From Tetrahymena thermophila SB210 (taxonomy: Eukaryota > Ciliophora > Oligohymenophorea > Hymenostomatida > Tetrahymenidae), in assembly GCF_000189635.1 (NCBI RefSeq), contig NW_002476202.1:62001-126000 (forward strand): a DNA stretch of 64,000 nucleotides, read 5' to 3'. Shown here piece by piece: positions 1-64,000 of the stretch. The stretch's first letter is position 1. Every line of letters begins with the position of its first letter. The notes below the pieces were generated by a model, which did no database searches, was not told where the DNA came from, and worked only from the letters and a program-made list of their open reading frames with translations. The translations under genes were made by a program, and so were the position numbers.

Positions 1-3000
1 GCACATTACTAACATTTCTTTTTCTATGGATTTTTAATAAATCCATCTTGGCACTTATTAACGCATATGTTATTTTGATCAAAAAAGTAATCTGAATTTT
101 TACATTCTATGCAATCTCTTTCTGATGATTCTTTACAGCTTTTACAGCTTTCATGACATGGCTTACAGGCTTTTTATTTCTTATCTGTTTTTAAAAATAT
201 GTAATAAAATTATAAATGAAGAATTTCTTTCAGTAAATTGAGTAAATAAAAAATAAAGGTGGGGGATTGATTAATATTAAATCAGACAAATTTAATTAAT
301 TTCAAAAAAATGATTAAAGTAATTCAAAAAATAGTAACAAAGCACTTGTAAGAATTACATAAAATTTGATGATTATCTCACTTGAATGCGTTAATAAAAT
401 TTAACTTACAAATCGCATTCAATGCTTTTGGATAGAAAAATATAAAAAATAAATTATTACCAAGGTATTCCCCGATTTCACATTTGAAGCATTATCCTTC
501 TAAAAGAGTATAATCTGGTTAACAAGTGTAACACTCTTGAAGACCTGTGCATTCTAAGCAATTAGTGGCGCATTTAGCGCATTTAATGTTTTACTCATCA
601 AAGAAACTGCCTTTAGGGCATTTTTTTGAGCAAGACAAATCATCTTATAAAATTCCTACTTTACATTTCATACACTAGTTTATTCCCTCTCCAAAGCAGG
701 TTTCACAATTTTAATGACACTGTAAACAAGACTTTTAACATTTCAAATTTATTCCAGAAGGTAGCGAAACAGATGAACTTTTTGAAAAGATTTTTACCTC
801 ATTATCTTAACAATTGTAGTTAGTAGAAACGGAACATTTTTTACATTCTAAGTTTGAAGGCCCTAAACATTCTGAACAATCACTATGACAGTTTTTACAT
901 ACAGAATTTTCTCCATATTAATTAGAATCACAATCTCCACAAATTTTTGTATCAGTTCTAATGAATTTATTTGAATTTTAACATTTAATACATTAATTTT
1001 AAAGGGGTCCTGTGCAAGAAGAGCAATCAGAATGACAGCTTTTACATTCATTTTCAGAATCAACAAATTAATTATTTTCGCATTTTCCACAGATTCCATT
1101 TATTGTTTTTGGATAGTTTTTTTCACATTTCAAACACTAAGTACCATCTTTACATGAAACACAGTTAGCTATACAATTTTAGCAATTAATACCATCATTA
1201 AATTAGTTATAATCACATTAAACACATTTTTTCTGTGAACTAATTGAGAGATAGTAGCCATTTTTTGAACATTTTTAGCAATCAAACTATGTTTCTCCGT
1301 TGCAAATTTAACAATCCTAGTGACATTACTTACAGATGTGGTTTTTATCAAAGAAATATCTATCATATACACACTCTTTACATTCACTTTATTTTTCACC
1401 AGTACATGTTTTGCAATCAGGATGGCATTTTTTACAGAATTTACCGTCTATGTAATAATTTAATGATATGTTACAAGGTTAACAAATATTTTATTCACTT
1501 AACTTTAAATTAGGATCTTTGCATTCTGTGCATTCATTATTTGAAGGACCCGTGCATTTAAAACAAGAGCTATCACATGCTTTGCACTCTTAAGTAACCT
1601 TGTCAATATAATATCCATTTTACTCATCACATTTCTAACAAATATTACCTAAATCACTCCTCTTATATAAACCATCGCTGCATTGATTGCATTCTTTATC
1701 AGACTACCCAAAGCATGTTTTACAAGATTTATTACAATCTAAGCAAGAGTTAGTGTCTTTATCTACATATTTCCCTTTATTAAGATCACATTCTGAGCAC
1801 TAACCACCATAATCTTTTATTGGGGTACCGATGAAGCTGGAACCAGCAGGGCATTTAAGACACTAATTTTTTTCTTTACCTGAACATGTTTGACAAGAAT
1901 TATCGCAAGGTCTGCAATTTTTATTATCAATAAAAAACTTTTCATTTGTATTGCATTTAATACATTCGCTTGTGTCTCCATTGAAATAATAGTCACTAAT
2001 ACAGCTTTTACAATCATCCTTATTTGGTCCTTTACATGTAGAACAATATTAAGAACATTTTTAACACTTATTAAATTCATCAGTATATTAGTCTAAATCA
2101 CAAGTCCCACATTTCTTAGTGTCTAATCTAATACTTAAGCTTGTGTCTTTGCATTTTGTACAATCTGTTTCTTCAGGACCTGTGCATGATTAACAAGAAG
2201 AATGACAGGGTTTACAAGTATTTGTATTTGAATCAGCAAATTCAGATTCCCCACAACTCCCACATTATCCATCAGGTTTGAGTGGAAAACCTTTTAAGCA
2301 CTTTTCACATTTTTCAGGCTTTGAGCATTATTCGCAGTTTTTAGGACAGGTTTAACATTTTATTCCATCATTTGTTTCATTAGTTTTACATTTTTAACAA
2401 GTACTATCCTAAATTGAAATAAATTTGTCTGGTAATTTACATTTTAAGCAATTATTATTGTTTGGTCCTAAACAAGTTTCACAATCTTCATGACACATTT
2501 AACATTTGTTTTATCCGTCTTTGTAAGTATTGGGATCTTAACATTTTATACAACTTGTATCTTTTCCATCATTACAAGTCTTACAATCTGTATGACATTT
2601 CATACACTTCTTTTAACTATCAGTTTCATCTTTGTAATAATTCTAATTGGTATCACAATCTCCACAAGTACTATTTTCAACCATCAAATATAAATTAGGA
2701 TTAGAACAAGATGAGCATTTATTTGACCCTTAGCCTGTACATGTCTTGCAAGTAGAATCGCATTTTCTGCATGCTGATTTATCAGTATAAAATCCATTTG
2801 CTGTTTCACATTTTTAACACCCATTTTCATTTTTTCCATCTAAAAAGTAGAAATCCGTTTTACATTTAGTGCAATTAGATTTATTACACTCTTAACAATT
2901 TGCTGGACAGTCTAGACACTTATTATTATCGTCTACATATTTAGCATCCTCTAGATTACATCCTTAGCACTTTCCATTTAAAAAGCTTAAATTTGATTTG

Positions 3001-6000
3001 CACTTTAAACATTCATTATCTTCTTATCCTGTGCATTTCTAGCAGCTTTTATGACATGGATAGCATCTCTTCACATTATTTTCTTCATTTTTAATAAACA
3101 TCGAATTCTCTACATCACACACAATACATTTTTTTGAATTTTATTCAAAGATTTATGGGTCATTGCACTCAGTACACATATTCTCAGCCTCTCCATCACA
3201 ATTTTTGCAGGATGTATGGCATTTTTTACACAAGTTATTGTCATTTCTATCAACAAAAAATCCTTGCTCATCGCATTTTATACATTCACCATTTCTAAAA
3301 TAATATCCATCTTTACATTTTTAGCATTTAGAAGTATTATCTTTGCATATTAAACAAGAATCATGGCATTTTCTACACTTTTCTTAATCATCTTTAAAAT
3401 AGCCATTATTTATTTCACATTTGCCACATTTTTTAGTATCTTCCTGGAAATATGTATTTGGAGGGCATTCAGTGCAATTATCTGCATCAGGCCCATTACA
3501 CTTTTTACAAGTAGAATTACAACTTTTGCATTTATCCTATAAGATATAAAATCCCTTTTCAGTATCACATTTTTTGCATTCTTTATTTTCATTAAAATAT
3601 AAACCATCTATACATTTCTTGCACTTATCAGCACCCAATTCATCACAAGATTAACAGGTAGGATCACATTTTCTACATTTTGATTTTTTAGGATCTGTTT
3701 TATCAATAAACTCAGGTTTATTTGTAGGATCACACTCTACACATTAGTTAGTATCTTCTAAAAAATAAGTATTTTTTTCACATTCTGTGCACTAATCTTC
3801 CTTTTCTCCTTCGCAATTCAAACAATTTTTGCTGCAAACTTTACAGAAATTGTCTTTTTTATCTACAAAATGCTTTTAACCACATATTACACATTTTTAT
3901 TTGCCTTCATTAGTTTTTTAAAATACCATTTAAGTATCACAGGTTTAGCAACTAAATTCATCACCATCTAAACAGGTTTTGCAAGATTCATGACATTGTC
4001 TGCATCTTTATTTATTATCTATATATTATTTATCTTTTGTTTGACAGACACCGCATTCATTTGTGTCTTCTTAAAAATATGTATCTTTAACACAACTTTG
4101 ACAGTTATCTTTATTTGGACCGCTGCAGGTCAAACAAAATTCACTGCAATCATCACATTTATTATTATTAGTTAAATACATTTTATTTGTCAATTCGCAT
4201 TATACACATTTTTTACTCTTTAAACTGAAGTAATACTTATCAACACATGTAATGCAATTATCTTCAAATAATCCATCACATGTTTGACAATTTTCATGAC
4301 AGATTTAGCAAACATTATCTTTATCTACAAATTATTTATCTTGGTTACATTTAATACATTATTTAGAACCAGGCTTATAAGAATAATTTTATGCACAAGT
4401 TATGCATTCATTTGCTTAGTTTGAGCAAGTTAAGCAGGATTAATCACAATCGTAGCAAAATTTATCTTTTTTAAATAATCCAGCTGACTCATTGCAGGAA
4501 ATACACTGCTATTTTTTTTCATGTTTAAATAAGCTATCTATACATGTAATGCAAGAAGTTTCATTTTCATCGCTACACTTTTAACAATTAGCATGACAAT
4601 CGTAGCATCTATTTTTCTTTAAAAATTTCTTATTGTCTAAATCACAAGATCCGCAAACATTTGTATCACCTTAAAAGTAGTTTCCATCAGGACAGTTATT
4701 ACAATCACTTTCTAAGGGTCCTGAGCATGTTTTACATTTAGTATGACATGGTTTACATATGTCACCATCAATAAATTTTTGTTAATTCAATTCACATTCA
4801 CCACATATTAAAGTAAAGGAGTCTTTAAATTTACCCTCTATACATTTATCACATTTTTAAGAAGAATCTTTACAAGTTTTGCAAATAGAATCACATTTTT
4901 TGCACCTATCATTTTCAATATAGTATCCATTTGCAGTATCGCATTTCCCACAATTTTGAGTTTCTCCAATAAAATAATTTCCAATAGAACATTTCTTACA
5001 GTTTTATGAAGACTTTTCGCAAATTTAACAACTTGAATCACACGATTTACATTAATCTCCATCAGTATATTTTTATGAATTCAAATCACATTCACCACAT
5101 ATTTAAGTAGAAGAGTCTTTAAATTTTCCATCAATACATTTATCACACTTTTAAGAAGAATCGTTACAAGTTTTGCAAATAGAATCACATTTTTTGCATC
5201 TATCATTTTCAATGTAGTATCCATTTGCAATATCACATTTTCCACAATTTTGAGTATCTCCTATAAAATAATTTCCAACAGAACATTTCTTACAATTTAT
5301 TGAAGATTTTTCACAAGTTTGACAGGTAGAATCACATTATTTACATTAATCTCCATCAATGAATTTTTATTAATTTAAATCGCAATCTCCACATATTAAA
5401 GTAGAAGAGTTTTTAAACTTACCTTCAATACATTAGTCACATTTTTAAGTAGAATCGCTACAAGTTTTACAAATAGAATCACATTTTTTGCATCTATCAT
5501 TATCAACATAGTATCCATTTGAAGTTTCGCATTTCCCACAATTTTGAGTATCTCCAATAAAATAATTTCCAATAAAACATTTCTTACAGTTTTATGGAGA
5601 ATTTTGGCAAGTTTAACAGCTTGAATCACATGATTTACATTAATCTCCATCAATGAATTTTTATTAATTCAAATCGCAATCACCACATATTTAAGTAGAA
5701 GAGTCTTTAAATTTACCTTCAATACATTAATCACATTTTTAAGTAGAATCATTACAAGTTTTACAAACAGAATCACACTTTTTGCATCTATCATTATCAA
5801 CATAGTATCCATTTGAAGTTTCGCATTTCCCACAATTTTGAGTATCTCCAATAAAATAATTTCCAATAAAACATTTCTTACAGTTTTATGGAGAATTTTG
5901 GCAAGTTTAACAGCTTGAATCACATGATTTACATTAATCTCCATCAAGGAATTTTTATTAATTCAAATCGCAATCACCACATATTTAAGTAGAAGAGTCT

Positions 6001-8658
6001 TTAAATTTACCTTCAATACATTAATCACATTTTTAAGTAGAATCATTACAAGTTTTACAAACAGAATCACACTTTTTGCATCTATCATTATCAACATAGT
6101 ATCCATTTGAAGTTTCGCATTTTCCACAATTTTGAGTATCTCCTATAAAATAATTTCCAATAGAACATTTCTTACAGTTATATGAAGATTTTTCACAAGT
6201 TTGACAGGTAAAATCACATGATTTACATTAATCACCATCTATGAATTTTTATTAATTCAAATCGCAATCACCACATATTTAAGTAGAAGAGTCTTTAAAT
6301 TTACCATCAATACATTTGTCACATTTTTAAGTAGAATCATTACAAGTTTTGCAAATAGAATCACATTTTTTGCATCTATCATTTTCAATGTAGTATCCAT
6401 TTGCAGTATCACATTTTCCACAATTTTGAGTATCTCCTATAAAATAATTTCCAATAGAACATTTCTTACAGTTATATGAAGATTTTTCACAAGTTTGACA
6501 GGTAGAATCACATTATTTACATTAATCTCCATCAATGAATTTTTATGAATTCAAATTACAATCACCACATATTTAAGTAGAAGAGTCTTTAAATTTACCT
6601 TCAATACATTAATCACATTTTTAAGTAGAATCATTACAAGTTTTACAAACAGAATCACACTTTTTGCATCTATCATTATCAACATAGTATCCATTTGAAG
6701 TTTCGCATTTTCCACAATTTTGAGTATCTCCTATAAAATAATTTCCAATAGAACATTTCTTACAGTTATATGAAGATTTTTCACAAGTTTGACAGGTAAA
6801 ATCACATGATTTACATTAATCACCATCTATGAATTTTTATTAATTCAAATCGCAATCACCACATATTTAAGTAGAAGAGTCTTTAAATTTACCATCAATA
6901 CATTTGTCACATTTTTAAGTAGAATCATTACAAGTTTTGCAAATAGAATCACATTTTTTGCATCTATCATTTTCAATGTAGTATCCATTTGCAGTATCAC
7001 ATTTTCCACAATTTTGAGTATCTCCTATAAAATAATTTCCAATAGAACATTTCTTACAGTTATATGAAGATTTTTCACAAGTTTGACAGGTAGAATCACA
7101 TTATTTACATTAATCTCCATCAATGAATTTTTATGAATTTAAATCACAATCACCACATATTTAAGTAGAAGAGTCTTTAAATTTACCTTCAATACATTAA
7201 TCACATTTTTAAGTAGAATCATTACAAGTTTTACAAACAGAATCACACTTTTTGCATCTATCATTATCAACATAGTATCCATTTGAAGTTTCGCATTTCC
7301 CACAATTTTGAGAGTCTCCTATAAAATAATTTCCAATTGAACATTTTGTACAATTTTTTGAAGATTTTTCACAAGCTTGGCAAGTAGAATCACATTATTT
7401 GCATTAATCTCCCTCAATATATTTTTATGAATTCAAATCACATTCACCACATATTTAAGTAGAAGGGTCTTTAAATTTTCCGTCAATACATTTATCACAC
7501 TTTTAAGAAGAATCTTTACAGGTTTTGCAAATAGAATTACATTTTTTGCACTTATCATTTTCAATGTAGTATCCGTTTGCAATATCACATTTTCCACAAT
7601 TTTGAGTATCTCCTATAAAATAATTTCCAATAGAACATTTCTTACAATTTATTGAAGATTTTTCACAAGTTTGACAGGTAGAATCACATTATTTACATTA
7701 ATCTCCATCAATGAATTTTTATTAATTTAAATCGCAATCACCACATATTTAAGTAGAAGAGTCTTTAAATTTACCATCAATACATTTATCACATTTTTAA
7801 GAAGAATCTTTACAAGTTTTACAAATAGAATCACATTTTTTGCATCGATCATTTTCAACAAAGTACCCATTTGAAATTTCGCATTTCCCACAATTCTGAG
7901 AGTCTCCTATAAAAAAATTACCCGAGGAACATTTTTTACAAATATTGGGTTAGTTTGAACAAGATTAACATGTAGCATCACATTCGAGTTTTATAATTTC
8001 TCCTCTAATTTGATCATAAATTACTTCTATTAATTATTAAATTTTGTAAAAATTTTAAATAAATACAAATATAATATTACCATCACTTTATAAATTTGGT
8101 AATAATTTATAGCATACTCCATACTTAATTACTCCTGAGCAAGAAGATGAAGAAATGCATGTATTTTTATCATAATCATAGACTTCTCCTGGATTACAAT
8201 CTGCACATTTACTAGCACGACTTGATTTTTCAGTACAGTTTTTGCAATCTTTTAGGCAACACTTTTTAACTCCATCATCAAATGTTACATATTAGTAATT
8301 ATTTGTGCAGGAGTAACACTTATCACCTTTTTTTGTTATTCTATCTTACATAGAACATCTTGTACAGTTATCTTTAGTATTAGCAGGTTCTAAACAGTTT
8401 ACCCTTTTTTAAAAATGATCAATTATTACTAATTAAATTATTAAAGTAGAGGTTTACTAAACATCAGATATTTGAAGATTTCTAAATTTTAATATATCAA
8501 AAGGAACATTATCATAATGATCTTATTAGAAAAAATTTTAACATTTTTATACCTAAAGTTCTAAAATAAAATAATTTAAATATCTTTGTTAGAAATTTCA
8601 TAAAATTACTTAAGAAGAATTGTAAAAAAAAATAATATGCAAAGAGTTATAATTTCAT
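1..8658 (-). CDS. Giant cysteine-rich furin-like repeat protein, 5' part (runs off left edge)
   Basis: The gene starts at the ATG at 8658 and reads leftward. Exons are 8658-8610, 8560-8458, 8403-8081, 8026-461 and 184 to beyond 1; introns are GT-AG and all phases agree, giving about 2,741 codons in the window. The protein opens with a hydrophobic signal sequence (MKLQLFAYYFFLQFFLKL). A short Cys-poor stretch follows, then hundreds of cysteines in C-x2-C and C-x(5-12)-C spacing, as in furin-like and growth-factor-receptor Cys-rich domains. Such proteins are usually secreted or displayed on the surface, with disulfide-rich rods. Codons 4758-7930 form a recent tandem array. In Tetrahymena such genes are often labelled 'zinc finger, LSD1 subclass', but the signal peptide argues for an extracellular fold. 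The C-terminus, and so any membrane anchor, lies outside the window. Ligand and function are unknown. Confidence 0.85.
185..460 (-). other. 276-nt intron of gene 1 with inverted repeat
   Basis: The donor GTAATA follows a CTTG exon end at 461, and the acceptor AAACAG precedes the exon resuming at 184. The phase (G|AT) joins two CxxC stretches. It is much longer than the other introns of this gene (about 46-54 nt). It holds a perfect 9-bp inverted repeat, ttgaatgcg at 382-390 and cgcattcaa at 414-422, with a 23-nt spacer. No ORF or RNA gene was recognised in it. Confidence 0.7.
4758..7930 (-). repeat. 294-bp tandem array inside gene 1, about 10.8 copies
   Basis: The landmark ttaatctcc recurs at 5052, 5346, 5640 and 5934, and equivalent sites continue every 294 bp to about 7700. 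Each unit encodes 98 residues, two furin-like Cys modules back to back, so a change in copy number keeps the reading frame. Copies in the centre are nearly identical and those at both ends have diverged, the usual outcome of unequal exchange. The antisense and off-frame strands also stay partly open because of the repetition, which produces spurious ORFs here. Confidence 0.92.
6228..7403 (-). repeat. Higher-order duplication: two 588-bp dimers
   Basis: The dimer at 6228-6815 and the one at 6816-7403 match almost base for base, including alternating differences between odd and even 294-bp units (tttacc-atc followed by tttacc-ttc, and catttgtc followed by cattaatc). The array therefore last expanded in steps of two units. 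A few differences accumulate only near the 3' half of the second copy. Confidence 0.85.
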
Positions 8659-10639
8659 TATTTTTTATTTCCTATTTTACTGATTCTTTCAATTTTAATT
8701 GATTTTTTTTGATTTTTTTTTTTTTTAATTATAGTTTTTTAGGTATGTTTTAATATGAAAAAAACCCAAAATTATTATTAAATTAGAAACTAATCAATTA
8801 AATTTGTTTAATAATAAAAAATAAAATTCAGATATTATATGCATTTAACTAATATATATAATGTTCAGATTTCATTTTGCTTTTTTAATACAAACAATAA
8901 TAAATTACCATTTAATATAATTAAAAAAAAAATAATATTTAAATGCTAAACTGCCATTTAAAAATCTTTTTACTATGTAATTTGTTGTTTAAATACTAGA
9001 ATAAATAATGAAATTATTTTTATAGATATAAATAATCTAAAATTGTATACTCTTTGTTTAAGAATAACAAATGCTCAAAAATTTTCTTTACAATATTTTC
9101 GAAAAAAAAGTGCTTCAAGAGTTATGTGTAAATAGTAAAAATAACTATTTTGAATGGTTTTTTCTTTAATTCTTAATTTTTAATATCAAACAATAAAAAA
9201 TTTGCAAGCAGTATTGAACACCTAATTTTATACTGTGATTCTTTTAAATAACTTTAGTAAAATAAAAATAGAAAAATTAAAGTTACAATCAATTTACAAG
9301 AGCTGTTCTGTATATGGTTGAAATAATATAAAAGAATAAATATATATTTATTTAAAAGTTAATTAAATTAAGAAAAGTATGTATGTATATCATCGAATGC
9401 GTATTTTAATTAATCACAAAAATTTATGAAAGTTAAGCATACAAATAGTAAATATAAATAGTTAAGCTGTTTTCTACCAATATTTAAATTGTAAGCACAA
9501 GAAAATACACAATATTAAGAAAAATATCATAAATATTTTAAAAATCGCTGTAAAATATAATTAATTTTTCTTTATTTTATTTAAATTCCATTCTAAATAG
9601 TTAAATTTGAAATATATAAAAAGAATAAATTAATCCATTAATTTAATATCCACAGTTGATTATGCAATCTATGATATTAATAAAAAATAAAAAGTAAGTC
9701 AGTCACTTGGTCATATAAAAATTATAATATTTCATGCGCTCATTTATTTGGTTATATAATAATAAAGGTGGGCGTGATACAATTATTGTATCTTTTTCAT
9801 GTAATATTTATAAATTTAAAATATTATTCTATTAAAAATAGCTTAGTAAAATTTATAGCATAAAATAAAAAATTTTTGAATACATTTTGAAATTATTTTT
9901 TTAACTAAGAATTGGAATTATAATGTTTGTTTTTCTTTAAATGTATGGCTTTCTACAATATTTAGTATATTTTTGAATAAAATATTTATTCTATAATGAA
10001 ATTTGAAATATCAATAATTATTTCTATTTTTATATTGAAGATTTATGTATTTTAAAAATAATTTCATCATAAATTGAAAAGAAAATCTATTTAAATAATA
10101 TAACATTTATATAAAAAATTAATAATAGAATTTAATTTGAGAAGAAGAATTTAACAAAACAGAAATAAATAATGATGTTAATCATGATGACTACGACATC
10201 TCAGTTAGTTTAAGAAATTATTCTATTTAAAATAATTAAATGGAAATAAAATATAAATTTATACTTATAATTTATTTTATACTGCATTTTATACTATATG
10301 AATTAAATAAATATTTATTAATTTATTTAATTCTTTCATATTATTTTCATGCATTGAAATGAAATATTTCCACTTTAGAAAGTCACCATCAACTGTGAAA
10401 TTTAGGCACCTACCCCAATTATTAATAATCGATACCAAAAATTTAAGGTATCCAAAATTGACAATTTGAAAAATCTAAACCATTAAATTTTTCATTACTA
10501 TATTGTTATATCACCAATAAAATAATACACAGTGAGTTTTCACTGCAAGTTTAAGATTTTCATCACTAGAACAAAAACTTAACACATTTTGCACAAATCT
10601 ACAAACATAAATATTTGTAAACTCAAAACACAGTATTAT
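8659..10639. other. AT-rich intergenic stretch, no gene seen
   Basis: This stretch holds the 5' flank of gene 1 and low-complexity AT-rich sequence with TGA in all frames on both strands. I see no conserved motif, tRNA-like fold or CxxC coding. Promoter elements cannot be assigned from sequence alone. Its right part (from about 10380) may hold further, unrecognisable remains of the duplicated gene segment to its right. Confidence 0.6.
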
Positions 10640-11560
10640 CTTAAAGTTAAATACAGAATCGCATTTTATACAATTATTATTTTGATCTAAATAATTTCTA
10701 TTTTATGCATAGCAATCACCACATATGTTTTCTTGAAATAAAAATTTTCCTACACCAAAATGTTTGTATGTACAGATATTTTTGGATTCTTTGTAATCTT
10801 ATATAAATATTATTGCATTTAAAATATATATCACAGCAGTATTTAAACTTATTTCTTCTTAAATAAATTAAAAATAATCACATTAAATTGAGATTTTTAC
10901 ACTTTTATTGAGTCTAAAATTAGTTCTATTTCATGAATTAAAATAGTATGATAAATTAGTTTTATTGTATCATTTTATTTTACATTTTTTATTACCTTAA
11001 GGCATACTCCATACATAATTATACATGAAAAAAGACAAAGAAATACATTTATTTTTATAATTATCATATACCTCTCCTTCTTTATAATCTACTCAAATCA
11101 AGCTACTGCCAGTCCTTCATTTTTAAGAAAAGTTTTTTGCAACTCTTTGAATACCATTTTAATCAGCATCTTCAAATTAAAATATGGAGTATTTAGTTCC
11201 AGAACTATAGATTAAATCACCTTTTTGTAATTCATAAAATCATAGAATAACTTTTACTGTTAGTTTTTTAATTAGGAGGTTCCAAATAATTTATCTTTTT
11301 TAATTAATTTATAATTCTTACAAATGAATTAATTTTATATTATGGAGAATCTTGAAGGCTTCTAAGGATTCTATTATTAATTTTTAGCTTATCAAAAATA
11401 ATGAATTCAAAATACTTTAGCATCTCCTTAATTATAATCCTTTGACTTTGTGAAAATATTTTATTTAAGATTCAAAGAATTATTTAACTTACTAAAAATA
11501 AAAAATATAAATAAAATTAAAGAAAAGAACTGATATTTCATTATTTTTATGCTTTATATT
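10640..11560 (-). pseudogene. Decayed duplicate of the 5' end of gene 1
   Basis: Read on the minus strand, this segment aligns with the start of gene 1 in order. 11330-11530 resembles the signal-peptide and first-exon region (8460-8660). 10990-11300 matches exon 3 (8081-8403), with shared strings such as gcatactccatac and the tcacctttttt block. 10920-10985 corresponds to the intron at 8027-8080. 10640-10800 resembles a CxxC module. Many cysteine codons are replaced, indels shift the frame and in-frame TGAs occur, so no continuous protein is possible. Intron-like sequence is retained, so it arose by DNA duplication and not by retrotransposition. It lies between the two giant Cys-rich genes in the same orientation. 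Confidence 0.75.
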
Positions 11561-11871
11561 TAGAAAATAATTTTCAATATTTAAGGTATAGATTGTGTTT
11601 TTTATTCTAAAAATTATTATCAAAAGATTGTCAGTGTAAAAAAAATATAATTTATTTATTCTTTTTTTTACAAGTTAAATGATTTTTATTAATTAATTAA
11701 TTAATTAATTTATTTATTTATTATGTTATTAATAAAATAATAAAAGAATTTTTAAGGATATTAAAGATATAAACAAATTAATATATTATTAATGAGATAC
11801 ATAACTTTATAGTATAAAAGTAAGATAAATATATTATATTTCTAAAATATGAAATTAAAGATCTTTTTCTT
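11561..11871. other. 3' flank of gene 2 with AATT/ATTT microsatellites
   Basis: This is non-coding AT-rich sequence between the relic and the stop codon of gene 2. It contains an (AATT)n run at about 11688-11711 followed by an (ATTT)n run to about 11723. No gene is visible. Confidence 0.6.
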
Positions 11872-14800
11872 TCATTTTAACTATGAAAGATTATAAATTT
11901 ATTAGGATTTCTTAAAGTGTTTAAATATAACAACTATTGATTAAATGAAAATTTAATCAAAAGCAAAGCAAACTAGGTAAGTTAGAGCAATTAAATTGCT
12001 TTGGCTAACTTGTTTTGAATTTATTTGGTCAACCATAGACTTAATTATTACATAGTACAATCCTCCAACTATACCAAAAATAATAATGTATTTGATAGTA
12101 CTGCAAATCAATTTGTTATAAGAATTTAACTTTTAGAGAATTTAACCTAATATCTGCTAAATTATAAATGCCATTAAACCTACAACTATTCCGAATGTAA
12201 CATGAGCCTATTATTTTTAGAAATATTATGAGAAAAAAATTTTATTTTAAATTATTTATTTACTTAAGAAAATGAACAAATTAATGCCATTTAAATGATT
12301 TGCTTCATCCAAATCAATAGACACTTAAGAGGTCTGTTTTATGAGGAGTAAGATTTTTAGCATAAACTAAACAATTCATGATATATCTAGTTATTTAAAT
12401 ATAAATTAGTTTAGAAAAATTAAAGAAAATATTTTTTTTACACAAAAAGATTTGAGTAAAGAGTGTTTATTAGAATCTTGTTTTTAACTAGTTTAAGTTT
12501 CATCTAAGTTAGTAGCTGTCTTTTGTGCTAAGCTGTAGTTATACTAAATTGCCTACTCATGCTTGGCTTAGCTTAACTTTTATGGTTTTATTTCGTCAAG
12601 TACACCTATTTAAAAATAAAATTTAACAATTATCATAAATAGAAAAAAATTTACTTTCATATTATTTTTTCTTTGTTAAATCAAAATTGGTGATCTAATT
12701 TTATAAAGCAAGGCTTTCAAGAGCTATTATTGATTTTTATTGGAGCGAAGGTTAAACAGGGTTAATCAAGGTATTTTATTATTAGACTTCTATAGGATTA
12801 ACTGATATTGACACATTATTCGGATCATCTTAAAGTATAACGCTTTAATTATTTTATTAATATCTGTTCATGTCGACTAAAGTGCCTATTTAATTTAAAA
12901 ATAAAAATTTTATTAAATAAAATACAAAAATATATTTTTTACTTTCATTTTACACTTTTTAGACTTAAGAATTGTCTAAGTTCTAAGCAGTTTTTAAGTT
13001 ATTCTACGTTCTCTAAAGAACAGATGTGTGTAGATAGCTTACCTTTTGCATAGGGATTACTCTAAAAGAATCAAGTTGGTCAAGTCTGAAACCAACAAAC
13101 AGGAGTATGCCTTAGGCTAAAGTTGTGAACATGATTGCATAGAAAAAGCCATAGTTTTTAACATCAGAAATACTTACTGAAGATTTTACTGACTTAACAC
13201 ATTCAAATACAGAGTCTTCAACGAATTCAAATCCTTCCATACATTTACAAGAGTTTTTATCTTGCTAGATAGCATTTGGTCCACATGAAATTTCGCATTC
13301 AATTAAACTTCCTTCTACTAATTTGAAGTTATTGTGACAAGAGCATTTATCTAATCCTTAAACTTTTGAGTTTGCTCCACAAACTATTTGGCATGATCTT
13401 TTAGATTCTTTTGTAAACTCGTAACCTACTAGACATTTACATGAATGCTGAGACTCTTTCTCTGAGTTTTATTCGCAAGCAACTTCGCACTCTGTTTTGG
13501 ATATTTAATTAAATCCATATTCACATTCACATTTATCAGGACCTGAATTTTTAGCAAACTTGCCACATGAGAGCTCGCACTTGTTAATAGAGTTTTCAAC
13601 AAATTTGTAACCTTCTAAGCAAGAACAAGTATTTTAATCTATCTTTTATGAAAATTGAATGCATTAAATTTCGCATTCAGTTTTAGAGCCTGAAATAAAA
13701 TCAAAATCTTGTTTGCACTAACAACTATTTAAGTCTTTGTTTGAAGCGTGAGCACCACAATCTAGTTAACATTAAGTTTTTGAATTTTTAACAAAACTAT
13801 ATCCATCATTGCATTTGCAGGTATCTATATCCTATTTAGTGGAATTTTCTTTGCAGCTGATTTAGCATGAGTTTTTATCACCATTTTCAAATTCATATTC
13901 ATCAGAAATGCACATACATTCAGCAAAAGATTTGTTTTTCGCGTTTTTACCACACTTTATCTAACATTAAGTCACTGAATTCTCTACAAATTCATATCCT
14001 GTTTTGCATTTGCATGAATTTTCGTCAACTCTCTCTGCATTTGAGCCACAATTAATTTCACAATCAACTTTTGAATTTTCTTTTAAAGAGAATCCTTACT
14101 TACAAGTACAGCTGTTAATTCCTGAATTTTCTGAATTTTAACCACATTTAATAGCACAAACAGATTTTGAATCTTAGTAAAACTGGTAACCACTTAAACA
14201 TTTACAGCTATTTCTATCATTTCTCTCTGAGTTTTCGCCACAAATTAATTCACAGTCTCTTTCACTTCCAGATTCTTTAGCATAGCCTGCCTTACATTTG
14301 CATTTATTAATGCCATCATTTTCAGCATTTTCTCCACAAGTTATTGAGCAAACTGTTTTGGAGTCTTAATAAAACTAATAACCATCTTAACATTAACATG
14401 TATTTCTATCCTTTCTAACAGAATTTTCTCCACAAATTATCTCACAGTCTATATCACTACCATGTACTTAACTAAAACCAGGATTACATTAGCATTTATT
14501 AGGATTTTCATTTTTAGAATTCTCACCACACTTTAATTAGCAATTTGCACTTGAACCTGGAATTAGCTCATAATTTTCTATGCAAGAACATGTATTTCTA
14601 TCTTTTGGTTTAGCATTTAAACCACAAACAACTTCACATTCTTTGTTTGATCCATCAACGAATTTATATTCTTCACTTTTACATTTACATTTTTCAGAAT
14701 CAGCATTAATCGCATTCTCCCCACAGGTTATTTGACATTCAGTTTTTGAGTTTTCTTTGAATTAATATCCATTTTCACATTCGCATTTTTCAGGATCAAT

Positions 14801-17800
14801 TTATTTAGCATGAGATCCACATTTAATTTGGCATTGAGTGTTTGATCCTTTTTCAAATTCATACCCATCTAAGCATTTGCATGTATTTTAGTCAGATTAA
14901 GTTGCATTTTTTCCACAAATTATTTAACATTCTGTTTGAGAGTCTTTTTAGAATTCATAACCAGGTTTGCACTAGCAAGTGTTAGAATCAACATGAATTG
15001 TATTTTAGCCGCATTCTATTTCGCATGCTGTATTAGATCCTTCAATAAATTTAAAGCCTTTTGTACAAATACAAGAATCAGCATCTTTTTAAGTTGCATT
15101 TAATCCACAAATTAAATGGCAGTTAATATTAGATGGGACTGAAAATTCATAGCTAGGACTCTCACATTCGCAAGTATTTGCATCTTTTCTTATTGCATGA
15201 GATCCACAATCAATTTGGCATTAATTAGAGGAAGAAGGAATAAATGTAAATCCTTCTTAGCATTTACAAGTATTTTCATCAACTCGTACAGAGTTCAAAT
15301 TACAATCTATTTAACAATCAGTTTTTAAAGCATTGCTAAATACATAGTGAGGATTACATTCACAGCTATTTTAATCTTTAAATTTAGAGTTCTTTCCACA
15401 TTTAATTTAACAAGTATCAAATGAGTTTTACTAGAATTCAAATCCTTCATTACACTCACATAATATATCAGATATCTTTTTTGAGTTGCTTCCACAAACT
15501 AATGAGCAAGTTTCACCTTCAGGACAGTCAGGTAAACAAATTTATTAACCATCTTGTATTTTATACTAGCATTAAACGCATTTATTGATTTATTCTTTTT
15601 TGATGTAACCTTACTCGCATTTGCTTACACACTAATTATTCTAATCAAAGAAATAATTTGATTTTTTACATGCTATACAATCCTTATTTGAACCCCCAGA
15701 GCATGTTTAACAATCTTCATGGCATTAATTGCATCTTTATAAAACTTTATCTATAAAGTTAGAAAAATTTAAGTTATTAAAAAGTTATTTAAAAATAAAA
15801 AATCTTACCATAATATTCTCCTGGTGCACAGTAAATACAAATACCTTCTACGTTAGTATAACTATCATCGCATAAAGTACAATTTTTAGAGTCATCGCAA
15901 TTAATACAATTTTTACCGCAAGGCTCACATTTTTTCTGATCAACATTCATGAACTATCTCTCTGGACATCTTGAACATGAGAAATCTTTTTATACGGTTG
16001 CTAGACTATCTGAGCAGGTTAAGCAACTTTGCTTTGTTTCTCCAAAGCAAGTTGAACAATCACTATGGCATTTTAAGCATGTTTTTTCACAAGTTTTTGT
16101 AGTTGAGAATTTAGTATTAAGTGATTCTAAATCTGATTGCTTACAGATAAATGCAGAAGAATCAGAGCAAGTTAAACATTGTGTTGCTGAAGGTCCATTA
16201 CAAGTAGCGCAATCTAAATGACATGATTAACATTTATTAGTACCATAATCTACATATTAATTCTTATCACATTCTCCACATATACTAGAATCCAAGCGAA
16301 TATAATGAGATGCATTTTCACATTTAGTGCATTGATTTTAGTCTGGACCTGTGCAGACGGAGCAATCTGAGTGGCAGTCTTAACAATTATTACTGCTATC
16401 ATAGAATTATTTTGCATCACATAACCCACAAGTTTTATCTTTTCTCAAAAAGAAAGTATCTGAGCATTTTGTACATTGAGTATTATCAATACATTCTAAA
16501 CAATTATTTGAACATGGGAGGCAGTGATTGCTTGCATTTATGTAGAACCCATTACTAATTTTGCATTCCACGCATAAATTTAAAGAATTAAAGCTGAGTT
16601 TATCTTCACATTTAATACATGAATCAGCCGTTTTAGATGAGCAAGTTTTGCAAGAAGCATCACAAGGATAACAAATTTCATCTTAGGTGAAAAAATTGTT
16701 GTTAATATCACATTCTTCGCACTTATTAGTGAGTTCATTTCTTTTAAAGTCGTTTTTACATGTAAGGCACTTATCTTCTGTTGCTCCATTACAAGTATTG
16801 CAAGAGTCATGACATTTAATGCATTGGTCTCCATCAACAAAATATCCAACTGTAGGGCATACTTAGCACTTTCCATCTAACTTCTTAAGATCACCTTTAC
16901 ACACAGTGCACTTATCTTCACCTTTATCAGTACATTATTAGCATGTTTCATGGCAAATAAAACAATTCAAGCCCTAGATAAATTGTGCTTGTTCTACTAA
17001 GCAAGGCTTACATAATTTATCTTCATGAATATATTCATTAGGATCTGAACATTAAATACATTTACTTTCTTAATTTCCATTACACTTTAAGCACTTTTCA
17101 TGGCATTTCTCACATTTGTTAATTGTACCATCTACTCTAAAGACTTTATTTTCTGTGCATTCTCCACATGAGTTATCATCATAAAGATATTTACCATCTA
17201 AACAAGATAAACATTAGTTTTAAAGTTTACCATTGCAGGTCTAACATGTACCATCACATTTTTAACAAACTTCAACTTTTCCGTTAAGAGGACCCAAGAA
17301 ATAGCCAATATTCTAACACTCTTAGCAAGTATTATCTTCCATGAATTTTTTACCATCAGCACAAACAACACAGTCATGTTCAGTTTCCCCTAAGCAAGTT
17401 TTGCATGAGTCATTGCATTTCAAGCATTTATTTTCATGATTTTTGAAATATCCAATAACAGGGCAAGGAATACATAGACCATCTATTTTGTCATAGTTTT
17501 CTTCACAAGTTATACAATCTGTTTTGTTTTCACCTTTGCAAGTTAAGCAAGAAGAATCGCAGTTAGAACAATATTTATTATCTTTGATAAAGAATTTAGT
17601 GTTTGGACATATTGAACATTTAAGATCCTTATCAAAGAAAAAATTGTCTAGACAAACTTCACAAGAAATTTAATCGTTACAGACTTTGCAGTTCTCTACA
17701 CACTTCAAACAATTACCATCTTTTTTGAAATAACCAAACTCATTACATTCTCCACATGTTCCATTTTCATATAAAAACTTATCAGGAGAGCATGCTGTAC

Positions 17801-20800
17801 AAGAATTATTTTTCTCGTTAGTGCATTTTAAGCAAGAACCATCACAACTCTTGCAAAATTCTTCTTAAATAAAATAATTTTCTGTTGGGCAATCTTAGCA
17901 AGTATTATCTGGCTTTCTGTGGAGACCTTCTTTGCACTTTGTGCAAGTATCTTTACCTTTTCCTGAGCAGTTGTTACAAGAAGGATCGCAATCATAGCAC
18001 TTATTGTCACTTGGATCGATATATTTATTTAGAGTTAGGTTACAGCCTTCACATAAATCAGTGGTAGAATTCTTATGCAATCCATCAGCACATATTATAC
18101 ATTATGATTTATCTTTTCCACTACAAGTCTTACAAGAATCATCACATTTATAACACACATTATCTTTCAAGAAATGACCATTTTCAGTGTCACAATTACC
18201 ACAAGTGTTATCTTCCATCAAAACTAAACTACCTTTACAACTCTTACAATTGTTAGATTAATCACCAAAGCAAGTTTTACAATTATCATTACAATTAGTA
18301 CAAATATTATTATTAGCAGCATTCACAAATACACCATCTGCTTCATGACATTCCTTACATTCTAAATTAGGGTGCATGTACAAGCCATCCTTACAAAGAA
18401 TACAGCCATCTATGTTACCTCCATTTTTACATGTTTTACAAGAGCTATGACAAGCTTTACAATGTTCTCCATCAATATAAAATCCATTATTTATATCGCA
18501 GACATTACATAGGTTATTTAAATCTATTTTCTTATCATGTTTGCATTTAGAACATGCTGTATTCTCTGATGAATTGCAAGTTTAACAAGAATTATCACAT
18601 TCTTAGCATTCTGTATTGCTGTTAGCAATAAAGAATCCATTACTTACATCACAATTACCACATGTTTTGTTTTTAAATAAATAGATATTATTTTTATGGT
18701 CACACTCAGTACAATTTGTAGGATTATCAATACATTTCACACAATTTGGATTACATTATTTACAAACTCCATTTTCTACAGAATTATCTACATAGTAACC
18801 AACATCAGGACACTTTTTACAAGTATTATCTTCAAATTTCGTAAGACCATCTGCACAAATAATACAGCCTTTATCTGTACTATCAGAACAAGTCTTGCAG
18901 CTTGTATCACATTTTATGCAATCAGTTCCAACTTAAGAAAATCCTGTATCTGTACAAGGAACACATTTTCCTTAATATTTAAATAGATTTTTTGTACAAG
19001 TAAGGCAACTTATTTCTTTATCATCGGAGCATGTTTAACAAGTGGCATGACAATTTTAGCAAATTTAGTTAGAGTCAAGATATTTACCATTTTTAGTATC
19101 GCAATTTGAGCAAGTTCCATCTTTTAACAGAGTAAAAGTATCTTTACATTCTGAACATGTGGTAATAGGATTGTTAGTAGAAATAGAAAATGAGCAGGTT
19201 TTACAGTTTTCAATACATGGAATGCAAACTCTTTCATCATTTGATACAAAACCGTCTCCACATGATTCAGAACATGTTCCATCTGGCTTTAAACTTTTTG
19301 GGCTTGCGCAAATAATGCATTTATCATTAGCATCGCATTCTTAGCAATCGCTTACTGAGCATTATTGACAATTATTACTAGAATCTAGATAATATCCACT
19401 TCTTGTAGGACATTTTACACAGTTAGCACTTAAATTTTAGTCATCTTTTTTAACATAAATTACTACACTTCCTTTAGAGCAGGTTGAGCAACTACCACTT
19501 GATGCATCAATATATTTAGGAGAGTCACAAGATTATGCTGAGCAGAAATTTGCTTTATTTCCTTATTTAACATATTTACCATCACAGTGAGTACATTAAT
19601 TAATTTAATTATTTGTACATTTTCTACAACCAGATACACAATCTTGACATTTATCTTTTAACATAAACTTTCCTTATTCAGTATTACATTCTGTGCAAGT
19701 CTTATCTGATTTAAGCGCAAATCCATAATAACACGAGTTACAATCTGTAGCATTACTGCAGGTAGCACAAGTATCTGCACATTTAGTACAGACATTCTTA
19801 TTCAAAAAATATCCATTATTGGTATCACAGAATTAGCAACTATTATCAGGGTATTTATCATAACCAGAGGCACAAGTTTGACACTCTAATCTACCGACCC
19901 CATTACAGGTATTGCATGATCTATGGCATGCAATACATGTTTATTTGTCATCAACTTATTTGATAAAAAATCCAGAAGATGGACATTAACATTTGTTTGA
20001 GTTTAATTAGAAACCGTTTGAGCATTCAGTACAATTATTATTTTTTGGGCCACTGCACTTATTACAAGATTCATCGCATGCTTTACAGTTATCTATTCCA
20101 CTTACTGTTTATTTAAAAAAGCCTACCTCAGGGCAACCTGTCTTGCATGTTGAGTCAGGATAAAGATAATCTCCTGTTTTGCATTTCGTGCAAGCTGTAG
20201 CATCTGGAGAAGTACATTTTAAACAAGATTAATGGCATTTTTAACAGACTGAAGAGGAATCTAAAAACCAACCATTTTCCTTATCACACAACGCACAAGT
20301 ACCATTAACTTACCTATCTAAGGTATCTGCACAAGTCAAACAATTATTTTCACCAATATCACTACATGTATTACAAGATGCATGACAAGCAACGCATTAT
20401 CCACTTGGATTCATAAAAAATTTAGTAGAAGGACAAATACATTTTTTAGAAACAGGATCTATTTAAAATCCGTTCTTGCATGAAATACATTCATTTTCTT
20501 GAGAACCACTGCATGTTATACAACTGCTATGGCAAGCTTTACATCTTGTTTAGCTATTAGCAGCTGCAAGAGTATAGAATCCATTTAATGTATCACATGT
20601 ACTTTTACAAGAATCGTCATCAAATATAAATTGTCCATCAGGGCATTTCACTGCACAAACAATTTAGAAACTTTAATCTTCCTCACAACCTTATTTACAT
20701 TTACTAGGGCATTCAACACAGTTGCCTTCTTTAGTGAAAGTGTATTAATTAGGACAAGCTTTAACACAAGTTTTATCAGGCATTTAAAAGAGATTATTTT

Positions 20801-23515
20801 TGCACACTGAACATTTTTTAGTGTCATCCTAACATTCTTAACACGAGTCATCACATTTGGTGCAATTATTACTACTATTTAAATAATATCCATTTTTGGT
20901 AGGACATGGAATGCATAGAGAGGTCGGTATTTAATTTGTAGGGTGAGTGTAGATTAGTTATATTAAATTTCCTTTTGAACAAGACTAGCAGCTACCTGTT
21001 GAGGAACTAATTGAACTAGGAGTACTAAAATCTACATACATACCATTTGATGCTTAACAACTTGAAGGGGTATATGATCCATTGCATTTTCTTTTATTGC
21101 TAGTGCCACTAGGAATTGTGTTTTTATCAACACAACTTATGCAACCACTCATACTATTATTAATACATTTACGACAACCTGAAGCACAGTCACTGCATTT
21201 ACCTGAATTCATGAATTTTCCATCTTCTTGATCACAATCTGTATCACATTTTCCTTTATTTAATCCTTTACCGAGTGGACAGCTTTGACAATTATCTTCA
21301 TTAGGACCATTGCATGTTAAGCAGCTACTATGGCATTTTATACAGATATTAGATTTGTCAGTAAAATACCCATTAGAAGTATCACAGAATTAGCAGGTAT
21401 TGTCTGGGAAGAGTGAATAGTCAGATTTACAAGTGAGGCATTAAAATTTTTTAGGTCCAGAGCAAGAATCACAATTCTAATAACATGTTTTACATTAGCC
21501 ATCTAACAAATCTAAATAATATCCAGATACATTTGTGCAAGTGCATTTTTTAGATTACATCTAAAAGTTATTTCTACAAACTTAACAGTTTGCTTCAGAG
21601 TTTGAAGTGCATTATAGGCAGGTTGGGGCACATGCTAAGCATTGGTTATTTTTTTAATAGAAACCATTTTTAGTATCACATCCTTCTTTGCACTAGCCAT
21701 CATCATAAACGAATGCTGTAGGTGAATTGCAAGATAAACATTAATCTTTTTAATTATTGTTACAGGTTTTACAGGTGGGATCACAACTTTTACATATAGA
21801 ATCAGTTTTATCTAAATAGAATCCATTCGAAGTATCACAATCACCACATATTCCTTTTTCATTTTTGTATTATTTAGCCTTGCAAGTCAAACACTAATCT
21901 TATCCAACTTTATTACAAGTTTGACAATTAGGACTACATGCAATACAAATTCCACTACCATCTAAGAATGACCCGTTCTAAGAATCACATTCACAAATCC
22001 CTGTGGAAGAATTTTTATTATATTTTTTTCTACATACAGTGCAATCAGTTTGATTCTTACCATTACAGCTTTAGCAATCAGAGTGGCAGGCATTACATCT
22101 GATGGAACTTGGAACTTTATAGAATCCATTATTTTCATCGCAGGAAGGTCCACAAGAATCATCTTCCATTAAAAATTGCCCAGGTGGACAGGAGACTGGA
22201 CAAACAAGGGATAATTTATCACTACCTAATTCACAGGTAGATGAGCATTTAGCTGGACAAGCCATACACGATTTACCAACAACCCTATTATTTCCTTTGC
22301 AATCTGTAGCTGCTTAACATTTTTTGAGAGTAACAAACCACAATTAATCAGTAGGGCAAGGCTCGCAAACATACATATTTGGACTACCACCACTGGGACC
22401 AAGAAGTTAACCTAAGCAATCATCTTTTTTTATGCATTTACTACTATCTTCATCATAAGTATCTGTACTACCAGTACAATTAGGACATCTGTTTTTGGAA
22501 GTGCAGATCTTACTAGGACAAGGATTTGGACCAGGATAGGTATAGCAGCATCTGTCAACACCACCTGCACTAAACTTTAAAGTTCCTTTACATTATTAGC
22601 ATTAGCCGGGAGTTTTTTCATCTAGACGTTTTGTTACATCACAAAGGATGCAATTATTGGCTTTTGGACCATTACATTGCAGACAGTTAGTGTTACAATC
22701 TGAACATGAAGAACCACTAAGATATTATCCATCAGGGCAAGTAGTTTATAAATTTCTGAATTTATGTGTAAGATCATTTGTGTTTATTCTATTTTTCATA
22801 AGAGAATTTAATAAAAATTATTGAAAAATTGGATTTTTACGTTATATGTGAGATTTATTCTATTTTAATTTTTGATTGAATAGAGGATATTTTTAAATAA
22901 ATATTTTCATAACCATTAGATCTTACAGAGAGTTTAACTTGATAAGATTAACCAGAAACATAGTCTTCACTATATATTCTCTCTAGTTCTACTTTTTCAG
23001 CTTGAAGTAGGTTTTCATCTAAATTTTAAGTCAAAAGTCTATCAATTGAAAAAAAGCCAGAATGTCTATAATTTTATGAATTAACTTTAGAATAAAATAT
23101 TTATGAATTTCTTTTTTACTTGAAACTCTTCAACGGAAACTCTATTAAAAAGCTAATATCAATGTCTCCATTATTTTGACTCTACTATTAAAATTACGAA
23201 ATCTGCAAAATGACTTATCCCTCCAGACCTATTTCATATATATTGTATTGTACATTATGGTTTTGCTGGGTAGGAGAATCTATCATCCAGTGATCATGCC
23301 CAACATATTAGCTAGATAATCTTTATACTGTTAAAAATAAATTCTTTAGATAAAAATTTACTCACTATTACTAAGTGTATAATTTAAACAACTTATAAAT
23401 TAAAATGAAAATTTATTTATGAAAGTAAAAAAATGAAGTGAGAAAATGGCTAAATCTGCTTACTTGATTAGCAAAATAGGTAAATAAATAAAAGCCAATT
23501 TGTAGTTAATGCCAT
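11872..23515 (-). CDS. Giant cysteine-rich multi-pass membrane protein, 3,726 aa, eight exons
   Basis: Exons: 23515-23464, 23327-22841, 22788-15809, 15750-12943, 12885-12655, 12605-12442, 12386-12264, 12207-11872. The sum is 11,181 nt, exactly 3,727 codons ending in TGA, and every junction keeps phase. Residues 1-17 are a signal peptide (MALTTNWLLFIYLFCQS). Residues 18-180 form a Cys-poor domain with a GHDHWMIDSP motif. About 190-2580 are C-x2-C furin-like repeats. About 2580-3357 are 33-35-residue repeats of the form C-x3-CG-x-N-[AS]...C-x-C-x3-[FY]. A membrane helix follows at about 3371-3395, then a polar Gln-rich loop of roughly 190 residues, then about four further membrane segments (3595-3708). 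This suggests a surface receptor- or channel-like protein with a very large ectodomain. The C-terminal arrangement loosely recalls the multi-pass half of REJ/polycystin-type proteins, but this is only a resemblance. Function unknown. Confidence 0.87.
13200..15530 (-). repeat. Coding array of CGxN-type short Cys repeats in gene 2
   Basis: About 20 degenerate units of roughly 105 bp encode the pattern C-x3-C-G-x-N-[AS]-x(5-8)-C-x-C-x3-[FY], for example CEISCGPNAIQQDKNSCKC. The spacing differs from the C-x2-C modules upstream and resembles a compact EGF-like fold. Units are diverged at DNA level, unlike the fresh array in gene 1. The array sits just outside the first membrane helix, as a stalk would. 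Confidence 0.75.
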
Positions 23516-26500
23516 AGGTTTAAGTGAAGTAATAATAAAGCTGTTTTATTTAAAATGTGATATTTATTTAGTTGCTACTATACTTACAAATAAGAAAATT
23601 AATTAATTGTCTTTTTTTCGCTTTTCTTATCACTTTTAATTGATTTTAAATTAATAATTATTTGCTTAAATAAATATAATTATTGCATTTCTACTATACT
23701 TAGCCAGTTAATCAAAGTACTTTGTATTTAAAGTATAAATATAAGTAAGATAAATGTAAAAATGATTAGCAATAATAAATTATTACTCTAAGATCATTCT
23801 ATTTATTATCATTCAAAATAGATATGCCTACACATCTTCTATCATAGTTCTTATAATTTGATCATAAGTTATTTGAATAAATAGAACATTTAAGAATTTC
23901 GTATACATAGAATAAAAAAATTAAAAATAATTATTTTAACAGACCAATAAATGAATGAGTAATTTAGATAAAACAAATAAATTCACTATCAAATTTTATT
24001 TTCCTTTCATCAAATTATTTCGAAAATCCCCCTCCAAATTTTCTATCGTTTATTATAATCAGTAAATATCAATTAAAATTTAATGCTTTTTGTATGAAAT
24101 ATTCTGACCTTTAGAGTCTAATAAGAAATTAATTTATATCTAAAATATTCAATTGGTTGATTGGATAATAACGATTTTAATTAATTATCCTAATTACAAA
24201 AAATCTGATTGATCTAAAAGTACTTAACTCTTAATTTTTTCATTATTACTATATCTATTTTATCAAATTTGCTTCATCCTACTAAAAATATTGAGAGCAA
24301 AAATAAATAATTTGTGTTTTATGAAATCTTAAAAATCAATAAAATTGATAGCATTAGCACCTTAGACAAAAATTTAAAGTTTTATTCAATTAAAATAGTG
24401 TATCCTAAGTATTAATAAAACAAATAAATTAAAAGAATACATAATATTTTTGTAATATTTGTAACTTTAAATGTATTCTAAAAATAGCTCAGTAAGTAAT
24501 AGCAAATATCAGTTGAAAAAGTAACTGTAATACTTTTTACTCCAATTCTAATGTTGAAAGGTGTTTTATAAAAATATTTACATTAAAAATTATGTTTGTA
24601 TTATTTAAATTTTAAATGAGAATGTAATAAAAATAATATACTATTTACTTTATGTATTAAGTTAGAACTTGATATGTAAATTACAAATTTTTGTGGATTT
24701 CAATTCAAAATCTCATCAGGTTCGGCAAAATTAAACTAATGAGTATGGAGGGGTTTCTAATTTTTTTGAGAAGTTATCATTTATTCATTTATGCCTATTT
24801 AAGAAAAAAAATCAGAAAATTTCTTTTTTGGAAAAGTAAAGTCACCTAATGCAAAATATATATCGTTAGATACCTTTCAAGCTTTTAATAAACATTGAAT
24901 GCTAGATTTAAAAAGTTAAGCTTATTATTAGTATCAACCAGTTTATATAATTATTGGATGACTTATTGTCTTTAGATAATGTGTAATACTTTTGTTACAA
25001 TATTTAATTAATACCTAAGTAAAAGTATTAAACAAAAAAGTGATAGAGCTTTTTTTTCTAAACAAAGAAATAAAAATTTAGTATTAATCGCATATACTTA
25101 CTTACTAATTATTTATATTAAAAACGAGAGTTTCCAGATATCAAAAATGTATAAGAAATAATAATAATATGCTCTAATTAGAACTTTAATAGAACAATTT
25201 TTTTTATAAAAAATAATCATGACTTAAATCTTTATTCTTATCGATAACATCGATTTTTTTTTTCTGTCTCTAAAAATATTTTAAAATAGTTTCTAAATAA
25301 ATTTTAGCTAAAATTTTAATCTTAATTTTATGATTTAACTCTCAATAAAGTCTAAAAAACAAATAAAAAATTTCTAAGTCTTCCATTTTCCAAAAATTGT
25401 TAATATATTTTCAATTGTATTACTGCTTACAAGCTTATAAAGTAAAAACATACTTTATATTTATCTATACCCTACTATTACTTTAATTTCAATTTACTTG
25501 TTCATTTTTAATCTAATTTTGCTATGGCTAATGTAAATTACTTAATATATTTAAATATATGTATTATTAGTAATTTCAAAATGATAGCTAAATAGAAAAT
25601 TTGAATATTTCCTATTCTTAATAATCATAATAATGGCATCATTACTTTTTAAATTGAAATAATTATTCTTCTTCTTTTTTAAAATTTCATGATTGTAATA
25701 AGATTGTGGGATTTTTAATTTTTCTTTCATAGATTTTAATTGATTTTTGTGAAATAAAACTAGTGGTTTTTAAAATCAAGATAAATTACAAGCCAATCAA
25801 AAATAATTAGTTATAGTTAGTCCAATTTATTTTTTATTTTGCTGTTTGATTTTTATTTGAGCTATTTTAATATCTAATAATAATAAATATTTTAATATAA
25901 ATTTAGATAAAACCTATAAATAATTTTTCCAGAAATTAAACAAATATATTATAAAAATATAAAATATTTAACATTTTGATAGAAAGTGAATGTAAAACCT
26001 AATAATCAATTTATGAATAAATTATTTATAAATAAAAACATTTTAAATTTAAAGTAAAAATACTTGATAAAAATATCATATTAAATAAAAGATATAATGA
26101 TTCCTTTGCAAACTAAAAAAATAATGATTTTTTTCTTCCATTTTAAAAAAATATTTATATTATTTTCTCTTCAGTAGAAATGATTATTTATTTTTAGCAA
26201 GATGTTATTAAATAATTGATCTTTTTTGTATTTTTAATTTTCTTATTTATGAAATGATCTTATTACTAATCTTAGATTTTTACTATTACTATTATATTTA
26301 ATAAATTGATTGATAAAGTAATTTTATAGTTTTTTAATGTAAAATAAAAGTGCCAAATTAATAAAAGAAAAAATGTTAAACAATAAAAAAATGTATTCCA
26401 TAAATTTAAATTTATAAAACCATTAAATTCTGTAGAAAAAAAAAGTAATTATTTTATTTCGTTAAATTATTTAATAGTTGATATAAATAAAATATATTAA

Positions 26501-26975
26501 AGTATTCATAAATTATTTATTGGAATGAATTGAATTATTATATTTTAATGGATTGATATTTTTAAATCAGGTGGAAAATAAAACAATACCTGTTAAATAA
26601 TCTATTAAGTTAAATTACAAAATAATATCATAAATTAAAAATTCTTCTCTATATATTTTTAATAATGCTTTTTTCTCCAAAAAAAATGCTCACAATTTAT
26701 AAAATAAATTTGTTCAAATAAATATAAGATAACTTGATTTTATCATCTAAGATTTATAAAAAAATGTCTGATTAGGTTTAAAATTCTTTTGGAAATATTG
26801 TTTTCTTATTTATAATCTTCTATATAAATATATTAAATTGTTATTTAAAATAAGATCAAGCATTATTTTATTAAAGCACTTTTTAATTATTTTTTTTATA
26901 TAAAAATTATTCAAAGTTAAAAGTAGAATTAAATAACACATTTTCGTTAATCAATAAAAACTTAACAAAATAATA
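23516..26975. other. 3.5-kb AT-rich gap between divergent genes
   Basis: This holds the divergent upstream regions of gene 2 (minus) and the first two-pass gene (plus). The sequence is AT-rich with homopolymer runs and TGA in every frame. I see no Cys-rich, membrane-protein or RNA-like pattern. It probably contains both promoters and 5' UTRs, but no element can be pinpointed. Confidence 0.6.
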
Positions 26976-29225
26976 ATGATTAATACAAACTAAGGATAAA
27001 AAAGTAGCTTTTTTATGCTGACTGACTTGTTCGGTACAGCTGTAAGCATTAGATATAATAAAAAAGAAAGCTTCAATACTAGATTAGGTGGAATTGTTAG
27101 CTTATGTCTTGGAATTATATTGTTATTGTATGTTGCCAATATACTTTAAATTTATATATCGCATTCATAGGTCTAGGTTATATAGGAGCTGAAAAATATT
27201 TAAAATTTGAGTTCTTTCAACTTAACAGTTGATAACTTTTCTTTTATGGTAGGTGTAACTGATATATACTACAATACTTTTATTGATAACTCCATTTATA
27301 CTCTACAAGCTACTTAGATTATTTAAATAAGAGAACTTAATTAAACAACAGGATTATATCAATAAAGCATTAAGATGATTCCTATTGAGCTTGAATAATG
27401 TACTAAAGATCATTTTCGTATTGATGGCACACAGGATTATTTTACAAAATAGATCTATAATAATATGTTCTGCTTCAAAATGGATTAAGTCATTTAGTTA
27501 GAAGGTGACTATAACTCCCTATCATTTAAGGAATTGTAAATAGAAATGTTTGAATGCTAAGGAAGCACTTGCAAAAGTCCTGATCAAGTAAAAAGGAGGT
27601 TAAATAACTGTTATCTGCAGGTTTATTTCACAGATAAGAATATCATCTCTACAAATCTTTAAAACCCTATTTAAAACTTTGCAAAATCTAATTTTTATAT
27701 TGCAGGAAATGATTTTTCTAAAACAATAAATTTGTATATGCTTTAAAATTTGATTTCTTCAGAAGTTGGAGTATTATTTGATGATATAAAAAATAGACTA
27801 GAAATTACTTACAGCGGAGATAGAGAATCAGTCGTTTCTAGGACTACCAATCGAATCTTCCTTTTACAAATGACACTGTAGCCAAGCAAGTAAATGAATT
27901 ATTACAGAAAGTACCTTTCTTTATCACAAGTTCTTTCATAAATAGGAGGTATCTATAATATTTTGTTTGCTATAGGATGCTTTGTATGCAGACCTTATGC
28001 TTAACTATAGTATAAAAAGAATTTAATTAATACTGTTTTCGGTTTTTAGTATATCAATAATGATTAGTAAATATAACAAAATTAATTTAGCTGTATTGAA
28101 AAGGAAAATGACCAAAAGGTATAAAAATTATTTTAAACTAATATAAATAACTCTTAAATAGAACATGACAAGTCTATTTAGTCAATCAACTTAAAAAACA
28201 AAGCATAATCATAACTTTAATCAGAGAGCAATAATCTTGTGAATAGTAACAAGAATATAATAACTAACTCTAAGAATAGCTAAAATTGTAGCAAAATAAA
28301 CAAAAAACTAAACAAATTTTAAATATCATAATGCTAAGACTATTAGAGCAATACATTTGAAGTAGAAAAAAATAATAAGTAAACAGAAAACGCTAAAAAT
28401 GAAATTGTTTTGAAAGATTTTTTTAAATAGACATTTGATGAGCTGAAATTAAATACATGTGACTATTTCAAGTATTATTTAAGCTGGTTTATCTGTAAAA
28501 GAAAAAATAAGTCTTAAATTATAGACTATAGTCTTTAGAAGTTGTACAATCATTTAGATATTTATTATATTATGAACAAATTAATAGAATTTGAAAAATT
28601 AAAAAGACTTTTGCTAACTGAAAATTAATTAAAGCTTTTTGATTACATTCCAAAACCCATCTTTAATATTGATAATGAAAACCAGCTAATTATTTAAAAT
28701 GACTAGGATGAATCAAATACAGGTATATTATATGAAGATAATAGATCACTGCTTAAAAAAGCTGAAGAAGCTTAAGAAGCGTATAATAACTTAATGAGCA
28801 ATCCTCATAGATAACTTTTAGATGAAAAGCTAATTAGCTTTTTACATCCAAAACTTGTGTGCCTTTTAAATGAAAATTCTTTTGATAAACTATTAATTAA
28901 TTAAGAAAATCTAAGTAAGTTGAAACTCAGAAAAAGTTTGTTTACTCCTTTAGGAAAATTTAAAACAAATACTAATGTTAATTCAGCTTCTAGAATTGAT
29001 TTTATATAAAATAATCGAATGTTCTCAGATAATTTAGTTTAGAGTTGTGAAAAAAGCAGTTATATAGATAATGAAGTTGTATTTGAAGACAATAAGATTT
29101 TCGATATTGATTTTGATTTAGATAAAAATAAATTAGACGAATATCAATCCAATTTTAATACAATCTCTATGATAAATTAGTAATAAAAAAAATTTATAAA
29201 TAAAAACGAAGTCTAAAATGAATGA
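26976..29225 (+). CDS. Two-pass membrane protein, 749 aa (paralogue A)
   Basis: This is a single uninterrupted reading frame with TAA/TAG as Gln, from ATG 26976 to TGA 29225. The start was chosen over the in-frame ATG at 27015 because the neighbouring paralogue also begins M-I-N. Residues 39-57 form a membrane helix preceded by DLFGTAVSIRYNKK. Residues 60-315 form an extracytoplasmic domain with scattered cysteines (CTKDHF, FECQGSTCK, NNCY) and the motif YSGDRESVVSRTTNRIFLLQ. A second helix lies at about 322-341 (IGGIYNILFAIGCFVCRPYA). The remaining 400 residues are a polar cytosolic tail with a Gln/Asn-rich linker and a conserved block (NTCDYFKYYLSW...KLYNHLDIYYIMNKLIEFEKLK). I recognise no named family. 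It looks like one of the large ciliate families of unnamed transmembrane proteins. Tandem with 30119-32362. Confidence 0.87.
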
Positions 29226-30118
29226 ATTAATTAATTATTCATCCCATCAAACTTTAAAGATGTCCAACATCTCATAATTTTTACTTATTAAGCAATGTGT
29301 CTATTAAATATTAATTTATTTTATGTTTTATAAAGTTTTTTGAACAAATTTCTTTTTAAATAAGAATTCAAAAATATTTTAAAAAAATTTTTATTAATTC
29401 TAAAAAGTATAGTTTTAATTTTAATTTAATTTTTTTAAGATAAAAGAAAGAATTACTTCTAAATATTTTTAACTAAATTTATTTTATTAAAATATAACAC
29501 TCTATATCAAAAAATAAATTATCCACTCTAAATAAACTAAAAATTATTTTTTAAAAATATATGTATTATTTGAGCAAATATTATCATAAAATTATAATAT
29601 GGCTTAAAAATTAGTGATTTCTAGCCAAGAAGGAATGCTTTAAAAAATTAAATATTTTTCAAATTTTTAAAGATGAGATAAATACAAAATACCAAATTAA
29701 CTTTTTACAAGTATTTTTGCATAATTATTCATTTATTTTTAAAAATTCAAACATTATTAAATGGACTGAGTTATTAAAATAAAAAAATAATTAAAGGAAG
29801 ATCAATTTTATCAACCAATCAATCAATAATCCTCTTTTTCAATTTTTTAATAAAATTTCTACTTTTTAATTTAATAATTCAATTTTTTCCTTTTCATTTT
29901 TTCTTTTTTGTTCTACTTTAGAAAAGTTTATAAAAAAATAAGCTTTAAATACAAATAAATTTATCAAGTAAATCACTTACTAACTAACTCTTAAATAAAT
30001 TAGATAGAAAAGAAAGAATTTTGTAGTTTAAAAAGTGAGGTTTTGTGATAATAAGTATAATTAATTTCAGATCAAAGTAGAAATAAAATTTTGGTAAATT
30101 CTAAATTCAATAAAAAAC
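29226..30118. other. Intergenic spacer between the paralogues
   Basis: This is AT-rich sequence with stops in all frames. It holds the 3' UTR of the upstream gene and the promoter region of the downstream one. Nothing else is recognisable. Confidence 0.6.
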
Positions 30119-32362
30119 ATGATAAATTAAGAAAAAAATCAATAAAAAAATAACTTTTTTGAGTTATCAGATTTGTTTGGTTCTGCTGTAAATATTAGAT
30201 ACAATAAGAAATAGAATTATAATACTTCTTTTGGAGGTTTTGTAAGCTGCTCTTTATCAGTTGTGCTAATTTTATATATTTCTAATATCCTAAAAATTTA
30301 TTTATCGCATTAATAAGTTCAAGTTATATAAGAGTTATAAAATGTCTAAAAACTTGAATAATTTAATCTAACTGTAAATACTTTTTCCTTCATGATTGCT
30401 ATAACAGACATTAACTACACGAGTTTTATAGATAACTCGATTTACACTTTAAAAGTTACATAAATTACATAAAAGCGTATTCTTAATTAAACATCAGGTC
30501 AATATGATCTGAAAATCACTCATACTCCTATTAACATGGAAAGGTGTACTAAAGAACATTTTCTTATAGATGGAACTTAGAGTTATTTTTTACAATAAGA
30601 TTATGATCATATGTATTGCTTTAATAAGGATTCAGTATTATATTTGGAGGGAGATTATAATTAGCTTGACTATAAGTAGCTATAATTCGAAGTGCTTGAA
30701 TGCCAGGGAACTAATTGCAAAGATTAACAATCAATTAATCATAAATTAAATAATTGCTACATGTAAGTCTTTTTCACAGATAAGAATATTATTTCAACTG
30801 ATGTAAAAAATCCTTTGTAAAGTTATGCAAGATCCAATTTTTATATTGCAGGTACCACTTTTACAAAAGCTATTAACATGTATATGATTTAAACATAAAT
30901 CTAAACTGATGAAGGAATAATATATGATGATTATTAGTCTATTTCAGCAATAACTTACAGTAATGATAGAGAATCTGTTGTTTCAAAAACTACTAACAGG
31001 ATATTTCTTTTGTAAATATCTCTATAGCCAAACAAATAATTAAATTATATTAGAAAATATTTATCGTTATCTTAAATGCTTTCTTAAATTGGAGGTATCT
31101 ATAATATTTTATTTGCTTTTGGTTGTTTTATCTGCCGACCTTATGCTAAATTACAATACAAACGTAATTTAATGAATAGCGTGTTTGGCTTTTAATACAT
31201 TAACTCATCTGATCAATCAAATTTAAATTTAGTTGATTAAAAAAATTTAACAGATATTAAAGAAAAAGAGTAAAGCTCTCCATTTGTTAATTCAAATAAT
31301 TAGCAAAATGCAACTTTTGAAAAAAACTCTTCTTAAACTGACAAAAGATTAAGAGCGACTACTAATATTTCTCAAAAAACATCTAAATAATCACGGAGAA
31401 ACAGTATTAACTTAGCTGAAAATGAAAAAATAGAAGAAAAAGCATTTAATTGCAGTATAAAATAAAAAAAAAATCAAAGTATCAATTCTATAAAAAACAC
31501 AGATAAGAATGGTATTAAAGAAAATGAATTAATTTTTAAAAAGTTTTTCTAATAAACGTTTGAAGAGCTGAGATTGAACACATGTGACTACTTTAAATAT
31601 TATTTAAGTTACATAATTTGTAGGAAAAAAAATAAATCTTAAATAATCGATTATGGCCTTCAAAAGCTTTACAATCATTTGGATATTTATTATATTATAA
31701 ATAAATTGATAGAATTTGAAAAGCTAAAAAAACTTTTATTAAATGAAAATTAAATTAAACTATTTGAATATATTCCAAAACCAATTATAAGCATTAATAA
31801 AGCAAATTAAGAAATCATTTAGACTCAATCAAATCAATCAGACACTGGAATATTATATGAAGATAATAGAACAATCATTCAAAAGGCTGAAGATGCATAA
31901 GAAGCATATAATAAAATAATAAACAATCCAAATAGATAATTATTAGATGAACGACTGATTAGTTTGTTACATCCAAAGCTAGTTGATCTTCTAAATGAAA
32001 ACTCCTTCGATAAATTATAAGATAATTAAGACAAAATTCGTAAGCTTCAGTATCGAAAAAGTATATTTACACCTCAAAATAAACTATTTAACTAGACACT
32101 TAATACTTTAACAAAATTTGATTCATAATCCCCAAATAACACATATCAAACTGAAAAAATATGCTAATATGAGTTGGATAGTTTTTAATTGGAATAAGAA
32201 ATCACATCTGAAAATAGCTCTGTTAAAAATAAAGAAGATAATCACAATAAGGTGAACACATATCAAATGAATTTTAAATCTATATTAAATATGAAATAAA
32301 CTTAGAAAAGCTAATGAACTTAAAATTTAGATCTTGATAAAGAAATTAAAAATTTTGAATGA
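30119..32362 (+). CDS. Two-pass membrane protein, 747 aa (paralogue B)
   Basis: This intronless frame runs from ATG 30119 to TGA 32362 and is collinear with the 26976-29225 gene along its whole length. Shared blocks include DLFGSAVNIRYNKK before helix 1, FIDNSIYTL, LNNCYMQVFFTDKNIIST, SNDRESVV.KTTNRIFLLQ and a second helix around GGIYNILFAFGCFICRPYAK. The tail block LNTCDYFKYYLS...KLYNHLDIYYIINKLIEFEKLK is almost unchanged, as is ILYEDNR...KAE.AQEAYN. The linker between the second helix and this block and the last 100 residues have diverged most. The pattern points to purifying selection on ectodomain, helices and distal tail after a tandem duplication. Molecular role unknown. Confidence 0.87.
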
Positions 32363-33241
32363 ATTAGATTTCTAAATTTTTATTACTAAGTATTTATATT
32401 CATTTAATAATATAAAATATTCAAATAATTTTAACATATATAAATTTAAGGTTTTAATGATCTTCGAAATCAGATTTTTAACTATTAAACAATGCTAAAT
32501 TTAAAGAAATATATTATTTTTGCTTTTATTAAATTAAATTAATTAACTTTTTACTTTTTTGAATAAAATTATTTTGTTGCATTTTAAATTTGAATAATAT
32601 CAGATTTTTCTTATTAAATTGTGAGTAAAATCTCCTATTTTTATTTCATTCAAATCTATTTCTCCCCTAATCTGACCCCCTAAAAATAAAACCTTGTTTT
32701 TTTATATTAATACTTATTTTAAATAAATAAAATACTGCAATAATCTTAATCTAAAAAAGATGAGGAGGGAGGTATTCTTAATATATAGGATTTAAGTTAT
32801 GTATTAAAATAAAACTAATTTATTTGAATTATTGATTTTTTAAATGCGTGCTTGATTTTGTTGAATTGCACAACAATTTACTATAAATGTTATAATAAAA
32901 CATATTATAAGTTTAAATTATTAATAAAAAGTAGTTTAAAAAAACAAGAGAGAATCACCTTTTTGATAAAATAATTAAGATTATATTCAAATATAATTAA
33001 AACTAAATGGTTTTCAGTCACTTATTAAAGTGGATTTATAATATTTTATTTAAAAATTACATAATTAAAGCATAGATATTTCATTGTAACTTTTATACAA
33101 AAATAATTTTAATATAGAAAATAATTTAAAACATAAAACAATTAGTTAATCTAATAAATGCCATTCCTTTATTTTTGAAAATCTAGTTTATTTGCTAACT
33201 TATATATATTTAATTGCTATAAACACATACCACATAATATA
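32363..33241. other. Convergent intergenic region
   Basis: The 3' ends of the plus-strand paralogue B and the minus-strand gene at 33242-34933 face each other here. The sequence is AT-rich without coding signal. No terminator-like or RNA structure stands out. Confidence 0.55.
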
Positions 33242-34933
33242 TCATTCGATTGCAAAGGCATTAATATCTGCCTATCCATATGGATCGTCATCTTCATAAT
33301 CTTATTCTTTTTAAATACTATTTCTCTGCTTTTTATTGTTGTCCATATTTCCTGGATTAGATTTATAATTTTTCTTTAGTTACTATTCTTATTATTCTTC
33401 TTAGAGTTTTCTTGCATTTAATGAGCCAATTTCAATATCTACGTTTTTATTATAGTCGTTTCTTGATTATGAATGCTAATTTTTCTTATGCATTACTGGT
33501 GGAGTAGAGTCGGCATTATTAAAATTACCAAAATTTCTACCATTTTCACTATTTTTGTTTGCTTATAGGACCTGCTTTTTATCACTTTATTATGTAACCT
33601 CACTTGGATATTGCATATATGGGTCTTTTTGTTAATATTTATTAGTTTCTGGAGTATGATGATTACCATTTTACTCTGAATGAAGTGGCTTATGATTATT
33701 ATTATTATTATTATTTTCATCTCTATATTTATTAGATGCTGATTAAACAGCTCCCTAAACTACAGAATCGTTAATGCTAGATGTTTCTTGATTAGAGAAA
33801 TTGAAGCGACAATATTTAATATGCCATAGTAAGTAAAAGGGAAGGAGAATGATTGCCAAAGCAAATAAACCAGTATCTTATTTCTAATCTGCATACTAAG
33901 CTATTCCAACTATAGTTAAAAAAATATTTTCTAATAGCCTAAATATTATAAATAGCTTGCTACGAAGTGACTTAAAGTTATTTTATACTCTCAACTACTA
34001 CCTGTAGTTATCAAGATTTCTACTTTCAGAGTTCCATTCATCAGAATCTTAGACCATGGTATCTTCTAAACGGAAGTAAAATGTGCCTGCCCAACCTTTC
34101 TAAAGGGTTGACAAAATCCAAAAGCTCTTTTCCTAGCCTTCTTTTTTGCAAATAATAAGCTCTAATAAGAAATTAACACAAAATTCACCTATCATGTAGC
34201 CAATGATTCCAGATTGATTAATCATTATTCTAAAGAAAGATAGAAAGACTAATCTATAAAAAAATTCGCATGCTATAAATGTATAAATATAGATTTTTTA
34301 TTTAGCTTTTATTGTTAAGATGTTTTAGGTATAATACTCTAAGTTGGTTTAAGCTGTGTTAAGAATATGAATAATGCCACAAGCTAAAGTCAATCCACTA
34401 GCAGTGTACCCTTTGTAAAAAGTGAAAAAGCAGAATAAAGAATAAGGAGAGCTAATTAAAAAAACTCTTAAGTATTTCTTCAAAAATAACCTCATTCCTC
34501 TACCTTCCTCAGACTTACACATTTCTCCAATATAATCTAAAAATACTAATGCCATGATAGCTTAAGACCACTTATAGGTCTTTACTCCTATGTAGAAAAA
34601 CTATTAATTTTATTTGATTAAAAAATGTAAAATAACTAATTATTCTAATATTCATAGCTTCAAAATAAATAAAAATAATCTTGTTTTACAGTTTTAAAAG
34701 CTAATTGCTTTATTTAAAATATTTTAATTAATAATAATTTGAATTACGAGGTACAATCTTTCTAAAATCAGAAGAGTGAGAGCAACTCCTAAAATAGATT
34801 TGTTATCGTGTTGGAAAAATATCACAATTGATATGATTGAAAACACAACATCTAAATGGTGAAAAAATGCTGCTATAAAATTAATTTTATCTTTGTCGGC
34901 TAAGTCTTTTCTGTCGCTACTACTGACATCCAT
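33242..34933 (-). CDS. Multi-pass membrane protein with Asn/Gln-rich tail, 545 aa
   Basis: Exon 1 is 34933-34690 and exon 2 is 34635-33242, joined across a 54-nt GTAAAA...TTAG intron. Together they make 546 codons ending in TGA. After a polar start (MDVSSSDRKDLADKDK) there are about seven or eight hydrophobic segments across the first 330 residues, including DVVFSIISIVIFF, LGVALTLLILERLYLVIQI, FLISSPYSLFCFFTF and FALAIILLPFYLLWHIKYC. The last 200 residues are hydrophilic, rich in N, Q, H and K, and end in an acidic EDDDPYG patch. The helix order and the charged CKKEGQEK loop before GWAGTFYF recall XK-related (XKR) membrane proteins, some of which scramble phospholipids, but no diagnostic motif is certain. 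Treat XKR as a hypothesis. Confidence 0.8.
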
Positions 34934-35617
34934 TTTTTAACACTTCTTTGTAAACCTTATTTACTTTTAATTATTAATTTTTGAGACTTTAAGATGCTTA
35001 AATTTGAAAAATTATTTAATTCTTTATTTTCAATATATTAAATTTCAATTTAATATTTTACAATTACGAAATAGTAATAATAAAAATTTATTCACAATAA
35101 TACAAATCAGATACTCAGAATTCTTATCGTTTCTTCTTTGCTAACTAGATGACTAAAATAATAAAAATTCAACGTTCTAAATTTTATGTAAAAATTTAAG
35201 GAATATATGAGTAAATTTATTATATAATCTTTTTTCGAAGTAATCACAATAATGTAAATTGCTTTACTGGAAAATATAATCTATATTATTTTTTCATAAG
35301 CAAAATTTATTATATTAGGAAAAGAGTAAAAATTCGATAGAGTTAATAGACAAACATAAATTGTTTAAAATTTGAAAATAGTCTAGATATTTTATATTGT
35401 TTATACAGTCATACTATCTAGCTTACTAAGTTAATACAAAATATTTATAATATCTTTTAAGATATTTTAATTTTTTTTAAATAGAAATTATTTATATTTT
35501 AAAATACTGTAAAGATTATTAATTATTATTAGATTTTCTTATTCTCATTTATCTAATTTATCTTATTCCCATTTATCTAATTTATCTTATTCTCATTTAT
35601 CTAATTTATCTTTTTTC
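34934..35617. other. Intergenic region with 24-bp minisatellite
   Basis: This is the upstream flank of the 33242-34933 gene and the 3' flank of the dynein-like gene. Apart from the minisatellite next to the dynein stop codon, it is plain AT-rich sequence. Confidence 0.55.
35536..35610. repeat. 24-bp minisatellite, about three copies
   Basis: The unit tcttattctcatttatctaa plus ttta is repeated three times with one c/t difference in the middle copy. It begins 8 bp beyond the TGA of the dynein-like gene on its 3' side, so it is transcribed in the 3' UTR if the UTR is at least 85 nt long. Confidence 0.85.
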
Positions 35618-38600
35618 TCACAAAAATTCTTGCTATAGATAAATTTCAGTTGATCTTTTTACCCAAAACTCTTAGGGTTTAGATGATCTAAAGTAGAAAT
35701 AAACCCTCATAGGGAATGAATTAAAAAGATGATTTGTTAAAGAATTGACAACAGGTAATCTGACCACATATTACTTTGAATCATTTGATGCTTTTTTACC
35801 AGCAAATTCAGACTAATTTGTGAAAAAAGTTTTAATTTATTTATATTTTGAATTAGAATTTTAATTTACTTTTTAAACCTTTTTAGTTCCATTTATGAAT
35901 TAATTCTGAGCATAATAAGTACCTTCGAAGTCATATAAATTTTCATCCACAAAATTCATAGACACGTGTGCAGGATAGTTCTAGTATTTTTTAAAAATTT
36001 AATGATTATAAATGCTTCTAAATAAATGAATTCTACCTTGTAAAAGTTGTTCTTATATATTTTCTTTTTGACCATTATTTTCATATTAGGAATTTTATAT
36101 TCAAATTCTCTTGGGTGTTCTATATCTAAAGCATGTTCATTCAGTCTACCATTCTTTATGAAAAAACCATTTATCAACATGGATCCATCTGTGGGCTATT
36201 GAACAGAAGGTTTGTTTTGGATTTCACATTCAATTTTGAGATCAAATATACTCACATTTAATTCTGTTGATTTGTGAGTTAAGTAAGAAGAAATCAAGAA
36301 AAATGGATCAAACATTTAGTCTAGCTGTATTACAGGATACATTCTGCATTTTCTTTCCTCTAATATAAGTTTAAGAGTTTCTAATTTTAGTACCAAATAT
36401 TTCATATATTGCTAAAGATCATTCTCTCTAATTAAGAAAGATTAAATCCACCAATTTTAAGGCACTTTATTTTCCAAGATATTTATCAAAATAGCTTCTT
36501 GCTCAGAAGTTTTTAAAAAACCTGTCTGGAGTAAACTTTTTTCTTGCTAAGAGAAGGAACTTTAACGATACAAGACATATTGTATCACACCATCAAGATC
36601 AGTAATTATTCTCTTAAGTAGTGATTTAGCAATTTAAAGCTCATTTTACAAAGTTGACTAAATAAAATAACAAAAAAAATTTTTTAATTTAGAATAATTA
36701 ATTTAAAAATTACATTGTAAACTGCTTGATTGCTGTCTTTTGTATAATTTGGTTGAGAGTTAAAAAACTGAATAGAATCACTCACCCTATTTGATGATAA
36801 CTATTCTTAAGTACTTAATTTTATTAAATTCTATCCAATTGTGTTCGGTTGCTTTACAAAAACAGATTCTTTTCTAGGATGGAAAAGTGGACTGCTAACG
36901 CTTGGAGGACTCTGTAAAGATTATTAATAAGAGTTTTTACTAGGAGAGTTTAAATTTGGAGAAGGAGTATTCTGTGTATTTTCTACAATAAACTATTTTC
37001 CGAAGAATACCGATTATCTATGGGGTGAGGCAAGAGCAGCAACACTCTTTCTGTGATTCAATTTTAAATTAAGCTAAGGCGAGCTTTGTAAATTATTTAA
37101 CATAATATTTGCTATTGATGGCTGTCTAAGAGATGACTTAATTTATGGAGAGCTTAACCTATTTGTGCTTAGCTATGTTTCACTCTTTTCTATTTAGTTA
37201 AGTAAATTGCTCTTTCTGCTGATAACAGGGGCAGCATGGAGTGGTTTATCAGATAACCATTTCTATAAACCTTTTTTCAAATTGTGATCTTCTGTAAACA
37301 CTTATTTTATTGGAGACATATTTTTTCCTTTTTTTTATTGGTTTTCTTCTTCATTTTTTGAGTCAGAAAAAGAAGAATCAAATGAAGAATCTGAGTCCTT
37401 GTTCTTTCGTAATTTTATTTAAAAGGCATTTCTAGAAATTTTACTTAGTTTAGCTTGCTAAATATTTTGATCTTCACTCATGTCACTGGAACTATCTGAA
37501 TCAGAGTCATTTTCTTCCTAAATATCATTTTTGGTGAATTTACTTGAAAATAAATCTAAATTTTAAGACTTTTCAAACAAAATCTTAAATTCGTTTTAAA
37601 TCTGTTAAATCTTTTGAATAATAGTCATATTTTTGCCTAATAAATCGATGTGGTTAATCCAGTAAGCATAAATTTAGCCAACTTGCTGGAGTATAAAATC
37701 ATCAGAATCACCTAATTCCACATTTTTATCATTAGTTGAAACTAAGCTTACATCCGAAAGACTCTCCTTTTCTTCAGAAGTTTAAGCTATTTAATTCTTT
37801 AACTCCCTAAGAATTTCAGCTTCTTTTCCTAACTATTCTTAGAGTTACACTTTTTTATGTATTCTAGCCATCAATCTTTATGATCTCTGTTAATAAATAA
37901 ATAATGAATAGTTTATATAATTTGACAATTTAATATTAAGTAATACATTGAACCCATATTATATTTCAGTATTAGGAGAAATTTCTATTGTTTAAGGTGA
38001 ATCCAAATTAGGAAGATCATTTATTGTTTTAAATATAGTTTCCTCAGTAGATTGATTGGGTTATTCATAAAACAGTGTGTATTTTTAATCTCCTGAAGTG
38101 TAAATAGTTTATTTGTCAACGCCTTTAAACACAAGTTCTTCCAATAGATCTCTCATTGAAGCAATAGTCCATGTCGAATGAGCATTATATGGCATTTCTT
38201 CAGAAAATATCAATTTTAAGTAGTTTCTGAAGAATAGTGAAGGATTTATTGAGTAATAATTCAAGAAATGGAATCCATCTTCAACTTTTAAAAAGTAAAT
38301 AAAATAATTAAATCGATTAATTAATTCATTTATTAAAGAATATTAGTAAGTATTTACCCACATAAAGAAGATCTAAATCTGAGAAAAATAGAAGCTCACT
38401 TTATTGATAATACTCAGCAAGTTTTCTATGATATTTATGTCTGGACCTTAATATTGAAAAAATGAAGAAGATGTTGAATTTAATTTTATTTGAGAATTTT
38501 TCTAGCATATTAACTGCATGCTTATTTTTTTCTCTCAAGGCTATCCTATCAATAAAGACGCTATGAATATTATAAGAATAATTGATATTTTCATGCCTTT

Positions 38601-41600
38601 TTTATTTTTAGAATCTGTATTTAATTGCTTCATGTATAGGACTTTGTAGCTACTTTCCTAAAGTACTAAAATTGTAATTCGTAGGAAGTGCTTGTGTAAC
38701 TTTCTTTTCTACAAATGCTAGATATTCATGTATCTCGAGAGTATAAAGCACGCTTAAGTTGTTCTTAATATTATCTGGACGATTAATGAACATTTTAAAA
38801 CAGTTGAAGAAAAATTGCTATAGCAGAGTTTGGCTATTGTTTCTATGAGTTTGGACTATGCCAGGGTTTTCATTCAATTCATAACTCTTATTCATTTGCT
38901 ATTAAGTTATCCACACTTTAAAGTATTCATTTTTATTTTAATTGTTATTTAGTGCATTGTTTATTATTTTTATCAATTAACCTAATTAATCATATGGAAC
39001 TGATTTTATATTTTCTAAAACTACCCAATCTCCTTTAATTGAGGCATTGCTTAATTCTTATTTTATTACTTTGTTACTAATAGAACCTAAAGGGATTCTT
39101 TTCACCTTAATATTTTGGCTTTATTTACATGCTTTAAGCTCAAGCAATTCATTGATTGTCTAAATATTTTTTTATTGTAATTTAGTATTTATTTTTTTAA
39201 TTGAAAAATAAATTACTTTATTGAGATGGCCATAGAAAATTATTGTAGGCTTATTGTACCAATTTGCTCTTGAATGAGCATTCAGATTAGTCTTTTTTTT
39301 CAAAAAATAAGTTAAAAAAAGAGAAAAAACTAGAAATATCTTACTTTAGTATGAGAAACAAAAAATTTAGAGAGTTATTTCGTAAGATGGACATTAATTA
39401 TACTTTCTAAAATGTCTGGTCTGAAAAATTTCAAAAATACAGACAAATTAATATCTCCCAATTTATCTTTCATCTTATCTAAATAATTATTCTCATCCTT
39501 TAAAATTTCAGAGTGACTTAAGAAGAATATACTTTTCCATAGATCCTAAATAAATAAATAAATAAGTTAAAATCTAATTACATAACTTTCTTTTCTAAAA
39601 AATATACTTTTTCTATATTTAAACTAGTAAGTGCATTCTAAAGTTCTTTGCTTCTTAACACTTAAGAAGAATGAAAAATTGCTTTGTAGGAATTAATACC
39701 AAACCACATTAAATCATTATCATAACGAAGATTATCAAACTTGGATTTTATAACAGGAAGACCAAGTGCAGGTCTCTTAATGTAATTATTTTCTCTTCCT
39801 AGCTGTATAATAGAATCCATTCTATCTATCACGCTAAATTGATTCAATTCTTAAGACAAGTAAGATTTATTTTCTTTATTTTTTGCTTTAGATTCTTATT
39901 CATCTTATTCTTACAAAGATAATTTCTATATTTTTTATAATTCAAATTGCTTTTATGAGCTAGTTTTTTCTTTTGTATTTTAGCCACCCAACCTATTATA
40001 ATATTATAAATTAACTATTTAATAACATAGCAAAAATATTAAATTTTCAATTAAAATTTTTATATCATTAAATTAATGAATCAATTAAATTAAAATGACA
40101 TTTGTGAGCTATAAAATCTTAAATTTAATATAATAAATATTTAAAATTAAAAAAATTCAAATAATTATTTAAATTGTTTAAATAAACAAAAAAATTGTTT
40201 TACTCATTGTTTAGGTTGAATTCTTATTCCATCCTAATCATATAATCTTTATCCTATACATCTTAGTTTCTTAAATTGGGGATATCAATGATTTATTAGC
40301 TTATCTTATTTTGTTCTTTAAACTAAATCAAAAAATTGCTCTAATGAACTAGCTTTAATTAATTTTATTTTTATGGTAGAGGGCTGTTAAAATCTTCTTC
40401 TTTAATCATATAATCATTAGGTGAACCCATCGATGAGCTACAGACACTATATTATTTACTTCTAGATGGTGTGTTTTCAGAATCGTTTTAATCTCCATCT
40501 TTTGATTACGAAGCATTTAAGTACTCTTGAGAATCTTGAGAAGAGATTTTTATTTCATCAAATTAAATGTTTTGCTATTTATCATTATTTGACTCAATAT
40601 CATTTATTTATTAAACAATATCTTTAGTTTCATTTTCATTTTAGTCATTTGATTCAAATTATTATTATAAATTCGTTTTATTTACTTTAACATTTTCACT
40701 AGTGCTTAAAGCCAATTTCTATTATCCTTCATCTTCTATATATTACTAACTATTATGCTCTTTATAAGGATCTTAGTTTAAAGTATTGTTATTGCTAGCT
40801 TCTTAATTTAATTATTGGCTTTCATTTATTGATTATTCTTATTCTTGCTCAACTATTGAGCTCACTTTCTTTTATTATAATTTATATTCCTTATAATTTT
40901 AGTTTTATTCTTCTTATTCGAGTTTTTTATTGCTTAAAATTCTTATGTCTGATTCTTACAATCCATCTTCTTAAAACTCAACAACTGACTCAATGAAATT
41001 TTTTTAGTCAGATTATTTTTTGGTCACTTAGTTGCCTAAATTGTCATAGTATTCACTGGTAGCTCTAGTTATCTTTTATATTTTTTCTTAGTTTGAATCC
41101 TTATTTTCTTCAAGATCATCCTAATCTGAATCTGGTCCATCCATTAATTTTTAATAAGTATTTGACTAATTCCTATTTTGAACTTCATTCAAAGAAGATA
41201 CCTCTGTTTCAATTTATTTTATATTTTGTATTTAATTATTTATTTGATTTTCAGAATTTTAAGAATTTTAAGAATCTATTTTATCTATTTATTATTAATT
41301 TATATCTTATTATTACAAAATTTATGAATTTTCTAATTTAATTTCCTTTTCAGTTTCTGAGCTTAAATCATCTACATCTTAATCGGAGTTTATATCCTAA
41401 ATATACTCTTAAGATTGCTCAATTTTTATTTATTCATTGTTTTAAATTTTAAAATATTCTTCTTAAGGTTTGAAATAATTAACATTTTTTGAATTAGATT
41501 CTTGTATTTAGTCTAAACTAAATTCTTGTATTATATTTTTTTTAGAATAAAATGAAGATTTTTGCATTAATTGTTATGATGGAATAGATTTTAGTTCCTG

Positions 41601-44600
41601 GATCTTTTGTGTAGAGTCTCTTCTTATTTGACTAAATTGTTTGAATGAATTATGAATATTTTTAATAATTTTGGCCTTTTCTTGGTCGTTCATAATTTTT
41701 TCTTCAAATTAGTAGCTGAAGTTAATGAGAGGAGCAATCAAATTATCATATGACCTTTAAAATTTGAAATTAAAAAATCATTTTACATTAATATATATTT
41801 TAAAATTATTGAATTTTTAATTAAAGAATACCCATAGAGATCTACTAATGATGTGATAAACGAATCCCAATATCTGTTAGTACTTAACTTGCTAAATACT
41901 AAATTTTATATAGGTTTGACTCTCTACTCAAGTAAAACTTTCTGTTAAAGATAGGTATAATTAATCTATGTTTTGTCTGTTAAAGCAGACATTTAGAAGA
42001 AAAAGGAAAGAGTTAGCTACCAGACGGTCTAATGGTCTTCCCTTAATGTGCAGTACAAGTAATGATAGAACATCGAAGCAAATCTTTTGTTAAAATGATT
42101 TGTTTAATTGTTGCTGATTTAATTCAACTTTAAGCAGTCACACACTTATTTAAAAACTAACAAAAAATTTTCTTCACTATATTTAATGCTTGAATCTTCT
42201 TTCTCTATTTATGTGACAACTTCTTTGTAACTTAATTTTAAACCATACAAAATCTCTACAAGGATTTTGAATTTCGAAACGATACTCATCAGTTTTTGAG
42301 ACTAAATAAATTAAAAAATGAATTATTTTAAAATATTAATCTAATAATTTTACTGGATATTCAGGTGATAGAGAATTGTTTGATTAGAAATCAATAATCT
42401 CAAAATTAAAAAAGCAATACTATGGTAAATTATTTTCTAAGTCATTAGAAGATGCTATAGCTTCACTATCAGCTTATGATACTTAGCTAAAAACTGTATT
42501 TTGTTTTTTTAGCTATGAATTCTTTTCTTTCAAAGTTTATTGTCTTTTAAAACTGGATTATCTTTAATACTACGGAACTTAAAGCTCTTCATCTTCTTCT
42601 TTAATATTTTGCAAGTGCTAGCCTATTTAAGAATGCAAGTTTACGTCACCACAAATTTCTTAATAATTCTTGCTCTGCTTTCTTTAATATTCTCCTTATT
42701 TACTACCTAAAGAAGAATTAGATTTATCCATATCAATACTATTCCCTAGCTCCATATTTTAGAAATTAAGCATTAACTAATCTTTTTCAACATCTTCTAA
42801 ATTCTTCATAATAGTCTGATTTGAAACTTACCCTATTTACAAAAATTGATCGTCTTCTCCAAAATTATCAGTAAATCCCTCTTTTGTCTTGAAAGAAAAA
42901 ATTATCAATATAAGTAGTCTAATTATAAATTTTTACTGCTGCCTAGTTAATTATATGATTAGGAAGTAGTTGAATAAGTTGATTCCAAGAATCTTTTTCA
43001 CTTAAACTTAATTTTGAAATAATAGGTAATATCTTTTCAAGTGAGTAATCTTGTTTAGATAAAACTTCTCTCTTAAATATTTCCCCTTTTATCAACTTTT
43101 CTTTTTCGGTTTAGTAGAAGGTATTCAAAATATTATCATAAACGAAGCTGCTGAAGAATTTTTTCTATTAGAAAATAAATTTTAAATTTGTTAAGTTATT
43201 TAAATAATCTTACATCTTAAAATGATAAATGAACAAAAATGGATGCTGTATTGAAACTTTTTATCAAAAAGCTAGAATAACTTGAAGTAATGATAATAAG
43301 TCTAAATTAAGAATGCAATTTAATTCTCTTTTAGTTGAAAGTAAAATGCTCATCTAGCTTCTACTAATTTTACTGGTTTTTAAATTATACAAGACTCTTA
43401 ATTAGATTCTTATATTTAAACTATAATATAGGTTGAATAAGATCTACTAAAGTCTCATCAGGATTGTTTAAAACCAGATAAGAACCTTTTAAAATTGCAT
43501 TTTCTACATTCTCCAAACTATCTTCGTCTACAGTGCTATATTCAATATGCATACTGCGCTTCTATTTTTGAACGCATTAATTCTGTAGATATCTATTTAA
43601 TTTTAAAAAATTTTAAAACAAAAAAAACAAAAATTAGCAAATAAATTAGCAACAATCTATAAAATAAACTGTTTTCCAAATTATTTAATTTATAGAAAAA
43701 AAATTTAATAAAAACAGTTTAAATTAATTTTCACTTAAGAAGCAAGCATTAAAGCCTCAAAAAAATTTTAAAATGTTAATTTGTTAAAAATTTAGCTAAA
43801 ATAAAATTTTTTTATATCCAATTTACTAAAAATATTTATTTCAATATATTAAATAAATAAGAATATAAGTACTTTTTCAAAAAACTTGTTTAGAAAAAAC
43901 TTAAATTTAAAATAACTGGTTTGAAATAAATGATTAAGAATTGAAAATAAATCTATGGGTTTGCCTAAAGATTATTTAAATTTCAAAGAAGAAAGTATTT
44001 ACTATAAATATAATCCAGTTTCATCTGTGATGCAAAGAGGAAGAAGATCAATACCAATCAAGAAACTGATAAGAGAATACTCATTTATGATGCTAATTCC
44101 TAAATCGGTTCCATTGATTAGTTATTCAAGATATGCAGTTGGACTATCTAACAAAATCTTTAAAAAAAAATATAATAATCATAATTTTAATTAAAAATAT
44201 TTACTTTATAGAAAGGAATATTTAACTTTTTATTTTATTAAAGCAACACATCAAATAGATTTTCCCTATAGCAAGCAGGATATTTTAAAGCAGATAAAGA
44301 ATAAAGAGCAATATCATAAGCGTACTTTGCTAATTCTCCTTCTTAAAAAGTTAAAATTGGATTGCATTCTTGTCTGTTTTTATTATTTAAAAAAAATTAA
44401 TTTATTAAAAATAAAATAGTTTAAAATAAAAGTAATTAGTTTTTAATCTAAAAAATAATAATTTTAAATGAATAAAAAATCATCCTCAAGTAATTTTTCT
44501 TTTGGAAATTATTTTTTCAAATATTAAAGTTGAAATTGTTAAATATTTGTTTAAATTTGAAATTTTTTAAGATTTAAACAACTCTTTATTTATTTATAGG

Positions 44601-47600
44601 ATTATTCAACTATTTATTTTGCTATTAAATCTTAAAGCTAACATTTTTATATTTATAGAATAATAAATATGAGCAAGAATATTGAGGTAATATTTATTAA
44701 ATATATTTTGTAGTTAAATTTTACCTATAGTAGTGTATTGTTTTTAAAAGTTAGCATAATAGAAGATTGATATATCTAAAATTTTTGAATGCATTTTAGT
44801 AAGTTTTTTTAGCTGTTTCTAGCTTATGCAAGATCTCATTTTTTTCATCTTTTATTTCTTCTAAGTAGATTCTATGAGATTCCATCATTTTTTGTTCATC
44901 ATATGATTAGTGCATATCATTTGATCCGCTTCTGTTAAACCTTCTAGATGATAAATTAGTTTAATTTATAATTTTGCTTGTCTACATCGACTAATGCTCA
45001 GATAATGATAATTTTTAGTCAATCGGATTATATAGATGATTGTTTATAGATGATTTTCTTTTACCTTCACGTTGAAATTTTTCTTTTTCGTGATTAATTT
45101 AAAGTTTAGAGTAATTCATTTTGTAATTGCTAAAATTTTTATAAGTTTCATGGGTCTAATTTTATTAAATATAAAAATTAAATCATTTTTAAACAAAATT
45201 AATGAGTTAATAAATTATTTATTACCTTTTGTAAGTTTTCGTACTGCTTTTTTATATCAATGTATTTCATTTTATAATCTAAAAGCTCTTCTAACAATTA
45301 CTTGAGTTTGTTATTGATAGGCTGCTTAATCATGTCAATATTAATAATTTGAGATACATTTTTTTTTGAAGAAATTTAAGCTATAGTACTTTGTAAATTA
45401 TTTTAAATTAGTCTCGCAAGATGAGGCACGTAAAATTCAAATTCTTTTTGACTCTTTATTGAAGTTTAGAAGTAATTTATTTCAAAGAGTTCACTTACTC
45501 CTTTTTCTGTTTACCAAAATTTATTCTAAATTTCTTATGTAGCAGGCTCATTAATAAGCTTGTAGATATCATCTTGTTCAGAGCTGCTTTTTTAGTTACT
45601 CTTTAGCAGGAAAGAAAAATGGTCATTAAAGTGTGTAAATGATTTTGGGATTTAGTCTTTAAGTATTAAATATTCTTTGTAATTATCAGGATTAATTTCT
45701 ATTACGAAACTTACATAATCTTTTAGCTTTTATCTCAAAATATAAATCATATGATTTTCTACTAAGTTCGGTTTAAAACCTCCTAGCTTAGATTTAATAT
45801 CTTTTTCTGAAATGTTAGCTTCCATTTACTGCAAACTATTTGATTAAAAATTAAAAGATATAATAATCTACTTATTTATATTTTTGGATTATCATCTACT
45901 CCTTTACTTATATATTTGATCATTTTTTCATTTATAAAATTTAATTTATCTTCTGCAAATTTATATATTTTAATTTATAAATTTTACGTTGTAACTTTTT
46001 TGACTTGTGACTACCTCCAAGGTTCTAATAATTACTTGATTTACTTTTAACTGAGAATACCTTCTAAATTTGAATTTTAGATTATTATTTTAATGATTTG
46101 GAAAATCTCAAATATCCTATTGAATTCCTTGCTTTTTAAATCAGATATAGTAAATTAAATTAAAGTATGAACAGGGTTTCCATCAATTATTCCTTTTAGT
46201 ACATCTACATAATTTTAAATTAAAATTAATATTTAAATATAACAAATAAGATAATTTTTTACCTAAAATAATTTGTAAAAAGAGAGAAACACAATTTTCA
46301 GAGGAAATTTTTATAACTATACAATTTGATCCCATCAGATAGCTGATAAATTTGATAAGCTCAGACTTTGAGGTAGGCGTATATAGAGAAAGATTTTGTT
46401 TCATTATGTAAATGTTATTTAAAATAGCGGATAAATCACCTAAAATGTTTTCTACACCTCCTTATTAAATCTGAATATCCCAATATGCATGTATGTTAAA
46501 GTAGTCACTTATAATCTCTTTTTCGTTCTAAGCTCCATTTCCTTCTTTCTAATTTTTGCTAGCTTGTGTTTCATTTTTTTACTGAGGAGGCTAAAATAAA
46601 TATTCAAGGAGTTTATTCTAAAGAAATGAAATAAAACTGTTTTAATCTTCATGGATGAAATAAAATTAGTCCCTTTCAGAGATATTGTGCATAAATCTAT
46701 TCTAATCATAATCAATATTCAATTAAGATAAATTTAGATTTTCAATCTTGAGAAGAGAAGCTTGCTGCTAATTAGAATTTTATGAGTTTGTTAAATTATG
46801 TGGAATAAAAATCCTTTTATTATTAACTTAGTTTTATTTATCAATTTTTTCATCATAATAATAGCTCATTGTTTTAATAAAAAATTTATGGATTTTTGCA
46901 GGAAACTTTTGAAATTTCTACTCAGAGAGCTTCTATAGTTACTTTAGTAAGCTCTCTTATCCTTTGTCTATTTTTTAAGTGAAGTATTGATTTAAAAATC
47001 TTGTCCTATTTTCAAATTAGTCAATACTTTCTAATCTAAAATATTATCTTTCCATTTCTATATTAACTTACTTTGACATTCTAACTCTGTTTACTTATCC
47101 TAACTTAGCAAGTCCTTTAGTCTCTAAAGTTTTCCTATTTAACATATTTAATAATTTTTGTTAATTCATTCTTATATTGTAACAAAATTATTAAAATTGA
47201 GAGAAATAATAAATACTCTTAATTTTTTTATATAAAATATTGATGATTATAACTTATTCAACTAAAAATTGTTAAATTATATTTTTTAACTATTTCTTTT
47301 GTAGAATTTAAAATATTAAATTTTTTATAATAAAAAACTCAATCAATAAATCTATAAATAAAAGAAAGAGCTATTTTTTACATGAAAATTAATAAAATGT
47401 TAAAGAATGATAAATAATTTATGTTTTTTTTTATTTTCTAAAATATCTCATTAAATTAAAAACATATCTTCAGGGTCAATATTTAATTTTTTTGAGTAAT
47501 AAATGTTATTAGAATTAAAAGCATAAAATAATTAATGAATTACTTTGTCTTTTTAGGGCTGTATAAAGTCTCAACTAGAAAATTTTAAATTTCAATAGCC

Positions 47601-50600
47601 TTATTTTATAATTGTAGGTTTTCTGAATTAAGATTTAAATTTGGAATATTGCTATTTTAGTGCATAGCAAAAGAACCTTTTTTTAAAGGTGAATTTATGT
47701 GAATGTTATCCAATTCTTCATCACTTTCAGAATCTGATAAGTTATCTTTGATGAGGTTAAAAATAAATTAATTTTTTGCATTAGTTTTTTGGCTGCTTTT
47801 AAGTTTTTCTAAGAAAATAGGGTTTTTATTCCATGGCAAGCTATCTAAAAAGCAAGTATCTAGGATATATGTCCACATTTTATCAAAGAAAGTTTCATTT
47901 AGGTATCCATTTTAAACAATTTATTGATGAGAAAGAGTAGAAATTATCAAAGTAAGAACTTTGTTTATATTGAAATTTATCTATTTTTTTAAATATGATT
48001 TAAATTAACCTCAAATAGTTCAAAATAAAAAATACTTTAAAAATCTGAGTTATTTGAGTAAGCTTAGGGATACTGCTCATATAATTATGAGCGAATTTTG
48101 CTAATTATTTCTAAAGGAAATCCACTGCTAAAATATTCGCTTACATTTTTTCCTTGGTATTAAACATAGGTGAAGTTTTCAATATTTCCATAAATATTCC
48201 TGTTAAATGGTCTCCATTCATATCAGGAAACTTTAGCATGAACATTTCCCTTAAGCAAGATCCCAATTCAGTAAATTTCTTATTTATAAAATAAAATTAA
48301 GAAGTTTAACATGAGTGAATTTTCTTTTTTTATTTCAATTTAAATTTACAGAAAAATCTTCTGAGAATAGCTTTCTAGATGAGTAATTACAAATTACATT
48401 GCAATTTTCAAATTTCAAAAATCTATTTTTCTATTAGGAAATCCAACCACCATGTACTATCAGAGATCTCAAACAACCAATTATACTTGGCCCCTCAAGA
48501 GATACAATGTTTAAATCATCTATGAATGCATATGAGCACTTACCTATCTCTGATTGCTTAGTCTAAAAATTCTTGAAGCTTAAAGAGTTTTCAACAAACT
48601 TTTAAAATTAATTAATTTTAGTATTCCTGAGTAATTAAATCACATTTATTTTATAAGTATTTTTCTGCAAATGCTCTCTAGATGTATTTTAAAGAAAAAT
48701 ATTAGATATTATTGAAAGAAGAGGAATATAAAAGAGATAAACCTTTCAAGATATTAAAAGAGCATAGTCTTTCCTGCTTGAGGGGTAGAATATACGAAAA
48801 TATTTTTTTTGTAGCCCATCAAGTAATCTATCAAATACTTAGTCATTTTGAATGGCGCAGAGAGATATACAACGTATTTGTCTTATGTTGGTAGCTGATA
48901 GACGATCTCATTATTATTTTCCATTAATTTCTTCATCTCTTCTACCTGCATAGCATTTTTATTTAGTCTAATAATCTCACTTAATTCTAAATGATCATTG
49001 CTCAAAGAACTATCAAGCAAAGGAATATTTTCAGGAATTTAAAACTCTGAAATCCTCATCCAAGCTAATTCGCTTATATCATAAACAAGATCAAGTACGC
49101 TCAAAGACTATTTAAAATAGAAAAATATTTTTTCCAACAAAAATTATTAAGAGCGAATATTTTAAATTCAATTAAAAAAAACTTATCAACTTTTTTCTAG
49201 AATAAGATAAAAAGAAAGAATTTAAGTTTTTGTTGAAGAATAAAAGAGCATTTTGTCACTATGATTCAAAAAGATCTTAAAATTGAGTTTTTCTTATATT
49301 TCAAATATATTATTTACCTTATTCTATTTTAGCAATTTGCTAAAGTTTTAACAGGCTTTGAATGAGGAAGAAAATATATTTTCATGAGCTAATTTAAGCT
49401 TTTTAACGCATCCTAAGCAGTGCTCTGTGAGCTATGATAAGAAATTAGGGTCTATATAACTGCTGCACATTCCTTATACAATACTAAAAAGGAATATTGA
49501 TTCTACAGGAGCTCTAAATTCTTTTTCTAAATAGCTTGCATCAGTATTTAATTAGTGTTAAGAATTATTTAGATCTGCATCTTTGATTGGTGAAACTTGT
49601 TTTTTGTTTTGGAGAGAAATAAATGTATAAAAAGCTTTGCTTCTAACATCCTATTAAAAGATTTAAATTTTAATATTAAGTATAATTTTAAATAAGAATT
49701 AATTACTTTCATAGTGGATGAATTGCTTGTGATTGCATATTTTCCTAAAGCTATCATAGTTTTACGGAATTCATTCATAAATATCTCTAGAAGTGATAAG
49801 AAATTTTGCTGCTAGTGTAAGATTATATCAACTATAGCTCCTGGGTTATTGAAAATTTTTTTAGCTTCGCCAGAAGATGTTTGTTCTAGGCTGTCTTTCA
49901 AAAAAACTAAAACAGGTTCAAATAAATATACGTAACAAGTTCTAAGTATTTTCTCACAATAATTGAAAAATTTATTTTAGCTAATTAATATATCCAACCA
50001 ACGTTCAAAATCATTTTTTATGCTCCAATGAAACCCTTGAGAAATAATATTGTTGTTTGTAAAATTATAATTTTTCTATACATAATTATTATATCCGAAA
50101 TTAAAAATTTAAAAGTTTCCTAAGCAGCCAGGAGTAATGTTGTCTAATGAATCTAAATTTAAGATTAGCTTTAGAGTATTTTACAGTTAAATTTACTAAC
50201 CGTTATCGAAGAATAATATTCTTTAATGAATACTCTTTATCATTTGGTCTATAAATTTCGATTAATTCCTATGATATAAACCAAAATTTATTAACTTATT
50301 TTAGAAATTCTATCAAATTTTTTAATAAAAAAACAATCTTTTTTGTAAATTTTTAAATTTCCAGCTTTGGTTGAAAAAAATAGGTTTTGAAATTGTTTGT
50401 TTTTTGATTTATGAATAAAAGTTTTTAAATGAATTTTTTAAAATATGAAATAATTTCCATTCATTTAGTTAATTTTAGTATTAATTTTTTTAATGTAATT
50501 TCTTTTTAAATTAATTAATTTTTTTACCCTTTGAAATTTGTATTGCTTGTTTCAAATATGATCCAATCGTTTAAGGTGAGAATAGTTTCTGGGCTTTTGA

Positions 50601-53600
50601 TTTTTCCTTGTTGGTTCTTTTTCTTTAATAATTTCTCAGTTAAATTTAAAATAGGAGCAAGTAAATATTTTACCAAAAAAACATTAGATTCTATTGATTT
50701 TGATTTTAAATTTTAGATTTTATTATGATGATCCAAAGGGTTAGCCTATGAAGTTATAAAGTTAAGGTAGTTAGATCTATAATATTAGTTAAGTACTTCT
50801 GAGTATAAGCTATTTTCACTCATATAAGTTATAGAGTCAAGTAGTTACTGTAAAATACCTTTCCTCCAAACTCCATCTACATGCTCTCCCATTAAAAAGG
50901 TATAATCATTTGCGTCAAGAGTTATGTAGTGCTATAAATTAAATATGTTCGTTTAAAATTTAATAAAAAAAACAAATTTTCATTCATTTACTTTGTAAAA
51001 TTATGCTTTTTCAATAAGTGAGTTAACATAAGCTGCTGCATTCAAGGCATAGTCTTTGACCTTTGAATTAAGACCTACAACTAGGATTGTTTTGTTAATA
51101 TTTATATTGAATATCATATCTAAAATAGTATCGATAAATCTTTCTGAAGGCTTTATCTTATGAACTTTTTGGAAATAATCTATTATATGTTGCTCAAAAT
51201 CATCATCACGGTTATCATCTTTATTTTACTGCAAAGTCGAAGAGGAAGCTTAAGGTGTTTAAAGAATTTAAACAGTCTTTTATTTTCCGTCAATAAGTTC
51301 CTCCTCTTCATTTCCCCCATCATCCTAAAAATCTTTGAATAAGTACCCTTCACTAACCTAACTCTCAGGGAATGCTAATTTATAAATAAAGCTTAAAATA
51401 ACAAAATTGAATGCCAGTTTTATTTACTTTTGATAAACAAATTATTAAGAAGCTTAAGATGGAATTAAGAAAGAGCATGTGCATAATATGCATTTATTGC
51501 TGAATATAAAAGAGTGTAGTTTTCTATTTCATCTTCATTTGATACTTTCTTTTAAAACAAAAAATACTCTGCATGGCTTATTATTTTCATGATAGTATTT
51601 GCATTAGGATTAAATAGATGCTGGTTGAACTCTGTCTAAGAAACTTAATCTAGAGTGCTATTATTTATTAAGATAGTCGTATTTTTATGAGATAAGATAA
51701 TCTTTTAAATAAAAATATCAAAATTACATAACATCCAGTTGCTTAAATGAATCAACTAAGAAGTGAGAATTGCTTAAGCAAGATGAGAAAAGTTAAAAGA
51801 AAACGTGCAAGCGTTGAGCTGTTTCTGCTGGCTTTATGAAATTCATCAGAGTTAGTTTAGCAGCTAAAATAGTTTGAATATCTGGTTAGACAATACTAAC
51901 TGTTCTGAAACTTTCCAAGATGTTTGGTATTTGAGAAAATTGCAAAACTTATGAATCTTGTCTCACAGTGAAACTTGCATACAAGCCCCAATGCTCACTC
52001 ACCTAAATTTTTTTATAAATTTTCTCATGATTTAGTATGTTTATAAATTAAATTACTTTGATAGGGCAGTTATTACTATCCAAAATGTCTGTCTTTGAAA
52101 TACAGGAGTTTCTAATTTAAAAAATGATATTTGCAAGAGTAGATATCATACCAACATTTAAAAATTCGCAATTCTAAATAAGAGTGATGTAACCTCCTTG
52201 AGCAGTTCCAAGGAGAACTTAATTCAAAGAAGAGAAATCATTTTAGTCTGAAAACTTCCAAGTAAAATAAGGTTTGGCTAAAATAGTAGCTAAATAGCTA
52301 ACTGTTGATTATTTCCCTGATGATTAAGGACCTCTGATTAAAATAGATGTATTCGTTGATATAGCTCCAATAATATTAAAAAGCATTCTTTCAGTCTAAT
52401 ATGTATTCACAAAAGTGTAATGGTCTCCTGCAATAAATTCCCATGTGTAACCTCTCTATTATTAAAAAAAAATTAATTAAAACTAAAATAACTTTTTAAA
52501 CTAAATAATTGCTTAATATAAAAAAATTCATCTCTTGGATGAATATTGATATATTTATGCTATCCTATAGATAATAAAGATAATAATGAAATAAATTTAA
52601 TTTATGCCTTGTAATTCATGCACATCAAGTTAACGTTTATTAACTCAGGATTATCAATTAAACTAAAGTAGTAAAAGAATTCAGAATTTTCAGAAAGATT
52701 GGGATAGTCTGTCGACTCTCTATTATCTAAAGCCAATTTAGCAGATTTTAGCATATGTTAGATTATTTCTTACTAATTCAACTAAAGGAGAGGATTTTCC
52801 TTTTGATTGTGCTTATTTTATTGGAGAATTTTCAAGATTTAATTTGTTTCCACCTCCACTGAGAATTTTGGAAGACCTAAATAATCAAAACTTGCTAAAG
52901 TATCTACTTTTTAATCTATAAAGCGCTAAAGAATATTTTGATGATTGAGACTTTGCATAACCAAACCTGAGAACTTTAACAGCTCATTCTATTTGTTAAA
53001 TAAAATTAAATATATAAGCAAAAAATAATTAATATATACCTTTGAAAGTCCCATTTACATTTGATTATTAATAAAATTTTACATATAAATCCTTATTTTC
53101 TGCAAAAAGTCACCAAGGTTAAAGTCTGGTACTTCATCATTTTCTTCACTGTTTAATATTGTAGTAGTCAGGTCATGATAAAAACAAATGTCAATATTCA
53201 AATAAGCAATTTAGAAAATAATTTCGTTCTTGAGATGCAATAATCTATAAACTTCGTTATAGTCCAAACCTAGTCTGGTCAAGGTTTATGTATTTTTAAG
53301 GAACTACTTTCTTAATAAATATCTCATTGATTCTTCCAGCTTCATTTATCCATCTATTACATTCTCTATTCCTTTAGAAATGTCTATATTTATTTTAGTG
53401 TCCAATAATAAAACTTCATCTAACTAGTTTTACTATGATTATTTTATTATTATTTTATATTTTTTTAAAATTTAATGTAATTTACAATAGACTCTATGTT
53501 GAATATGTTCGAATAATTAGTTATGGTAAACTGCTCGTTTTCTATATTCATGTTAGCTTCCTTGCAAGTACTAGAAACCTTAAGTGACTTAAATCCCTTA

Positions 53601-56600
53601 AAAACAGGTAAAAAAAGCTTGTTTACCATTAACTAAGGATTAGAGGTTTGATTACATAACCTTAGTATCTCTATTATACCTTCATCACTCAAAAAATATA
53701 ATCTACTGCATTTAGATCTTAATCTGTTAAGTACTTTTTTTACCTCCTGAACTAGATTATTGCTCAAATTTTAGGTTTCTAGTAATCTCCTTCTGAATTC
53801 ATCACTTTGAGGGAATGATCTAGGCATTTTAACATTTTATTAAAAACAAACCAAGATTTTAAAAATTTACCTTTCTTAAGATTCAGTTTCTGAAAATAGA
53901 TTAAAAATATTTAATCCTGAGACAGTTAAAATTTCAAAATGCTAGCTGTAATCATCGATAAGTGACTACAAAAGCTTTATCAAATCATTAGAAAAGAGTC
54001 TATCAGCCTTATTATAGATTTATTTCTTTAAATTTGAATTTATTATTAAAAATTATTTACAATATTTATTTTAGTGTTTTCATATTACTGGAACTGTATA
54101 AATAGAGGTATGTAATCTAAGAGAGTATTTTGTACTTTATTCATTATTTTTATTACTTTCTTACCATTTCTTGCTAATTTGTGAACAGAATTCATCCTCT
54201 TTTTGAAGACATCAATAAACGACTTAAAGCAAAAGAAAATTATTTTAAAAAAAAATTTTTATTTAAATTTAAAAATTACTAAATTTTTTATCAAAATATT
54301 TGCTCTAAATTTAGCTTCTGAAAGATTTTTTATGACATCTTTTGTATTTTTTATTATCTTAAATGTAAATTCCGAAGAAACATCTAAGTAGTAAGGTAAT
54401 GATCTTAAGAAAGTGTCTTTTAAGATTCCTTCAATTTTTTACAACTCTATTTCAATCTTTCATTATAAAAAATTAAAAGTTTAACATTTTTAAATAAATA
54501 AAAATTGAATATTTATCAATAAATAATAAATTTGATTAATAAAAATTTTAAATCATAATTAATTCAAAAAAGAACTATTAATGTCATCATTTGTTTTTAA
54601 ATAAATGAATTTATGTGTAAAATCGGATATAATTACTTAGTAATCTTACTAAGCTATCAGATGAAGCTTATTAATGAAACTAGAATAATTTTAGATATCT
54701 TCGTCTATAAGTCTTTAGAGAGTAACAGAGCCAGAATCTATCTTTCTGAACTCTTATTAATTTTTGTTTTTCTGAATTTCTTCAATCAACTCATCCCAAT
54801 GTCTTTACTTAAAGCAAGTATCTCTCAATTAGATAATAATATGAGTATACTTATTTTTTTAAATAAAAAAATTATATTCTAATTGAATAAAATAAATTAA
54901 AAAGTAAGGTTTTTTACATTGTTAAATTTCTAGATCTCTTCTTCTAGTTACTTAATTATTGTGATAAAAAGTGGATTATCTTTGAAATCTAAAATTAAAT
55001 CTGGAAGGAGCTAAAACCCTTCATTCAAGGTATCAACAACTTCTTTTGACTCCATAAATACTAAAGGTCTTGTCGTCCATTCTTCGTATCTGAGTTTCCA
55101 TCTTTCTGCGAAATCCCACAAGTCATAATATTTCATTAAATCGTTTAAGCATATTTCTATTTCACAAAAGTTTGTTATTGGACTCATTTTTAGGTAATTC
55201 TCAAATTAATTAAGCTCTTGTGCTTTTTGGTAGATTTCATCAAGTTCATTCCTTAAAAATTAGATTTAGAAAATTAACTTACTTTTATTTTTTTATCTAA
55301 TTTATTTACTTTAAACTTTTTGTCTAGGAGGAAAGAGCATAAATATTATCAAGAGATCCCTATTATTTAAGTTCATCTGATAATTTCTTTTACTTCTAGA
55401 AGTTAGCTAAAAGGTTTACGATACTCTCCTTTAAATTTTTTTCAAATTTAGGTCTAATTTTCAAAAAAATTAAAATGAGATTTTATGTTATTTTAATTAA
55501 CTAATTATTCAAAACTTTAATTCTCACTTTTAAATTAAATTAAATTCGATTTTTTAAGATTTTTTGTTACTTTTATGTCTGTTTAATTTGTTTTTTAAAT
55601 TTTTTGCATTTTAAATTAAAAATAGTATTTAAAATATTTAAACCAAAGATATTTAATAATATAATTTTAAAATATTCTGATGTCATCATTTTTATTTCTA
55701 AACATTGTAGATCCAGTTAATAAATTTAATAAATTTTATATAATTATTTAATTTATTCTTTTTATTGAATTATTTATTAAAATTTTTTATGAATGCAAAA
55801 AAAAAAATATATTTTACTTGATTTGATAAAGCTTTTTGAGCTACTCTTATTCAATATTTCTAAGCTATAAAATCCATGATCTACTTTCAACTTGCATTTG
55901 AATAGTTTCAAAAGAAATTTCTAAGGAATACTCATCAGATACTTTCATGAGATCATTTATATAATTAATTTAATTTTAGAGATCTGTGTATTGCTCTAAT
56001 ATTGCTTAGCTTGATAGGTATTCAGAAATTTCTGAATAATCTTTAATGCTTACTGGGTTTTTTTAAAGTCTCTCTGTAAAATTTTAAACTTATTATCTTG
56101 TAGTTTAAAGCTAAGAAACTAATTTATCCTATATTACTTTTAATTAAATAAAAATGATTTTAGTGAAAGAACAATATTAATAAAAATAATACTCTTTTTC
56201 AATTGATTTATGTAGAACTAGATTTGTTGAATGTACTCTTGTTTTAGTGTTTCCGTTTTAAGCAATATCAAACCAAAATTTAAGTAGTTAGGTAAACCTA
56301 TTTTGAAAAACATTAAATCCTTTTCAAGTATATTTATTTCTTCACAAATAAAATATAATCCTAATGACTTTTTATCGAATTCGCTCTATATATCTTTATT
56401 TTGAATAAAAGTAATTAATTAGTTTTTTTAGATAAATAAAAGACAAACAATACCTTAAATATAATATCTTTTTTGAGTAAAGTGGAAAGAAAAGCTGTTT
56501 ATAAGAATTAAAAAAGCATAAATTCCATAAAAACTCCAAGGCATTATTTCTTATAGGCAAGATTTTACTCCTTCACTATCTATTTTAAATTCTTCAGATT

Positions 56601-59600
56601 CAAACAATATTGTTTCTTATGAACCTATTTAATATATTAGATAAAATTCGAAATGCTAATTTTTTAATTTATTTTTATTTTCTGTCATTTAAAAAATAAA
56701 ATAAAAATTACCTATCTAATAGAGCTGATTGATTTTTTCAAGAGGAATGTTGAAAGATTCTTTGATCAATTTTTCTAAAGAATTTAATGAAGGGGAGGTT
56801 GTTGTTACTAAATATTGAAAATTGATGAAATCAAATCTTCCTTTGGTAATACTTTCGAATTCATTCTATTTTTCATTAAAATATTATTTGGTTAAATTAG
56901 TTTTTCCAACTTAAAGCTTTACCGTTTTATTTTCAGTTTAGAAATCTTCAATTTGATTTGAAATTACTTTATTTCCACGATTTACTAACTTTTTATCTTC
57001 TTTTTACTGAATGTTTTATTTAATTAAAACTATTTCTGCGGTTTCGTTTTATGAATAAAATATTTCTCTGTATTTTTTCCTTTACTTTTTTCTTTGTTCA
57101 TAATTTTTCTTTTCAGTTTTGATTTCCTAATTACAAAAGCGTTTAGTTAACATTTAATATTTAAACACAAAAAAATACCTTATTTAGAACCCAATCAATT
57201 TCATATTTAGCAAATTAGGGAAGACCATTCAAACTTGGGTTGACGAAATTGAGCTAAATCAAGGGCTTTTAGTTTTCTAAAAATTAATTTTATAATGATT
57301 GAGCGATTGAATTTATAATTTATCTATCTTGGCTCTACAGATTTTTATAAATAGGGAAAATGATTGCATGAAAACTTTCCTCTATTCCTTTGTTAGTTAA
57401 TTATTAAGTTTGTTGTTATTGCTATATCAAACTTTATTCATTAGTTGGTAATTATAATTATAAATTAAATTTTGCAGGATTTTCAGAATATCTTTATGAA
57501 TCTATTTGTTTTTTGGAATTTTAATTTGTAATAAAAACATTGCTATCTTATTTTTTAGCATCTTTTGAATTATTTTAAGGTGATGAAGTTGAATTTGGTT
57601 CAATTTAGTTGATAAAAAGTGAGTTTTCTCTTTTTTATTAAATATTTGAGATAAAGTTTAGCTGTAATTTAAATAGTCTATCCTCAACTTGTTAATCTGT
57701 ATCCAGCAGCATCTACTTTCTTTACTAAGTTCTTTTAATGAAAAACTACTCAGGTAACTTTTTGATAACCTTAATTCCAATTTCTGGTAATGGTAAGAAA
57801 GCATAAAATTTTTCTATTTCTTAAATCAACGAAGAAGCGCTTTTCTTTAATAAAATAAAAATACTTAATAATTAAAATCAAAATTTTTATAATTAAAAAT
57901 ACTTTGAATGATTTTTCGATAGCATTTTTTATTAGCTTGTTTGATAATGAAAATAAAAGTTTAGATGAATCAACACAAAGCTATGGCTGAAAATCTATTT
58001 TCATTTCATCAATACCTTTCTCTACCTTATAAGCTAATCTGTCTATTTACTCAATAGCTCTCATAAATTCTTGAGTGTAATTTTTGTTTACTTCAAAGCT
58101 ACTTGCCTTTTTTTATATTATTTAAATATTTAAACAAAAGATTTGATTTTAATGAAGAAATTAATCAATCAATTACTTGTATAGTCTTTTTAAATGTTCT
58201 GAATTACTTAAAATAATCTAAAGACTCAATGCTAGAAATAAATCCAAGCATTACTTAAGATATTTAAAGAGAAGCCACTTCCTAAATACTTAATTTATTC
58301 TTGTTAAAAACTTCTATCCAACTGTATAATTTCAGATTGTTTTTGTCTTAAACAAGATGAGGCTTATTTGTAATATATCTTGTGATTTGTTGTCTTTAAC
58401 AATTTGACTCCTATCCTACCTCTTAAAATTCAAATTTTTCTTTATCTTTCAACGGGAGCTTGTTAACAAAGTTGTTTGCACTCAAGTAAGGCAAATATTT
58501 TTAATAGTAAGAGTTTACATCATAGTGGACAGATTCAAATTCAGTATCAAATTTAACTAGCTAAAATCTGTACAACCCTACAACTTCCTATATTATCTTT
58601 TCTTTTTTCTCATCCTTATTCACATGATTTTCCAATATGCTATCAATTGTTTAGCTTAAGCGATCAATAGGCAAACTTATAGCTTCTAATGCTTTCTTTT
58701 AATCAATATGCTATGTCAGTTATTTATTGAACAAAAACTCCTCTCTCTTTTTAACAGCTGCACGGTATCTTTAATTCAAAAAAATAAATTTTAATAAATA
58801 AAATTCTCAGAAACAAACAATCAAACAAATAAAAGCTAGTTATAAAACAAAAGTCAAACAATTCATTGCAGTAATAATTTGATCTGATAGATTATAAAAT
58901 AGCTCAATAATTGATGACTGATAATTCAAAATGAGCTTAATAGCTAAGGAATTGAATAATATGATTGTAAAAAAATGAATTAAAATCAAAGAATTATTTT
59001 ATATTTTTAAAGCCAAACTAATTGAAGGAATAATAAATAAACAAGAAAATAATAAAAAAATGAAATGATTGATTTATGAATACCTTTTTTTAAATTCTGC
59101 AGGATCATCAAAGTAAAACATTAGATTAAGTCGCTTAACTTTTTTATATTTGGCTTTTTAAATATTGCTCCATTGAATAGTAAAGAATTTTGTTTATTCA
59201 TTGTAATCAAGTACTATGCAGTTTTTCCAAAATACCTTTCCGTTTTTATCTTACCAACGAGACATTGCTTATTGGGGTCCAGCTGAAAGCATTTCTTTGA
59301 AATCTGTATCTTGAAGGGCATATTCATCGTATTAATCTAAGGGCTCTATCCTAAAATTATTCCTATGTGGTATATTAATATTTAAGATATTTGAATCTTA
59401 TTCATCTAATGGCTCTAACAGTAAAGTAGGATCGCAAAAATCGTCTTCAAATGTTTAGTTGATGCCTCTATTCTACTATTAAAACATCTCATTGAAATCA
59501 CTTACTAGGGTATCTTCGTTTAGATATGAACCTTAAATAACACTATCTTCTATCATCTTACTTGAATTATTTTAAGGAGATAAGCTGATATGCTTACTGC

Positions 59601-60204
59601 CTTTTAAGCTTATAGATTGTTAATTACTCATAGAGATATTGTTTTTTATGGTATTAGAAGGTGTGCTATTTAGAGGCTAAATGATACTTTTTCTATTAAA
59701 AGGACTAAGCATATTTGAAAAAATACTATCCTTTTTATTGCCTTAGTTGTTGCTATGAATAACAGACATATCATGAATTTCTAAAGTTTGTAAATTAATA
59801 TTTTTTTACTTTTATTCTTTACTGTTAGATTATTCAGACTACCAATATTCTTAGTTTTATTAGTCATTTATGATATTAATAAGCTGTTTTTAAAAATGAT
59901 CATCTTCTTCATTTGTTTATTAATTATTATTAACCTAAAATAAAATTTCACTTTAGTTTTTACGCAAAATAAGATTCTTATCATTAGTCTTGTTTAATGA
60001 AAAGTTTAAATTTTATTTATCTTCAAATATAGAAGTTTGTTCGCTTAAGCCTGGTCCAGCAATTATACGAGAAATATTTTGCAGCAAATCTTCTGTTTCT
60101 CTTTAATTTTTAATTGATTTCTCCATTAATGAATGAACTTAACGATCTGATTACATTTTATTAATCTTAGGAAATCTTATTTACCTTTCCTAGCTATCAA
60201 GCAT
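35618..60204 (-). CDS. Divergent dynein heavy chain, intron-rich (about 24.6 kb)
   Basis: The earliest in-frame ATG is 60204 (60156 has the more typical AAAATG context) and the TGA is at 35620-35618. Dynein landmarks occur in canonical order. N-terminal motif: WQDKNGKVFWKN...VKRLNLMFYF, near 59150-59250. Linker: HWDELIEEIQ-like, 54.8 kb. AAA1: 52.3 kb. AAA2: 51.1-50.8 kb. AAA3: 48.8-48.4 kb, with IDDLN and HGGW. AAA4: 46.4 kb. Stalk coiled coil: 45.3-44.7 kb. AAA5: 44.4-43.2 kb (ENAILKGSYLVL). AAA6: 39.5-38.8 kb (FLKFFRPD, GDWVVLEN). C-terminal domain: 38.2-35.6 kb (SPNTEI, PTDGSMLINGFF, then a terminal KPQEFWVKRSTEIYLQQEFL). Nucleotide sites of AAA1, AAA2 and AAA4 are degenerate. Disordered inserts lie at about 42.9-39.9 and 37.9-36.7 kb. 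It is probably an axonemal-type chain with reduced or no motor activity. Not every intron was resolved. Confidence 0.85.
36720..37890 (-). other. Ser-rich disordered insert inside the dynein C-terminal domain
   Basis: After the family signature SPNTEIQYGFNVLLNI the frame enters about 390 residues of disordered sequence with acidic-serine clusters (DSDSDSSSDMSED) and repeated SP/RKS motifs (LNHRKSVAALASPHRQS, PRKESVF). A 61-nt intron then leads back to canonical C-terminal helices beginning STLQNELQIAKSLL. SP and RKxS motifs are typical phosphorylation sites. Confidence 0.65.
39870..42900 (-). other. Long low-complexity acidic inserts between AAA5 and AAA6
   Basis: Coding segments here are rich in Q, N, E, D and S, for example MDGPDSDQDDLEENKDSNQE and NNDKQQNIQFDEIKISSQDS, interleaved with short structured pieces (HIKGRPLDRLVANS near 42030). 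Several hundred residues lack hydrophobic core positions. Dyneins normally join AAA5 to AAA6 by a compact helical segment. The inserts are in frame with the dynein exons on both sides as far as I could follow. Confidence 0.6.
44690..45430 (-). other. Stalk region: coiled coils with disordered tip
   Basis: An amphipathic segment (LKQLLEELLDYKMKYIDIKK) followed by KEKFQREGKRK and a Ser/Asn/Gln-rich linker with SSRRFNRSGSNDMHQ leads into a second helix (YLEEIKDEKNEILHKLETAK). The order fits CC1, tip, CC2, but the roughly 120-140-residue globular microtubule-binding domain of motor dyneins is not visible between the helices. Confidence 0.5.
46180..46410 (-). other. AAA4 module of the dynein-like chain, weak P-loop
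   Basis: QNLSLYTPTSKSELIKFISY (46398-46339) replaces the canonical HLLLVGxSGxGKxxLxR stretch. The Lys-Ser pair survives but the glycines do not. A short intron separates it from IQFTISDLKSKEFNRIFEIF, which stands where IMDESN would be. Only the Asp might be conserved. Confidence 0.6.
48430..48900 (-). other. AAA3 module of the dynein-like chain, best preserved site
   Basis: The P-loop at 48789-48766 reads STPQAGKT, with only the first Gly replaced. Walker B at about 48532-48508 reads AFIDDLN, the usual dynein AAA3 signature, followed by IIGCLRSLIVHGGW, matching the family's LLRQ...HGGW. In motor dyneins AAA3 is a regulatory ATPase. Here it is the only module that looks able to bind nucleotide. 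Confidence 0.75.
50800..51110 (-). other. AAA2 module of the dynein-like chain, degenerate
   Basis: A beta-strand NKTILVVGLNSKVKDYALNA (51100-51040) sits where the AAA2 P-loop belongs, without G-x4-GK[ST]. After an intron, FLMGEHVDGVWRKGILQQLL lines up with the canonical FDGPVDxxWxxxxxxxLD signature. VD, W and the final L (the next residue is D) are kept, but the Walker B Asp is Met. Confidence 0.65.
52130..52400 (-). other. AAA1 module of the dynein-like chain, degenerate nucleotide site
   Basis: The Walker A position is at 52335-52306 and reads RGPQSSGKQS, where dyneins have GPAGTGKT. The Lys is kept but the Thr/Ser is Gln, encoded by TAA. Downstream, at the place of the catalytic CFDEFNR Walker B, the protein reads YITLIQNCEF, so both acidic residues are gone. 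The flanking context (GGYITL...ISTLANIIFQIRNSC) still follows the AAA1 pattern. Confidence 0.75.
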
Positions 60205-60397
60205 AAGCGAATGGATTCCTAATGTTTGTTTCTTTGTTTATTAATTAATTTATTATTAATATAAATATAAATATCAATTCATTTTATGCTTTTCAAACAT
60301 AGTTTGATTTAAAAAATATTTTTTGTATGCTTAAGTTAATATGTAGAACAAACTAATTAATTAATTGACTTTGTTGAATGTTAATTATAAATTTCTA

Positions 60398-60948
60398 TCA
60401 AAAGTAAAATTTTACTTAAATATTATCAAACTTTCTGCTGTAGAATTATTTTGCATTTATTTTAAATTAAGGACTCCCTACTGCTGTAGCTCTTGCCTAT
60501 TTCCTTTTTATGTTTGCAATTTCCATTTTATCATTTTCGCAATTTAAATAATCTTAATCTAAGATCTTATTATTTTCTGTGTTTTTGACTATGCTTATAA
60601 AACTTTTCTCTTTAATGGTTGATGGTATTTAACTCTTTTCAAGATTTTTCTATCCTTTCATAGTAGAGAATGACTTTAGTTTCCTTTTTAGTCCTCCCTT
60701 TTTAAAAATATAATTTATAAATTGATTGCTTTTTATTTTTGCATTTTTAAATGGCATGCGTGCTTGATTATTTTGTAAAGTTTTACTTGTTGATAGGAGT
60801 TTCCCCTTTATTCTCCATACTTCTTCTTTAATTCTTCTAAATCTTTCATAGCCAAGATGGCTTAGAAAGGAACTTTTAATCCAGATTGGATATTTGGTAA
60901 GCTTTGAGAATTAGGTAAACTATTTCGCTTTGAATTCTCACTATCCAT
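60398..60948 (-). CDS. Small basic protein of unknown function, 153 aa
   Basis: Exon 1 is 60948-60787 (MDSENSKRNSLPNSQSLPNI...) and exon 2 is 60697-60398, joined across an 89-nt GTAAAA...AAAAAG intron; together 154 codons including TGA. The exons are less AT-rich than their surroundings. The protein is hydrophilic and basic, with a short helix (AILAMKDLEELKKKYGEQ), a Lys-rich centre (GGLKRKLKSFSTMKGQKN) and no membrane segment. Without splicing the frame also stays open through the intron but gives an unlikely composition, so the spliced form is preferred. It ends 193 bp before the dynein-like start, on the same strand. I do not recognise a family. Confidence 0.6.
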
Positions 60949-61926
60949 CTTTCTTAACTAAATTAATTGCAAATTTTAATTGATTTAAATAAACTATTTA
61001 GTTTAATTTGTTATTAAAAAACTGATATTACTCAAAAATTGACAAAAAAAGTAATAATAAATTTTTTTTGTTAGTTAATATTCTTCATGTTGAAAAAAGA
61101 AAAGATTCTTTGCTGCAAAGTATTATAATTAGTAGATAGATAGATCATAAATAACCCTATTTTTTTTGTAAGTATACTTATTAAATCATAAATTTAAAAA
61201 CACAACTTTAAAACAATCTAAATTATAACTTTTGAATGAATTTTTAAGCTTCATTAAAAAAATGTATTTTTTTTACTTTATTTAGTTTTTTAAGGTAATG
61301 CACAAAATTAGTAAAATAAATTTAATCTAAATTATTAATTGAAAACAATCTGAGTAAATAAACCCAAACAAAATAACTAATTTGAATTATTTATATGCTA
61401 TGTTTCAAAAAAAAATTTAAATCAATTTTTAAAAACTTTTAATTAATTCATAAATAGATTAAAAATAATAAGAAATGTTTTAAATCCAAAAATTTTCAAA
61501 AATTCCTAAGCAATTTTAAGTTGATAAAAAAAGAAAAGTTTTGAAAAAATATATTAGAATTCTATGAATTAGATTAAGAAATATTACTTAATTTAATTGT
61601 GAGGATTAAAGTAAATCTAATAAACATGGAATATTAAATCTTATTTAATAATATTTAAAATGTGTATCTCTTGATAAGTATTTTTAAAGTTGATTTTGAT
61701 AATGTTTAAAGGAAAGTTTTACAATAATTTAATGTAAGTAAATACATTTTTGAAGAAAAAAATTAAAGATAATATTAATATAAATGTATAAATAGAAGTA
61801 CAATATTATATAGGATCTTAATGTAAATGATTGTATAGGTCAGATAAAATATAAATAGTAAGGTGTTTTATGCATTATTTAATTTAATTTGAATGAATTA
61901 TATTTTTACTATGGTAAAACGAAGAT
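60949..61926. other. Intergenic AT-rich region
   Basis: This lies between the TGA of the 61927-63589 gene and the ATG of the 60398-60948 gene, both on the minus strand. The sequence is AT-rich with stops in all frames and no coding or RNA signal. Confidence 0.55.
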
Positions 61927-63589
61927 TCAATTATCTTTATTTAAGCTACTTGCTTAAACACTTTGAATCAGGTTTTCGATAAATTATTTGTTATGTGTTA
62001 ATTATGAAAATAAATCAAATAGTTATTTGTTGTTATTATCTTGTTCTTATAATATATTTGCTTGAGACTGATATTCATTATCTACTTCATTTATTTTCTC
62101 ATGCTATTAGGAATTAAAACTCTATGAATTAAGATTTTTAAGATTTTCTTGCTTACTATCAAAGTTAAAAGAGGCTTGATATATATCTTTACTCTCTAAC
62201 TGATACTTTTACTGTTATATATTAACAGTTTCATGATTAAATAAGTTGATTTATTAGTTAAGTGAGCCACTATTTTGCTATGTTTAATCACTCATATTAC
62301 AAGCCATACTTTATATGGATTACTTAAATGAACTATTTTAAATTTATGGTTTTTTCTATTTATTTGTTTATTATAATTAAATTAAATTTTAAATAATTTT
62401 AAAATAAAATATTACAATAGGTGTTGCAAAACTGCCTGTAGAAATTATTTTCTAAATATTAACATTGTTATCCACATTATTTTAGAATTGTTTATTATTT
62501 TATTCATTTTGAAATTCATTTTAACTCTCTTTTTATCTATTTAAAATTATTTTTAAAATTGATTAAATATTATTTAATAATAAAAGAATTTTACATATTT
62601 TGTTAGTTATTAGCTATACTTTAGATATAATTTATAGCTTGAACTAGCTGTAGCATGTCATTTATTTAATTAGAATTTATTTATTCCTGTAATTCATAAT
62701 ATAAGGCTTCACAATACTTCAAACGAACTGTTTACTAATAAAATAAATTTTATATTTACTTGAAACAATTTTAAAATCGAAATATCATTTTTAGAAATTT
62801 AATAAAGTAAAAGAATAATATAAAAAATATTATGAATATTACCTCCAATTATTGAACTCTTTATTAGAGCTAATCTTTAGATAAAACCAACTAGTAACAC
62901 TACTTTACGAGTTATTCATTTTTTATTTTTAGTCTTTTATATTCTTCTTCATAGTTCACATCCTTACTAAAAGCAGGGCATTCTAAATTATTCAAAATAA
63001 TTAATAAGTTAAGGAATCTTTAAAAATTATCTTATAATTCTAATGTATCATCTTGATATTTTAAGTTGATCAGAATATGTAAAAAATGCGATAAAATCAT
63101 CAATTTAACAATTGATATTGCTCAAATATTATTGAGAAAAAAAACTATACTTCTCACAGCAAAAGACATTAGATTTAACACTTCTTAGTCATTAGAGAAA
63201 TCTTTTAGAAGCATACTGACGAATGAAGTCAAATTAGGAGGAGGCAGTAGAAGGACATTAATTACTTAATTAAGCTATTATGAACTAACTTTTGAAATTA
63301 ACTCCTTGACCTTAAAATCTTCTAGGTCATTTTTTAGGTTCATTTAGATGAGATTGAAGTTAGCTTTATATTTAGTGAACTATCTGCTATTTGATTCTTC
63401 TTCCCTTTATGGGATTATCTATTTTTCTGTTTGCTATGACAAGGTCAATCAATCAATAAAGGCTTTAAATTTGATTATCTTCACTTTTATTTAAATTAAA
63501 AATTTTATTATGATTTTATTTTGCAATGTTTAGAAATTCTTTATCCTTCCTGACCATGAAAATTAATCATTATAATTATTTATAATCAT
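61927..63589 (-). CDS. Gln-rich coiled-coil protein of unknown function, 451 aa
   Basis: The proposed exons are 63589-63485, 63433-63151, 63120-62843, 62734-62595, 62536-62416 and 62355-61927. They sum to 1,356 nt with all phases agreeing and end in TGA. The first intron has an unusual GTGAAG donor, so the first exon is the least certain part. The middle is structured (VINVLLLPPPNLTSFVSMLL, LMILSHFLHILINLKYQDD), followed by a coiled coil (YEEEYKRLKIKNEQLVKQCY...LQQRVQQLE). The C-terminal third is Gln/Asn-rich and disordered. There is no signal peptide. One hydrophobic stretch could be a buried helix rather than a membrane segment. No family was recognised. Confidence 0.6.
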
Positions 63590-64000
63590 TCATTTTTTGA
63601 AATTTTTTTTTAAAGCACATTTTATTTGAAATGAATAATATTTGTATTATCAAAAATTTTCAAATTAATCCAAAAAAAATCAATGTATTTATCCATTTTT
63701 ATTTTAATTTAAAAAAAAACAAAAAGGCTAACTCGTGCAACCATTAACTCTGATATTTCAATCAAAAACTCTTCATTTACTTAACCAAATCAATTTATAA
63801 AAATATAAATGCTTTATATTTTTAATAATCAAATCAATAAAACCTAATAGCTTGAATTATATCATGAATGAATGAGAATGCAAAAAATAATTTATAAAAG
63901 CTAAGCTTAAAATAAATATATAATACATTATTCTCCATTTAAAAAATATTCTTTTTATTTTTATAAATACTATTTATTTCTTTTTGCTTTTATTTTATTT
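63590..64000. other. Right-edge AT-rich flank
   Basis: This is the upstream flank of the 61927-63589 gene. It is AT-rich with no supported coding sequence. A gene beginning beyond the window cannot be excluded. Confidence 0.5.

Follow-up and report, generated by a model that had tools for sequence, protein, structure and literature searches.

The dynein heavy chain (DHC) encoded in the window, by which we mean the whole 64,000-nucleotide stretch of Tetrahymena thermophila SB210 DNA analysed here, appears to be no longer an ATP-driven motor. The preliminary description had called it a pseudo-motor; at the level of sequence, that claim is strongly supported, and it holds more widely, since at least seven genes form a family that shares the loss of the AAA1 site. 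The same genome, one of whose outer-arm chains agrees with T. thermophila at 290 of 290 residues, contains 25 DHC loci with an intact AAA1, which equals the published count, and at least six relatives of the window's gene. The idea that this gene is a lone oddity was ruled out by those six relatives.

Gene model and domain order

The preliminary description gave the correct coordinates and strand for the gene, and its upstream limit, 60204, is the ATG of MLDSQERQ. At the opposite end the TGA stop occupies 35618-35620, and coding ends at 35621. Our splice model may add two small exons further upstream, which would put the start of the predicted gene at an ATG near 60948. The joined exons have no in-frame TGA over 6466 codons, an absence that is partly by construction because the model penalises in-frame TGA heavily; the other two frames of the sense strand have 123 and 310. 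The splice-model score of the locus was 1869; all 20 shuffles scored 544-718 and the antisense strand 522, a contrast that is partly circular because the model was trained on these same exons. Long low-complexity (disordered) inserts are present in the protein.

Table 1. Features of the pseudo-dynein gene, with positions in the window.
Feature	Position	Strand	Basis or remark
Pseudo-dynein heavy chain gene	35618..60231	minus	some 47 predicted exons and about 6470 codons under table 6; own splice model
N-terminal tail domain (W..C.V..YN)	58500..59382 (low end approximate)	minus	common to single-headed inner-arm DHCs
Linker region (DHC_N2)	52500..55184	minus	Pfam DHC_N2 2e-25
AAA1 module	51730..52449	minus	Pfam AAA_6 5e-21
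AAA1 Walker A position, GPQSSGKQ	52309..52332	minus	inside one exon, 52449-52057; hydroxyl residue replaced by Q
AAA1 Walker B acids, D,E to Q,N	52171..52176	minus	alignment to 25 intact DHCs; same exon as Walker A
AAA2 module	49707..51372	minus	paralogue alignment
AAA2 P-loop position, GLNSKVKD	51052-51075	minus	
AAA2 arginine-finger stretch, TPGCLGNFQ, R to N	50109..50135	minus	alignment with eight intact loci
AAA3 P-loop position, STPQAGKT	48766..48789	minus	leading G is S
AAA3 Walker B-like IDDLN	48509..48523	minus	
AAA4 module, without P-loop	45990..47133	minus	paralogue alignment only
End of AAA4 and shortened stalk	44727..45834	minus	low-complexity tip, microtubule-binding domain not recognisable
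AAA5 module	42937..44372	minus	Pfam AAA_9 2.7e-5, 23.8 bits, below cut-off of 27.4; and alignment
AAA6 / D6 module	38359..39991	minus	Pfam Dynein_heavy 5.6e-9
Dynein C-terminal domain	35621..36657	minus	Pfam Dynein_C 6.8e-12

As previously described, the domains follow one another in dynein order. Pfam identified a DHC_N2 linker, then AAA_6, AAA_7 (6.2e-7 in the scan of exons), AAA_9, D6 and Dynein_C, with AAA2 and AAA4 placed by paralogue alignment only. In four of the ten exons scanned, Pfam recognised no dynein domain; these were the exon at the N-terminus, one of the AAA2 exons, and those that hold the AAA3 P-loop and AAA4. When the genome was searched, the match between the start of the linker and a paralogue was marginal (E 0.007). 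A genome search with PF18199 missed the window's gene, though its C-terminal exon alone scores 6.8e-12.

Loss of the AAA1 catalytic site

AAA1 is the site that drives the dynein power stroke, and in an active dynein AAA2 lends it an arginine finger (SPATVSRCG). An active motor is expected to have an AAA1 with Walker A GxxxxGK[ST] and the Walker B acids DE. The window's dynein has neither: the GPQSSGKQ and the missing Walker B acids noted previously were borne out, and we can now say that Q,N stand where the acids should be. HMMER aligned AAA1 in the same Walker B register. The arginine finger expected of an active motor is likewise absent, having been replaced by asparagine. The module itself is recognisably dynein, since a family profile of AAA1 matched PDB dyneins with a best value of 4.7e-25.

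With this many introns and a computed exon model, an ordinary active axonemal dynein might be mistaken for a dead one if wrong splicing or frame choice hid its canonical motifs. However, the aligned Walker A and Walker B positions lie in one uninterrupted predicted exon, so restoration by splicing is very unlikely. No canonical Walker A, G....GK[TS], or DHC Walker B was found in the six unspliced frames of 35000-61500, a scan blind to motifs interrupted by an intron, and six paralogues have suffered this loss at the corresponding position too. We regard this explanation as scarcely credible. The same six frames contain a single IDDLN, at 48523.

Other ring modules and the stalk

The remaining modules also agree with the preliminary reading. 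A proper P-loop is lacking in AAA2, where GLNSKVKD occupies the position, and in AAA4, which has none; AAA3 alone keeps GKT and IDDLN. The homology of AAA4 is weak, at 17–20% identity to the paralogues.

Between its anchors the stalk, on whose length the preliminary description was silent, is 247 residues long, compared with 382-386 in four paralogues and 375-376 in two more. It is thus some 130-140 residues shorter than in the six relatives and is the sole shortened stalk among the seven members. A stalk of this length leaves no room for the usual microtubule-binding tip, which appears to have been lost, and the stalk with a microtubule-binding domain that an active motor carries was not found in the window's dynein. 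PF12777 matched none of the seven family members, which alone is weak evidence because it also missed C317, an intact locus from the set of 25. When the four long paralogues were searched for the microtubule-binding domain, a profile search of the PDB gave four matches, none of them a dynein heavy chain, and a Pfam scan gave no dynein domain; their stalk length is nevertheless conserved.

A family of AAA1-dead chains

Both AAA1 Walker B acids are gone in all seven family members and present in all 25 intact DHCs; in six of the seven, the glutamate has become asparagine. The AAA2 arginine finger is likewise gone in 7/7 members and present in each of the eight intact loci for which sufficient sequence was available. 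In one paralogue, C206, Walker A is still formally intact (GPQATGKS). The preliminary description had proposed looking for shared substitutions among orthologues; sharing was found, since six paralogues of the same genome show the AAA1 loss, and the comparison is one of paralogues rather than orthologues. In the AAA1 tree the seven stand apart from the 25 with support of 100/100, in 100% of 200 bootstrap trees, with long-branch warnings.

A candidate eighth member, C334, keeps the Walker B aspartate, has glycine in place of the glutamate and showed no N-tail match; it was included in an earlier tree and left out of the 200-bootstrap AAA1 tree. Another locus, C13, has DHC_N2 in its first 432 residues, and visual inspection of its 1688 modelled residues showed no AAA1. 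A search of viral contigs for relatives yielded 112 pattern matches, none confirmed. We found no published account of an AAA1-dead family in the literature searched, and an earlier description elsewhere is possible.

Conservation and descent

The five full-length members are 21–32% identical over 4712 columns, against about 7% for permuted identity. Where they share an amino acid, they share the codon no more often than chance predicts (for example, 0.463 observed and 0.462 expected). Since the protein has been kept while synonymous sites are saturated, these five look conserved rather than decaying, and we infer that purifying selection has kept them. The word "eroded", used previously for the ATPase sites, is therefore misleading.

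A decaying, unexpressed pseudogene of a formerly active dynein would account for the degraded AAA1, AAA2, AAA4 and stalk tip. It would also suit the window's gene in particular, which diverges furthest among the five full-length members and alone of the seven has a shortened stalk; recent inactivation may have affected this copy alone. Against relaxed constraint stand a reading frame free of stops over 6466 codons, a protein conserved despite saturated synonymous sites, and an AAA1 that, at 27–33% identity, is among the better conserved modules of the gene. We consider decay highly unlikely.

The N-terminal tail domain is present in all seven members, counting the query itself, and in three DHC loci of the intact set, and it matches inner-arm chains in the PDB. 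Among the ten best PDB matches to the AAA3 profile, six were DNAH12/DNAH6/IDAa, three were unnamed chains and one was an outer-arm chain. The nearest known counterparts are single-headed inner-arm chains, such as 8glv_JG and 9y6s_6k ("IDAa heavy chain") in the PDB. One intact DHC with the same N-tail, C278, has an AAA1 closest to DNAH7/3/12. Because N-tail and AAA3 match single-headed inner-arm dyneins best, we infer that the family descended from them. AAA1 says less: its family profile had DNAH10, not a single-headed chain, as best PDB match, and on these long branches the tree allowed placement with C278/C178 (AU p 0.29), with the eight-locus clade around them (0.297) and at two other positions (0.383 and 0.463).

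With single-headed inner-arm DHCs of the DNAH3/7/12 type, the window's dynein has in common the tail, linker, ring modules, C-terminal domain, N-tail domain and the DD in the AAA3 Walker B. Unlike them, it has lost the AAA1 catalytic residues, the arginine finger and the AAA4 P-loop, its stalk tip is missing, and it carries long disordered inserts and is highly divergent in sequence.

Proposed role

Of the roles considered, that of a scaffold or regulator without motor function seems the most likely for the family. For the window's chain, we think it somewhat probable that it is a non-motor member of a kept family, of inner-arm descent, serving as a fixed ring-and-tail scaffold or regulator, probably in the axoneme. 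Loss of the Walker B D and E, the Walker A hydroxyl and the AAA2 arginine finger would abolish the power stroke, while ring and tail would be kept as a fixed scaffold. The scaffold would probably be docked in the axoneme or where dyneins are assembled, the ciliary location being the weakest step, and could act as place-holder, spacer or regulator next to active arms. The earlier suggestion of a partner in axonemal arms gains indirect support from the N-tail common to inner-arm DHCs and from the best AAA3 matches.

Nucleotide control through AAA3, also suggested earlier, is possible for part of the family. GKT is kept in the window's gene and two paralogues, in which AAA3 might still bind nucleotide and have a structural or switching function; in the remaining four the P-loop lysine is gone, and DDLN is retained in 7/7.

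A functional non-motor protein could instead use the dynein ring as a scaffold outside cilia, at the cortex, in nuclei or in membrane traffic. Without a stalk tip, and with its long low-complexity inserts, this copy would be released from the constraint of axoneme geometry, but the N-tail is common to inner-arm dyneins, and we consider this role unlikely. Vertebrate DNHD1 is an orphan dynein-like chain on which sperm flagella depend, and the window's gene seems quite unlikely to be its counterpart in ciliates: the general idea of a dynein-like chain beyond the standard set is the same, but here there is a family of at least seven members with an inner-arm N-tail, whereas DNHD1 is one gene. The likeness is one of description; PMC8754002 presents DNHD1 as a dynein-related gene outside the standard set and terms it an orphan or ghost gene, and PMC9916431 reports DNHD1 variants accompanying a disorganised sperm axoneme.

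The non-motor scaffold that we favour also has parallels in the AAA1-dead family's likeness to pseudoenzymes, with the fold retained, catalysis lost and, apparently, purifying selection. Pseudoenzymes are proteins that retain their fold, lose catalytic residues and stay under purifying selection; unlike pseudoenzymes in general, the Tetrahymena case is a whole multi-ATPase motor ring. A fuller account, which we judge about evenly balanced between right and wrong, would have at least seven giant non-motor dyneins beside 25 motors, derived from inner-arm chains, with AAA1 catalysis lost in their common ancestor and two sets distinguished by the AAA3 lysine; the window's member alone would also lack the stalk tip and serve as a fixed ciliary scaffold or regulator.

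DHCs are counted and modelled as motors. If the conserved dead family in this major model organism for cilia is real, the dynein inventory on which axoneme structures draw would be incomplete, and selection could favour a dynein ring for work other than as a motor. Because Tetrahymena genes are readily tagged and deleted, the family would also offer a tractable system for the role of DNHD1-like orphan dyneins.

Gene Model and Motor Motifs

The genes here read through only under translation table 6, in which TAA and TAG encode glutamine. Gene models were computed from codon usage and splice-site weights, with training on this genome. For C297, the pseudo-dynein heavy chain gene of the window, this splice model predicts 46 introns (median 62 bases) with a GC content of 0.14, versus 0.27 in exons. 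The joined exons comprise 6466 codons without a single TGA; the two other sense frames hold 123 and 310, and the antisense frames 106–157. Pfam matches follow the order DHC_N2, AAA_6, AAA_7, AAA_9 (below the Pfam cut-off), D6 domain and Dynein_C, and AAA2 and AAA4 were detectable only through paralogue alignment.

At the AAA1 Walker A position, C297 has GPQSSGKQ, whereas all 25 intact dynein heavy chains (DHCs) of the genome have GPAGTGKT. The Walker B acids, D and E in 25/25 intact DHCs, are Q and N. No canonical Walker A, no G....GK[TS] and no DHC Walker B was present in any unspliced frame of 35000–61500, a scan blind to intron-cut motifs; the aligned AAA1 positions lie within a single exon. 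In AAA2, the R of SPATVSRCG, the arginine finger serving AAA1, is N in C297. This arginine is present in 8/8 intact loci with enough sequence and replaced in all seven members of the family formed by C297 and its six paralogues. AAA3 of C297 retains STPQAGKT and IDDLN, and its AAA4 has no P-loop in the paralogue alignment.

In C297, 247 residues separate the AAA4 anchor from the AAA5 anchor, compared with 382–386 in four paralogues and 375–376 in two more. By alignment, the part absent is the stalk tip. A 351-base intron near the stalk could supply at most a short AAA5-side exon and no tip. The PF12777 search found none of the seven family members, and it missed an intact locus (C317) as well. 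Microtubule-binding domains of the long paralogues were not recognisable by sequence.

Family Membership and Selection

A PF12774 search of the genome gave at least 73 matches (match counts are lower bounds). Sorted by location, these form 25 strong DHC loci plus five weak loci, C297, C273, C114, C214 and C206. Table 6 of PMC3341644 gives 25 DHCs for T. thermophila, an agreement in count alone, with names unmatched. One intact locus is identical to the gamma heavy chain 7k5b_C at 290/290 residues, 7k5b being a T. thermophila entry (PMC10605206). Two further members, C290 and C140, both read in part, were found using a member's AAA1 as query, and the C114 N-terminal tail (N-tail) matched all six other members.

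Both AAA1 Walker B acids are absent in 7/7 members, D,E being replaced by Q,N (C297, C290), K,N (C273), T,N (C114, C214), K,S (C206) and C,N (C140). The N at the place of the catalytic glutamate in six of the seven looks like a shared derived change, and it could serve as a family marker in other ciliates. Walker A of AAA1 is damaged in all members except C206, which has a formally intact GPQATGKS. An AAA1 tree split the seven from the 25 intact DHCs at 100/100 support, and at 97/96 with the DHC-like C334 added as an eighth row; long branches and unusual letter composition were flagged, and subgroup order is unsure.

C334 is a further degenerate DHC-like gene. Its AAA1 has lost Walker A and retains the Walker B D, with E replaced by G; the N-tail search of the genome left it unmatched. 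At C13, which carries a linker-like stretch, no AAA1 was seen by eye across the 8 kb modelled; the locus may be a dynein gene coding for a tail alone, or a fragment.

Modelled frames upstream of C273 and C206 are mutually alike (27.6% over 510 aa) and by eye have the look of a cyclic-nucleotide-gated potassium channel; the likeness reflects a conserved neighbourhood or chance. In the window, two giant frames matching VSP (Giardia variant-specific surface protein) probably encode cysteine-rich surface proteins.

Coordinates of the pseudo-dynein gene and of other features observed
Feature	Position	Strand	Details
C297 (window)	60231 to 35621	minus	~47 exons, splice model; putative start
Giant open frame (window)	381-8597	minus	VSP, 4.1e-77
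Giant open frame (window)	15720-23030	minus	VSP, 1.2e-15
Open frame, 1116 aa (window)	12599-15946	minus	teneurin EGF domain, 1.4e-28
C334	127000-131000	minus	DHC_N2, 5.8e-28; AAA_6, 9.2e-9
C13	351000-359000	plus	DHC_N2, 4.6e-25
C206 paralogue	near base 1		adjoins contig end; apparent telomere repeats (GL/GV/GW runs on translation)

Pairwise identity among the five full-length members was 21–32% (ten pairs, 4712 shared columns); with one row permuted, identity to C297 was ~7% (four pairs). At shared amino acids, codons were identical in 46–50% of cases, against 46–49% expected with synonymous sites fully randomised. Codon sharing at the randomised expectation in proteins that are still alike means, as judged from these alignments, that synonymous sites are saturated and that the five have been under long purifying selection. 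The best conserved of ten C297 modules were the N-tail (29–34%) and AAA1 (27–33%), and the least conserved AAA4 (17–20%) and the stalk (14–19%).

AAA3, Origin and Possible Function

The preliminary description proposed that nucleotide control would act only through AAA3. Since the AAA3 P-loop lysine is retained in just C297, C290 and C140, this can apply to those three; C206, C114, C214 and C273 have lost it. The AAA3 DDLN is invariant in all seven and may be retained for structure.

Searched against the PDB, the N-tail profile gave six matches at E up to 1, three of them DHCs: 8glv_JG (2.8e-11), 9e5c_6a (1.9e-6) and 9y6s_6k (2.1e-6), the last an inner-arm (IDAa) chain. The next match, 7uek_A (8e-4), is non-dynein. 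Among intact loci of the genome, the N-tail was found in C278 (2.4e-10), C178 (1.1e-4) and C176 (7.7e-4); AAA1 of C278 is nearest to DNAH7, DNAH3 and DNAH12. With the AAA3 profile, the top ten PDB hits were six chains named DNAH12, DNAH6 or IDAa, three unnamed chains and one outer-arm chain. AAA1 alone did not discriminate among four placements of the family (AU p values of 0.29, 0.297, 0.383 and 0.463), and the best PDB match of the AAA1 profile was DNAH10.

The dynein power stroke is impossible without AAA1 hydrolysis. Because its microtubule-binding tip is unrecognisable, the C297 protein should not walk or grip by its stalk. Its inner-arm tail, together with the conserved ring, suggests that it would serve as a scaffold, a spacer or a regulator, with cilia as the most likely site.
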